The notes under the pieces are model-generated. The model saw nothing but the letters and a program-made list of their open reading frames with translations, made no database searches and was not told the DNA's origin. 64,000 nt of DNA from Isoetes taiwanensis (taxonomy: Eukaryota; Streptophyta; Lycopodiopsida; Isoetales; Isoetaceae). This document shows, in pieces, positions 1 to 64,000 of this stretch. Position 1 is the first letter of the stretch. Each line of letters opens with the position of its first letter. Location: contig JAJEKV010000056.1 in assembly GCA_021234155.1 (NCBI GenBank), forward strand, positions 4,842,356 to 4,906,355. The letters are read 5' to 3'. The translations under genes were made by a program, and so were the position numbers.

Positions 1-1524
1 GACATTAATGCTAGGGCAATTTGGGTGGAGACATTCTGAATCTTAAGCGATTTGAATTGGTGGAGGGGAAATAAACTCACCATGGCTGGTAGGATTCTGG
101 TAGCCAAGTCAGTGCTCTGTAGCACTCATGTTTACGCAGCCTCCTGCATACTTGCGCCAGAAAGTGTGGTTAAGGAGTTGGATGACACCATTCGCAATTT
201 TGTTTGGGGAGGGAATGAGGAGGGGCTACAATGAAGGTCGCATGGTGGAAGTGTGTGCGTCCCGCATGTGGGGGGTTTGGGTATGCTTGATGTGTCGTTG
301 CACCACGAAGGTTCCGTGTCGAAATTCATCCGGCGGTTGTTGCGGGAGCAAATAAATCCCGTGTTTGGCTCTGTTGGCACAGTCACTTCGTCACTCTATT
401 GTGTTTAGGAAGCCGCTATTCCTCGATTCGCCGTGGGGCTCTGTTTTGAGGATTTGCGGCCATTCCCTCATGCTTCGCCTTTTTCTTATGGGTCTCCGAA
501 GGCCTGGAAGGTGGTCAAGGTTCTCTTTTCATTGGACCCTAGCAGATGTATGGTAGCCTCATCGCCCTTTCTCTGGGTACCCTTGGACTCTGCATCTCCC
601 TTGGCCTCTTCCTTACACCCAGGTACTCAGCGCCGATGGATTGCTGTAGGGGTAACATCCATCCGTGGATCGGTATTGGGAGGGTCATCCGCCATGGGAG
701 TTTTTAGGGAGAGATTTGGCTGCGGTGGTGGGACATACGGACTTGGGCCGAAATTGCCAATGCTATTCCATTGCAGTTGTCTTCTCAAGTCAATCGCGTT
801 TGGAAGTCGCATAGTGGACTTGATGCATCTCAGTTTGTAGCATCGGCTTATGGGCTCCTAGCGCTTCAGGACACGTTGCCGCCTTCGGATAAGTGGTCAC
901 TTAAGCTTCCAGGGGAGTAAGTGGCCCGCCATGTGGAAGTGGGCGTGGAATACATTGCCTCCTCCTAAAATCCGTACCCCTTTTGTGGCGGATCTTGCAC
1001 CGTAGCCTCGGGGTGAATGTCCGAGTCCACGTGTTCAAGCCTCGTGTAGCGTAAACATGCCCTTTATGTGGGAGGCGACGTGAGACCATTGAGCCTTTGC
1101 TTTGTCCTATGCACGCAGGTAGGGGCAGCTTGGTCTGGGTGAGAGCCCTCTTTGGGACTTCATTATGCAGTCAGAAGATTCTCTTGGGAGTCCTTCCTAG
1201 CAGGTGGGCAATGGCCAAGCGGCAGGCGTTTCATTTATGCAGAGCTTGGCTTTTGTGGCTGATTTGGAAAAGACGGAGAGCGAAGGTCTTTCAGAATGCA
1301 GTGCTTAGCCCTTTTCGGTTGGTTCCGATCTTGAGGCATAAGTTGTGGCAGGCATACCAAGTCTCAAGCTTGTCTGGCACAGTTAAGCGGGAAATTTGGT
1401 CGACATTCCTACAGATTGTGGATCATGATGGGCGCTTCATTTCTTAGCACCACACTTATCATTGTACTTGATCGCATTCTAGTGGTTTAATATATTCTTA
1501 TATTCTTCAAAAAAAAAAAAAAGA
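1..1524 (+). mobile_element. LINE (non-LTR retrotransposon) ORF2 3' remnant with A-tail
   Basis: This is the carboxy-terminal part of a LINE reverse-transcriptase polyprotein, broken by frameshifts. From 52 the frame reads 'KLTMAGRILVAKSVL' and 'TIRNFVWGG', the segment that follows the RT domain in plant LINEs. At 231 a second frame gives 'KVAWWKCVRP', the usual K-x-x-W-x-x-x-x-x-P block. From about 930 to 1330 a zf-RVT-like region can be read, ending in 'LLWLIWKRRRAKVFQN' (1250-1297). The element closes with 14 A at 1509-1522 preceded by TTCTTC. The RT core and 5' end lie outside the window, so no target duplication can be tested. The copy is dead as read. Confidence 0.85.
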
Positions 1525-2365
1525 CTAAGAGTATTACCTCACTAAACTATTCCTAGGAACTTAGTTGATTCACATGTAAATTTTTCTTCAAATAATGAAC
1601 ACATTTAACATGTGCATGACAATAATGAATTGAACACTATTGTTTGTAGACTATGGTAAGACTAATACCATTGTTTGGCAATGATATATTTGAAGTTAAG
1701 ATTGAGAACATTGTAATATATGGGAGTTTTAAAAACACCCCTGCCATGTCATCAACATATAAGAACAATGTCCCTTGGATGTTACAAATATTGTTACGAG
1801 GAGCATATTGCACTATGACAAACGATATAGTGGCATCACATTTGAAATAAAAAAAAAAAAAAAAACCTAACAACAGGCAAGACAAGCTAGAAATCTTTTT
1901 TGGATTATGTGACCTGAAGAGAGAGAAATAAAGCAAAGTGGTGTGTTTTATTTTGCTTTTGAGACCATGAGTTCTATAAGACATAGGAAAATTTTATAAT
2001 CACATCCACTGTTCATGGTCTATGCACCTTGTATGTAGCGTATCAAAATCTTGCACATTTCCACTATACTCATCTATCATATTTGTAGTGGGAACTCCAT
2101 TTATGTATTTGATTGTATCTATATAATCCTACACCCCTCATATATGAACATTCAAGTGCCGTGGGAATCTAGCAGTGAAGTAAATAGATGTCAATGAGTA
2201 AAGCTAAATATGCAAGTCGTAGTTGGTGTTCGTATATAATTTTATCTTCTTATATTTATTATATTATAAAGTTATACAGTATGTCCATTGTGAATCAAGC
2301 CCTAGATCGGAAGGTTGAGGATATGATGGGCCAACGGTGAAGATGATGCATGCGTGTTCTCAACC

Positions 2366-2367
<2 letters not shown>
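1525..2367. other. A+T-rich spacer, no gene seen
   Basis: No reading frame with protein-like composition, RNA gene or terminal repeat was found here. A 17-base A run lies at about 1849-1865. Short open frames on both strands look random. Confidence 0.5.
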
Positions 2368-2402
<35 letters not shown>

Positions 2403-3457
2403 AAGAAACGGAGGTACCACTTTTTTATTTTCTGAAATAAGAGTACATGCAACAGCAGAAGAGGAGATTACTATAGGAGCTCACACCTCAACTTCTTCAT
2501 CTCCCCCAGGCATGCTTATTTAAACTTCTAATGAGTCAGATAGAAAATATATACACCAAAATACTCCTGAACAGCCATTGATGAAGTAGGAAAAGTAAAC
2601 AAGAACACGAATCCTGTTTTGAAGTTGCTCCCGAAGTAAGTTGCAGTGCAGTCCTTAATGACATTAGAAGGCATGATGTCTGATACAGCAGCCACTCAAG
2701 CATATTAGTACTTGAGTTTTTACTTAAGCATCAGCACTTAAGTATTTAAAATGCTCAAGCTTATCAGTACTTGAGCACCGATGGGCATATCAGTACCCTG
2801 GTAAAAATATTCAAGTTAGAACATTAAAAAATCCCTAGTTGTGCATAATGTCACGTTGTGGTATGTAGACCAATCAGCCCCACTGAATTCGCTGCCCCTC
2901 CTGCAGAAAAGATAAGCCAGCTTCCTCTTGGATCAGACCCAAGTAACTAGAATGCTGCATTGTGGGGATTATGTACTCATCATCATTTTGGTGCACTACG
3001 AGAATCCCAAGAACTCCTTCAACACAAAACTTCACTGCCTTGTCTCTTAATCTACTTTACCAATGAACTAATTCTTCCCGCTAGCAAGGAAAAGGGAGCA
3101 AAATAGACAAGAAGGGCTTACTTTTCTATTTACAGCTTATGGTATTCCCTGCCTCAAGTTACCAGTCTACAGAACTTCACAAATTTGATACATCCTCTTT
3201 CTTTGCCTTGGTGTATGCATCTATGGAAAGGAGCCACGTTAGTGGCTGCTAAGAAGCAATCCCTTCTACACCTTATAGGCCAGCATCCCAATTGGGCCAT
3301 ACCTTTTCAGTGTGTCAATAAGACATAGAGCATACTGCCAGAGAAAGAATACCTGGTGCATCACATTAGGGCCGCCTGAAGAAAAATAAACCGGCACCAT
3401 AGACAGATATGAAATGCTGCTGATAGAAGAAATAAACCTCTTCGGCCCTGCTAGCAT
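2368..3457 (-). pseudogene. candidate minus-strand retrocopy (A-tail, polyA signal, 3'UTR, end of an ORF)
   Basis: Read on the minus strand, this stretch ends in 34 A (poly-T at 2368-2401). An AATAAA signal (TTTATT at 2424-2429) lies about 20 bases upstream of the tail, the expected spacing for a reverse-transcribed mRNA. About 0.8 kb of UTR-like sequence precedes it, then a 63-residue open frame (3457-3266) ending 'LKRYGPIGMLAYKV' before its stop. The product is not recognised. The bases next to the tail (TTCTTC-A) match those of the LINE at 1-1524, so this could also be a reversed LINE or SINE tail. Only the tail and signal are clear; the rest is inference. Confidence 0.35.
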
Positions 3458-3631
3458 CCAACGTTGGAAAGAGGAGCATGGATCCGCTGTACTGGGGCGA
3501 CCTAGAGCACCGGCGGCCGCCTGCCCTAGCCGCTCTGTAGCAGCGCCTTCGCGTGGCCGCCCATCACCTCAACCGAAATTTCATTTTGAACTTTTCGTTA
3601 ATACGATTCACTCAATCCGATAGTCAAAGAG

Positions 3632-3926
3632 TGAAGGGGAAAGGGAAACTGGGAAGGGGAAAAGAGAAAGAAAAAATGAGAAAAGGGAGGGAAAACAGGG
3701 AAAAAGAAGAACGGGAAAAGGGGGGGAATGGGGGAAAAGGGCAAAAGGAAAGGGAAAAATGGAAAAGGGGTAAGGAAATGAAAATATGGAAATTAGAAAA
3801 GGCAAAAGAGGAAAATTGAAAAGGAGAAAGAGAAGGAGAAGGAGAAAGAGAAAGAGAAAGAGAAAGAGAAAGAGAAAGAGAAAGAGAAAGAGAAAGAGAA
3901 AGAGAAAGAGAAAGAGAAAGAGAAAG
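3632..3926 (+). repeat. purine-strand low-complexity tract with (AGAAAG)n microsatellite
   Basis: Almost pure G/A on the plus strand. It begins as irregular GGGAAA-type repeats and ends as perfect AGAAAG hexamers (about 3842-3926). Long Lys/Arg/Glu frames on one strand and Leu/Ser/Phe frames on the other are by-products of the repeat. Confidence 0.95.
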
Positions 3927-4104
3927 CCACCACAACGCACACAAGCATATTCCACTTTTGTTTGCAAGCCTACAAATCATTCTCCAAAGAAACAAAGAAA
4001 AATTCATACATGTAGATATGTTACGGCTAGGACATTCATGCATGGTCCACATTAAGATAGCCTTTAATAAAAACTTTTGATCCTTAGATTTGGTTTTAGA
4101 TATA

Positions 4105-4132
4105 TTAGTTATGGTGCCCGGCGTTGCCGGGC
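4105..4132 (-). mobile_element. Helitron 3' terminus (hairpin plus CTAA end)
   Basis: The 17-base palindrome GCCCGGCGTTGCCGGGC (4116-4132) has 7-bp arms and a 3-base loop. On the minus strand it is followed after exactly 7 bases by CTAA and then T, the hairpin-CTRR-T layout of Helitron 3' ends. A second copy with the same spacing (29747-29774) ends in CTAG. The 5' end of this Helitron was not found. It may lie between 4.2 and 7 kb or be lost. Confidence 0.6.
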
Positions 4133-6995
4133 TTTAGCAACTATCTGTCAGGAAATAGAAAAATAAAAGTCGTTACGTGTAGAGACTATTGCTAAGATGT
4201 AAGAATTCATAGATAATTTACTTGACATTTTATTGCAAGCATTGTAATGGAATTGATGAAGGTGCCAATAATTCAAATGCAAATTTAAAATAGAAGATAT
4301 TATGGTTGGGAGTTAATTTCTCTCATACCTAGGTATTTATACACCATTCACTGAGTTGTAAGTTACAATTTTTTATTTTTCATAGCATGTGTTTTTTAAC
4401 GTCCATATGTGCAACTTCGACAACAATGTGCAACTTCGACAACAACGCACGTTGATATTGGCAAGAATGGATATTATTTTTTCGTAATTATTTTTGTTAT
4501 TGAAATTGTCTAATGACAGAATGGTCAATGTATTCACTTTGCATTTATCAATTTTAATAAGAAACAATGCGGAAATTGGGGGCAGTTAAATCTACTTCTA
4601 AAGACGAAAATTTGAAAAGACAGATCCAAAATTTATGCTCAAAATATCACCCTTAGAGGGAGTTAAATACACCAACAAAAAATAGATAGAGAAATGCAAA
4701 ACACAAAATTTTATCATGGTTCATTAGCATGCTTTAGTTCATAATGGAACTCTAACACATCAGCAAAAGGCCTAATATTGTACTTTATTGGATGCTCCCA
4801 TGATATCTTCACTTCTTCGACTTATAACATCTTAGCCGAGGTACAAAATGCACGTTATTTTCACACATTCGCCGCATAAGTATGGGCATATGCTGACATA
4901 GGCATTTAATGTAAGACTGCTTATTCAAAGTTATTACCCATTATAACTTTTATGGAATGCATGCCAAAGTTATTTTAGTTGTGGATCCCTCAAAGGTGTG
5001 CTCGGAAATGTGAGAACTACATCCTTGAAATCTAAGGCCATGTGCCGCACACAATAAGTATGATTCACATGTATACAAAGAAACCAGAGGAACAAAATGC
5101 AAGTGTGAGTGACTTACCTCTATAACTACCACATGCTAGCATATTGACAAATAACTCAACCAAATCGTATGCCATCTTCCATTCTTTCATAGTTCCATAA
5201 ACAGTTATGTTGTCTTTGCTATAATTAAAATGCTAAAATTATCAATACTTTCCTTATTAGGCTTAAGGAATTGAATAAGGACATTCTTGTTGCCAAAACA
5301 TTGCCATGTTTTATCCTCAACCTATTGTTTTTGTGATAAGAATGCTCTTGTTGCCAAAACAAAGTTGCCATGTTTTATCCTAAACCTATTGTTTTTGTTA
5401 TCCTCAACTTTGTCGGGTGTCATTGGTGTCTATTATGGGTTATCTATTATGGGTTACCTAATGTATTTGCAAGTCAGATGTGGTTATAAAAACACAAACT
5501 TCATTCATGTAACTGTATTTTTCGTCTTATTGCAAATAATATAAGTCAAGACAATTAGCCTACCAAAAATGTCAGTGCCAAAGTGGCAAAAACCAAAACC
5601 TCAACTAATCGGCTTATTATAGCCCTTCTTAAGGTGACATGCCTTACTTTTAAGACTGATTGAATTTTTTGCCTTCTAGACTATTATTTACATGTATTCA
5701 CATGCCCTCTATTTTTTTTTATCTAGTATCTCATGCTTAAGCTAGATAGGATTGCACAATTCAGGCATCAATTGTTGTCTGGGTTGGCTATAGAGCTGCG
5801 CTGTTTTATGATATCAGAGTAATGCTTCTGCTAAAGAGTACGGCTAAGAGTACAACTCTTAGAGAAACAATGTCATGACAGTACAACGTTTTGCATGCAA
5901 ATGTTTAAATGGACCATAAAGTCTTGACGAAGGCCCTGAATAACCTGTTCCATATTGCATATTCATCTTTTCCTTTCTCCATAAAGATTTGACAGTATAA
6001 AAATCCTCGGGTTCAGCAAGAAATATTCTCCTATGCATTTGTACTGTCCTTCAGATCTTTGAGCATGAAACAATGAAGTCTGATCAGAAAACAAAAGATA
6101 TGGCAAAACAAAGGGCTGGAATGTTAGTGCTACGCAAAAAAATTCATTAGTTCTCAACATCTTTGCAGTTTCGCTGTCCAACTTCTCGCCATCTATTTGG
6201 TCTATTTTTTCCACCATCTATTTGCTCTAATGCCTGCAATATATTGTGTAGTGATCTTAAATCAAATCGACATGATCAAACATAAACCCCCAATTCTAGT
6301 GTGATCAAATACATAACTTATATTGGATGAAATAAGTCAGGTGTGCGATATTATCTATTGTGGAGATGTTATAAATGGGAAAGCATGCTGATGAATACAT
6401 CCAATGCCAGAACTGGGCCAATCATAGCATTGCAACCAAACCCATCACTTTGAGGATCGGGTTCCAATGTTGGTAGGAGGAAAGCAGTGGGATGTGAATG
6501 CTCTACAGATCGAAAATCTGAGAACAAATAAATAGGAAGGACTCAAAAATACCGTTGGAAATACATGACATGTTTCAGCATTAAACATGTAAGAGCATTA
6601 AGCGTCTAAAAGCTGACAAACATAGGCAACTTCCTTAAGGCATTGTGGAACATGTGTAGAATTATAGAATAGAAAGTGTCTCACCTGGAGTAGAATGGAC
6701 CTGGAGAGAAGACATATGGACAAATAACGCATCAAGCCAATATTACCCGGTTGTAGCTCTAAAAATTTGCTTTAACTATAAAAGTTTAACTTTACCTCGC
6801 TGCCTTGCTTTGCTGAATGATCAGGCTCGCATATATCAAGACTCTAGCTATAGCCCTCTAGATGCTGACCATAAAACAAATGGAACTAAATCGTTATTAG
6901 AACTCTAAATTTCAATGCAACTATGAAGGCACAAAATTAGTTTCTTTCACTTATCATTTAGCATATCATTATTAGAGGAGTTGTAGCAACCCTAG
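4133..6995. other. A+T-rich spacer, possibly Helitron interior
   Basis: No convincing coding region was seen. If the Helitron ending at 4105 extends to the right, part or all of this stretch is its body. Short frames on both strands show no family signature. Confidence 0.4.
5284..5398 (+). repeat. tandem duplication, two copies of ~55 bp
   Basis: The block containing TTGTTGCCAAAAC, TTGCCATGTTTTATCC and CCTATTGTTTTTGT occurs twice in direct orientation (5284-5334 and 5344-5398) with a few substitutions and a short insertion. Confidence 0.85.
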
Positions 6996-7553
6996 TGTTA
7001 GTCCTGTGCCTCCTGGTACAGGACTATTCATGCATACGACGGACCAGGTCAAGAACAAGGACCCACAGTCAACCACGGGTCAGACATCCAAGGCCCCACA
7101 GAAGACCAAGCTGCAGAAAAGGAGGCGCTCAGACAAGTGACGGGTCATCACCGCCTGGGCCAACATGGTGATCCTGTGCACCTCAAGAGGCACCGCCAAA
7201 GATTCCTCAAAAATCGCCCTCCTTCAAGGAGTCGGCACCGAGATCAGTCAGAGTGTCTATATTGGGCCAAAGGCCATTGTACTATATATATGAGTAGAGC
7301 TAGCACATGAAGGCTAGACGAGTTTTGAGTCTTGTCTCTTTTCAGTCTTCTCTCGATTTCGAGAGCTCATGTATGTTCATCATTGATATCAAGGAAGCTT
7401 ATCATTTTCCTCTCATTGTTCTCTTTGTTCTGTTTTCTTCTTCTTGTTCTCTTCTTGCAAATCCCGCGTGACATAGTCCCCGGTTCTCTGTTAGATCCAC
7501 GGGTCCTCCACGAGGGTTGTCTTCCGGGAGTTCCCGAACCCGGACCACAAACA
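6996..7553 (+). repeat. 5' LTR of retrotransposon A
   Basis: Starts TGTTAGTCC and ends ..ACAAACA. It shares long blocks with the two LTRs of B (10955-11544 and 21541-22122), including GGGCCAAAGGCCATTGTAC and the TATA-like TATATATATGAGTAGAGC about 270 bases in. TGTTCATCATTGATATCAAGG and the T/C-rich run before CTTGCAAATCCCGCGTGAC are also shared. A degraded primer site (about 7554-7570) follows directly. Confidence 0.9.
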
Positions 7554-7600
7554 TTGTCGCCAGCTTGCGGATCGATTCGATCCTCATTTCTTCCGTCGCC

Positions 7601-9420
7601 ATGCATGTCCAAAACTTCCGCGCCCGGAAGAACTCCTTTCTCAGACGGCATCTCGCTTGGAGCGACATCATCGAAGGGAAGCTGTTCGCGACATGTATGG
7701 ATCAGCTTACGACATTGAGGGCGGCCACATTCGATCTCGGGCTCAAGTCGGCGCCACCCACCCCTCGTCACTGTCTGCGTCCCCCCCGCCCCAAAGCGTG
7801 CAAACATTGCTCCACGACCTCGATCACCTCATCACTATCAGGAGCCCTATCAGGCTCAACCTTCTCAACCTTACTTTCATACCCCTGATCATGCCTTCAT
7901 TCATCACTCTTCAGGCCATACGCCTCTTCCTTCACAACCATCATCTCCCCCGGGTGGGCAGGGATATCCACATGTCTCTTTTGCGCCTACCCAAGAATTT
8001 CCTTTCCCTACATTTCCCACCACTCTTCCTGTTTACAACCTTACTGACCTCAAAACCAATGCTCAGGCACCTTCAGTACCTCCACCGCAGTCACCCCTTC
8101 ATTAGGGTCCTTCAGGCACTATACCACCTTCAACTCCACCTCAATACAATCACTACACTGTTCCTGTTCAACCCAGCACTTTCACCTCTACCTTTCAGAC
8201 CCTTAAACTGACTTATCCCACCTTTGGCAACACGAAAGGCAAACCTTTAGACCAAAGTGCTCAGGCCCACATGGAAGAATTTGAGGCTCTGGCTGTCCTG
8301 AATGGTCATGCGCAACCTCAACTGAAATTCCACATCTTTTCCACCACACTGCGTGGCTCTCCTCATCAATGGCTCATGTCCAACAAAAGCCACTGGAAAC
8401 AAGATTGGTCCGAAATGAGAACTGCTTTTCTTTCTCATTATGGGACCACGGATGATGATCAACTTCATCTCAAGCAACTCAATGACCTTCAACAAGAGCC
8501 CACGAGTCCGCCTCGATTTTTGCGGTCGACTTCACATTCTGCTCAGTAAACTCAAGGAGTACCCAACACAGAGCCAGATCTTGGTCTGGTTTCTCCAAGG
8601 ACTTCCTCCAGCTATCAGACTCATGACGGAATACCTGCGTCCGAAGACTTTGGAGCAGGCTATCGACCTTGTCAATCACTCCGTCAATGTTTCCTCCGCG
8701 GGCGTGGCTCTTCTTCAGAGCTCCCTTTCATTCCACTGTCATGGTTCCACGCATCGGGCCCGGCCTCAACACGCCAATCCATGGCCTTGATCCGGATCGG
8801 TGCCATATCTGCAAATACCAAGGCCACTTGACAAATGAGTGCAACTCCACCAATGGCCCGCCTCATTGCAAAAGATGCAACATGTGCAATCATGCCACAG
8901 AAGAGTGCACTCGCACTCATCCAACACCTTTCCGCAACAAACTGGTTTATCAAGTGCAAACCACACCTCAGCAACAATCGCACTATCAGCAGCCACCACT
9001 ACAGGCGCAACCCAATCAACTTTATCAACAACAGGAGCAACAACGGGGACCCAACCCACGTCCTCCTTTTGATCCTTCTAAAGCTCAGTGTTATCACTGT
9101 CAAGAATGGGGTCATACCACCACGGCGTGTCCTCAACTTCCACAAGTTCAGGTGCAGCTTCCTGGCACCAATCAGACCACATCGGTCCGCCTCATGGCTT
9201 ACCAACTCTGGATTGCTAATGGCAAACAAGGCCCGCGTCCTGTTCTTAAGAAGCCACCTCGCGCCCTCAAAGAATCACGCGTTATCAACCAGCTCCTGCC
9301 AATCAACCTCAGATGGATCAACAAGCACAGGAAGAGATTTTTCAGGCTCTTAATCCTCCAGTCCAGCCATCAAATTGGGTTGGTTTGGTTTCACGCCAGA
9401 CCAGGGCATCACGTCCCTTG
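7601..9420 (+). pseudogene. gag of retrotransposon A (capsid plus three zinc knuckles), frameshifted
   Basis: Structural Gag protein that would package element RNA in cytoplasmic particles. The start is placed at ATG 7601, matching the start in B (11592). A Pro/Gln-rich amino-terminal region is followed by a retrotransposon-gag domain (about 8200-8760) with 'STTLRGSPHQWLM', 'FLSHYGTTDDDQLHLKQLN' and, in another frame, 'ILVWFLQGLPPAIRLM'. Three CCHC knuckles, each C-x2-C-x4-H-x4-C, lie at 8801-8842, 8867-8908 and 9089-9130. The third is separated by a Gln-rich linker. At least two frameshifts break the frame, one near 8510. Some may be sequence errors, since B reads differently at several of them. 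Confidence 0.8.
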
Positions 9421-10954
9421 ACCATTATTCCAAATGGCACGCAACCTGCCTTTGCAGTTGACACCATTCCTCATGAGAAAGAAAAAAAGGGTCATTTTGC
9501 ACCTGACTTGGAGAAACTCATGCCAAATGTCATGCCTAAAGTTCGCCAAAGCATTTTGAATCTCATGCAAGCTGCTGAAGGCCGCACGTTGGCGAATGTT
9601 CATGCCACCACCAGAGCTCAACAAAGACAAGATACACCTTCCACATCTCAACCTCCACGCTCTCAGACATATCCCAATATTTCTGCCGAGGTTGACCTTC
9701 TCAAAGAAGTTGCTGCTTCATTACCACGCATTCCAGCACCCGTGGATCCAGCAGATCCTTTTTCTCATGTGCCTTTGGAACTCCAAGAGGAGCTGGCAAA
9801 AATCAAAATTCCCTTAAGCTTGGCAACAATTTTGAAACTCTGTCCTGCTCTCAAGGACCAGTTACCACTCCCGACTGTTTTGGTTGGGGCTGTTGCTACC
9901 TCTACACCCACGGTCCATGCCATGGTGGGTAATCAACAAGTCAACCATGTTCAAATTGACGGACGTAGCGCAGTTAATCTCATCACGGATAAACTCCGCA
10001 AACAAATGGGCATCAAAGAACTCTATCGTGCCCCATATGACATCAAATTGGCTAATGGACATATCAGAGACCTCAAGGCGTCACGCCTCTTCTTCACATC
10101 AACATTGGTGACCTCCGATTCCCTTTGGAATTTGGAGTTTGGAAGGCTGGGGAAGATCCCGGTGATTATGAAATGTTGGTCGGCAGACCTTTTCTCCGCC
10201 AGGCCAAGAGTATCCATTACTGGGCCACGGATCAATTAGTCATCACCGATGGTCACCTTAATGCCACCATGGACTTGGGAACTGGTAAGATCATTTCGGT
10301 CGATAATGCTGAACCCTCTCTCTCTGACACTGATTCTGAGGAAGCCCAGAATATCTATCAAGTTCAGGCTCCACCTGCGAGTCTACCTCTGTCCTCCTAC
10401 CCCGAATATGCTGATCCTTGGGGAGAAATGACTCTTGATCAGGACCAGGCTGTGGCGGCTTTGCTTGACCCCTACCTGGCTCCTTGCAATCGAATTCAAC
10501 GGGTTGATCACTTTTCAGATGTGGAATCTCCTGCAGCTCCTGTAGATGTCCACGCTGTCATGAAGCAACCTCTGCTTCATGAAACTCAGCAACCTCTCTT
10601 TTTCACCACGCAGAGTGCCACGCATCCTGTCATGCTTCAACCTCCTGCACACATTGTCCAGGACACAGAAGTGATACCCCATATTCAGACTCCTGAAGTC
10701 GAGATCATGGACGTAGGCAACAATCACCGTCCCCCGCTGCCGCCAATCTTCCAACCCCCTATCGTAACAGGGCCGTCACGCTTTTCAAAAAGTTCAAACA
10801 CATTTTTGCCTGGAGCTACAGAGATCTTCGGGGAATCAACAAAGCCTTGGGGGAACTCACCATTCCTACCAAATCAAATGCACGCCCGAAGATAGCAACG
10901 ACAAGACCGCTCAACCCCACTACCGCGATCGCGTCAAGGCGAAATTGACAAACT
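9421..10954 (+). pseudogene. aspartic protease and linker of retrotransposon A, ended by insertion of B
   Basis: This is the pol region upstream of reverse transcriptase. The retropepsin-like motif reads 'VNHVQIDGRSAVNLIT' with the presumed catalytic Asp at 9958. B has DGGSAIN at the same place, so A carries Gly-to-Arg in the active-site loop. The flap and second half read 'DIKLANGH' and, in a second frame, 'EFGVWKAGEDPGDYEMLVG'. A 200-residue acidic, Pro-rich linker follows to 10895. The last bases before B encode the start of reverse transcriptase, which resumes after B at 22123. Protease would process Gag-Pol. The substituted loop and a frameshift near 10120 make this copy unlikely to work. 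Confidence 0.75.
10950..10954 (+). repeat. target-site duplication AAACT, left copy
   Basis: AAACT lies directly before the TGTTAG start of the left LTR of B. The same five bases follow the ..AAACA end of the right LTR at 22123-22127. Five bases is the normal duplication length for Ty3/gypsy integration. Confidence 0.9.
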
Positions 10955-11544
10955 TGTTAGTCCCAGGCCTCCCGGTACGGGACTATTCATGCATACCTGA
11001 CACTGTGTCAAGCTCAAGGATCCTCAAATCACCCGCGGGTCAGCCATCAAAGGCTCGGCCAGAAGACCAAGCAGCGTACCACGCAGCAAAGCCCTGTGGG
11101 TCGTCAACAAGAGGCGCCGGATAAGATAAGTGACGGCCCGCCACCGCCAAGGCCGGCGTCGGATTCTTCTAGGCACTTCAAGAGGCACCGCCAACATTCC
11201 TCACCGTCGGGCCTCCTTCCAGGAGTCGGCACCGAGATCAGTCAGAGTGTCTATATTGGGCCAAAGGCCATTGTACTATATATATGAGTAGAGCTAGCAC
11301 ATGAGTTTTTAGATGAGTTTCGAGTCTTGTCTCCTTTCAGTTTTTCTCTCTATTGCGAGAGCTCATGTATGTTCATCATTGATATCAAGGAAGCTTATCA
11401 TTTTCCTCTCATTTGTTCTGTTTTCTTCTTCTTCTTCTCTTCTTGCAAATCCCGCGTGACATAGTCCCCCGGACTCTCCTGTTAGATCCACGGGTCCTCA
11501 CAGAGGGCTGTCTTCCAGGAGTTCCCGAACCCAGACCCCAAACA
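10955..11544 (+). repeat. 5' LTR of retrotransposon B
   Basis: Begins TGTTAGTCCCAGG and ends ..CCCCAAACA. It is collinear with 21541-22122. The promoter-like TATATATATGAGTAG lies at about 11277-11291. Confidence 0.92.
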
Positions 11545-11545
11545 C

Positions 11546-11561
11546 TGGCGCCGATGCCGGG
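11546..11561 (+). promoter_or_regulatory. primer-binding site, Asp-tRNA-like
   Basis: TGGCGCCGATGCCGGG starts two bases after the LTR. It fits the complement of the 3' end of plant tRNA-Asp except for one base (T expected at the A of GCCGA). Asp-tRNA priming is typical of Tat and Athila lineage elements. Confidence 0.7.
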
Positions 11562-11591
11562 TCTGATTCCATCCTACTTTCTTCTGTCGCC

Positions 11592-13612
11592 ATGTCTGTC
11601 CGTAATTTCACGCCAGAAGAACTCCTTTCTTAGACGGCCTCTCGCTTGGAGCGCCATCAGCGTCGGGAAACTGTTCGCGACATGTATGGATCTGCTTATG
11701 ACATAGAGGGAGGCCATCTTCGGTCTAGGGCTCAGTCAGCGCCACCCACCCCTCGTGTCCTGTCTCGTCCCAGTTCCCCGCCCCAAGCGTGCAAACATTG
11801 CTCACAACCTCAGTCCCCTCATCACTATCAGGAGCCTTATCAGGCTCAACCTTCTCAACCGTACTTTCATACCCCTGAACATGCCTACATCCATCATTCT
11901 TCAGGCCATACGCCTCTTCCTTCACAACCATCATCTCCCCGGATGGGCACGGATATCCACACGTCTCCTTTATGCCTACCCAGAATATCCTTTCCCTACG
12001 CTTTCCCACTTTGCCCTTCCCTGTTTACAACCTTACAGATCTCAAAACCAATGCTCCAGCTACTTCCGTTTCTCAACCGCAGTCACCCCTTCATCAGGGT
12101 CCTTCAGGCACCATGCCACATCCAACTCAACCTCAATATCCTCACTATACTGTTCCTGTCCAGCCCAGCACTTTCACATCTACCTTTCAGACTCGGAACC
12201 GACTTATCCCACCTTTGGCAACACAAAAGGCAAACTGTTAGACCAAAGTGCTCAGGGCCCACATGGAAGAATTTGAGGCTCTAGCTGTCCTAAATGGTCA
12301 TGCGCAACCTCAACTGAAATTCCACATCTTTTCCACCACCCTGCGTGGCTCTCCTCATCAATGGCTCATGTCCAACAAAAGCCATTGGAAACAAGACTGG
12401 TCCGAAATGAGAACTGCTTTTCTGTCTCATTATGGAACCACGGATGATGATCAACTTCATCTCAAGCAACTCAATGAACTTCAACAAGAGCCCACAGAGT
12501 GCGCCTCGGATTTTTTGGGATCGACTTCACATTCGCTAAGTAAGCTCAAGGAGTACCCCCACACGTGAGCCGATTTTGGTCTGGTTTCTCCAAGGACTTC
12601 CTCCAAATATTCGATTCATGATGAATACTGCGCCCCAAGACTTTGAGCAAAGCATCGACCTTGTCAATCACTCGGGCCAATGTTTCCCCCGAGGCGTGGC
12701 TCTTCAAGAGCTCCCGCTCATTCCACTCATGGTTCCACAAACAAATTGCTCAGCCTCAACATGCTAATCCACAAAAGCCAAATCTGGTGCCATATTTGCA
12801 AATACCAAGGCCATTTGGCAAATGAGTGCAACTCCACCAATGGCCCCGCCTCATTGCAAGCGATGCAACATGTGCAATCATGCCACGGAAGAGTGCACTC
12901 GCGCACTCATCCCACACCGTTCCGCAACAAAATGGTTTATCAAGTGCAAACCACACCTCGGCAACAATCGCACTATCGGCAGCCACCACTTCAGGTGCAA
13001 CCCACGCAACTCTATCGACAGAATAGGGCAACCACGGGGGATCCAACCCACGTCCTCCTTTTGATCCTTCTAAAGCTTCGGTGTTATCACCGCCAAGAAT
13101 GGGGTCATACCACCACGGCGTGTCCTCAACTTCCACAAGTTCAGGTACAGCTTCCTGGCACAAATCAGACCACATCGGTCCGCCTCACGGCTTACCAACT
13201 CTGGATTGCTAATGGCAAACAAGGCCCAAGACCAGTTCTTAAGAAGCCACCAAGAGCCCTCGAATCACGCTATCAACCAGCTCCAGCAAATCAACCTCAG
13301 CTGGATCAACAAGCACAAGAGGAAATTTTTCAGGCACTTAATCCTCCAGTCCAGCCGTCAAATTGGGTTGGTTTAGTTTCACGCCAGACCAAGGCATCAC
13401 GTCCCTTGACCATTATTCCGAATGGCACGCAACCTGCCTTTGCCATTGACACCATTCCTCATGCGGACGAAAAAAAGGTACACTTTGCACCTGACTTGGA
13501 GAAGCTCATGCCACATGTCATGCCAAAAGTTCGCCAAAGCATTTTGAACCTCATGCAAGCTGCGGAAGGCCGCACATTGGCAAATGTTCATGCCACCACC
13601 AGAGCTCAATAA
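11592..13612 (+). pseudogene. gag of retrotransposon B
   Basis: The start is ATG 11592, reading 'MSVRNFTPEELLS' and then a stop, after which a second frame gives 'RRETVRDMYGSAYDIEGGH'. The capsid core (about 12190-12760) repeats the A signature 'STTLRGSPHQWLM' and 'AFLSHYGTTDDDQ'. Three CCHC knuckles are present as in A but spread over two frames (CHICKYQGHLANEC near 12790, CKRCNMCNHATEEC near 12856, and a third reading CYHRQEWGHTTTAC near 13081 in which the second Cys is Arg). The frame runs on to 13612 through the region preceding protease. The protein would coat element RNA. This copy is broken. Confidence 0.8.
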
Positions 13613-14899
13613 AGACAAGATACACCTTCCACATCTCAACCTCCACGCTCTCAAACGTATCCCAATATTGCTGCCGAGGTTGACTTACTCAAAGAAGTTG
13701 CTGCTTCACTACCACGCACTCCCGCACCAGTGGAACCAGCAGATCCTTTTTCTCATGTGCCTCTAGAACTCCAAGAGGAGCTAGCAAAGATCAAAATTCC
13801 TTTAAGCTTGGCAACCATTTTGAAACTCGTCCCGCTCTCAAGGACCGATTACCACTCCCAACCTGCTTTTAGTTGGGGCTGTATACCTCTACACCCACGG
13901 TCCATGCCACTTGGGTAATCAGCAAGTCAACCATGTTCAAATAGATGGAGGTAGCGCAATCAATCTCATCACGGATAAACTCCGCAAAACAAATGGGCAT
14001 CACACAACTCTTTTCGTGTCCCCATATGACATCAAGTTGGCTAATGGCCATATCACACGCGACCTCAAAGTCACACCTCTTCTTCACATCAACATCGGTG
14101 ATCTCCGCTTCCCCATGGAATTTGGAGTTTGGAAAGTCGGCGAAGATCCGTGTGACTATGAAATGTTGGTCGGCGGACCTTTTCTCCGCCAGCAAAGAGT
14201 ATCCATTCTTGGGCCACGGACCGCTTAGTCATCACCGATGGTCATCTCAATGCCACCATGGACTTGCAAACGCGGTGGGATCATTTCGTTGACAATGCGG
14301 AACCCTCTCTCGCATTACCGCATTCTAAAGAAGCTCGGAATATTTATCAAGTTCGGGCTCCACTGCGAAGTCCGCCTCATCATCCTACCCGAATATGCTG
14401 ATCCTTGGGGAGAAATGACTCTTGATCGGGACCAGGCCGGGTCGCTTTGCTTGACCCTTACCCGCTCCTTGCAATCGAATCCAACGTGTTGATCACTTTT
14501 CGGATGCTTGCACCTCCCCGCAACTCCCCGTTGATGTACACGCCGCCATGAAGCAACCTCTGCTGGATGAAACCGAGCAACCCCTCTTTTCACCACGCAA
14601 AGTGCCATGCATCCGGTTATGCTCCAACCTCCTGCACACATTGTCCAGATATTGAAGTAATACCCCATATTCGGACTCCGTAAGTCGAGATTGTGGACGT
14701 GGGCAACAATCAACCTTGTCCGCATTGCCGCCAATCTTCCGCTCCTTATCGTAATGAGGTCAAAGCCGTTCACAAAATTCAAGCACATTTTAAGCACCGA
14801 GTTACAGAGATCTTGGGGAATCAACAAAAGCTTGGGGAACTCACCATTCCTACCAAATCGATGCACGACCCGATTGTAACAACGCGATGCACCGGCTCA
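13613..14899 (+). pseudogene. aspartic protease and linker of retrotransposon B
   Basis: The protease reads 'VNHVQIDGGSAINLITDKL' around 13920-13980, keeping the D-G-G-S loop lost in A. It continues as 'DIKLANGHITRDLK' and 'EFGVWKVGEDPCDYEMLVGG' (about 14115-14180). An acidic, Pro-rich linker leads to reverse transcriptase at about 14900, in several frames. Compared with A the linker has many replacements of CAG by CGG and small deletions (for example TTCAGGCT in A near 10363, TTCGGGCT in B near 14353). Some breaks may therefore be read errors. Confidence 0.75.
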
Positions 14900-15620
14900 A
14901 CCCTAATTACCGCGGATCGCGTCAAGGCGGAAATTGACAAACTCCTTGTCGCGGGTTTGATCTATGAGGTCAAACATTCTCAATGGGTGAGCCCCATCGC
15001 CATTGCCCTCAAACACAATGGTAAGATCCGGCGTCAGGTGGACTATCGGAAACTCAATCAGCCACGGAGCGTGATCATTTTCCACTTCCCTTCACGCACT
15101 GGTTCGAAGAGGTAGCCGGACATGAGATGTACTCCTTCATGGATGGTTTTTTCGCTACAATCGGATCTCAATCAAAGAATCTGATCAACTCAAGACTACT
15201 TTCACCACCCCGTAAAGGCACTTTTGCCTACAAGGTGGTTCCTTTTGGATTATCAAACTCTCCATCCACGTTTCAACGCATCATGCTCTCGGTTTTCATG
15301 ATTTCATGAAGGAAAATCCCTTCTTGCAAATTTTTCAAGATGACTTCTCGCCTCTGATTCCATGGCTGACCATTTGGATAAATTGGAACTTCGTCTTCCG
15401 TAAATGTGATGAGTCTGGCATTAGTCTCAATCCTGAGAAATGCACCTTTTGCGTCACCTCTGGTGTCCTGTTAGGCCATGTTGTCAGCAAAGCAGGTATC
15501 ACCACAGATCCTGCCAAAATCAGTTGTGTGCTCAAGGCTCAAGCACCAGCCAATATCAAGGAGACACGCTCTTTCCTGGGTAAGGTCAATTATTACTCCA
15601 CCTTCATACCGGACTAGCGT
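14900..15620 (+). pseudogene. reverse transcriptase of retrotransposon B
   Basis: RNA-dependent DNA polymerase domain. Motifs in order: 'EIDKLLVAGLIYEVKHSQWV' (from 14930), 'VDYRKLNQ' (about 15040), 'HEMYSFMDGF' (15121), 'YKVVPFGLSNSPSTFQRIM' (15229), the catalytic box as 'IFQDDFS' (15331-15350), and 'FLGKVNYYSTFIP' (about 15573). The usual Y-x-D-D is F-Q-D-D here and C-Q-D-D in A, so the Asp pair is kept. At least three frameshifts occur. At one of them the corresponding A sequence (22341-22360) reads correctly, where B has lost bases at a CTGG site. Confidence 0.8.
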
Positions 15621-15999
15621 ACCATTGCGCATCCCATTCATAAACTCACGGGTGACGAATCTACCTGGGCTTGGAATTCCCAGGCGGATGCTGCTTTCCA
15701 ACAGCTGAAGCTTTTGCTTACTCAGGCACCGGTTCTTGCGTGAAGCTTTGGGTCTCATTTTCTGTGTCCAACGCTTCCGTCATTACCTTTTGGGCAGTCA
15801 AATCAAGTTCTTTGTGGACCACCAAGCACTCCTCTATTTGATCAACAAGTCCACGCCCACGGGCCGCATTGCTCGTTGGGTCCTTCTTCTCCAAGAATTT
15901 GCTCCTTTTGAAATCGTTCATAAGGCCGGCAAATCTCATGTAGTCCCGGATTATCTTTCACGCATCCACACAGATGATCCCTCAACTGGAGTCTCAGAC
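15621..15999 (+). pseudogene. RNase H of retrotransposon B, amino-terminal part deleted
   Basis: Reads 'REALGLIFCVQRFRHYLLG', 'IKFFVDHQALLYLIN' and 'SHVVPDYLSR'. The first third of the domain, including the first catalytic Asp (22969 in A), is missing. The 161 bases that follow GTTCTTG in A (22931-23091) are absent at 15737. The domain would remove RNA from the hybrid during reverse transcription. Here it cannot be active. Confidence 0.85.
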
Positions 16000-16039
16000 G
16001 CCTTTCCTGATGCTCAGCTCTTTTTAGTAACGGCAACAC

Positions 16040-17590
16040 CACATTGGATGATTTTCAGCAGTACCTCCTCACAGGTGCTCTTCCACCAGAAGACGAGACG
16101 CTCTCTCCTGCCAAGCGGCAATCCCGTCGCCATCAATTTCTCCGAGAGGTCCGTGACTACACCATGGTTGCAGGACATCTCTACAAAAAGGGTAAGGACA
16201 CCATCCTTCCGGACAGCGTGTTCTACCTCATGAAGTTCCGATATTGTTCGAGAAGCTCATCAAGGGCTAGGTGGTGGTCATTTTCATGGTGACACCACGC
16301 ACGCAAAAATCCTTCTCATTGGGTATTATTGGCCCACGCTCTTCAAAGATGCTCACGCCCACGCCAAGACGTGGCCGCGCTTGCCACCGGTGGGGCGCCC
16401 CACGGCCCGTGGACTCTTCCCTTGACGCCGGCCGCCACGCCACTTCCCTTCAAAAATGGGGAATGGACTTTGTGGGACCTATAGATCCTCTAGCGCACAC
16501 CCGCGTCTCGATACATTCTGGTTCTCACTGACTACGCCACCAAATGGGCGGAAGCTTGTGCACTTCACGGGGGGTTCACCTTTATCACATGAGCATATGC
16601 CACCTGCGTGCTTAAAGTGAGAAGAAACACCCCTATATACGTTCGCAAAAGTGTTGGAAAAAACCCCTTCCGTGGAAAAAAAATACACTAGAATGTCGGT
16701 AAGAGGGGATTTAAACCCCTAGTATAATGCATGGCAAACGCCGAAAAAACCCCTTCCATGCACTCACTAGGTTTATACGGGTCTTCTGTGTGAATCCCCC
16801 ATGGTGCACTTCCAGACAACACTGCAGCAAGCACAGCTAGGGTCCTCTATCAACAAATTATCACGCTTGATTCTACCCTTTCCCGGGCTGAGCTGGTCGC
16901 TGACCGTGGTGTCCATTTCATCAATCATACTATCAAGGAGCTGACGGATTATCTCCCCGATACATCATCACAAGAGCACACCTTACTATCCTCAAGGTAA
17001 TGGTTTGGCGTAAAGCACCAACAAAACTCGTCACCATTCTCAAGAAAATTTGTGACGCTTCCCGCATGCAGTTGGCGGAGACAAAACTTCCTCTTGTTCT
17101 TTGGGCCTACAATACTTGTTTCAAGATTGCTACCGGTCACACTCCTTTTAAATTGGTTTATGGTCGAAGCTCTCATGCCGCTTTGAATACATCCTTCCAA
17201 CACTCCGCTTTCAACCGGCTATTTGCTCATAATCCACCTGCCGCACTCAAAGAAAGGGTCTATCAATTAGAAACAGTTGGATGAACTTCGACGGATGCTT
17301 ATATTCGTTTCTCCATGGACAACAGTTGCAAAAATCTTTACATGACAAACGTCAAGACAAAAAAACATTCAAAGAAGGCGATTTGGTTCTTCTTTATGAT
17401 TCCGTGTACAAAAATTTTTCGTAAACTCAAGTTTCGTTGGCTTGGCCCTTATCAAATTGTTCAAGTGGTTAGACCAAGCGTTTTCCAACCGGGCGAGTTA
17501 GATGGCACTCCATTACCTACATTGGTTAATGGTTTTCGCCTCAAAACATTTCATCACACGCAGGCAAATAAAATCAACAAACAGATCTGA
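16040..17590 (+). pseudogene. integrase of retrotransposon B, interrupted by a MITE
   Basis: DDE integrase that would insert element cDNA into the genome. The zinc-binding region is recognisable near 16270-16400. 'KWGMDFVGP' (16455) holds the first Asp and 'ADRGVHFINHTIKEL' (about 16900) the second. The stretch that should hold the Glu is broken ('NGLA*STN', near 17000). The carboxy end reads 'KLKFRWLGPYQIVQVV' (about 17425) with no chromodomain. A 237-bp MITE (16567-16803) splits the domain, and there are further frameshifts. The A copy (23600-24715) shows the intact motif order. Confidence 0.8.
16567..16803. mobile_element. 237-bp MITE with 9-bp target duplication
   Basis: Relative to A, B has an extra block bounded by GTGCACTTC on both sides (16558-16566 and 16804-16812). 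The ends are inverted: ACGGGGGGTTCACC at the left, and CATGGGGGATTCAC reading inward from the right. A 9-bp duplication and a short GGGGG-rTTCAC inverted end fit a Mutator-like MITE. The interior is non-coding. Confidence 0.85.
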
Positions 17591-17731
17591 TTCAAGACGC
17601 AAACACCACGTAAAGTGACTAGAAAGGCGGCATATTCTATTATAGTGGAGATTTTTTTACAAAATGTAGGCGCGACCAAATAATTTCCGCTATATGGCCA
17701 CTGCCCTATATACAAAAAACGCTCTCGAGCC

Positions 17732-18100
17732 CTATCTACTAAGTCCTAAGAGGAAAAACCCTCTACTCCGGGTTTGGAGCAGAGGTGATGCGGAGGAGAT
17801 GGTAGAGGTTCTCGCTTTCGGGATCCCAAATGAAGGTGCGAACCACCTCCATCCCGTTGGTCTTCGGTCGGGATGTTCAGCCATCCCGGCACACCACCGC
17901 CCATTCGAATGCCCGCGGTTGTGGCAGCGCCAGAGGTCCGTACAATTCATCTTGCGGGTAATCCACTCCTGGCGGTTAAATGGGCATAGTGCGTCCTCGT
18001 TCAAACCCGGCCCGGCGGCCATCTTGGCGCCATCGGATGCCTTCGTTACTCGGTTCATCTTATATAGCCAATCGAGGAACTCCTTGTCGGCGTGGACCAA
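17732..18100 (-). CDS. antisense ORF (aORF) of retrotransposon B, function unknown
   Basis: A 122-residue open frame on the strand opposite to gag-pol, between integrase and the extra sense ORF. It contains 'RQEWITRKMNCTDLWRCHN', 'CAGMAEHPD' and a hydrophobic end 'SRGFFLLGLSR'. The same segments occur in the same place and orientation in A (24915-25109), in pieces. Conservation of the protein over two diverged copies suggests it is or was translated. Antisense ORFs in this position are known from Tat-lineage retrotransposons, but their role is not established. The Cys/His pairs might bind metal. No family was recognised. Confidence 0.6.
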   Translation of the reverse strand: MVHADKEFLDWLYKMNRVTKASDGAKMAAGPGLNEDALCPFNRQEWITRKMNCTDLWRCHNRGHSNGRWCAGMAEHPDRRPTGWRWFAPSFGIPKARTSTISSASPLLQTRSRGFFLLGLSR

Positions 18101-18565
18101 TCACACAAATCGCCAACATGTTTGCAATGCAAGGTTTCTAAAATGAGAATCTTTTCTCTCCCGCGCATATCTAGCCATGGTACCTTCCCGACACATTCCT
18201 TTTAATGATATCCCACTTGAGTTGCCCGGCATTGAATGCAATTTCTTCTTTTCACGCCCGTCGAACATTAATGTGTGTCCTTTGCCCACCTGTCACATCC
18301 GATCCTTCTTTCCGCGTCTCATCCTCACCGTTCATTGCTTCTCCCTTACGTTTTTGGGACTTAGCCAAATTTTTGCCTCTCAATACACTTCTTGGCATCT
18401 TTTGACACTTGGCACCATCAAGCGGTTCGGTTTAAGCCCTCTTCATACCTCTTAGCCTCGGTTATGCCCTAAAAAACCTTTTACGTTCTTAAGCGCCCTT
18501 GTCCTCCCGCTTTCGACTTTAGTCCTCAGCCTTTGAATCACTCTTAGTTTACGCAAATCGTTACC

Positions 18566-20700
18566 ATGGCTTTTGCCCCAAGATTTTCTACACTTCAAGC
18601 CTCTTGCTCCCAAGGATCCGGCTCTTTTTGCATCTGTATCCTTCTTGGCGCCCACTTTCAAATAGAAGCCCTTGTTGGCCCAAATAAAGAAGTATTTGAG
18701 CGACACAAACTTCGAATTCTCTCAAATGGAACTTCCGGCTCCAAATCGACCGGTTGGCCTTCATTCATCGCCAATATCGTTAACGACCCAAGGCTACACC
18801 ACTATGGTCGATGGCACCACCATTTCGCTGACTCAACATTTGATTTCTGAGGTATTTCATATTCCCTTGCACACCCCTTGTGTATCATGGTCTGCCATAC
18901 AGGATCTCGATGTCACAGAGTTTGGTGCACCTGCTTATCATGCCAATGTCCATCGTCTGACCAATATCGACAAGCCTCACGAAACCTTTGTTAAATTTAC
19001 GTGGCGCCAAGTTCCTTGGGTATTCTATCAAGAACACCCATATCAATAAGCCTTTCTATAACCTGGTCATCACTGCTACACACTCCAACCACCACATAGA
19101 TTGGCCCCAAATGATGTTCTATCGTCTTCTCCAAGAAATGGACCGCCTTCGGGGTGCACTTCCATTTCTGAAGTTTCTGTGGGAGGCCACTTTCAAGCCC
19201 TCATCCGTCATTACTTCCCTCCCACACCACAAAATTCTCATAATTCCACTCAGCGCTCCCTTCCAATGACTAACCGAGCTGGCACTTCACGCTCTTCTTC
19301 CCTGGTCATGTCCAAAGTCCGCACCCATGTCCTTGTCTCCTCCTCCGCTACACCATCCGGGTTCACACCATCTTTCCCAAACATCACAAACCGGGGCAAC
19401 AGTACCGGCTCCACCACCACAACACCCTCGTCGGGTTGTTGTATCGATTATCGGCCGGGGATGCTCAATTTCGCTGCTCTCAAGTTACAAGAATCCCAAA
19501 GGCGGCTCTTATGGCGGGGTTCCAGCGGAGGCACTAGAGGCCTCGATGCGGTACACGGGGACCTTCAAAGCGCAATCGCCCAAGTTGCAACTTTGGAGGC
19601 CAAACTTCAAGACAAACCGAAGCTCTCTTACAGGCTCATGCGGATCTCAAAAGTGCACAAGATCAAGTCGGCCAACTTGCGGATCAACGAGCTCGGCTCA
19701 ATCAGAAATTCAGAATTTATTGGAGCACAACAAGTCAAAGCCGCTCTCCACGAGTACCAGGGCCTTGATATTGCTAAGCTCAACGCCTTGTACTCGAACT
19801 TTGTGAAAATTTCAGCACTCAAGTTCAAAACCTTTCAGCCCGGGGCGCTCAAGTTGCCTCCTTGACGGCTCGGCTTTCTACACGAACCTCTCGGCTCACC
19901 TCTCTTCAAGATCAGCTTACGCGAGGTGCGTAAAAAGAAGATCTTGGATGGCCAGGAGATTGCCGTGCTTTCGTCTCAATACTCCGGGAAATCCTCCTCC
20001 CGTCAACACTTCTCGAACGGGTCCGTGACCCGATCCGCTTCTTTGCTAGAACGGGACAACCGGATCATTGATCTTGAACAACAGCTTCTGACAAGCTATT
20101 CGATCTGGCGATGAGGCTCAAGCAAAACTTGGCGGCCATACAGCCATTCTTAACGAATGCCTTTTGACTTCCCCCCTTCCTTCACGCTATCACGATTATG
20201 TGGTTGCTCGCCACCACCTCTTCCTTTCGGTGGCATCGCGGCGGATGGACTGTGGATATTCCCCTGGCGGTCTGATTTTCTTGGTTGGCGAACTCTCCAT
20301 TGAAGACAAAGGGTTGTCTTTGTGCCCTTGTGGTCTTTGATCTCATACACTTGCCGATCCGGACTTTATTACCTTCGAGTTGTTCAGCCATGGCTTACAT
20401 ATTTCATGATTTCTATCCGGGTGATACACGGGAACACTTCGAAAATGGGCCACGCCCGACTCTTTCGGGGTGACCCCAGCGTGCAATGGGTGCTTCGGGA
20501 TAACAACCCATATCTTGCGGATCCTGCTGGACCCAAACTCTTCATCGAGTACATGCACGAGCTTGCCAATCATTTATCTCTCGGCAAGCGGAAGCGCCGC
20601 AACGATAAGGAAGTATCTAGGACATCAGGGGATCTTCCCTATGCACAAATTTATATGCAGCACCTCGCCGTTATAATCAATTACGAGCTCGTTGGATAGC
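18566..20700 (+). pseudogene. extra sense ORF (ORF3) of retrotransposon B
   Basis: The start is ATG 18566 (matching 25650 in A). The first part contains 'MVDGTTISLTQHLISEVFHI' and 'SWSAIQDLDVTEFGAP', resembling the 'putative plant transposon protein' type domain found after or near pol in several plant retroelements. The middle part is a Gln/Ala/Leu-rich coiled coil ('DLQSAIAQVATLEAKLQ'). The last part, 'AYIFHDFYPGDT' and 'YLGH', is best read in A. Frameshifts occur at about every 300 bases. Function unknown. The product is translated in the sense direction, possibly from a separate transcript. Confidence 0.6.
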
Positions 20701-21528
20701 AAGGCGGTCCCCCACGGGATGGGATAGCCCTCCCCACAACTCTCAACTCTCTGCTTCTCTTTGGGATGGCAGTGTCAAGCTCTTGATCCGGATCTTGTCG
20801 ATCAATTCGGGGAGACCGCTCGGAACCCACGCCCATGGGCATGGTTCCTTCTCCCTATGCTTCCCAGGTGTACCTCCACGCCCAAGGTTCCCGACTTCGA
20901 TTGGCGCCCTTTTTGGACCAAGGTCATGGATGGTCATGCGCGGGATGGACTCCACCTCGGATCTCGGCGGATCTCCGTGGGATCCACGCGTTTGTTCGGC
21001 GCTCACATTGGGAAGAAGGTGCCACTCGGATACCACCACGAATTGGATCTACATTGCTAATGGCGTGGTTGGCAGGCCGGCGGATATCGCTTCATGGTCT
21101 TGACACCTTCTTGCAGAATGCCACCACCTCACCCGATCCTTGATCCATCTTCAAGCAGGGATTTTGTGCTGCTCTCAAATGCATTTTGCTAAGCTCCTTA
21201 AATCGGCAAGCGTCCCATTTTTCCATTGCAATCCGAATGCCCGTCAATCGATTGCCTTTGGCCTCCAGACTGTCTCCTCATGGAATGTCGGTACATTTCT
21301 TGAGGCGCCCATGCTTTGCCCTTGAAGACATGGTGCGCTCTCGCTTTCTTATTGATGCAGATCCCGCCCTTGGCCAAAAACACTCCTCCCGCTCTTCAAA
21401 CACGCCCGGGATCTCATTAGCCACATACCATAATGGTGCCCGTCCTCACTCCCCGTGAGGATCACTTTCGAACCAGATGGCTTCCCCGCCCTCGAAACAC
21501 TTCCTCCTTTTCTTCACTCGAGTGTCGT
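20701..21528 (+). other. 3' untranslated region of retrotransposon B
   Basis: No conserved frame can be tested here because A lacks the matching part. Several G+C-rich open frames exist, none with a recognisable domain. The position between the last ORF and the polypurine tract fits an untranslated leader to the 3' LTR. Confidence 0.5.
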
Positions 21529-21540
21529 TTGGTGGGGGGG
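21529..21540 (+). promoter_or_regulatory. polypurine tract of retrotransposon B
   Basis: TTGGTGGGGGGG directly precedes the 3' LTR start TGTCCTCTG, the place where plus-strand synthesis is primed. It contains T at two early positions, so the usable tract is probably GGTGGGGGGG. Confidence 0.7.
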
Positions 21541-22122
21541 TGTCCTCTGTGCCTCCTGATGCAGGGACTATTCATGCATCTGACGCACCGAGGTCAAGCT
21601 CAAGGATCCTCGGTCGACCCTTGGGTCAGCCATCAAAGGCTCAGTGAAGACCAGCGGCGGAGACCCGCCGGTCAAAGCTGTGGCCCGTCAACAAGAGGCC
21701 GCTTCGGACAAGTGACGGCGAGATCACTTCTTCGGCGTCCGGCGTGATTCTAGGCACTTCAAGAGGCACCGCCAACATTCCTGTGAAAATCGAGGCCTCC
21801 TTCCGTGAGTCGGCACCAGATCGATCGAGTGTCTATATTGGGCCAAAGGCCATTGTACTATATATATGAGTAGAGCTAGCACATGAGTTTTAGATGAGTT
21901 TGAGTCTTGTCTCCTTCGATTTTCTCTCTATTATGAGAGCTCATGTATGTTCATCATTGATATCAAGGAAGCTTATCATTTTCCTCTCATTTGTTACGTT
22001 TTCTTCTTCTTCTTCTCTTCTTGCAAATCCCGCGTGACATAGTCCCCCGGACTCTCCTGTTAGATCCACGGGTCCTCACAGAGGGCTGTCTTCCAGGAGT
22101 TCCCGAACCCAGACCCCAAACA
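21541..22122 (+). repeat. 3' LTR of retrotransposon B
   Basis: Starts TGTCCTCTGTGCC and ends ..CCCCAAACA, collinear with 10955-11544. Differences from the 5' LTR are concentrated at CAG sites. For example GATCAGTCAGAGTG at 11236 reads GATCGATCGAGTG here (21819-21831). Confidence 0.92.
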
Positions 22123-22900
22123 AAACTCCTTGCTGCAGGTTTGATCTATGAGGTCAAACATTCTGAATGGGTGAGCCCCATCGTCATTGCACTCAAACAC
22201 AATGGTAAGATCCGCGTTTGCGTGGACTACCGAAAACTCAATCAGGCCCACGGGCGTGATCATTTTCCACTTCCCTTCACGCAGACCCGTGTTACGGAAG
22301 AGGTCATTTGGACATGAGATGTACTCCTTCATGGATGGTTTTTCTGGCTACAATCAGATCTCAATCAAAGAATCTGATCAACTCAAGACTACTTTCACCA
22401 CCCCGTGGGGCACTTTTGCCTACAAGATGGTTCCTTTTCGCTTATCAAACTCTCCATCAACGTTTCAACGCATCATGCTCTCAGTTTTTCATGATTTTAT
22501 AAAGGAAAATCCCTTCTTACAAATTTGTCAAGATGACTTCTCTCGCGCCTCTGCCCATGGTGACCATTTGGATAAATTGGAACTTCGTCTTTCGAAATGT
22601 GATGAGTCCCAATTAGTCTCAATCTGGAGAAATGCACCTTTTGTGTCACCTCGTGTGTTACGTTAGGACACGTTGTCGAAAGCGTGTATCACCACAGATC
22701 CTGCCAAAATCAGTTGTGTGCTCAAAGCTCAAGCACCAGCCAATATCAAGGAGACACGCTCTTTCCTGGGTAAGGTCAATTATTACTCCACCTTCATTCC
22801 TGGACTAGCAGCCATTGCAGATCCCATTCATAAACTCACGGTGATGATGAATCCACCGGGCTTGGAATTCCCGGTGGATCTTTGCTTTCCAACAGATTGA
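22123..22900 (+). pseudogene. reverse transcriptase of retrotransposon A (continues after B)
   Basis: Resumes the A reading frame directly after B: 'KLLAAGLIYEVKHSEWVSP', 'CVDYRKLNQA', 'MDGFSGYNQISIKESDQLKT' (22329-22386), 'KMVPFRLSNSPSTFQRIM' and the catalytic pair in 'ICQDDFS' (Asp-Asp 22532-22537). The thumb and connection contain 'ETRSFLGKVNYYSTFIPGLA' (about 22750-22810). Frameshifts lie near 22265, 22600 and 22670. This region is better preserved than the matching part of B, although A is the older insertion. Confidence 0.85.
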
Positions 22901-23395
22901 AGCTTTTGCTTACTCAGGCCCCGGTTCTTGTTCCTCCTCAATGGGACAAGCCCTTTCATATTCATGTCGATGTCTCGGCGTTTGCTATTGGAGCTGTTCT
23001 TTCTCAAGAATATGATGCGCACACTGACAAACCAAACCGATACGCCAGCCGAAAACTCAATTCTGCTGAGCGCAACTATTCTGCCACAGAGCGTGAAGCT
23101 TTGGGTCTCATTTTCTGTGTCCAACGCTTCCGTCACTACCTTTTGGGCAGTCAGATCAAATTCTTTGTTGACCACCAAGCACTCCTTTATTTGATCAACA
23201 AATCCACGCCCACAGGCCGCATTGCTCGTTGGGTTCTTCTTCTCCAAGAATTTGCCCCTTTTGAAATTGTTCACAAGGCCAGCAAATCTCATGTTGTCCC
23301 GGATTATCTTTCACGCATCCACATAGATGATCCCTCCACTGGAGTCTCAGACGCCTTTCCTGACGCTCAACTCTTTTTAGTCACGGCAACACCAC
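22882..23395 (+). CDS. RNase H of retrotransposon A
   Basis: The domain reads without a break: 'HVDVSAFAIGAVLSQE' with the first catalytic Asp at 22969, 'ERNYSATEREALGLIFCVQR', 'IKFFVDHQALLYLIN', and 'SHVVPDYLSRIH' at the end. This is the usual Ty3/gypsy RNase H fused between reverse transcriptase and integrase. It serves as the reference for the 161-bp deletion in B. Confidence 0.88.
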
Positions 23396-23499
23396 ATTGG
23401 TTCCATGACTTTCGGCGGTACCTCCTCCGCGCGCTCTCCACCCGGAGGACATGGCGCTCTCTCATGCCAAAGCGACAATCCCGTGCGTCATCAATTTCT

Positions 23500-24715
23500 C
23501 CGCGACGTCCGCGTGACTACACCATGGTTGCGGGACATCTTTACAAAACGGGTAAGGATACCATCCTTCGACGCCGTGTTCTACCTCATGAAGTTCGGAT
23601 ATTGTCCGAGAAGCTCATCAAGGGCTAGGTGGTGGTCATTTTCATGGTGACACCACGGCACGCAAAATCCTTCTAGCTGGGTATTTTTGGCCCACGCTCT
23701 TCAAAGACGCTCACGCCCATGCCCGCACGTGTGATGCTTGCCAGCATGTGGGACGGCCCACGGCCCGTGACGCTCTTCCCTTGACACCGGTCGCCATGCC
23801 ACTTCCCTTCAGCAAATGGGGAATGGATTTTGTGGGACCCATGTCGATCCTCTGCGCGGCGGCACCCGTGCCGCTACATTCTTCTTCTCACGACTACGCT
23901 ACTAAATGGGCGGAAGCTTGCGCACTTCCAGACAACACTGCGGCAAGCACAGCCAAGGTCCTCTATCAACAAATTATCACGCGATTTGGCTGCCCCACGG
24001 AGCTGGTCAGTGATCGTGGTGTCCATTTTATCAATCATACCATCAAGGAGCTGACGGATTATCTCCTGATACATCATCACAAGAGCACACATTACTATCC
24101 TCAAGGCAATGGTTTGGCAGAAAGCACGAACAAAACTCTGGTCACAATTCTCAAGAAAATTTGTGACGCTTCTACATGTGGCCGGCAAAACAAGCTTCCC
24201 TCTCGTTTCTTTGGGCTTACAATACTTGTTTCAAAATAGCTACAGGTCACACTCCCTTCAAATTGGTTTATGGTCAAGAAGCTCTCATAATGTTTGAATA
24301 CATCCTTCCAACACTCCGTTTTCAACTGGCTACTGCCCATAATCCGCCTGCTGCACTCAAAGAAAGGGTCTATCAATTGGAACAGTTGGATGAACTTCGA
24401 AGGGATGCTTATATTCGTGTTCTTCATGGACAACGGTTGCAAAAATCTCTACATGACAAACGTCTGAAGACAAAAACATTCAAAGAAGGAGATTTGGTTC
24501 TTTATGATTCTCGGTACAAAAATTTTCCGGGTAAGCTTAAGTTTCGATGGCTTGGCCCTTATCAAATTGTTCAAGTGGTTCAACCCAGCATTTTCCAGCT
24601 GGCTGAGTTAGATGAACTCCATTACCTACACTGGTTAATGGCTTTCGCCTCAAAACATTTCATACCACAGCAAGTGAAAATCAACAAGCAGATACAGTTC
24701 AAGACGCAAACACAA
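23500..24715 (+). pseudogene. integrase of retrotransposon A, DD35E motif complete, no chromodomain
   Basis: Zinc-binding HHCC: 'GGHFHGDTTARKILL' (about 23632) with Cys codons at 23730 and 23739. The catalytic triad is Asp 23825 ('GMDFVGP'), Asp 24012 ('SDRGVHF') and Glu 24120 ('GNGLAEST'), with 35 residues between the last two. The carboxy end 'KLKFRWLGPYQIVQVVQPS' (24535) is the usual GPY/F region, and the protein ends soon after without a chromodomain, as in Tat/Athila elements. Frame changes near 23600 and 24180 break it, so the element is unlikely to move on its own. Confidence 0.85.
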
Positions 24716-24914
24716 CAGATAGTGACTAAAACGGCGGCATATTATATTATAGGTGGAATTTTTTACAAAATGTGGGCACAGCCCAACTATTTCCGCTATG
24801 GGCACTGCCCTATATACAAAAACGGGCTCAGAGCCCTATCTACTAAAAACCTAAGAAGAAAAACCCTCTACTCGGGTTGGGAGCGGGAGGTGATCTTGGA
24901 GGAGGTGGTAGAGG

Positions 24915-25109
24915 TTACCTTTCGGGGTCCCAGCGAAGGTGCAGAACCACCTCCATCCCGTTGGTCTTAGGATCGGGATGTTCAGCCATCCAGGCACACC
25001 AGCCATCCATTCTCAGGCCATGATTGTGGCAGCGCCAGAGGTCCAGACAATCCATCTTGCAGGTAATCCACTCCTGACAATTAGTGGGCATAGTGCAGTT
25101 CTCGTTCAA
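24915..25109 (-). pseudogene. antisense ORF of retrotransposon A
   Basis: Counterpart of the B antisense ORF: 'CQEWITCKMDCLDLWRCHN' and 'CAWMAEHPD' align with B without gaps around the Cys/His positions. The downstream part (to about 24840) continues in other frames with 'VEGFSS', matching the B end. The frame is broken but protein-level similarity remains. Confidence 0.55.
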
Positions 25110-25649
25110 ACCAAAGAAGAACCATCTTTGGCGCCATCGGATGTCTTAAGCTTCACTCTGGTTCGTCTTTATATAGCCAACCGAGGAACTCCTTGTCGGC
25201 GTGGACCAATAAAAAAAATCGCCAACGTGTTTGCAATGCAAAATTTGTTTCTAAACCGAGAATCTTTTCTCCGCCGCATATCTAGCCATGGTACCCTCGA
25301 CACATTCGTTTTAATGATATCCCACTTCGAGTTACCCGACATTAAAGCCATTGCTTCTTTTCATACCCGTCAAACATTAATATGTGTCCTTTGGCCACCT
25401 GTCACATCCGATCATTCTCTCACGTCTCATCTCCACCGTTCATTGCTTCTCCCTTATTTTTGCCTCTCCATCGCCTCCTTGGCATCTTTCGACATCTGGC
25501 ACCATCCATGGTCGCTGTTTCGCCGTCATCACACCCTTTCGCCTCCATTTGCGCGCCCTAAACCTTTTCGACCCTCTGCGCCTTCGTCCTCCGTTCTTTG
25601 CCTTCGTTCTCCGCCTTTGAATCACTGTTCTTTTCCGCAAATCTTTGCC

Positions 25650-27755
25650 ATGGCTGCACCAAAATTTTCTACACTTCAAGCTACTGCTCCCAGGGAACCG
25701 ACTCTTTTCGAGTCTGTATCTTTCTTGACGCCCACTTTCCGTGAAGCCCTTGTTGGCCCGAATCGTGAAGTCGCAGAACGCCAGAAACTTTACGAATTCT
25801 CTCAAATGGAACTTAGGCTCCAAATCCTCGACCCGGTTAGGCGGTTCGCCGCTAACATCGTCAACGGCCGCATGGATACACCCACGGTGGTCGATGGCAC
25901 CACTATTTCGCTGACTCAACACCTGATTTCAGAGGTATTCCATATTCCTTTGCAAACCCCTTGTTTATCTTGGTCTGCCATACAGGATCTAGATGTCACT
26001 GAGTTTGGTGCACCTCCTTATCACGCCAATGTGCATCGCCTGACAAATATAGACAAACCCCATGAAGCTTTTGTTAAGTTTACGTAGGCGCAAGTTCCTT
26101 GGGTATTCTATCAAGAACACCCATATCAATAAGCCTTTCTATAATATTGTGCTCACAAGCACGCGACTCCAACCACCACATTGATTGGCCCCAATTGCTT
26201 TGTTCTCTACCGTCTTCTCCAAGAAGTGGACCGCCTTCGGTACGCCACTTCTATTTCTCAAGTTTTTACGTGGGAGGCCACCTTCAAGCCATTATCTGTC
26301 ATTACTTTCCTCCCACACCTCCTCATTCTCATGATTCCACTCAGTGGTCCCTTCCTCGGACTCACCAAGTCGGCACTTCACGCCCTTCTTCCTCCGGTCA
26401 TGTCAAAATTCCGCTCCCATGTCCTTTGTCTCCTCCTCCGCTCTGAGAATCCAAGCATTCCAGTTCACCATGTCTCACAAACATCATAAAACCGAACAAC
26501 AGCAGGGCTCCACCACCACATCACCCTCGTCACCGTTGTATCAAGATCGGCCGGGATGCTCAAGGCTGCTTTCTAAAGTTACAAGAATCCCAAGAAGCTC
26601 TTATGAATAGGGTTCACACGGCCCCGACGGCCTCAGATCACGGTTCACCGTGACCTTCAAAGTCGCGAATCGCACAAGTTCAAACTTTGGAAGCCCAATT
26701 TCAAGAAAAGCACGGGGCTCTCTTACAGGGCTGCATAGATCTCAAAAGTGCACGGGATCGGACCAGCCTACTTGCGGATCAACAGGCTCGGCTTCAATCC
26801 GAACCGGGACTTATTGGAGCAAAACAAGTCCAAAGACACCCTCACGGGTGAGAAGGAGAAAGATATTGCTAAGCTCGGCGCCTTGTACTCCGAGCTTTGT
26901 GACAATTCAACACTCAAGTTCAACACCTTACTGAGCGTGGCGCTCAAATTGCCTCTTTGGCTCAGCTCTCCTCCACCTGGACTTCTCGGCTCACATCCCT
27001 CCAAGATCGGCTACGGAGGTTGAAGCGTGAAACTTCTTGATGACGCCGGAGATTGCCGTGCCGACTCAATGCTCTGGGCAATCCTCCTCCGCAGGTTAAC
27101 ACTTCTCCGAAGCGGGTCCGTGACCGATCCATACTGTTAGAAAAGGACCCACGGGATCCGTGACCTCGAACAACGGCCTACGACAAGCTATTCGATCTGG
27201 CGATGAGGCTCGAACCAAAGCGGGGCGGCTATATCACCATCGTTAGCAACACGCCTATTGATTTCCCGGTTCCTTCACGCTATCTGGATTATGTGGTTGC
27301 CCGCCGACACCTCTTTCTTACGAAGTGGCATGGGGCTGATGGTCCCGTGGATATTCCATGCGCGACCGCTTGATTTTCTTGGTTTGGCGAACTCTCTATT
27401 GAAGACAAAGGTGTCTGCTTTGTGCCCTTTTAGTCTTTGATCTCATTCATGCGAAGATCCGGTTCATCACCTTGAGTTGTTCAGCCCATGGCTTACATTT
27501 TTCATGATTTCTATCTGAGTGATACACAGGAGAGATTTCGGGATGGGCCACCACAGAACTATCAGGGTGACCCCACCCTTCAATGGTTGCTTGGGGATAA
27601 CAACCCCTACCTGGCTGATCATGCTCAGACACACGCTCTTCATCAAGAGTACATGCCTGAGCTTGCACATCATTTACCTCTCTGGCAAGCGGAAGTGCTG
27701 CAACAAATAAGGAAGTATCTGGGACATCCTGAGGATCTTCCCTATGCACAAATTT
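25650..27755 (+). pseudogene. extra sense ORF (ORF3) of retrotransposon A
   Basis: The start is ATG 25650: 'MAAPKFSTLQATAPREPTLF', then 'VDGTTISLTQHLISEVFHIP', 'SWSAIQDLDVTEFGAPPYHA' and a stop at 26085 where B reads on. The coiled-coil part (about 26640-27010) reads 'EKEKDIAKLGALYSEL'. The last part (27488-27755) is well kept: 'MAYIFHDFYLSDTQERF', 'LQWLLGDNNPYLADHAQ', 'PELAHHLPLWQAEVLQQIRK'. Similarity to B ends abruptly at 27755 inside this ORF. Function unknown. It resembles the plant-transposon-associated proteins carried by several plant retroelement lineages. Confidence 0.6.
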
Positions 27756-27879
27756 CTTGTTGTAATCTGATTGTGTTAGTATCCAACGTAATCACACATG
27801 CTTTTGTAACACATAGTTCTATGAGATATACTATTAATCCAACTTGTCTTCTATATTCCAAATTGAATGACTCCGTTCC

Positions 27880-28460
27880 AATTGGGCGGCCGCCCAGTTT
27901 CCCTTTCTGGTCAAACAATTATCATATCCCTTCCTGGTGCTGAAATTGGGCGCCCGCCCAGTTTGCCTTGGAATACATAATTCTCTCGGATATACTATTA
28001 TTCCAACTTGTCTTCAAAATTCCAAACTGAATGGCTCCGCTTCAAATTGAGCGGCCGCCCAGTTTCTCTAGCAGAACCGAAGTCAAACATATATCATATG
28101 TCTTCCGAATCACCTCATGTTGAACTGGCACTGACAGCAACTAAATTGGGCGCCCGCCCAATTACCTCACGAGGACAAGGAAGGCCTCAAGTTGAACTGT
28201 TGGCACTGACAGCAACTAAATTGGGTGCCCGCCCAATTACCTCACGAGCACAAGGAAGGCAAACGTTGAACTGCTGACACTGACAACAACCAAATTGGGC
28301 GCCTGCCCATTTTGCCTCACAAAATAATCCTTGACCACATTATACAGCCTTAGATGGGACTTAAATTGAGTGTCCGCCCAATTATCCCAGGAGTTCTACA
28401 AATAAATTCAATTAAAGGTGCTGGCATTTACGGCAGCCAAATTGGGCGCCGCCCAATTTG
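27880..28460. repeat. palindrome array 1 (AAATTGGGCG..CGCCCAATTT), eight sites
   Basis: Eight degenerate inverted repeats at 27880-27900, 27943-27964, 28043-28065, 28143-28164, 28218-28239, 28292-28313, 28363-28384 and 28438-28460. The last has perfect 11-bp arms (CAAATTGGGCG and CGCCCAATTTG) around one base. The spacing is irregular. Two longer tandem units contain them: one with CCAACTTGTCTTC upstream (two copies), another with GAACTG and ACCTCACGAG around the site (two to three copies). Further sites lie inside the neighbouring gene (29411-29433) and upstream of it (33802-33825). Confidence 0.85.
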
Positions 28461-29746
28461 GCTAGCAAAGGAATCTTGGGAACTTTAAGACAAGGAAATG
28501 CGGGAAAAAATTATCATTCGTTAATAAAAAATAATTACAATGTTTTCAAATCTGCTCATGGTTGTAATCACAGGTTTCTCATGCGTCTGGAGGCACCTCT
28601 CCTGAATGCTCCTCTCTATGTTCTTCAGATAATCCAAGAGGCTGTTTTGCTGCCTCCTTGATTTTTTCCATCTTATGCACGAAATCTTCAGAACCCAGTT
28701 CCTCATTCACCTCATCTGCAGGCTCCATCCTTCAACTCTTCTTCACCCTCCCCTTCCTGAGTTTCTATGACGGCCATAGACTCCGGATTTTTCGCAACCT
28801 GTTCTTCGAATCTTGAGGTCCCCTGAATCATATCCTGAGTATTCACCAGCGCGGTCCCTGCCAGTGCATTGATGGTATCTTTTCTTCTCCTAAATCCAAG
28901 GGTTGCTGCTTTTTTGAGCTCTTCCTGAATTGAGCTCTTGGCCATTCTCAGAACGGATTGCACTTCGTGTATGGTTGTAGAGGAGAACGGACAAGGTGTC
29001 TCAAGAAGAGGAAGCTAAGGCGGAGGAATATTTTTGGAGCTAGAGGCCTTCTTCTTGCCTTCTTTTATCTTTTGTAACGCTCGAGCTCTTGATTTTTTCT
29101 CGTCTAACATGATGTCGAGTTGTTCAAATATCTAACAAGCTTAATTTGCAGCTTCTCGTCTGTCTCAAAAGATAACGCTTTATAGCCCTCACACAATGCA
29201 TCCCGGCTAAATGCACCACCAGAAAAGAAATCTAGGACAGTGCAACCTTCCATCATTAACTTCTGTATTAGATAGGTGCACGTCCTACACTCTAACTGAT
29301 TATGGACGAGAACTCCTCCCCCACCTGCTGCACCCTTATCGCACCAGGGACAATATAGCCATAAGCTGCAGGAAAAACAAATGTTAGAAATATTCATAGT
29401 ATACGTCACAAAATCCGGCGGGCGCCCAATTTGGAATCTATACCTGCTGCACACTCAATATTTGGCAAATTCTTCTCGATGTCCGATTTTCCTCGCAAAT
29501 GCTTAAGAAATTTAGCATATTGCTTAGGATGGTCCGAACTGGTAAAGCAAATATTTAGTTCATCTAGAGATGGCGGATCTCTGGCAACATACATGAGCAA
29601 GACAAGACTTTGCAACTCCCGCACTCTAGATGTAGAAGCACTTTTGGCCGGGGGGTCCTGGTAGGCGCCAACCCAAACACGGCTACCACCGTCTATTGTC
29701 TTCATGGCAGATAGGCACTCATTGAGGCGGTCCGGCATAATAAATA

Positions 29747-32700
29747 CTAGTAAGGGTGCCCAGCGTTGCTGGGCATAGAGTGGGAATGTAAATGACCTGA
29801 CAGAGTATAATCTTATACCTTGCCAATACTTCACAAATGAAATCCAATTTCTTGGAGCCATAATGTGTTGTATATTTTCCATCTTTCTTTTGTTTGAATC
29901 ATTATCGGTTAATTTCGGTATTTTTGATGTGTAGTTGTACATTGCCCTTTTATAATGCAACGGGTATTGGAGAACGTCCATGGTAATGGCCTTGTAATGA
30001 AATAACACTATTAGGATTGCATTAGTCTAAGTGTGTCAAGAACAACATGCATAGTATTATAATGAAATAGCTATATTGAGATGCATAGGTAAGAAATTTT
30101 GAGAGTGGAGATAATGATTCTAGATTTGCCTATAGCTGCCATAATTGTCTATAGCAACCAAGCCCAATGTTGCTGGGCTAAGTTGAAAACTTGCCTAATG
30201 ATTCTAAGTTTCTAAAAACACCATTATTCGTCGATATGAACACCATTATTTGTCGTAATTGTCTATAGCAACCAAGCATAACATTGCTGGGTTAAAGTTG
30301 AAAACTTGCCAAGAATCCTTACTCAATTCAATTCATACTATGTATTATTGTCTTGGTGCATTCTTTGTAAATGTGGTCTAGATCTCGTCCTTAGTTCAAT
30401 TCATATTATGTATTATTGTCTAGATCTCATCCTATGAAGTAGTATTAGAATATATTGAAGATTTTTCACTTGTATTAGACATAGTTCTTGGACATAGTCC
30501 TGGTCCACCTCTCTGCTAAATGATGACATCTATGTCACCTATTTCCAAAATCCATGGATGAATGACCATAATTTATGTATATACATATGTTGTTAGTTGC
30601 ACTTTTAGGAATGCAACATTTGCAAATGCTTCATAACTAACTCTTGCAAGAAGGAACTTCTTAGTAAAGAAAAGCATCCCATCTTGCAACATCGTAGAAT
30701 GCCTAGGCGTGCAAAAAAAGGCCGCTTGAAGGGAAATTAATTAAAGGCCGATGAGACTCCATAAAAAAACTATGTCATTACTCTAGAACACTGGATATCC
30801 ACAACTTCGGAAGACAGTCACTCACTGTTTCAGCAAGGCCATCAAGAAGTATATTTCATGAATAGAATAAACGACTTTCATGTTTGCACAATATTATATT
30901 GCATAACTGCCATGTTGTAGAATTCACTTAAAATTCACTAAGCATGGCAACTCAGACTTCACTAAGGTATAGCAACTGTTACAATAACTATAGTTATCTA
31001 TCAAAAATTAGAACATTGTTTAAAATATACCTCTTTCTTGAACTGCTTTTCCTTCCTGCATAAGCTTTTTCCCGCTTTGGAATGTCTTCTTCCTGCTTTG
31101 CTAATTGTACATAGGCTAGGAAATCTAGTGCTTGGTTTGACAGTCCTAGAATATAGTGATTAACCATCTCTTGTATGGTATTAAGCGCCTAAATCTATGC
31201 TTTCAAATTGAAAGTGGATGGACTATTAATAAATATAGTTGAGCCACGAAATTGTAGAATCCACCAAGGCATCAGCAAAGATCTGAGTATGTAAAATGTC
31301 TTGCTTGACAGAACTATAATAGCAATAACCAAACTCCAAGACCAACCAATATTGTCTTGAACATCAACCGAGAGAAAAACCCTACATGGATGCTCCAAAA
31401 TCACTCCTTTAAAAGAGAGGTTTTCTGCTACTTTTCCTCTGCCTAATCTCATCGTATAGATCTCTGTCAAGGAAATATAGATCTACCAGAAATGATTTAA
31501 CAAAGTGGATACAAAGAAAGCTGAGCAAAATTGGAACTTTCATAGAATTTACCTTCTCTTTGAACGATCTTAAAATAGCAGACATATTGAATCCTTATGT
31601 TTTAAAGCTCTGCCAAAATTGCTTGCCATGCATTGATCTCAATAGCAAAAGCCCCCCTTTGAAGGAGAATTTTCCATAATGGAGCCATTGATTTGCGTGG
31701 TTCCGAGCATAAGCTGGCATGCATGTAAAGACAGAGCAAGTCTTTAGTTAGGAACATCCTGCATAAGAAACCCATCACACTTTAATCCCATTTCAAGCTG
31801 CAAAATAACATGCAAAATAACATAAGCCTTCAAATGCTTGATCCCTAAATATGATGCAGATGATTGATAACATAGCAAGAAAAGACATGGCATACATGAA
31901 ATGCCTAACGGTGGAAAATAAGTTTTTAAGACATCACAACCATGTCCCGATTTTTGACGAATAGGCCTGTTGTATTGCTGGGTTCTCATAAACTGTTCTT
32001 AAAATCATTGTACTCAACAGAGGGGATGATCCAGGGATGGGTTCTCTTAAATTGAAATCACTGTGCTCAACAGAGGGGATGATCTAAGACTGATGCCTAG
32101 ATTGATAAACTCTACAAAAGAAAGATCAAGATATTTAGATCCAAGAGCTACTCAGGCATGTTCTTCACATGTTGACATTGTAAACTTACCATGGTTTTCA
32201 AAGCTTGAAGTCTCATAGCTCAGGTACTGGACAATAGTCACTTGAGGAAGGGAGGTGAAGCGGAAGAGGAAGAGCATTGGCACAGAGGCCATTCGAGTTT
32301 GGGAGATGGTATTGCCACAGTTCTTAACTACCAGACTTGGCTTGTAGTTAAATAGCTTTAGGTCAAAACAATGTTGGAAACACCAATGAATCTTACGCCA
32401 GAATTCGGGCTCTTCACAGCAGATGCATCATCAGAGCTAGAATCAAAACATCCGCCATCAGTAACCGAGAAGCTCTGCTCCTGACCTGACGATTCAAAAG
32501 AAATAGACTAAATCAAAAGAACAATGAACGAACAAAAGACAAAAAAAAACAGAGAAGCCCCAGAACTTCGGCTCAGCTCACATGCTGGCCCATTACCTGC
32601 TCTGCCATCGGGCCAAAGGTGTGGCGAGAAGGGGCTCCACATACAGATGGAGCATCACATGAAGCATCGCCAAATCTGCTCCAAGGATCTACAGTCTTGA

Positions 32701-33003
32701 GAAAAAATGGAGCTAGGCCGCCAAAGCATTCATGCTTTAAAAGATTATGGTAAAGCAGGCAGGTCTGGCAGCTGCTGCCTCCTCCACTTCTCGCTCCTCC
32801 GATCCTCGATCAAGCACCCTAAATCTGCCTTCTTTTTCTTGAAATCGGCTGCTATTCTTAGGGTTTACGTGCCCTTTTTTTTTCTTTTTTTTTTGCCGTC
32901 TAATTTAGGACGTGACATCATCTCTTCCATTGATTTCATCAAATCTGGGCCGCCCAAATTAGGGCTGGGTCCAACACTTACACAATAACATTATAATATA
33001 AGA
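29747..33003 (-). mobile_element. non-autonomous Helitron inserted in an exon of ParB/MTase gene 1
   Basis: On the minus strand it begins TCTTATATTATAATG after a host A (33004). It ends with the hairpin GCCCAGCAACGCTGGGC, a 7-base spacer and CTAG, followed by host T (29746). This is the 5'-TC..hairpin-CTRR-3' structure with A/T insertion, and there is no target duplication. Joining the flanks gives a continuous frame 'LYWIAIFIMPDRLNECL' through the junction. No Rep/helicase gene is seen. The interior carries exon-like pieces of a gene on the same strand. Hairpins of similar sequence at 30162 and 30276 suggest internal relics of further 3' ends. Confidence 0.75.
31195..32990 (-). pseudogene. 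captured gene fragments inside the Helitron
   Basis: Exon-like segments in order on the minus strand. One ends at about 32598 with donor AG/GTAATG and reads 'HECFGGLAPFFLKTVDPWSR' and 'RHTFGPMAEQ'. Another (about 32490-32395) reads 'GQEQSFSVTDGGCFDSSS'. A third (about 32400-32195) reads 'KPSLVVKNCGNTISQTRMA' and 'VTIVQYLSYETSSFENHG', ending at a GTAAGT donor. A fourth (31470 downward) starts after TTGACAG and reads 'MRLGRGKVAENLSFKGVIL'. The amino-acid composition and splice signals look like one plant gene captured with its introns. The gene was not identified. Confidence 0.4.
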
Positions 33004-33801
33004 TGGCAATCCAGTAAAGCTACTGGTCCGTCATTGTGCTAATCTGGTCAAGGAATTTTTTATAGTCTTCCATTGCTCATTTTTTTGTATATCTGAAGTC
33101 ACAGCCGATGAAACGGGTAGAAGTGTTCACTACGTCTAGGCACAAACCTAATGGACTCACGTGGAAACACTTAAACGGTTTGCCTCCCTCCTCAACTGGC
33201 CCAAGAAGACATTCGTCTACTTTGCAAAAGACGGACTCCGGAAAGCTTTCCTTCTCCATCTCTTTGCGTCCTTCAGCCCATCCACTGATAATGCTGGCGA
33301 ACATAAGCATTAAGTTCTCCGTGAATATGGGATGAGCTTGCCTCAAGGCAGCCATGTCATGAAATGATAGTTTTTTCACTTCCTTGAGGTGTCTGAGAAG
33401 CGCCCGCTCCATTGTTCCAATTTTTTTCAGCTCAAGGGCCCTGACCTTCATGATACGTCTGCCTGTATAATCTTTTCTTTCTTTGAGGAAAGTGGTGCCA
33501 TCCTTGATCTCCTTCATCAGCCTTTGCAGGTCTAGAGGATGCATGGACTTCAATGGGCGACAAGAATTGTTGGTAAACAGCCTTAACCTATCTTTCACTT
33601 CAATTTTTTCTCCCTTTTCATCCTTCAAATGATCTTCATAAAACAATTGCACGACTTCAGTGCACATGGACCACGTTTCGTCATCCAGGTAAACAAAGTA
33701 GTCGTAGTCACACATAGTTGCTTTCTTCAATGTTTGGAGCGCCACGGCTACCCAATCCTACAAGACACACAAAGCATTAGATAAGGCCCATCCAGATGTG
33801 G

Positions 33802-33908
33802 CAAATTCGGCGCCCACCCAATTTGCCTCAAGGGGTGCCAAATTGGGGTATAAATTTGATAGTGGTACCCCAAAATGCGCGAAAGCACCAAGCACCTAAT
33901 GCACCTAA
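33802..33908 (+). promoter_or_regulatory. upstream region of RING gene 1: array-1 site plus conserved promoter block
   Basis: An array-1 palindrome (CAAATTCGGCG and ACCCAATTTG, 33802-33825) and a half-site (33839) lie just before a block that reads GTGGTACCCCAAAA, then GCGAAAGCACC and AAGCACCTAATGCACC (33868-33908). The same block stands upstream of RING gene 2 (40556-40612), and its first half stands inverted upstream of the transposase-like gene (56648-56674). It is about 150 bases before the ATG at 34056. Confidence 0.6.
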
Positions 33909-34055
33909 ATTCGAGCAGTTATAGTTTTTTTCAGAGGAAATCATTTGTCTCGTTTCCTGCGCGCCATTCAGCCCCAATTTCGAATCCCCTGTTTCTGAAT
34001 CCTCTTCCTAGATCACCAATTCCGTCACACAATCCTTTGATCCGTTCAATTTATA

Positions 34056-35748
34056 ATGGCCGAAGCTGTGACCGAGCAAGAATTCATAGACATTCATGGA
34101 CTTTCTGGTGAAGGATTGCAGCCTGCTTTGAAAGTAAAATGGTTTGAAGAGAATGTAACAGATGCACAATGGGCCTCGGTTTGGCAAGAAGGCCCAAGCA
34201 ATAAGATGAAAGTTTCTATGATCCAGCCTCGGTACCAAGAAAAATTGGACAGATTGTTGAAAAAATTATATAAAAAAGAAACTATGGTAAACAATGAAGC
34301 AGGTGGCTTATGCTTTTGCGTGCGAACCCTGCAAAGCACAAGATCAATTGGGCCTCTTTTGGAGCTCAAGTCATGAAGTACAGAAATTGCAGGTCTAGGA
34401 GAAAGGATGTCCATGTTGCCACTTCTAGCAAAGTTACTTGCTTAGAAACTTCTAAATTAGACCACTCTGCTTAAAAAGAGAACTTTGAATTGATTAAGGA
34501 AGCTGTAAATAAGCTTGAGAATGAAAGGGCAAGCATGTTAGAAGAGGTGCATGCAATTGAGGTTAGTTTAGCTGCAGAGGCAAGTCTAATGAAAATTTCA
34601 GTGTGGAACTTAAAGAGAGCAGGAAGAAAGTTGAGGATTTGAAAACCTCAATATCTGAATTGCAACCAGATAATGCAAATTCTGATCTGATGAAGGAATT
34701 GGAGATCGCACTACAAATAGAGATATATTTCTGTAACCGAGTTCAGAAACTTTTCAAGTCTCCAGATACAGAAGCAAGCAGCTCGAGGAAGAATACCTTG
34801 GAAGTGGAGATCAAAGAGAAAGAGGCCAGAATTTCAGAACTAAGAGCTAATCTTTCTCATGTTACAGAACTAAAGAATATAACTTGTAATCCATTCTGTG
34901 TCAACACTATCAGCAGAAAACTACCAGGAATCTGCAACTTTGGTGCTTGCTGTGCTTGTGGCCTACTTTTTCATGATAGGTACCAATTGTCTTTGATTTT
35001 GAGTTGTGATCATGAGTACCATGTGGCTTGTGCAGCCTTGCTGAAAGAAAGTAAATGCAAGGTATGTGAGGGTGTAATTCATCCAGATTTATTTCTTGAG
35101 CTTGGCATGCATGTGACAGCAGAAGGAATTAAAATAGTAGATATGCCTACAGTAGATATACCTACAAATCAGCATGATTCACTTGTAAGGTCTTCTTCTG
35201 CTACTGAAGACTATGTGCCGCCTTCTGGAAGTGAAAAAGTGCTGGAAGATGCATTGTTGAGTCCTAAAAAGCAATTAAGGCAAAAAGTAGCTAGTAAAAC
35301 ATCCACTGAAATTTATGCAAGTGATGAGGATGAACCTGTTGTTGAATAGGATGATGCAGGATGTAGTAAGGATGTAGAAAGTACCCATATGAGAGAGAAG
35401 AAAGCAGCCAACAAAAGGAAAAGGAAAGATGGAGATGTTGCAACAAAGAAGAGCAAAAACATTAAGAAGGCAAAGAACACAGGTAAAGAAGTGAGGAAGT
35501 ACAATTTTAGGAGGAGGGCATTGGCAAAGGATATGGAAAAAGTGAACATTGAGGTTGAATCTGAAAAGGAAGAAACAAGACCAGAAAAGGAAGAAACAAC
35601 ACTAGAAAAGGAAGAAACAATAGGTGTTGATGCCAACACTGAAGTGCCACCTTGTGGTTCTGACAATGACACTGCAGGTACCAAAATGAATGCAATTATG
35701 GAGGTCTTAAGAGGCAATTCAAATGTGTCTCTAAAATCTTTGATTTAA
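34056..35748 (+). CDS. RING-H2 coiled-coil protein gene 1 (E1)
   Basis: Starts 'MAEAVTEQEFIDIHGLSGEG' at 34056. The amino-terminal domain shares 'IHGLS..GLQP', 'NVT..Q' and 'IQP....KLD.LL..LY' with the E2 copy. After about 34300 the frame shifts or an intron intervenes ('AYAFACEPC'). A coiled coil follows ('LKTSISELQ', 'EVEIKEKEARISELRANL'), then a RING-H2 pattern C-x2-C-x15-C-x-H-x2-H-x2-C-x8-C-x2-C at 34948-35067. The tail, after a stop at 35347, is a Lys-rich basic block ('KAANKRKRKDGDVATKKSK') and a Glu repeat, ending 'VSLKSLI' at 35748. RING-H2 domains commonly recruit ubiquitin-conjugating enzymes. That role here is inference. One to three frame breaks remain. Confidence 0.6.
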
Positions 35749-35917
35749 CTACAAATGTTTGAATGTTCAGGTACAATTGTATTACAAGACCAAAATGTTG
35801 AAAAAATGGTTGATCCATTGAATATTGTACTTGACAGTTATTATTATTTTAGTATTTCAAATTTCTGTTTGTGTTTGTGTTTGTGTTGGTGTTTACTTTA
35901 TGTTTTTTGAATGATAG
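35749..35917. other. short spacer or intron between RING gene 1 and FCP1-like exon
   Basis: T-rich, with TGTTTGTGTTTGTG repeats. It ends in an acceptor-like ..TGAATGATAG before the next exon, so it may be an intron joining the two reading frames into one gene. Confidence 0.4.
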
Positions 35918-36015
35918 GTGTATTGCAAAGTCCTCTTTGAAGAGGAAACTTCTTATTTTAGATGTGAATGGTGTTCTAGTAAGGACATACAGTAGGAACA
36001 ATTCTGTACGTGTGG
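35918..36015 (+). pseudogene. FCP1-like (HAD) phosphatase homologue 1, truncated after first exon
   Basis: Reads 'LKRKLLILDVNGVLVRTYS' with the motif Asp at 35961. This is the D-x-D-x-T/V signature of NLI-interacting-factor/FCP1 phosphatases with the second Asp as Asn. The full-length relative is at 51604-52348. Similarity ends about 30 residues in, where E2-type palindromes start (36029). The remainder should be on the other side of E2. It is broken by insertion. Confidence 0.6.
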
Positions 36016-36028
36016 ACAATTTGTATCG

Positions 36029-36130
36029 AAATGGCGCCGCTACGCCATTTGCCAGTCGAGAAATGGTGCAGCGGCGCCATTTCGATACAAATGGCGCAGT
36101 GGCGCCATTTCCATGCAAATGGCGCCGCGG
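36029..36130. repeat. palindrome array 2, left block (AAATGGCGC..GCGCCATTT)
   Basis: Three and a half sites in 100 bases: 36029-36051, 36061-36082, 36088-36110 and a half at 36115-36130. Arms are AAATGGCGC and GCGCCATTT (or TACGCCATTT) with 4-6 bases between. It lies just upstream of the start of ParB/MTase gene 2. Confidence 0.9.
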
Positions 36131-36181
36131 GTTGGGTTTGGGTTTCATGATTTGATTGTTGATTTGTTGTTTTCTTGTGCA

Positions 36182-37813
36182 GCTTCGTTGTCCAAGGCCC
36201 AAAACGTAGTGACGGAGAAGACCGTGGTCATGGCTGGAAGGCCATGGTGCATGGAAATTGTCAGGGCAATTCCCTTGGAGGAAGGGGTCGACCCCACAAA
36301 GGGGGACAAGAGGAGAGAACTTTGCCTCCTCACAAAGTCAAGAAGTGGTGAGCAAGACGTTGTGATGCAGCTTGGCATCATTGTCAACATGCGGGAGGTG
36401 AAAAAGCAGGGAAGATTAGACTTCCTTGGTTGCACAGTGGAGGATCCCGTGAATGTCAGCATTGACCTATACTGCATGGACTGGCAGTTTTACGATCCAC
36501 AGATGATGGAATCCAGCATCAAGGACCAGACAGTCTCTGCCAAAAGAAAAGGCTGGCCGTTGCCTTCATATGAAAACAGAGAGGCAGCTGGTATTAATGG
36601 CACGGTCGAGCTACTTAGAGGATTTGGCATTCTCCGTTCAGCTATGGACGGATCAAAGAACTCTGTGTCACATATTGCCAGAGCCAAGACCTCTTGTAAT
36701 ATGCCTGCTCTAATGAACATCACTTGGCTTCAACAGGAGATTTCAAGGAAAAAGCCAAACCTTAGGCAAGCCAAGCCAAGGGAAGAAAAAGCCAAACCAA
36801 AGGAAGTCCAAATGGAAGGGACAGAGCATGAGGAAGAGAATCAAAAGAAAGACGAGGAAAATGCCAGGTCTCCTCCCAAGTCAGCTCCCAAGTCTCCTCC
36901 TATCAGGATCGGTTCTCCTATCAAGTCCCCGGCCAAACAGGATTCAGAGAGAACCATTAGTGATACTAAATCCTCCCCACATCGGAGAGGTAAAGGCACC
37001 GCATCAACGGCTGAAAGCATTCCGCAGAAAAGGAGGAGGGAAACAAAGAAGGAGATGAGGGTCAGAAAGCAGAGGAAAATGGAAAGTCTGGAGGTGCCCT
37101 CGGAGTTGAAGATGGACCGTGATGCCGAGGAAGAGTTGGCAGAAGAAACTCTAAAAAAAATACAGCAGCACGGTCACATGTTTCCTCTAGGTGTGACATA
37201 TATCAGAAAAATATCCATCTGGGATATGGAAGAGGCACCTCCTAACATGACATCACGAGTTGTAAATCCTGAACATGTTAGGAAACTGTGCAAGTCATTT
37301 GCTGAAGATCCCCATCCAGTCTTCACGCCGGCAGATGTGGTGCCCTTTGATCCAGATACGAAGCAGCTAGTACCATGGTCACAAAAATCTGACCTGGCTG
37401 GTATGAGGTTCTACATCATCAATGGCAACCATTCTGTCTCAGCCGCTCAGCTCGTGTGTCAGAAGTTGGGGACAGAAGATGCCAGAATAGAACTCAGAAA
37501 GATTTACACTTATAGATTCTGCAAAGTTCTTTCTGGAGCACTGAGTGACTTGGACCTTCTTCAGCTAAGTGTGGACGAGAGCACAGAACTTGAGGATTCT
37601 TGCCTACATGAAGAAGGAGATTCTCAACTACATCCATGATGAACTTGGACTCAAGTACAGAAAGTTCGAGGACTTGAGAAAGGTGTCCGAGGGATTCCCA
37701 GACTCAACCCTCCTATCGTGGGGTGTGGTGCATAATAAGTGGGTCTCCGACGGCATCCTGAAAGAGGGCATCCATGGTAATGTGCCCTTCTCATTAGGCA
37801 GATCCATCCGTCA
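36182..37813 (+). CDS. ParB/MTase gene 2, amino-terminal part with ParB-like domain
   Basis: Acceptor-like TTCTTGTGCAG precedes 36182. The likely start is ATG 36230, 'MAGRPWCMEIVRAIPLEEGV'. A first globular region of about 170 residues has no named domain. A Lys/Glu/Pro-rich linker with a nuclear-localisation-like cluster follows ('PQKRRRETKKEMRVRKQRK', about 37022). From 37178 comes a ParB-like domain: 'MFPLGVTYIRKISIWDM', 'RVVNPEHVRKLCKSF', and 'MRFYIINGNHSVSAAQLV' (about 37405-37458), in the place of the I-x-G-x-x-R-x-x-A box of ParB/Srx proteins. The 470-residue frame is intact to about 37590, where one extra base shifts it ('YMKKEILNYIHDELGLKYRK'). It is cut by a Mutator-like insertion at 37814. 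ParB-like domains bind, and some hydrolyse, nucleotides or nick DNA. Confidence 0.7.
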
Positions 37814-38473
37814 GGGATAGGTTCTATACGTACAAAATTAAAATTTCTGACGTATAAAGTTAAAAAATACGTATTTTTTAATAAAATACGTATTTAACGT
37901 ATAAATACCTCGCCGGCCGGAAAAAAAAATCTTCGTCTTGAGAAACCTTCGCGGAAAGCGTCAGACGCGAAAATTTTTTCGCGTGCACGCTAAATAGAAA
38001 GAATCGCCGAAGCGATTGGCCGGGCGACATTCGCGTCGCCGAAGCTTCGTGGATAGCGCGTCTGCGAAAATTTTTCGCTGTCACGCTATCCAAAAACCAT
38101 TTCCGACTGACGTCTGCAGCCATGTGATGTTCAAAAAAAAATACGGCAAAAAATACGGCCAAAAAACAATTCCGGCGTCGGGAAGATTTTAATGCTGTGA
38201 AAACAACTAAATCGCGTCTGTGAAAAAGTCCGCTGTCTGTTTGGGCGTTGTTTTGTCTGTGAAAAATTTTGGTTTCAGCGTCTGGATTCGAAGGTTTTAA
38301 ACGCCGCGAAATTTTTCGCGTCGCGTTATAGTTGTTTTTTTCGCGTGCGCCGAAAAATCTTCCGACGCCGAATTGTTTTTGTCGTATTTTTATGCTTTAT
38401 ACGGCAAATTTGTGCCGTATCATACAATTCATACGTATTCCATATAAAACGTACAGCGTATTGAACCTATCCC
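37814..38473. mobile_element. 660-bp Mutator-like MITE in ParB/MTase gene 2
   Basis: The inverted ends match: GGGATAGGTTCTATACG at the left and GGGATAGGTTCAATACG reading inward from the right. The flanks carry an imperfect direct repeat, CCATCCGTCA (37804-37813) and CCATCCGTAA (38476-38485), close to the 9-10 bp duplications of Mutator-like elements. The interior is non-coding and holds several TTCGCG-type short palindromes. Confidence 0.75.
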
Positions 38474-38485
38474 CGCCATCCGTAA

Positions 38486-39457
38486 GCTTTAAAGCCCGAG
38501 GCCGAGGGCGACCTCAAAAGATTTTATGTGGAGTCGCTTTCTAGTGGTGGGATTGTCCAGATCCGATCGTGTTGTCCGCCAAAGATGATCCGCTTTGGAT
38601 GCGAGGCAAATTACTCCGATTTGGGATCCCGCCACTGCCAAATTCTTTGATGTTTGCTTCTAAGATGACAGATGTTGAGACATACCGATAATATGTTTTG
38701 CTAAGCCGAACATACGAAGTCTCTTCCTCGCAATGCCCCGAGAGACTAGAATCCGTGATCTAGAGTTTACTTAGGCATGTACGAAGAGGAAAGTGGGTGG
38801 GCACCGGTGGTGGCATAAAAGAACCAACACCGTGGTTCTAGCCACCGTGATCTCAGCCCAAGCACGACCGATGAACACCGGATATCGTGTTTTATGGTGA
38901 ACATCCCCGGAAAGCACCTGAAGTTCCTAAGACCCATAAAGATGCAATTGGTGCCGAGCCAGAGAATCTGGCTAACAAGCTCCTGAGGGACAGGTTCAAA
39001 TACGGTTGGCAAGGTATGGAAGGGGAATACTTGGTTCACAAGCAGGTTGGTCCTGCTACAACAGCATACCTTGTCGATAAGCTCTGCCCTCCAGGTAACT
39101 TTGTTCTGGACTTTTTTTCTGGTGGGGCTTTTGCTAGGGCATCATTGCAGTTAAAAAGGAGTTGTATGGCCTATGAGCATGATGGAAAAAAGATCCAATG
39201 TATGCTAGGGATCCAGCAGCCATGGACTCTCGTAAGGTTTTGGCACTCACTAGACCTACTCCAGGTGAGACATCACATGGTGGTGGAGGAGAGACATCAC
39301 ATGGTGGTGGAGGAGAGGGGTCACAGGCTGGTGCAGGAGAGGCCACAGGATCCAGGGAACAAGTGGTAAAAGACACAGATTCGTAGGTTGACCGAAGTAA
39401 GATTAACCCGGATGATATTGATAATGCAGATGATAATGTTTTTGGTGATGAATATTG
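38486..39457 (+). pseudogene. ParB/MTase gene 2, carboxy-terminal methyltransferase-like part
   Basis: The gene resumes after the MITE with 'KPEAEGDLKRFYVESLSSGG' and, in shifted frames, 'PLWMRGKLLRFGIPPLPNS'. From 38887 one frame reads 'APEVPKTHKDAIGAEPENL', 'GWQGMEGEYLVHKQVGP', and AdoMet motif I 'NFVLDFFSGGAFARASLQ' (Asp at 39109) followed by 'CMAYEHD', the layout of the last block of beta-class DNA amino-methyltransferases (VLDPFxGSG..E.D). A short GETSHGGGG tandem repeat lies in the tail, which ends 'DDNVFGDEY' at 39457. A DPPY-type motif IV was not found in this copy, and the frame is broken, so activity is doubtful. Confidence 0.6.
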
Positions 39458-39597
39458 AAAATTGATTTGCATATCATACTTGTATATAAGATTTACCTCT
39501 GTGGTATTGTTGATTACTGTACTGATTAATCTTTTGAATACTAATGACACATACGATCTTAATGTATTTGCCCCTTTTGTATATCTTACTTGTAAAG

Positions 39598-40540
39598 CAA
39601 ATAGCGCAGCAGCGCCATTTGCAATATGAATATATTGCAACAGACTGTGCGGCCTCGCTATTTGTTTGCTTTTTCCCGTGTATTGTCCTTATGATTCACT
39701 TCAAATGCAGCGACTTTATTGCTTTTTTTCCACAATTTTTATTCAAATGGCGCAACCAGGTTGTTTCGCCCGTCGATTTCCGCCCCATTTCGTGTCAAAT
39801 AGAGCGGTTTTCATGCTAATCCTTGTGCATTTTTAAGTAAATAGCGCAGATTTGATTGCTGAATGTGTGAAAAAACAACGAACAATTTCATTTCGAGCCA
39901 AAATGGAATCACGAAATTTCCAACTTTAATGAAATTCTGCTTATGGAGGGAGAATATCTGGTGCATAAACAGATTGGTCCTGCAACTGCGTTCTACCTTG
40001 TTGATAAGCTCTGCCCTCAAGGTAACATCGTACTAGATTTCTTCTCTGGTGGAGCCTTCTCTAGGGCATCCCTTCATGTAGGAAGAATCAGTGTGACATA
40101 CGAGCATGACTTAGGAAAGATGAAATGCGTATCGGGCATTCTGGGTAGGATCGATAACGTCATGTACCCCTGGCTTGACCCAAAGGCCATTGCCCAATGC
40201 CAACGGGAAGTCTTGACTTTGCAAGATGGTGAATCTCAGAAGGGGGTAGACGAAGAAACTTCTCATACAGAGAAAGGTGAGACGTCGGGCCAAGCTGGAG
40301 CAGAGCAGGATCAAATTGACCGCAGTAAAATTAACCTGGATGATTATGAGAAAGTCGCTGATGAACACTTCGGCAATGACTATTAAAAAAATTCTCTGTT
40401 TTGAAAAATTGTATCTTATGTAATATTTCTATTAATATATATCTACATGGTCTTCGGAAAATATGTGTTATCTATAGCAAAATGGCGCGAGAGCACTATT
40501 TGCTTGGTCTTCACGTTCACGCAAATAGCGCGCCTGGGTG
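39598..40540. repeat. palindrome array 2, right block (AAATAGCGC / AAATGGCGC sites)
   Basis: Sites around the last exon of gene 2: CAAATAGCGCAG with AGCGCCATTTG (39598-39621), a half at 39645-39664, CAAATGGCGC (about 39753), AAATAGAGCG (39798), AAATAGCGCAG (39839), AAAATGGCGCGAG with CACTATTTG (40479-40502) and GCAAATAGCGCGCC (40520). The last one abuts the promoter block of RING gene 2. Confidence 0.75.
39940..40386 (+). CDS. second copy of the methyltransferase terminal exon
   Basis: Begins 'MEGEYLVHKQIGPATAFYLV' and repeats motif I 'NIVLDFFSGGAFSRASLH' (Asp at 40036), 'VTYEHDLGKMK', and an acidic tail ending 'EKVADEHFGNDY' at 40386. It is homologous to 38990-39457, with an unbroken frame and many synonymous-looking changes, so it is a diverged duplicate. 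It could be the true last exon of gene 2, with the preceding copy bypassed, or a remnant of a second gene. The domain is only the AdoMet-binding part. Confidence 0.6.
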   Translation, partial: LMEGEYLVHKQIGPATAFYLVDKLCPQGNIVLDFFSGGAFSRASLHVGRISVTYEHDLGKMKCVSGILGRIDNVMYPWLDPKAIAQCQREVLTLQDGESQKGVDEETSHTEKGETSGQAGAEQDQIDRSKINLDDYEKVADEHFGNDY

Positions 40541-40545
40541 TAAAT

Positions 40546-40615
40546 ATGGTAATGCTACCCAAAAAAACGCGAAAGCACTTAGCACCTAAAGCACTTCCAA
40601 GCACTTAGCAACCCG
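40546..40615 (+). promoter_or_regulatory. conserved promoter block of RING gene 2
   Basis: GGTAATGCTACCC followed by an A run, GCGAAAGCACTTAGCACC and TAAAGCACTTCC. It matches the block upstream of RING gene 1 and the inverted one upstream of the transposase-like gene. The start codon follows at 40777. Confidence 0.6.
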
Positions 40616-40776
40616 TAGTTATACCTCCCACAATCTCGACCTCGGTTTCAGCGCGCACCTAGCTTCCAGGCACCTTCCTTTTTTTTTTATCCCAATTTGT
40701 GTTTCTTTTGCTCTGTTTTTCTCCCGCTCACATCATAGATCAATTATCCGGAACTTACATTCGTGAATCGATTACA

Positions 40777-40815
40777 ATGGTAGAGGAGGCAGTTATAGCT
40801 GAGGATTTCGAAAGG
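40777..40815 (+). pseudogene. RING gene 2 (E2), first 13 codons before E3
   Basis: 'MVEEAVIAEDFER' parallels the start of RING gene 1 ('MAEAVTEQEF'). E3 follows directly. The rest of the gene resumes at 49492, and after removal of E3 and one AAGG the next codons give Ile-His, the conserved 'IHGLS' start. This shows insertion into a once intact frame. Confidence 0.85.
40812..40815 (+). repeat. target-site duplication AAGG of E3, left copy
   Basis: AAGG precedes the E3 left end. The same four bases follow its right end at 49492-49495. A copy of the right junction with AAGG is also present at 58489-58492. Confidence 0.85.
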
Positions 40816-40880
40816 AACAAGGTTTAAAATGAAACGCACTTATTTAAGAAGTGCGTTTGAAAGATTCCTTTATAAAAATT
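40816..40880 (+). repeat. left terminal inverted repeat of E3
   Basis: AACAAGGTTTAAAATG, then CGCACTTATTT and AGAAGTGCG, then AAAGATTCC. It is the reverse complement of 49430-49491 with a few changes. Confidence 0.85.
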
Positions 40881-41290
40881 GAAAACTTAAAAAAAAACAC
40901 ACAAAATAGGGAGCAAAATAGATTGTTGAGCAATTAGCATTCGGGATACCCCCAAAAAAGCAACATTTTTAAAGCTTTTTCATTTTAAAAGGAGGGCAAA
41001 AAAAAAAAAATGCTTGTTTTAAGGAGAGAGACATTAACTTTGATAACTCAGTAAGTATTTATTGTTAAAAACAGAAGGAAATATGGATTGTTTTTTTGCA
41101 AGCTTAATAGAAGTACTAAAAAAGTCAAACATTGGAAAGACAAAGAGTGTGAAATCCTGGAGCAAGAAAGAGTTGTTTCAATTAAGCATTGTTAGAGAGA
41201 CAAAGCTTTCAGTTTAAAAATCTTCATCAAAATAAATTATAATATTACTTAGCACATAGTTTACAATGAAAGTGGTTAAGAACTCTGTCT
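40881..41290. other. subterminal non-coding region of E3
   Basis: Very A+T-rich with several A homopolymers. No coding signal or repeat family was noted. Confidence 0.5.
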
Positions 41291-41367
41291 GTATAAATTT
41301 ATACGAGAGGTGGCTCTTCCCAGCCACAGTGACTCTCGCACCCTTTGGGATCTGGCTCTTGCGAAGC

Positions 41368-44300
41368 TTACAAATGCCAGAGACGCCTCTTCGATTCCAA
41401 ACCTATTGGCACAAAGCGGTTTCTCCGCTCGGGCACCACAGGCTCCAAGTCAACAAACTCCACCTCCTCATCTCTTCTTCCCCAAGTAGTGGAGGTCATT
41501 TTACGTGTAAGTGCCCTTAGCATCGCCGGCACCGCTTCTTTGCTCCCAGTTCCTCGTTTTCATCGTGAAAGGATTCGCAAGAGCTTATCCCGGTCCCGAT
41601 GAAGCTTACTTTATCCGGGTCTATGTCGACGAGATCGACATTGCGCCCCGCTAAGGGCGAAATCTGCCGTGGTGCCCGATCCGAAAAAGGCATCTAGGAT
41701 CCGATCTCCGTGCCGAAAACCATCATCAAATTATTAATAAGCCATTGTGGCCGATAATGGGACACCACAGCTTTGTCGCTGTGGGTCTCTTAATTTCTCG
41801 AAAACAAATTGAACCTAAATGCATTGCGGGGAGGAGTCTTTTCATTCTCGTGTTAAAATGAACCATGGTTTTTTGGCGTCCGCTACTGTAAAAACCTATA
41901 TGAAAATGCTCGAAACACTCACTAAGCTGACCACCACCATGACCCTTGACGCTTGTTTTAAGCCCGCCAAGCAATATAGAAATTAGAAATTAGTAAAAAG
42001 AAAACAAGGAAAATAAGTTAGCCCAGGCTTGTAGTGTGGCGGTATAAACTTATACCACGGTTGCCTTGTCAGATAAATTTATACCACGGCAGAAGTCAGA
42101 TAAATTTATACGACATTGCCTTGTCAGATAAATTTATACCACGGTTGTTCCGCACTTTTAAAATTTAAACCTTAAGACAGATGTGGTATAAATTTATACC
42201 GTGGAGTTACCGTGAAAACAAAAACGAATTGTGAAGCTTACCAAACGCTAGCTGGCCGGCCAAGCATGCATCGCTCCCATAGGTTTAAGCACCGACATCG
42301 CCCCAAGGTCGGAATGAAAATGATGACCCTCCGGTTTTTAGATGTCGTGACTTCTTTGAGGCCATCCAGAAAGACCGGACTTGCACGTGAGTGAAAGCCT
42401 CCTCATCAAAAGCATTATCCTTTATTTTAAATCCATAAGGAATATCTCGCAATGCATAATGTAAAATGTTGCTTGTCTAAAAGAGTCCCCACCTTGTACA
42501 ATCACCCTCAACAACCCCTCAGATTGGACGCCCCGACCAAATGTGGTAAATCTCTCATATGTACAAATAAAAACCGAAGTGGCGAATTCTCTACCCCTGC
42601 TCAATTGCCTTTAACCTTTGCCTCTCTTCCTTGGCCCTACGAACCAGGTTCAAAAATCCAAAGGTAGCCCCTTCTTCTTGTTCTGTAAGAGTAATGTGAG
42701 ACATAGGCACAAACACATAACATATTTTTTGCAAAACTTACCGAGCCACCGGGTTAATCAAGTGTTTCCTCGATGATACCGTCTGTGGTACAACTTGGGT
42801 ACAAAAGTTTGCACTCCTCCCAGCCTTCTAGGTTGAGCCGCTTCATTAACTCGGCCGGGAAGTGACAATGTCTTTCCTCGACCGCAAAGGGAAAAATATG
42901 GTAAGACAAAAAGGTAAAAAACATGGCATAGCAAGTGAGGCTTACGCTTTAGCTTCCTTGGCCATCTCGCCTAATGTGAATTCTTTGGCAACTACTTTTT
43001 CCAACAAAGCAACAAATATTTCTTTGCTTTTAAGACCCTCAGAATCAAGGCCCGTGGTACAATGCTCATATTTTTTTGTTTTACTTCACCACCTTTCTTT
43101 GGTTTCTTTCCTGCGTCTTTAGCTTGTTCTTTGAGCTCCCCATCTTCGAACATACAAAAAATTCTTTCTTGAAGATCCCACACCTGTAAATGGTCAAACG
43201 GTTTAGTGCCGAATGGCGAAGAGGATGGGCACGGCGACTCAACACGGTATATAAATTTATCACGGCGGGCGGTATAAATTTATACCGTGCCTGTTCGGTA
43301 TAAATTTATATCACACCAGCCACCGTATAAATTTATATCACACCGTGCACCCGTATAAATTTATACCGCGGCCAGGCACGGTATAAATTTATACCGCGGC
43401 CAGGCACGGTATAAATTTATACCGCGGCCAGGCACGGTATGAATTTATACCGTCACTAGGCTATTACAAGATTCTAACCACGCTAAACATACTACAGAAG
43501 ATTGAATTGAATCTTTTACTTACTTGACCATCTCCTCAAAGCGAAATAAAGTAGTTATCGTATTGTTTGACAGCCATAATGGGCTTCTTATCGTAATCAT
43601 AGCTCGTGCAACACTCACACACGCCTCGGCTCTTGAAGCTTATTCTTCTGTTTTTTGAAGTCCTCTCCATGCATTTGTTTGAACTCCACGTACTCTCGAT
43701 GCATGAATCGGATCTTATCTATTAGGCTCATTTTTAACCGAAAGTCATTGTCAAGATTGTGACTTACGGCAATGACTTTTGCCTCTTCGTCTGTGACACC
43801 CACGTAAATATGGGCTTCCACGCTTTTCCACACCTCGTTACGGGTTTCCTCCTTTGAGAGTTCTTTTCTAGCCTTGTAGCTGTGTGTGCCTCCAAGGACG
43901 TAGTAGGTGTAATCTTCGAAGTCTGCTTTTTGTAATCCCGCAATCGATTGCATTGACTTCTATCAACCATAAACAACTAGAGGCTTACACATGCGCATGA
44001 GGATTTCTTCTCATTCTTTGCTTAAGAATGGCCACATGTGCCGCTGCATAACTTTTCGACCTGCAAAGACTCGACCCCATCTTCATTTTTGGTGGCCTCT
44101 TGATAGTGCTTAGTGTCAAAGAAATGGTTTGTTTGAGCAGTTTGGTTTCATTAACCCGCTTTGAGAATAGCACTTGACTTATCTCAAGGGCTTCACAACG
44201 ATGTTCCGCCCGTGAGCCTTCTCAAGAGCTTCACGACTTCTATAGTCAAGGGCTTTGTTTTTCTAGATTTTTTCTTGGTAGGAGGCTGTGTATCTAGTAC

Positions 44301-44525
44301 CAGGGAATGCTTCCTACCCTTTCCCTTTGTGTTGACTGGTTCCTCCTCTTCCTCTTCCTCTTCCTCTTCCTCTTCCTCTTCCTCTTCCTCTTCCTCTTCC
44401 TCTTCCTCTTCCTCTTCCTCTTCCTCTTCCTCTACCTCTTCCTCTACTACTTCCTCTTCGATACTACGGGGGTACCATAGACCCTTGACCAACACTTTTT
44501 CGTCGCACAGCACTATTGACATCAA
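41368..44525 (-). pseudogene. ParB/MTase gene 3 (E3): acidic tract, ParB-like domain, methyltransferase-like domain
   Basis: Minus-strand exons in order: 44525-44193 'MMSIVLCDEKVLVKGLWYP', a Glu run coded by (GAGGAA)n, then a basic nuclear-type cluster 'PPTKKKSRKTKP'. A ParB-like domain follows (43953-43615): 'YYVLGGTHSYKARKEL', 'VEAHIYVGVTDEEAKVIAVS', 'HNLDNDF'. Then come 'WDLQERIFCMFEDGELKEQA' (43183 down) and a methyltransferase segment 'LRDIPYGFKIKDNAFDEEAF' then 'LKTGGSSFSFRPWGD' (42449-42300). D-I-P-Y at 42446-42435 fits motif IV, (D/N/S)-(P/I)-P-(Y/F), with the downstream L-K-x-G-G. Motif I is uncertain ('ADFALSGA', about 41650). The last frame ends 'ESKRRLWHL' at 41368. Frameshifts and unresolved introns remain. 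Confidence 0.65.
44340..44457 (+). repeat. (TTCCTC)n microsatellite coding the Glu run of gene 3
   Basis: Near-perfect TCCTCT/TTCCTC hexamers. On the minus strand they read as Glu codons inside the first exon of ParB/MTase gene 3. Confidence 0.95.
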
Positions 44526-44584
44526 AATTTCTACTACGCCCCGTAATGGGTTATGTTAAGAGACCGACCAGATAAATTTATACC

Positions 44585-45949
44585 TAAAGCACCTAAGAAT
44601 AACTTACAAAGCCGTTCTTGTAATTGTCCGAAATGTAATCGCACGCCTTTTAGGCTTGCACATGCTTATTTTAAACATTCTAGTATTCGTAACATAGTAG
44701 ACGGGGCCCTTGTCATGGTTGCAATCGCATTAGAACTTCATCATCGCTTCAGAAAGCAACAAGTTTCATAATTTCGCCAAATAGGTAATAATCATCGACT
44801 TGAACTTGCCCTTCCCCGATTTATTGCACAAGTAAAGGTAATGTATCGTTGGGTTTGCTCTCTCTTGCGCCCCGGACGCATTCAAGTCCGATCCTTTAGT
44901 TCATAAGTCTGTGGCTCGTGGTGCGGCCTTTGATGATGACCACGAAAGTAAAACTTGATCTTAGGGTCGGAAAACGCGCGAAAAAAACCATTTTTACACA
45001 AGAATATTAACCTTTTTCGAAGTTTTTGAAACACAAAAACAAGAGAAAAAGAGGATGAAAGGGCATAAAATCCACACTAAATTAACACTTTATTTGTGTC
45101 ATTTAGGCTGGAAACACACGCTAATATTAATTTAAAAAATATTAAGGTTCGACCATTCGCTGAGCACTAGACATCAAGAATCAAAATAATTTCGAACGGT
45201 AGATAAATTTATACGGCTGAAGCACGAAGCGGTTTAAATTTATATCGCCTGCAACACGCCGGTATAACCGACCGTGTTCGAGCGGTATAAATTTATACCG
45301 CCGCGTTCGAGTCGATAAATACCGATCGGTTCGAGCGGTATAAATTTATACCGCCGTGCTTCGAGCCGTATAAAATTATATCGCTTGTGCTCGAAGCGGT
45401 ATAAATTTATACCGCCTGCAGCACTTGCGATTATACCGCCGAACAAGGCGATAAATTTATACCCATCCAGAGTCATCTCGGTATAAATTTATACCGGGGG
45501 CTTACACTCTAAATGATTAAAACAAAAGAGAAACTAAAACAAGACGGAAAGTAGACTTACGTGGCCATGACCGTATGAACTAGCTGCATACGTGTTCCTC
45601 GAGAGCAAATAAGAGGGGTATATATATGACCATGAGAAATTTCGACTCCTAGTCACAGATATGGAAAATAGGTGGCCGCCGCTTAAGTACCCCCCGCTAA
45701 GTGCCGCTTCGTATAAGCGCTTCTCCATAAAGATTCCAATACAAGTGTCTTTGAGTTTTCGTGATAAATTTATACCGTCTTTCCTCCTCCTCAGATAAAT
45801 TTATACCATCTCTCAGTATAAATTTATACACCGCAGCCTACAAGTTTGCCTTCTCTCAGATAAATTTATACCATCCCTCGTAAACTTTTACCGCCCCGCT
45901 ATTCTCGTCAGATAAATTTATACAAAGGTGACGCTACCTTTCCGAAAGT
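44585..45949. promoter_or_regulatory. divergent intergenic region of E3 with array-3 sites
   Basis: Lies between the 5' end of ParB/MTase gene 3 (minus) and the plus-strand gene starting near 45950. It holds about 13 of the 28 palindromes, in two clusters. No protein-like frame is supported; one minus frame (45476-45240) is the repeat translated as GGINLYR-type units. Confidence 0.55.
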
Positions 45950-48900
45950 ATGGCTCGAGAAAAAGAACCGCAGAGCCTCCAACTCCCCGCTCGGGCAGCT
46001 TCCTCCTCGCAATGACATTCACACCCCTCAACCGACACCAAAGTAGCCTCGAAATTCTCGGGCTCGATATTCAAACCCCCAAATCGCTGATCTTACTCCA
46101 AAGACGACCACCTCGCCTTCCACCACCAGCCCAATTTACTCCACCACACCCGCTCCCCGAACGCCGCTTGCCCCCACCAATGCGCTTTTACTCCACCACG
46201 CCTTAGAGAGGTCGACTACCTCCTCCACTTCATTTTAGTATCGCCGCCCTTAGTCCACCATAGGCTAAATCCCCTGAGGCAAATCACGCCAACTCCATCA
46301 ATTTCGCTAAATGGTACTACAACAAGTGGGAGCAACAATGACACATGCAACTCCCTGCTTTCTACGACACTTCAGAGCTGGTCAACTACGCCACCAACCT
46401 CGACATTTTTCCTAGGGAGAGGGAAAGCACCTCCCTCGTGACTTGCACACACCAAACCTATCAAGATCCACAAGTACACCTCAAGTTGATCTCTTAGACG
46501 AAGAAACACCTCATGTTGATGTCTCGCACGAGGACCTACCAAAGCCACAAGACTCTATGTTTGAATTCAAAGCCCCCGCAAGTAAGAATCTTAAGCCGTA
46601 ACTTACACAAGAAAGCATGTACAAACCTGTTAGAAGAAAGAAACTCATGGACGAGGCTCACTTATGGGCAACACATACAAAGCAATCGTTGTTCTCAACG
46701 TTGTTTGCTTAAGATTGACTAAAGGAATTGAGGTTGATTCGCGATAGTTACAGCTTCAATGACTCTCGCTAGACCAAAGGGGCTACTTAGCCTTCAATAT
46801 TAGGCCGATGATGGTGAGAAGTTTACTTACACAACCGGTGGCCACACCGCCTCACCAAACGGCCTTCAAATTGATTCATGCTTTAGGCAAATAGACGACT
46901 TTGACCGGCCTAAAGAAAAGGCTTGACAAGAATCCGTGCATTAATGACTACCGCCATTCAGAGGCATAACCGTAATTCATGCCCTTCAATGTGTCTCCCC
47001 GATGGAAGGTTTCTTTAAGGAGTCTTGTGAGAAACTCCCTAATAGCCCTATGTACCACTTGAGTGACAATTTCACTAAAACAAGAAGTCTACGATAATTA
47101 TAAGGAGATGTGTGTTGAGGCCGAGAACGCTTTGTTCCGCTACTCTTACTTTATCGTGGTTCGAAAAAGAGTTTTCTCGCGGGCCATTCCTAGAAAGCAT
47201 AGGATGTCTGCTTTGTGCTACATGCTCAATTAAAAGCTCAGAGACAAAATGCAAGGACACTTCACACTAAAAAGTAAGCTTCCGTGACGGTTCTTGCCTA
47301 GTTCTACTTAAAAGTAGGTTTTTCCTAAACATATTTTTATTTCGTGATGCATTGAAGGAGAAACCCAACAAGCACGAGAAACAACAATCTTTGGAAAGGA
47401 GAAAATTGACAAAACATAGGAAGAAAGCACCGAACAACCACTCAACTACATATCGGGCTTGTTATTGATGGAATGGACCGTAAGAAGACCACCCTACCAC
47501 ATTTTGTCAATGTGCCTAAGGATGTCAATAAGAAGATTTCATACATCCGCATGTTGTTGGTGCTATGGTATTTAATGGAAAACTATCTTGCAAGGCGCTT
47601 TTGAATTATCCAAACATTCATGCTGATCCAAATCTCACTATCACAATATTGAATAATCTTCTTTCCAATCTAGAACATATACCACCTGGGTTCTATATCT
47701 TCACCAGACAACACGACAAGGGAAAATAAGAATCAGCGTTGTTTGCTTATCGTGGTTATGTTAGTAGAGAAACAAATCTTCAAGAAGGTGAAGATTGGTT
47801 TCCTCGCTTGTTGGTCATACACACCACCAAATTGATCGATGTTCAAGAGGGTTCTCTAAACGCCTTGCACTAAAAAAAGCTCTCACCCTACCAAAGAATG
47901 ATTGAGGTTATCCAAGATTCCTACAATCCTCGGCCCGCATATCGAAGTTGTTGGAAGAAACTTATGATTTCAAAGAATGGATTTTTCAAGAGATCAACTG
48001 GTCACCGTACATTGAGCCCTTGAGAAATATTACATTTCAAAGATCGATCAAAATTTTCACTTGTAGATGGCGTGGCCATCTTACAAGGAAAGAAATATGC
48101 CACATCTTTGCAAAGGCAGCCAGCCAGCCAGTATTCAATTCATTCGCACCATCCCCAATACTAGTTCCATGCTCTCTCAGAGCAAGCAAATGCCTCTAAA
48201 AAGCTTGAAAGAAATCACAAAGAGTAAAAAGGAGGGAAGAGCATTTGACTCAAGCAAATCATTGGATTTTATTGAGACAAGTATTCAAATGGTTCTAACC
48301 ACTTTGGGGAGGCAGATGCTTTATGGTGGCCTCCCGCTTTTTCTCGGAACGGATATTTTGCAAGCTTTATTACAAGGTCGAAGACCGCCATATTCAACCG
48401 CCATCTAGGCAAACTCTCCCCGCGCAAGTTGATAATCAAGAGGAACATGTAGAGATATTGGCTAGCTCGGATGAAGATGACAGAAGTCATGTACACCGCC
48501 CCGCACGCACAAAGACAACAAGTTGCTCGAAGTATCCGGGTTCGGGCCTCGAGATTCGTAAAGGAATGCTCATAGCTGTCCCACCGATAATGATGAGTCC
48601 GGGAAGCCGCTCGCTAGCTAAAGTATTGGAGGTAACAAGAGAGGATGGAATTCCCAATCAACTAAAAGTGCAATCGATGAGAACAAATGCCGCCAGTTTC
48701 TTTCGGGGGAGTTATACTTTGGAGATGGTAAAAACAGAGTGGGAAAGAGAGCAAAGTCCAAAGCAAGTACCGCCAAGTCATAGATCTATCCGGTGAAGGT
48801 TCTTGCATATGACTTTGTTCTCGACCGCCGCTAATAAGTTACGTATGGTCACTCAAACTTTAATAAGGTCAAGATGTGGATTAGACAAACAACCTAGAAA

Positions 48901-49090
48901 GGTGGCCAAAAAAGATGATGATGAGGACTCACTTGTAGACAAAGGAGGAAGAAGATCGCTCGAGTACATCCAGCTTTGAGAGTGAAGCCGAGGATGAAGG
49001 CTCAAGTGATCGTGGATTAAATGAGTCTGAGGATGAGATGCATCCCCGATCTTGCCGCAAAATGTAAGTTTGTCCGATGACTCAAACATG
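45950..49090 (+). pseudogene. plus-strand gene of E3, function unknown
   Basis: Begins near ATG 45950 ('MAREKEPQSLQLPARAASS') with a Pro/Thr/Ser-rich part. The middle is broken but protein-like ('STPQVDLLDEETPHVDVSHE' near 46470, 'GYVSRETNLQEGEDWFPRLL' near 47755). From 47945 conserved pieces read 'EETYDFKEWIFQEINW' and 'IEPLRNITFQRSIK', then 'SKKEGRAFDSSKSLDFIETS'. The end reads 'IRKGMLIAVPPIMMSPGSRS', 'LAKVLEVTRED', 'FFRGSYTLEMVKTEWERE' and a Lys/Asp-rich tail to about 49090. The last part (48560-48760) looks like a small chromatin- or BAH-type beta module, a weak impression. The 47929-49090 part recurs at 56934-58090. No family was identified. Confidence 0.45.
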
Positions 49091-49429
49091 TAAAAAAAAA
49101 CGTAAAGAGCAGGTGATGATGATCCTCATCAAAATGTTCTATATTTTTGACAATTTTGTTCATAATTTTGTACAATTTTCACAACCATGAATATATCACT
49201 TCTTTGTCACTCTATTACCCTTGCTATTTTTTTAATTGCCCCTTTTTGCTACACTTTATAAAAGTAATTATTTTTGTTCTAGTTTAGAGGATGAAAATTG
49301 CTATTTGAAATTTTTGCATGAAAGTTATGTTCAATCAACCCCTCAAAAATGGTACCTAAATTACTTAAATTGTCACACCTGTCACAAAAAAATCTTAAAA
49401 TGGACTTTTTAAGGAATTTTAGGAATCTT

Positions 49430-49491
49430 TCAAAGATTCCTTTTGAAGTGCGCTTCCAAAGAAATAAGTGCTTTTCATTTTAAACTTTGTT
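49430..49491 (+). repeat. right terminal inverted repeat of E3
   Basis: Ends ..CATTTTAAACTTTGTT before AAGG. It is the inverted counterpart of 40816-40880. Confidence 0.85.
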
Positions 49492-51309
49492 AAGGATACA
49501 CTACTTTCAAACCATGGTTTGCAGCCCTCGTGAGCAGATTCAATTGATGGCAAATAATGTTACACAAGAACAAGGGGAATCGGGCTTTGGCAAGAACCCC
49601 TCAATTCCAAGTCGGCGGTCGGCACTAAAGTTGCCGCTATTCAGCCACATCCGGGCCAAATTGGACAGCTTTATTAAGGATTCTTTATCCGATGGGGTTT
49701 CAAACAATGAAATGAAGCAATTTGCCCTTGCATTTGCTTGGGAAAATTGCCAAGAAGGTCTTGAAGATCCCGGGCCATCAAATCAATTGGGCGCATATGG
49801 TGCAATGTGTTATGGTTTACGTGCATAGCAGTGCCGAGAGTTCGGGTTTTAAAGAGAAACAAGAAATTGATTCAAAGCCTCGCCGAAAGCAAAAGAGGTA
49901 GCAAGTAGTAAACTTGATCGACAAACTTGAAACCTAATCCAGCAGATAGTGACGAGAATTTGGAAAAACTTATGATCAAGAAAACTCGATGGAAAAAGAA
50001 ATGCGGGATATAGTTGTTAGCCCCGGCAAAATGGAAGAAAAGTCAAATGACAAAATTTTTAAAAGGCTAACCTAAAAAGACACAAAGATGGAGCAATTGA
50101 AATCACCGCTTGTTGAAAAGAGGGCCCGCTCATGACACGTGAAGTAGAAACGTAAAAATAAAGGAGTTGGAGAGAAAGTTAATGTTTGAGGAGTATGCCG
50201 CAGAGTCCATGGAGTCATTATGCACTGAGATCCGTGATCTGATTTTGAAGAAGGGAAATTTGGAGGCGTAATTAATTCAACCGATGGTGACATCAAGGCG
50301 CCAAGGAATATGCAAAAACCTTGACAGCCTAGGAGACATCAAGAATTCAACTTTCTCGCGATCAACACCATCAAGAGAAATCTTCCGTGTTTTTACAAAA
50401 TTTTTGTAATGCTTGTGGTTTGGGATTTCCGATAAGTACAAGCTTTTTTAATTCTTGATTGCTCACATGAATATCATGTGATGTGTGTCACCTTGTTAAA
50501 GGAAGGCAAATGTTTGAAATGTGAATGCCTAGTTCCCCAAGACCTTTATGTTGAGCTTGGCTTGAGCATTCCTCTGGTAGCTTGAGCAGGTTGCTTCCTT
50601 TGATCCTAGATTAAGTTTCAGAAATCAGATTTGGGATCAAATACGTGCCCGCAATTGAAGATGTAGTAGATGTGCACCGACCAATTGAAGTCCCCTTCTA
50701 CTAGCAGGTTGAGAAGGTTGAGACATGTCGTGATGATTCTCGATATTGAAACAGAGAATGTTCGTGTACAGTGACCCCAATGCGCTAAGAAGTGGCAAGA
50801 ATTTCGTGAAGAAACAAAGGTCGCCTGATGAGGAGATTGAGTATGTCTTACACACTCCAACCAGAAGAAGCGTAAGCAAGATCAAGAAGAAAAAGCTGAT
50901 GTGGTTGTGAAGAAGACAGGGAAGGAAAAGAAGACATTGAATAAAGAAGAGACTAACAAAAAGAAAGGAGGTGGCAAGGCCAAAGCAAATGCTCGCACCA
51001 AAGCCAAGGTTACTAGAAAGTATCCTTTGAGAGGAGAGGTCAAAAGAATGATGGGAATGATGCAGTGGCAACAGTAACTTGCAAGGCAATGAAGAAGAGG
51101 TTGAGAAGGATGTCATGGACAACATAAACTCAACCCTTGCCGATATTGCAAAAGTGTGGTTTGAAAGTTCAAAAGAAGTTCATGAAGAGCAGCCAATACC
51201 GAACTCCGCACTAAATGTACAAGCCGCAAAGACTATCTCGCACAAGATAAAGGTACAAAACTTGCAAAAAATGATTGAATCCATGAGGGGAATAACAACA
51301 TCCCCTTGA
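49492..51309 (+). pseudogene. RING-H2 coiled-coil protein gene 2 (E2), part after E3
   Basis: Resumes with Ile-His of the conserved 'IHGLS' block, then 'MANNVTQEQGESGF', 'NEMKQFALAFAWENCQEGL' and 'DPGPSNQLGAYGAM'. The RING-H2 region (50408-50550) reads 'FCNACGLGFPISTSFF' and, one frame on, 'DCSHEYHVMCVTLLKEGKC' with 'LKCE'. The Cys/His spacing equals that of RING gene 1 after the shift. The tail is Lys-rich and ends 'MIESMRGITTSP' at 51309, matching the end of gene 1. The order (amino domain, coil, RING, basic tail) is conserved, so the family is real even though this copy is broken by E3 and frameshifts. Confidence 0.65.
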
Positions 51310-51603
51310 GCGTAATAATTCATTCCCATTGTTTAATTTGAATTCTTAAATTATTGTATTCATTATTTGAGTTGTCTTCAGAATCTTCGTGGAGTGACCA
51401 AGTAGTCCAAAGTGATGAGGACTTAAATGTATCCCAATTAACTTCCGTGTCTTGTGCTTTTTTAATTTAATCTCAATATTTGTACTTGAATTTGGGTGTG
51501 TATTCACTTGATTAATGTTGTGAATGTTAGGTCCACTGAAGTACAAAGTGTAAATGTAGCTTCAAGTTCCACTGCACTACCGATTGTTATTAGGTAAAAG
51601 AGA
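51310..51603. other. spacer or intron between RING gene 2 and FCP1-like gene 2
   Basis: A+T-rich. Two acceptor-like sites (ATGTTAG at about 51530 and TTATTAG at about 51595) bracket a short exon-like piece 'VASSSTALPIVI', which suggests the two frames may form one spliced gene. Confidence 0.4.
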
Positions 51604-52348
51604 TTGCTGATTCTAGATCTTAATGGCGTTCTCGTGAAGACCTTTAGAAGAAGCAATCAATTGAGGGATGATCTTAAAAAGATAAACCCTCAATTATTAA
51701 AATCATCAACAACTAACAAAGTAGTTGTATTTAGGCCGGGAGTACATGCTTTCTTGGAGGAAGCATCTTACTGGTATGACTTAGCCATTTGGTCCTCTAT
51801 GAACAGATTTAATGTTCATGAGGTGCTTGATGTCCTATGTCCTGCTAAGAAAGACAAATTCATCTTCATTTGGGACCAGAGTTTCTGTGATGAGATGCCT
51901 TTCAAGTATCCTTTGGAGTCTTCTAATCCTATTTTTATGAAGCCACTCCATAAGGTATATGCAAATTTTCCTCGAGTATGGCGTAAAATGTAATTTTTGC
52001 ATGATGAGGTTTACAAGACATTTCTCGCCCCACCATTTACTTCCATTATGGTGCCTACTTTCACCGTCACCAACCGATACAATTCGACGCTTATTTGCTT
52101 CCAATAATTAGACAAAGTTACACATGTCAAGATACTTTAGTCAGATCAAGGATAACACTAGAGCAGAATGTTATACAAGTCTTTCCTTGGGTGTTCTTGA
52201 AGAATTATTCCAGCAGAACATTGGAGCAGATAAGAAACTGCTGGTCAAAGCATACTGCAAGGGCCAGATTCAGTGGTTAGTTGATGTACATCGAAATGTT
52301 TTCAGTGCAGACCAGTTGGTTCATCTACGGAAGTTTTTAGATTCCTGA
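51604..52348 (+). pseudogene. FCP1-like (HAD) phosphatase homologue 2 (E2)
   Basis: 'RLLILDLNGVLVKTFRRSN' (motif Asp 51616) opens the domain. Then come 'VVVFRPGVHAFLEEASYWYD' (51724) and 'LAIWSSMNRFNVHEVLDVLC', the second HAD motif region. 'NVIFADDEVYKT' follows (seen best in the second unit, about 61006), equal to the final Asp-Asp motif. The carboxy end is 'ECYTSLSLGVLEELFQQNIG' and 'DQLVHLRKFLDS' at 52348. The order matches NLI-interacting-factor/FCP1-type phosphatases, which act on phosphoproteins such as the RNA polymerase II tail. The second Asp of D-x-D is Asn, which normally abolishes that chemistry, so a binding role is possible. A stop at 51991 and frameshifts near 52100 interrupt it. 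They differ between the two units. Confidence 0.7.
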
Positions 52349-52839
52349 TCCTAGTGTAAACTTTTTAAATTGCCTCAATTTTGTTACATAGAGGCATGTA
52401 AATATGTGAGTGCAGATTTGCCTCCATTTTGTACAGATACTATGAGAGTACAGATTTGCCTCCATTTTGTAACTACAAAAGAATTTTGTACCATCTTGCA
52501 ATGTAATATATCTTCATTCTCTTTCATTGTGTTCTTTTATGAATTTTCTTGAAATTGCAAAGTTAATTGTGCAGATGTGATGCTTTCCCAATTCAAGAAA
52601 AAATAGTTGAGAATCCAAGACTAATTACAGCCACAACCCAAACTGTTTGCAAATGATTTTAATCTTGGCAGGAACTCAAAGGAGTTGAGAAGATGTGGAT
52701 TGATTTTGACCTAAGTATTGCATCGACCTTTGTTCATATTGATGACACCGACCAGTGTCAAAATTTGGTCAATGTCCCCGGGTCAAGTCAACTTTTTGCA
52801 CACCTCCCAAAGATCGTAATTCGTGAATTAACCTCCCAC
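52349..52839. other. convergent 3' spacer between FCP1-like gene 2 and the transposase-like gene
   Basis: Contains a short direct repeat, CAGATTTGCCTCCATTTTGTA, split as two copies at 52416 and 52451. No coding signal. Both flanking genes end here. Confidence 0.5.
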
Positions 52840-55800
52840 TAGATTCAAATTTTGAAGACTCTCGCTCCCGTAAAACCCCAGAATAAAGAAGTGTCAGAGT
52901 GCTTTAAGTGTCGGGCAAAGACTTATCGTAACATGCTAAAAACAACTAAAAAAAGGGGAAAATACCTTTTGATCCCCGCAGCTTGCATCCATTATACTTC
53001 ATCCATTATCTTCTATGAGGTAGTTGGAATACTACTCATGATTTGTTGGCAAGTGTCTTCATCCATGGTATACATGTTAGAGTCATCTTCATCCAGAATC
53101 ATGTCAAACTTTGATAGTCTTACAAAATGGCTATAAACACTTGCCTCGTGTTTGTCGTCCATCACCAAAATTTAGACTACCCGAATTTGTTTGTAATAAA
53201 GTCCCCGAGACAATAACTTCTTCTACCCCAAACACATTTCCCCATCCATCCTTATAATTTTCTAGCAAAGTATTTTTTGCTTCAAGCACCTAAGCACATA
53301 AAAATCTACCCCTTCTTCATTACCTTCTTCAGCATTTACAGCAAAATTATCCCCCACTTCTATCATGGAACTCATTACATCATCTTCATCCTCTTCTTCT
53401 TCCTCAATATCAAACTCGGCCTCTTCTTCATTTTCAATGTTGTCACCAGATTCCTAGGCTCCTTTAACCTCAACTCACCGTTTCTCCCAATCACCAATTC
53501 ACTCACATACACACATTTATCCCACTTGAATTGAATGCAATAGTTGCAAAAAGCATGACAATGGTCTATAAGCTACCTTCAAAGAGTTTTCCTTGTCACA
53601 TGGCCTGATGCGTTGAATCTTTGTTGTTCCCTTCAAGGTATGGCATCTCAGCCAGCATCCATTGTACTTCATTTGCTCTTGAGTTAGTATCCTCTTTATA
53701 ACTCGCACCAAAGACTATCATGCTCACCTTTGCCATGTGAGCTAGCAAAAAAATTCCATAGGAGATCCTTACCCTTTCTCCCATAAAATCTACCAAGAAA
53801 ATGGAATGGTCTTGAAGACTTGAACTGTGAAGAACAAACATCACTCCAAAATACATGTTTCTTATATTCAACTCCAATACTTTGCAACCAATCAAAGATG
53901 CATTTGTAGACAATGTTGGACAAATTTCGTGGTCATGTGTTTTGTCATCATCAATATAGAAATGAGTCTCCTTCACAATACCTTTGAGAGTTTGTTTTCT
54001 TCTCCTTGGCCGAAGTCCTTGTTCTTCTTGTTCAAGCTCTCTTCCTCTCTCTTCCTTCTTTCTTCTTCTTTTCTTCTTTCTTCATCCTCCTGTAAGTAAT
54101 ATGCACTAGAATTGACACCGATCAAGATGCCAATGACAGATTGAGCTTCCCCGCTGGATCTTAAACCGTAATTTTCTGCAAAGTCTATGACGTAAAACAA
54201 TAGTATCATCCGGTATGGTTGCCAAGCATTTCTTGAATTCCTTAGCTTGCCAATGAGCTTTATAATTATGTGGAACAAAAAGACTTCATAGTCTTTTTGC
54301 ATGCTCATTAAATTCAAAAGGACTGCCCGCCTTGTAGGTCAATCTAGTAACCTTTTGCGGTGTTTCTTAGATAGCTTGGCAAGATTCTTTTTTTTTGGAC
54401 TTCTTGTCCGGGCTCAATGTCAAATGATTAGCTCAACTCCTAAAAAGTAATATGCTTGAATTTGATAGTTAGTACCTTTTCAAATACTTTCCATTGGACA
54501 TTGATAGACTTTTGCTTGTTCCTCTTTTAAGACATGTTGGCAACCTCAATATAAAACAATAATGGCGTATGTATCGCATGCGAACTTTCCCAATTCAAGA
54601 AAAAACAGCCTAGACTCTAAGACTCCTTACAGCCACAACCTAATGGTTTTGCAAATGATTTTAATCTTGGCATGAACTCAAAGGGGTCGAGAATATGTGG
54701 ATTTAGTCTCGACTGAAGTCTTGCATCGAGCTTGTTGAAAATGATCACACCGACCGGGTCAAGAATTGGTCAATGTCCCCTCGCGTAATCCAAGATTTTG
54801 CACATCACTCTAATAGGATAATTTTGGAATTCTATCACCGATTAGACTCGACAACTCAGAGAATACCGCAAAACCTTAGTGCTTCAAATAAAAGCAAGGC
54901 ACAATGTGATTTAGTTACGTGCACTTAGTTATTTCAAGGTAGCGTACTTTGAAATTTCGTGAGAACATAAATCAAGCAGCATGAACACTAATCTTTTCCC
55001 CGTGTTTGAGTGAAGTCGAGCATTCCTTTTGCAGGGGACACTCATATACAACCCGACAAGATAACTTTGTTGAGGAAAAGATGCCCAAGACTATCGACAG
55101 AAACAAAGTTTAGATTAGATACTACTTAAAAAGTAATGTACAAGCAAAAGGAAACCATACTTACTTTTTAACCCACACTTTGTACAAGTCTCAGATCAAA
55201 CACACGCGGCTTATGCCACTCTTCACTCTCATCCTTTTGGCACACCACCATTCTCCAATAATCACTAGTTGATTTAATGGTGTTCTCCTTGGCCATACAG
55301 ATCCGACTGGCCACAAACTTTGCACTTACATTTACATTCCTTAGAACACCATGAGGATCTGTCCCTCATATTATTGATGGCCCGCCTTTACAAATTTAAA
55401 TGCAAATGGTATTGGCAAAGAATGTGTCTCCCTTTCTTTTAATTTTCTAATGTAGCTTGGCTTCAGCCGAAAAGCCCGGCCGACATCTTCATATCCGATG
55501 TTCCTTCTTGAAACCAAGATATAGTTGAACCCGCACAATGAAAAAATTTAGTTACTTTCTAAACAAAAAAAAGAAAGAAAGCATTCAAAATGTATGGTCG
55601 AAACTATACCTGTGGTCATCTCTAGCGATGAATAGGATGATCAATTTTCACCTTTATCATTCAAATGCTTCCTCACATGCTTCTTATAAGGTGATACTCG
55701 GTATTTTCATCCCAATACTTCCCCGACCGGGCTATTTCTTCAGCTGTGAAGGCATCTTTTCTTCTCTTCCTTCCAAACATTGACCAAAATACCTTCAGAT

Positions 55801-56560
55801 TCTCGCAAAAATTGCCTTCTAAATGCCATGGCAACAGCTTTTTCGTGGAATAGATAGAACCCTTGAAATTGCAGATTGATTGATCCCCGGGTCCAACAGT
55901 CGCCATTTGTAGAGTGCTCTTTTTGCTTGCAAAATATCGCTTTTTCTTTGCATTTTTGGGCCTGCATTGTCTCTGACATTGGAAATCATGGTATGCATTA
56001 CAGCCGTGTTCTTGGATCCGTAATTCTCCTTTGCAATGGTAATGTGTATTTTTCTTCAAAAGTCTTTGAAGAATTCTCCCTTTGTCTAAATCCTCTTAAA
56101 CATTCCTCACAATGTGATTAAAAGAGTCGCTTAGCTCTTTTGACAAAATCTTGCAAACCTTCTATCAATCGAGAAAATGTTTTCTTCTTCTCATTTGGTG
56201 CAATGTTTTTTTTTCCTTTAGTTTCAATCTCTTTCGATTCTTCTTTCCTCTTGGCTTCAAAATCCGTGATAAATTCTCCTTTCCTCGACGCAATGCTCTC
56301 GAATTAGAATTGGGATTGGCATTCTGATTGAGAATTGCAAGTGAATTATCACCATGGGAACAGATCAAAGATTGAATTGATTGAATTGAAGACAGCCAGA
56401 AAATCTCAAGCATGTGAAATCTTCGAAAAGAATGACAACCAAGAATTTCCTCCAAGAATCCGCCATCTAGAAATCCCGCCAAACATGAAAATTCATCTCC
56501 CACCGCGACGGATCATCCATGTCATCGATCCCTACCTCCACGGGATGATCCGCTCTATTT
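52840..56560 (-). pseudogene. transposase-like gene (E2) with DFAENY, SDxCxxQFK and HGKGxxD motifs
   Basis: Spliced minus-strand gene. Exon pieces: 56059-55673 'MKKNTHYHCKGELRIQEHGC' to 'EIARSGKYWDENTEYHLIR', and 55365-55190 'GVLRNVNVSAKFVASRICMA'. Then 54317-53973 has 'YVIDFAENYGL' (Asp 54185) and a Glu/Lys coil. Next, 53923-53696 gives 'FWSDVCSSQFKSSRPFHFLG' (Asp 53842) and 'LLWNFFASSHGKGEHDS' (His 53737, Asp 53719). The end is Cys-rich ('LSCFCNYCI', seen best at 62562 in the second unit) and acidic. The DFAENY..SDxCxxQFK..HGKGxxD order recurs in uncharacterised transposase-like proteins of animals and plants, as I recall. Spaced acidic residues suit an RNase H-fold nuclease. It is probably the element's mobilising enzyme, but the family name is not known to me. 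Confidence 0.6.
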
Positions 56561-56589
56561 CGAGTAATCATCAAACGATGTCGTTGAAC

Positions 56590-56830
56590 TAAAAAGCACT
56601 CGAGGGTAAAGCACCTAGCACTTTACAAAGACTTGTCCCGACAAGGCTTTTTGGGTAGCATTACCATATTTACAATCTACCGCACTATTTGCTCGGCCAG
56701 ACACCTTTGAAGTAAATATACCGCACTATTTGCTTGCTTTCACGCTCAAGCAACATACCGCACCATTTGCTTCCTTTCACGCTAAAGCAAATAGCTTTGT
56801 GGTTATTTCGAAGCTAAAGGAGCGGGCCGC
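56590..56830 (-). promoter_or_regulatory. upstream region of the transposase-like gene: inverted promoter block plus array-2 sites
   Basis: Reading on the minus strand, GCAAATAGTGCGG is followed by GGTAATGCTACCC and an A run (56674-56648), as upstream of RING gene 2. Further right are CGCACTATTTGC (56683), CGCACTATTTGCTTGC (56722) and CGCACCATTTGC (56759), degenerate array-2 half-sites in the same orientation. Confidence 0.6.
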
Positions 56831-56933
56831 CGCCATTTTGTTTGCTTGTCCGGGCTTTTGGCAATTTAATATCCGCTTTTGTGGTTCTCGCCGCTTTTCC
56901 TCATACTTTCCAAGTAAATGGCTTTTAGTTCTC

Positions 56934-58488
56934 TTCCTCGCCCGCATCGAAGTTGTTGGAAGAAACTTATGATTTCAAAGAATGGATTTTTCAAGAGATC
57001 AACTCGGTCACGGGCTATTGAGCCCTTGAGAAATATTACATTTCAAAGATCGATCAGGCCTTTCACTTGTAGATGGCAGGCCATCTTACAAGGAAAGAAA
57101 TATGCCACATCTTTGCAAAGTATGCAGCAAAGCTTGTATTCAATTCATTCGCACCATCCCCAATACTAGTTCCATGCTCGGCAGAGCAAATGCCTCTAAA
57201 AAGCTTGAAAGAAATCACAAAGAGTAAAAAGGAGGGAAGAGCATTTGACTCAAGCAAATCATTGGATTTTATTGAGACAAGTATTCACCGCGGTTTAACC
57301 ACTTTGGGGAGGCGATGCTTTATGGTGGCCCCGCTTTTTCTCAAGAACGGATATTTTGCAAGCTTTATTACAAGGTCGAAGACCGCCACATTCAACCGCC
57401 ATCTAGGCAAACTCTCCCGCGCAAGTTGATAATCAAGAGGAACATGTAGAGATATTGGCTAGCTCGATGAAGATGACAGAAGTCATGTACACCGCCCCGT
57501 GACGCACAAAGACAACAAGTTGCTCGAAAGTATCCGGGTTCACCTCGAGATTCGTAAAGGAATGCTCATAGCCGTCCCACCGATAATGATGAGTCCGGGA
57601 AGCCGCTCGCTAGCTAAAGTATTGAGGTAACAAGAGAGGATGGAATTCCCACTCAACTAAAAGTGCACCGATGAGAACAAATGCCGCCGCTAAGCTTTCA
57701 AAGGGGAGTTATACTTTGGAGATGGTAAAAACAGAGGGAAAGAGAGCAAAGTCCAAAGCAAGTACCGCCGCCATAGATCTATCCAAGTGAAGGTTCTTGC
57801 ATATGACTTTGTTCTCGACCGCCGCTAATAAGTTACGTGATGGTCACTCAAACTTTAATAAGGTCAAGATGTGGATTAGACAAACAACCTAGAAAGGTGG
57901 CCAAAAAGATGATGATGAGGACTCACTTGTAGACAAAGGAGGAAGAAGATCGCTCGAAAGTACATCCAGCTTTTGAGAGTGAAGTTGAGGATGAAGGCTC
58001 AAGTGATCGGGATTAAATGAGTCTGAGGATGAGATGCATCCCGATCTTGCCGCAAAATGTAAGTTTGTCCGATGACTCAAACATGTAAAAACGTAAAGAG
58101 CAGTGATGACCGGCCTCATCAAAATGTTCTATATTTTTGACAATTTTGTTCATAATTTTGTACAATTTTCACAACCATGAATATATCACTTCTTTGTCAC
58201 TCTATTACCCTTTGCTATTTTTTTAATTGCCCCTTTTTGCTACACTTTATAAAAAGTAATTATTTTTTGTTCTAGTTTAGAGGATGAAAATTGCTATTTG
58301 AAATTTTTGCATGAAAGTTATGTTCAATCAACCCCTCAAAAATGGTACCTAAATTACTTAAATTGTCACACCTCACCACAAAAAAAAAATCTTAAAATGG
58401 ACTTTTTATGGAATTTTAGGGAATCTTTCAAAGATTCCTTTGAAGTGCGCTCTTTCCAAATAAGTGCTTCATCATTTTAAACTTTGTT
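56934..58488 (+). pseudogene. 3' part of the E3 plus-strand gene and E3 right end, second unit
   Basis: Repeats 'EETYDFKEWIFQEIN' (56955), 'FAKYAAKLVFNSFAPSPILV' (57112) and 'SKKEGRAFDSSKSLDFIETS', then the Lys/Asp-rich tail and the E3 inverted repeat ending ..TTTAAACTTTGTT at 58488, with AAGG following. Confidence 0.75.
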
Positions 58489-60325
58489 AAGGATACACGG
58501 CCTTTCAAACCATGGTTTGCAGCCTCGAAAGCGCATTCAATTGATGGCAAATAATGTTACACAAGAACAAGGGGAATCGGGCTTTAAAGAACCCCTCAAT
58601 TCCAAGTCGGCGGTCGGCACTAAAGTTGTCGCTATTCAGCCACATCCGGGCAAGGCCAAATTGGACGCTTTATTAAGGATTCTTTATCCGTGATGGGGTT
58701 TCAAACAATGAAATGAAGCAATTTGCCCTTGCATTTGCTTGGGAAAATTGCCAAGAAGGTCTTGAAGATCCCGGGCCATCAAATCAATTGGGCTGCATAT
58801 GGTGCAATGTGTTATGGTTTACGTGCATAAAGGTGTCGAGAGTTCGTGGTTTTAAAGAGAAACAAGAAATTGATTCAAAGCCTCGCCGAAAGCAAAAGAG
58901 GTAGCAAGTAGTAAACTTGATCGCATTAAACTTGAAACCGAATCGCAGATAGTGACAGAGAATTTGGAAAACTTATGATCAAGAAAAACTCGATGGAAAA
59001 AGAAATGCAGATATAGTTGTTAGCCCGGCAAAATTAAGAAAAGTCAAATGACAAAATTTTTAAAAAGGCTAACCTAAAAAGACACAAAGATGGAGCAATT
59101 GAAATCACCGCTTGTTGAAAAGAGGGGCCCTGCTCATGACACAGAAGTAGAACAGAAAAATAAAGGAGTTGGAGAGAAAGTTAATGTTTGAGGAGTATGT
59201 CGCAGAGTCCATGGAGTCATTATGCACTGAGATCCGTGATCTGATTTTGAAGAAGGGAAATTTGGAGGCGCAATTAATTCAACCGATGGTGACATCAAGG
59301 CAGCCAAGGAATATGCAAAAACCTTGACAAATTAGGAGACATCAAGAATTCAACTTTCTGCGCGATCAACACCATCAAGAGAAATCTTCCGTGTTTTTAC
59401 AAAATTTTTGTAATGCTTGTGGTTTGGGATTTCCGATAAGTACAAGCTTTTTTTAATTTGATTGCTCACATGAATATCATGTGATGTGTGTCTGCCTTTG
59501 TTAAAGGAAGGCAAATGTTTGAAATGTGAATGCCTAGTTCCCAAGACCTTTATGTTGAGCTTGGCTTGAGCATTCCTCAAGCAGCTTGAGCAGGTGTTGC
59601 TTCCTTTGATCCTAGATTAAGTTTCGTGAAATCAGATTTGGGATCAAATACGTGCCCGCAATTGAAGATGTAGTAGATGTGCAATCGACCAATTGAAGTC
59701 CCCTTCTACTAGCAGTGTTGAGAAGGTTGAGACATGTCGTGATGATTCTCGATATTGAAACAGAATGTTCGTGCACAGTGACCCCAATGCGCTTAAGAAG
59801 TGGCAAAGAAATTTCGTGAAGAAACAAAGGTCGCTTCCAGATGAGGAGATTGAGTATGTCTTACACACTCCAACCGTGAAGAAGCGTAAGCAAGATCAAG
59901 AAGAAAAAGCTGATGTGGTTGTGAAGAAGACAGGGAAGGAAAAGAAGACATTGAATAAAGAAGAGACTAACAAAAGAAAGGAGGTGGCAAGGCCAAAGCA
60001 AAATGTTCGCACTCAAAGCCAAGGTTACTAGAAAGTATCCTTTGAGAGGGAGAGGTCAAAAGAATGATGGGAATGATGCAGGGCAAATTTAACTTGCAAG
60101 GCAATGAAGAAGAGGTTGAGAAGGATGTCATGGACAACATAAACTCAACCCTTTGGCCGATATTGCAGTGCAGGGTTTGAAAGTTCAAAAGAAGTTCATG
60201 AAGAGCGCCTAATACCGAACTCCGCACCAAATGTACAAGCCGCAAAGACTATCCAGACAAGATAAAGGTACAAAACTTGCAAAAGAATGATTGAATCCAT
60301 GAGGGGAATAACAACATCCCCTTGA
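58489..60325 (+). pseudogene. RING-H2 coiled-coil gene 2, second unit
   Basis: After AAGG the frame reads 'IHGLSNHGLQPRKRIQLMAN' (58493), the best view of the conserved amino block of this family. Then come 'KLDALLRILYP', 'NEMKQFALAFAWENCQEGL', the RING-H2 segment (about 59405-59560) and the basic tail 'MFVHSDPNALKKWQRNFVKK' (59765) to 'VVVKKTGKEKKTLNKEETNK'. The tail is open over 88 residues here but broken in the first unit. Comparing both units with RING gene 1 gives the likely original reading. This copy lacks the first 13 codons, which lie only at 40777. Confidence 0.65.
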
Positions 60326-60554
60326 GCGTAATAATTCATTCCCGATTGTTTAATTTGAATTTTAAATTATTGTATTCATTATTTGAGTTGTCTTCTGTAA
60401 ATCTTCGTGGAGTGACCAAGTAGTCCAAAGTGATGAGGACTTAAATGTATCCCAATTAACTTCCGTGTCTTGTGCTTTTTTAATTTAATCTCAATATTTG
60501 TACTTGAATTTGGGTGTGTATTCACTTGATTAATGTTGTGAATGTTAGGTCCAT

Positions 60555-61362
60555 CAAGTACAAAGTGTAAATGTAGCTTCAAGTTCCACCGCACTACCGA
60601 TTGTTATTAGGTAAAAGAGATTGCCGATTCTAGATCTTAATGGCGCTCTCGTGAAGACCTTTAGAAGAAGCAATCAATTGAGGGATGATCTTAAAAAGAT
60701 AAACCCCTCAATTATTAAAATCATCAACAACTAACAAAGTAGTTGTATTTAGGCCGAGTACATGCTTTCTTGGAGGAAGCATCTTACCGGTATGACTTAG
60801 CTATTTGGTCCTCTATGAACGTATTTAATGTTCATGAGGTGCTTGATGTCTTATGTCCCGCTAAGAAAGACAAATTCATCTTCATTTGGGACCGTGAGTT
60901 TCGTGGATGAGATGCCTTTCAAGTATCCTTTGAGTCTTCTAATCCTATTTTTATGAAGCCACTCCATAAGGTATATGCAGCCTTTCCCCGAGTATGGCGT
61001 AAAATGTAATTTTGCAGATGATGAGGTTTACAAGACATTGCCCCCCACCATTTACTTCCATTATGGTGCCTACTTTCACCTGTCAGCCAACTGATACAAT
61101 TCTGGACGTTTATTTGCTTCCAATAATTAGACAGGTTACACATGCCGAAGATACTTTAGTCAGATCAAGGATAACACTAGAGCGTAATGTTATACAAGTC
61201 TTTCCTTGGGTGTTCTTGAAGAATTATTCCAGCCAGTAACATTGAGCAGATAAGAAACCCGCCGGTCAAAGCATACCGCAAGGGCCGATTCGGTTAGTTG
61301 ATGCACATCAAATGTTTTCGCGCACTGCTTGGTTCATCTACGGAAGTTTTTAGATTCCCCGA
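60555..61362 (+). pseudogene. FCP1-like phosphatase homologue 2, second unit
   Basis: The motif appears as 'LILDLNGALVKTFRRS' (about 60625; the first unit has V where this has A). 'YDLAIWSSMN' and 'FADDEVYKTL' are recognisable, along with the C-terminal 'CYTSLSLGVLEEL' in pieces. More frame breaks than in the first unit, most at positions where the first unit has CTG or CAG (for example 60589, 60787, 61257). Confidence 0.65.
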
Positions 61363-61849
61363 TCCTAGTGTAAACTTTTTTAAATTGCCTCAATTTTGTT
61401 ACATAGAGGCATGTAAATATGTGAGTGCAGATTTGCCTCCATTTTGTACAGATACTATGAGAGTACAGATTTGCCTCCATTTTGTAACTACAAAAGAATT
61501 TTGTACCATCTTGCAATGTAATATATCTTCATTCTCTTTCATTGTGTTCTTTTATGAATTTTCTTGAAATTGCAAAGTTAATTGTGCGATGTGATGCTTT
61601 CCCCAATTCAAGAAAAAATAGTTGAGAATCCAAGACTAATTACGTACCACAACCCAAACCGCTTTGCAAATGATTTTAATCTTGGCAGAACTCAAAGGAG
61701 TTGAGAAGATGTGGATTGATTTTGGACCAAGTATTGCATCGACCTTGTTCATATTGATGACACCACCAGGTCAAAATTTGGTCAATGTCCCCGGCCGAAG
61801 TCAACTTTTTGCGCACTTCCCAAAGATCGTAATTCAGGAATTAACCTCC

Positions 61850-64000
61850 CACTAGATTCAAATTTTGAAGACTCTCGCCTCCCGTAAAACCTCAGAATGT
61901 TAGTGTCAGAGTGCTTTAAGTGTCGTGGGCAAAGACTTATCGAACATGCTAAAACAACTAAAAAAAAGGGGAAAATACCTTTTGATCCCCGCAGCTTGCA
62001 TCCATTATACTTCATCCATTATCTTCTATGAGGTAGTTGGAATACTACTCATGATTTGTTGGCAAGTGTCTTCATCCATGGTATACATGTTAGAGTCATC
62101 TTCATCCTAATCATGTCAAACTTTGACAGCCTTTTTACAAATGGCTATAAACACTTGCCTCAGTTTTGTCGTCCATCACCAAAATTTAGACTACCCGAAT
62201 TTGTTTGTAATAAAGTCCCGAGACAATAACTTTTCTACCCCAAACACATTTCCCCATCCATCCTTATAATTTTCTAGCAAAGTATTCTTTGCTTCAGTGC
62301 ACCTAAGCACATAAAAATCTACCCCTTCTTCATTACCTTCTTCAAAGATTTACAAAGAAAATTATCCCCCACTTCTATCATGGAACTCATTACATCATCT
62401 TCATCCTCTTCTTCTTCCTCAATATCAAACTCGGCCTCTTCTTTCATTTTCAATGTTGTCACCGTATTCCTAGGCTCCTTTAACCCCAACTCACCGCTTC
62501 TCCCAATCACCAATTCACTCACATACACACATTTATCCCACTTGAATTGAATGCAATAGTTGCAAAAGCATGACAATGGTCTATAAGCTACCTTCAAAGA
62601 GTTTTCCTTGTCACATGGCCTGATGCAGTGAATCTTTGTTGTTCCCTTCAAGGTATGGCATTCAGTTGCATCCATTGTACTTCATTTGCTCTTGAGTTAG
62701 TATCCTCTTTATAACCGCATTCAAAGACTATCATGCTCACCTTTGCCATGTGAGCTAGCAAAAAATTCCATAGGAGATCCTTACCCTTTCTCCCATAAAA
62801 TCTACCAAGAAAATGGAATGGTCTTGAAGACTTGAACTGTGGAAGAACAAACCATCACTCCAAAATACATGTTTTTATATTCAACTCCAATACTTTGCAA
62901 CCAATCAAAGATGCATTTGTAGACAATGTTGGACAAATTTCGTGGTCATGTGTTTTGTCATCATCAATATAGAAATGAGTCTCCTTCACAATACCTTTGA
63001 GAGTTTGTTTTCTTCTCCTTGGCCGAAGTCCTTGTTCTTCTTGTTCAAGCTCTCTTCCTCTCTTCCTTCTTTTTTCTTCTTTCTTCTTCTTTCTTCATCC
63101 TCCCTCGTAAGTAATATGCACTAGAATTGACACCGATCAAGATGCCAATGACAGATTGAGCTTCCCCGTTGATCTTAAACCGTAATTTTCTCAAAGTCTA
63201 TGACGTAAAACAATAGTATCATCCGGGTATGGTTGCCAAGCATTTCTTGAATTCCTTAGCTTGCCAATGAGCTTTATAATTATGTGGAACAAAAGACTTC
63301 ATAGTCTTTTTTGCATGCTCATTAAATTCAAAAGGATCGCCTGCCTTGTAGGCCAATCTAGTAACCTTTGCGTGTTTCTTAGATAGCTTTGGCAAGATTC
63401 TTTCTTTGGACTTCTTGTCGCCGGGCCAATGTCAAATGATTAGCTCAACTCCTAAAAAGTAATATGCTTGAATTTGATAGTTAGTACCTTTTCAAATACT
63501 TTCCATTGGACATTGATAGACTTTTGCTTGTTCCTCTCTTTAAGACATGTTGGCAACCCGCAATATAAAACAATAATGGCGATGTATCGCATGCAAACTT
63601 TCCCAATTCAAGAAAAAACAGCCTAGACTCTAAGACTCCTTACAGCCACAACCTAATGGTTTTGCAAATGATTTTAATCTTGGCATGAACTCAAAGGGGC
63701 TGAGAATATGTGGATTTAGTCTGGACTGAAGTCTTGCATCAGAGCTTGTTGAAAATGATCACACCGACCGGGTCAAGAATTGGTCAATGTCCCCGCGTAA
63801 TCCAAGATTTTGCACATCACTCTAATAGGATAATTTTGGAATTCTATCACCGGATTAGACTCTCGACAACTCAGAGAATACCTCGCAAAAACCTTAGTGC
63901 TTCAAATAAAAGCAAGGCACAATGTGATTTAGTTACGACTTAGTTATTTCAAGGTAGCAGCACTTTGAAATTTCAGAGAACATAAATCAGCAGCATGAAC
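61850..64000 (-). pseudogene. transposase-like gene, second unit, truncated by the window end
   Basis: The carboxy-terminal part is clearer here: 62675-62319 reads 'ECHTLKGTTKIHCIRPCDK', 'AYRPLSCFCNYCIQFKWDKC' and an acidic run 'EFDIEEEEEDEDD'. The HGKG and SDxC regions are at about 62745-62860 and the DFAENY region at about 63190. Upstream exons fall beyond 64000. Confidence 0.6.

Follow-up and report, generated by a model that had tools for sequence, protein, structure and literature searches.

Family-specific anti-silencing is already known from VANC in Arabidopsis, the protein of the Mutator-like VANDAL transposons. VANC is specific to its element family, its motifs sit in introns and upstream regions of its own element (PMC5735166), the motifs form short, tandem-expanded arrays in the family's non-coding DNA, and specificity diverges along with the protein (PMC5735166, PMC10398659). 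Phages carry ParB-CTPase-fold proteins fused to an N6_N4 methyltransferase, described in a survey whose main text makes no mention of plants or transposons (PMC12704722). In bdelloid rotifers, N4CMT is a bacterial-type amino-methyltransferase in a eukaryote, tied to transposons and to a histone-reading module (PMC8885841), and fungal DNA transposons with TET/JBP genes carry a DNA-modifying enzyme for which escape from host methylation has been proposed (PMC12730594).

We compared these systems with a 64,000-nt stretch of Isoetes taiwanensis (GCA_021234155.1, contig JAJEKV010000056.1, 4,842,356-4,906,355 forward), called the window here, to which all positions refer. The comparison suggests a lycophyte version of family-specific anti-silencing built on different proteins. 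VANC21 binds YAGTATTAY in same-orientation arrays, whereas the three site types of the window, A, B and C, are perfect palindromes of 16 to 22 bp; the proteins here are ParB-like and methyltransferase-like, and C lies in a DUF7869 transposon. The phage fusions likewise unite these kinds of domain within a single protein, but the elements described here are transposon-like, belong to a plant and have presumed introns, and in their proteins, which resemble ParB weakly by sequence, the P-motif arginine is replaced. While N4CMT belongs to the host and contributes to silencing transposons (PMC8885841), the enzyme here is carried by the transposon; TET/JBP oxidizes 5mC, and the consulted part of that report mentions no family-specific motif array (PMC12730594). 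A ParB/methyltransferase system in plant transposons was not found among the literature matches listed, which were seen in part.

Gene families and their palindromes

Genes 1, 2 and 3 are real homologous blocks at ~28526-33758 (-), ~36100-40386 (+) and ~41400-44555 (-), and all three window copies are damaged (Table 1). Their palindromes are AAATTGGGCGnnCGCCCAATTT for family A (gene 1, 22 bp), AAATGGCGCnnnnGCGCCATTT for B (gene 2, 22 bp) and GGTATAAATTTATACC for C (gene 3, 16 bp), with AAAT...ATTT ends common to A and B. At up to three mismatches over both arms, the window holds nine A sites (27879-33824), five B sites (36029-40501) and 25 C sites, one of which is a weak site at 29804 while the others fall in 41290-45872. 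With 200 permuted-arm controls of the same composition, the means were 0, 0.05 and 0.5 sites for A, B and C (maxima 0, 3 and 3). Half-sites show the same clustering. Whether a coiled-coil/RING-like gene at 34057-35750 belongs to the B element was also considered; this was rejected, as the region is covered at no B locus among the 29 outside the window, each taken with 1.5 kb upstream.

Table 1. Positions of genes, domains and palindromes in the window
Feature	Position	Strand	Basis or remark
A palindrome array, gene 1 3' end	27879-28460		site scan
Gene 1 (family A), truncated copy	28526-33758	-	homologous block; N-terminal and ParB-like exons absent
Gene 1 C-terminus	28715-29014	-	homology
Gene 1 methyltransferase-like pieces	29409-29750 and 29107-29454	-	homology
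A palindrome, presumed intron of gene 1	29411-29432		site scan; same inter-exon position in L065-L068
Gene 1 mid domain	33080-33757	-	homology
A palindrome directly before mid exon, presumed intron	33803-33824		window copy ends upstream of site
B palindromes, presumed intron upstream of gene 2 exon	36029-36126		site scan
Gene 2 (family B) N-terminal and ParB-like exon, ...FYIINGNHSVSAAQ...	36182-37636	+	homology; apparent internal deletion at end, at ~37565 (read from sequence)
Later insertion in gene 2, GGATAGGTTC-type inverted ends	~37816-38465		read directly; covered by none of the other B loci examined
Gene 2 methyltransferase-like end, VLDFFSGGAF	38875-39366	+	weak N6_N4_Mtase match, E 0.013, below cut-off
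B palindrome after gene 2	39599-39620		site scan
Gene 2 last exon, second diverged copy	39871-40383	+	homology
B palindrome and half-site after gene 2	40480-40531		site scan
C element, DNA transposon ~8.68 kb, terminal inverted repeats AACAAGGTTTAAAATGAAACGCACTTATTT / AAATAAGTGCTTTTCATTTTAAACTTTGTT	40816-49491		left end matched in L069, L070
C palindrome, gene 3 3' end	41290-41305		site scan
Gene 3 (family C) inside C element	41368-44555	-	homology; frameshifted here, open frames elsewhere
Gene 3 methyltransferase exon remnants	42288-42476 and ~41500-41989	-	homology
C palindrome array, presumed gene 3 intron	42041-42200		site scan
C palindrome array, presumed gene 3 intron, period ~28 bp	43271-43451		site scan
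Gene 3 ParB-like part	43618-44221	-	homology
C palindromes at gene 3 start and promoter region shared with DUF7869 gene	44569-45923		site scan
DUF7869 gene remnant, divergent to gene 3, probable transposase	46498-48793	+	homology

Across the whole genome, the exact palindromes number 2788 (A), 2385 (B) and 7218 (C), against 0 occurrences of the reversed-palindrome controls. First-look candidates were scored for 150 of 2342 (C), 150 of 2095 (A), 79 of 9965 (B) and 150 of 9901 (DUF7869), and family A, with at least 151 matches in the genome, was examined at seven places only. At up to two mismatches, counts of A, B and C sites were 17, 0 and 0 at three A loci, 0, 154 and 0 at 30 B loci, and 0, 0 and 408 at 30 C loci, the B and C sets each taking in the window's own copy. 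C sites occur at every C locus and B sites at 28 of the 30 B loci (L024 and L032 have none at this threshold); de novo palindrome listing likewise recovered the C palindrome at all 30 gene-3 loci, and at 28 of 30 gene-2 loci the B palindrome ranked among the top words.

In the sampled loci, each family's palindrome tracks its gene family, and each array is enriched only in the non-coding DNA of its own element family. The first-pass annotation had proposed three genes with an array each, no array type dominating near another gene, and sites crowding at promoters and gene ends. The window sites do lie at and around these genes, above the permuted-arm control, 24 of the 25 C sites are at gene 3, and the cross-table has no off-diagonal sites; the crowding is likewise borne out, with presumed introns carrying sites too. 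Palindrome discovery around homologues, which it had suggested, gave types that follow the gene family at these loci, and the parallel it drew to VANC and VANDAL gains from the own-family arrays in non-coding DNA.

Since the copies of a transposon have their non-coding DNA in common, some exclusive pairing would be expected anyway; the force of the argument comes from the conservation of the arms. B arms mismatch at 4.4% (30 loci), against 25% at the B center, 17% in the 15-bp flanks and 11% elsewhere; for C arms the value is 3.3% (31 loci, leaving out L052, which lies inside L069), against 23% in the 15-bp flanks and 13% elsewhere. The arms are ~4-7x less divergent than center or flank bases, on a measure that conditions on an intact site in one partner (estimated bias up to about two-fold) and whose alignments may anchor on the arms themselves. 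In family A, three relatives of gene 1, with amino-acid identities of 68%, 68% and 54%, have sites with zero to three mismatches at the same inter-exon places, and blastn alignments between A loci never cover an exact A site, leaving the non-coding DNA unaligned. CpG loss is 13.7% in B arms versus 34.5% elsewhere, which fits protection and fits plain selection equally. The proteins diverge little as well, with dN/dS of 0.02 for the ParB-like part of C (13 copies, dS 0.76), 0.09 for one C methyltransferase exon (7 copies), 0.07 for B (11 relatives) and 0.12 for A (4 copies), values biased low because matches were ranked by protein score.

Domains of the encoded proteins

Beta-class amino-methyltransferases have a permuted motif order, with motif IV before motif I. 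In family C, DIPYG precedes DAFSGSGTTA, the domain being divided between two open frames that are presumed exons, and the protein matches PF01555 above the cut-off (E 4e-11), so that profile and motifs IV and I together place gene 3 in beta-class N6_N4_Mtase. Its nearest solved structures, M.MboIIA, M.RsrI and CcrM (the best PDB matches), have their motifs in the same permuted order but differ in that DIPY replaces DPPY in C, which is also split over two frames, and that A and B lack the motif. The C protein is a plausible beta-class amino-methyltransferase. In A and B the catalytic motif IV, (D/N)PPY, is missing, the aligned place reading CDFRNIKKW in A and CLDARQITPIW in B, and the PF01555 match of A, obtained with a query joined from three copies, stays below the cut-off (E 0.01). 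Methylation by genes 1 and 2 is therefore unlikely, and their methyltransferase-like part, its catalytic motif lost, is probably DNA-binding. The beta-class assignment of the first-pass annotation stands for gene 3 and needs qualifying for genes 1 and 2.

Its ParB assignment comes down to a weak resemblance. A profile search found no Pfam ParB_N (PF02195) anywhere in the genome. With hhalign, comparison to a plasmid KorB/ParB profile gave E 0.11-0.43, no better than controls at 0.03-0.53; searches of PDB profiles and NCBIfam returned no ParB match, and the ParB-like parts matched no viral or plasmid relatives. The two best PHROG matches of C are 'ParB-like partition protein', both sub-threshold (E 0.03 and 0.17), and a match to DUF6551 has E 0.046. 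An AlphaFold2 model of window sequence, made without an alignment, reached a pLDDT of 39.6, too low for use. The P motif of ParB reads GxxR. Its conserved arginine (PMC12704722) is replaced in GGTHSYKA of C and NGNHSVSA of B, the motif being GGTH in C and NGNH in A and B. As the sequence tests for ParB failed, we use 'ParB-like' as a label and not as a claim. At the protein level, A is homologous to B (~37-42% across the ParB-like region). C matches the A/B profile at E 4.5e-5, versus 0.2-0.3 for reversed controls, and at 5e-4 in another comparison.

The C element and the role of the arrays

Beyond what the first-pass annotation had claimed, gene 3 lies inside a larger transposon (40816-49491). 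A candidate target duplication, AAGG, flanks it at 40812-40815 and 49492-49495; both ends and the duplication are known from one insertion and the left end from three. Inverted ends, the target duplication and dispersed copies with one terminus identify C as a terminal-inverted-repeat DNA transposon. In L070 the DUF7869 domain is at 7844-8608 (PF25273, E 1.4e-46), and no paper on this domain was found in the literature collection searched. C genes and DUF7869 form 18 adjacent pairs, all 18 divergent, against 0.33 expected (two sets of 150, among the matches listed), and no A or B gene is linked to DUF7869 among the matches listed. The linkage comparison took in 90 of 151 A, 59 of 83 B, 150 C, 150 DUF7869 and 100 of 307 histone H3 tail places.

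On balance, we favor the reading that A, B and C are self-recognition systems, in which each protein recognizes its own palindrome and marks only its own copies, an anti-silencing akin to that of VANC with different proteins. The families, their exclusive pairing at the sampled loci, the little-diverged arms and proteins, the C transposon, the state of the motifs and the tail come from computation, and from these we infer binding, methylation, anti-silencing and the introns. The protein of each transposon-like family would bind its palindrome at the promoter, in the introns and at the 3' end of its own gene, and the likely gain would be family-specific anti-silencing and activation, as VANC provides for VANDAL. 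The C protein may methylate adenines in GGTATAAATTTATACC, by which array sites would become an element-specific mark. If this is true, a second anti-silencing solution in a lycophyte would mean that the strategy evolves repeatedly, and the three families would offer a clean system for following protein specificity and DNA site together. Through the C methyltransferase, the question of functional 6mA/4mC in plants could also be put to a direct test, at a defined sequence of 16 bp with >7000 copies; nanopore reads went into the I. taiwanensis assembly (PMC8566536).

Autoregulation or a partition-like clamp, where binding at the promoter and in the introns would serve the protein's own expression control or copy clustering and leave silencing unaffected, is fairly unlikely. 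Palindromic sites are typical of ParB, which loads there, and the promoter and intron location of the sites would suit such a role. Fusions of the ParB fold to N6_N4 methyltransferases in phages also speak for it (PMC12704722), but ParB membership of the proteins is unsupported by sequence, and the H3 tail of A and the methyltransferase of C point to chromatin or DNA marking.

It is unlikely that the palindromes are binding sites of a transposase or TnpA-like accessory protein for transposition, with the methyltransferase-like gene as a passenger. The sites lie mainly in the promoter and presumed introns and not at the termini, from which the outermost C sites of the window copy are ~0.5 kb and ~3.6 kb away, and A and B have arrays with no DUF7869 neighbor among the matches listed; what A, B and C have in common is the ParB-like/methyltransferase-like gene. 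Subterminal repeats are, however, common in plant DNA transposons, and C does have a DUF7869 gene, with arrays in the shared promoter region; in C, DUF7869 could be the palindrome binder. An origin of the arrays as neutral hitch-hiking satellites, with a single expansion in each family and a seeming exclusiveness due to shared ancestry, is highly improbable: the tandem spacing of 27-28 bp in parts of the B and C arrays does point to expansion by tandem duplication, but the arms diverge far less than center and flanks, B arms stay constant while their centers and flanks vary widely, and at a protein identity of 54%, with the non-coding DNA no longer alignable, A sites are still present between exons.

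A histone H3 tail on family A

Gene 1 copies elsewhere in the genome have an H3-like N-terminus, a feature outside the claims of the first-pass annotation. A proteins with an intact start open with MARTKQTARV, which copies the histone H3 tail as far as R8, and the tail occurs at 307 places, spread over A and a second gene family. It is absent from the B and C loci examined, and none of 59 B and 150 C genes lies within 8 kb of 100 H3 tails among the matches listed. Other H3-tail loci, considered as a possible fourth palindrome family, were rejected, the two loci examined, L071 and L072, being H3-like histone-fold genes without a palindrome array. An H3-tail mimic, or ARTKQTAR on a transposable element, was not found among the literature matches listed, which were likewise seen in part.

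Under the self-recognition reading, the MARTKQTARV tail of A would recruit or titrate readers or writers of H3K4. A bolder proposal, which we regard as doubtful, is a plant transposon lineage with private epigenetic marking, in which a transposon-borne amino-methyltransferase would place a bacterial-type mark (6mA or 4mC) at its own palindromes and nowhere else. Other families would bind instead of catalyze, one of them with an H3 tail mimic delivering active-chromatin machinery to its own copies. If true, a transposon protein that probably binds DNA and bears an H3 tail would be a new way of interfering with chromatin. The ARTKQTAR N-terminus is kept by selection in A, and K4 of the tail is retained in 307 of 308 when its codon is left open.

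Gene-specific palindromes and their arms

The first-pass annotation had assigned genes 1, 2 and 3 a palindrome type each (A, B and C, names we also use for the gene families), an observation that is confirmed and is stronger than first stated. At up to 3 mismatches, the window holds 9 A, 5 B and 25 C sites at the places described, against means of 0, 0.05 and 0.5 over 200 permutations of the arms. Across the assembly (1,658,258,908 bases, 1110 contigs), exact palindromes number 2788 (A), 2385 (B) and 7218 (C), and the same patterns read backwards have 0 occurrences. Protein similarity was the sole criterion for choosing loci, 30 each for genes 2 and 3, with the window copy counted among each 30; in these, a de novo palindrome listing placed B among the top words in 28/30 gene-2 loci and C in 30/30 gene-3 loci. 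A cross-table at up to 2 mismatches extended the pairing beyond the window, with 17 A sites in 3/3 A loci, 154 B sites in 28/30 B loci, 408 C sites in 30/30 C loci; none of these loci held a palindrome other than its own. The B loci L024 and L032 have no B site at this tolerance. A sites are carried by the close gene-1 copy L065 and by three diverged relatives, L066-L068, and, conversely, the first places in the A-palindrome list, taken by palindromes alone (C8:63447 and C8:81040), both contain gene-1 pieces. Some stretches of the B and C arrays repeat every 27-28 bp (L025:3268-3345, the L070 array and window 43271-43451), as if spacing itself matters.

By itself, this pairing is weak proof, because non-coding DNA is common to the copies of one transposon. 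Between copies, the arms of exact sites mismatch at 4.4% (B) and 3.3% (C), compared to 25% in the B centre, 17% (B) and 23% (C) within the 15-bp flanks and 11% (B) and 13% (C) elsewhere, a measure that is conditioned on intact sites and in which alignments may anchor on the arms; a repeat computation reproduced the contrast between arm, flank and centre. The gene-1 relative L067, at 54% amino-acid identity, has perfect 22-bp A palindromes in the same two inter-exon gaps as L065, and blastn between A loci gave no alignment over an exact A site. The diverged B copies L025 and L027, whose upstream DNA is alignable with few other loci, keep the usual B arms around differing centres. Under both caveats, these comparisons indicate that arm conservation is more than shared ancestry.

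ParB-like and methyltransferase-like parts

The A and B proteins are homologous over much of their length, with about 37-42% identity in the ParB-like part, 22-28% across extended portions of the middle and 40-50% in the methyltransferase-like end. Their palindromes are also alike, 22 bp with AAAT...ATTT ends and differing cores. The C protein is distant, its ParB-like part matching theirs in profile comparison (E 4.5e-5; reversed controls, 0.2-0.3). Amino-methyltransferases had been proposed for all three genes, and C is indeed of the beta class (PF01555, E 4e-11), with the motifs DIPYG and DAFSGSGTTA and M.MboIIA, M.RsrI and CcrM as nearest structures. A and B instead have CDFRNIKKW and CLDARQITPIW at the motif IV position and, since the motif is replaced, we read their methyltransferase-like ends as non-catalytic. 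Values of dN/dS, biased low because matches were ranked by protein score, are 0.02 for the C ParB-like part (13 copies, dS 0.76), 0.09 for the C methyltransferase exon (7 copies), 0.07 for B (11 copies) and 0.12 for A (4 copies).

True ParB identity is not established. The Pfam ParB_N profile has 0 matches in the Isoetes taiwanensis genome, with 11/14 control genomes positive. Against a plasmid KorB/ParB profile, the ParB-like parts did not outscore the controls, and one control outscored them; PDB and NCBIfam searches found no ParB, and fold prediction was of too low quality for use. In favour of ParB, the top two PHROG hits of C, at E 0.03 and 0.17, are to ParB-like partition proteins, and C also matches DUF6551 (E 0.046); among phages, DUF6551 and N6_N4 methyltransferases are both described as fused to ParB folds (PMC12704722).

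A histone H3 tail and a possible mechanism

The gene-1 copies L065 (114-140) and L003 share the N-terminus MARTKQTARVPG, which starts as the histone H3 tail, MARTKQTAR, followed by V in place of K9. In the genome, 307 places encode this peptide, using a wide range of synonymous codons (control, 0); when any codon is allowed at K4 the total rises by one, so that K4 is conserved in 307/308. The places span two gene families. Among the first 100, 13 are found upstream of a gene-1 copy (90 such copies were compared), 13/13 on the same strand. Two others, L071 and L072, belong to a separate multi-copy family that combines the MARTKQTARV start with a degenerate H3 fold (PF00125, E 5e-22 and 4e-11) and has a long charged linker; a captured H3 gene may therefore have been the source of a tail that passed from element to element.

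In the most plausible reading, each family's protein would bind its own palindromes and keep that family's copies active; the C protein could add a chemical mark, and the A protein could bring an H3-tail-dependent activity. VANC motifs, too, are arrayed in tandem within the introns and upstream sequence of the element they belong to (PMC5735166), and the A, B and C systems resemble VANC in this layout, a likeness that need not mean kinship. The original interpretation is partly supported: own-palindrome pairing, the VANC-like layout and the C methyltransferase stand, the ParB assignment is a weak resemblance, and catalysis in A and B is unlikely.

The C transposon and its surroundings

One terminus is common to the window, L069 and L070, and the window copy has its inverted repeat at the opposite end, which together delimit the C element. 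Gene 3 has a divergent DUF7869 neighbour (PF25273, E 1.4e-46 in L070), which we take to be the transposase. Palindromes fill the promoter region that the two genes share, and the presumed introns. Among the 150 best matches of each, 18 C/DUF7869 pairs lie within 12 kb, 18/18 divergent, with 0.33 expected. Genome-wide, 150 of 9901 first-look DUF7869 candidates were scored and 150/150 passed the cut-off; many of these have long open frames. DUF7869 is unnamed in the literature searched.

Features located in the window and at two other H3-tail loci
Feature	Position	Details
C element	window 40816-49491	candidate duplication AAGG; comparison of L069, L070 and window
Insertion inside gene 2	window 37816-38465	small; inverted ends GGATAGGTTC...
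Host-like serial genes	window 34057-36010; 40778-40815/49492-52345; 58484 onward	coiled-coil/RING-like and NIF/FCP1-type phosphatase exons
L071	C907:19374900-19378699	MARTKQTARV start
L072	C568:254200-257999	MARTKQTARV start

The gene 2 insertion is in none of the other B loci compared. The C element interrupts one member of the host-like gene series (phosphatase exon, PF03031, E 1.6e-13; by eye, a coiled-coil/RING-like exon); another member has B and A at its edges. Window 47927-54986 and 56935-64000 form a duplicated pair (94%). Left of gene 1, 7168-27755 contains duplicated blocks that by eye resemble nested gypsy-type retrotransposon sequence.
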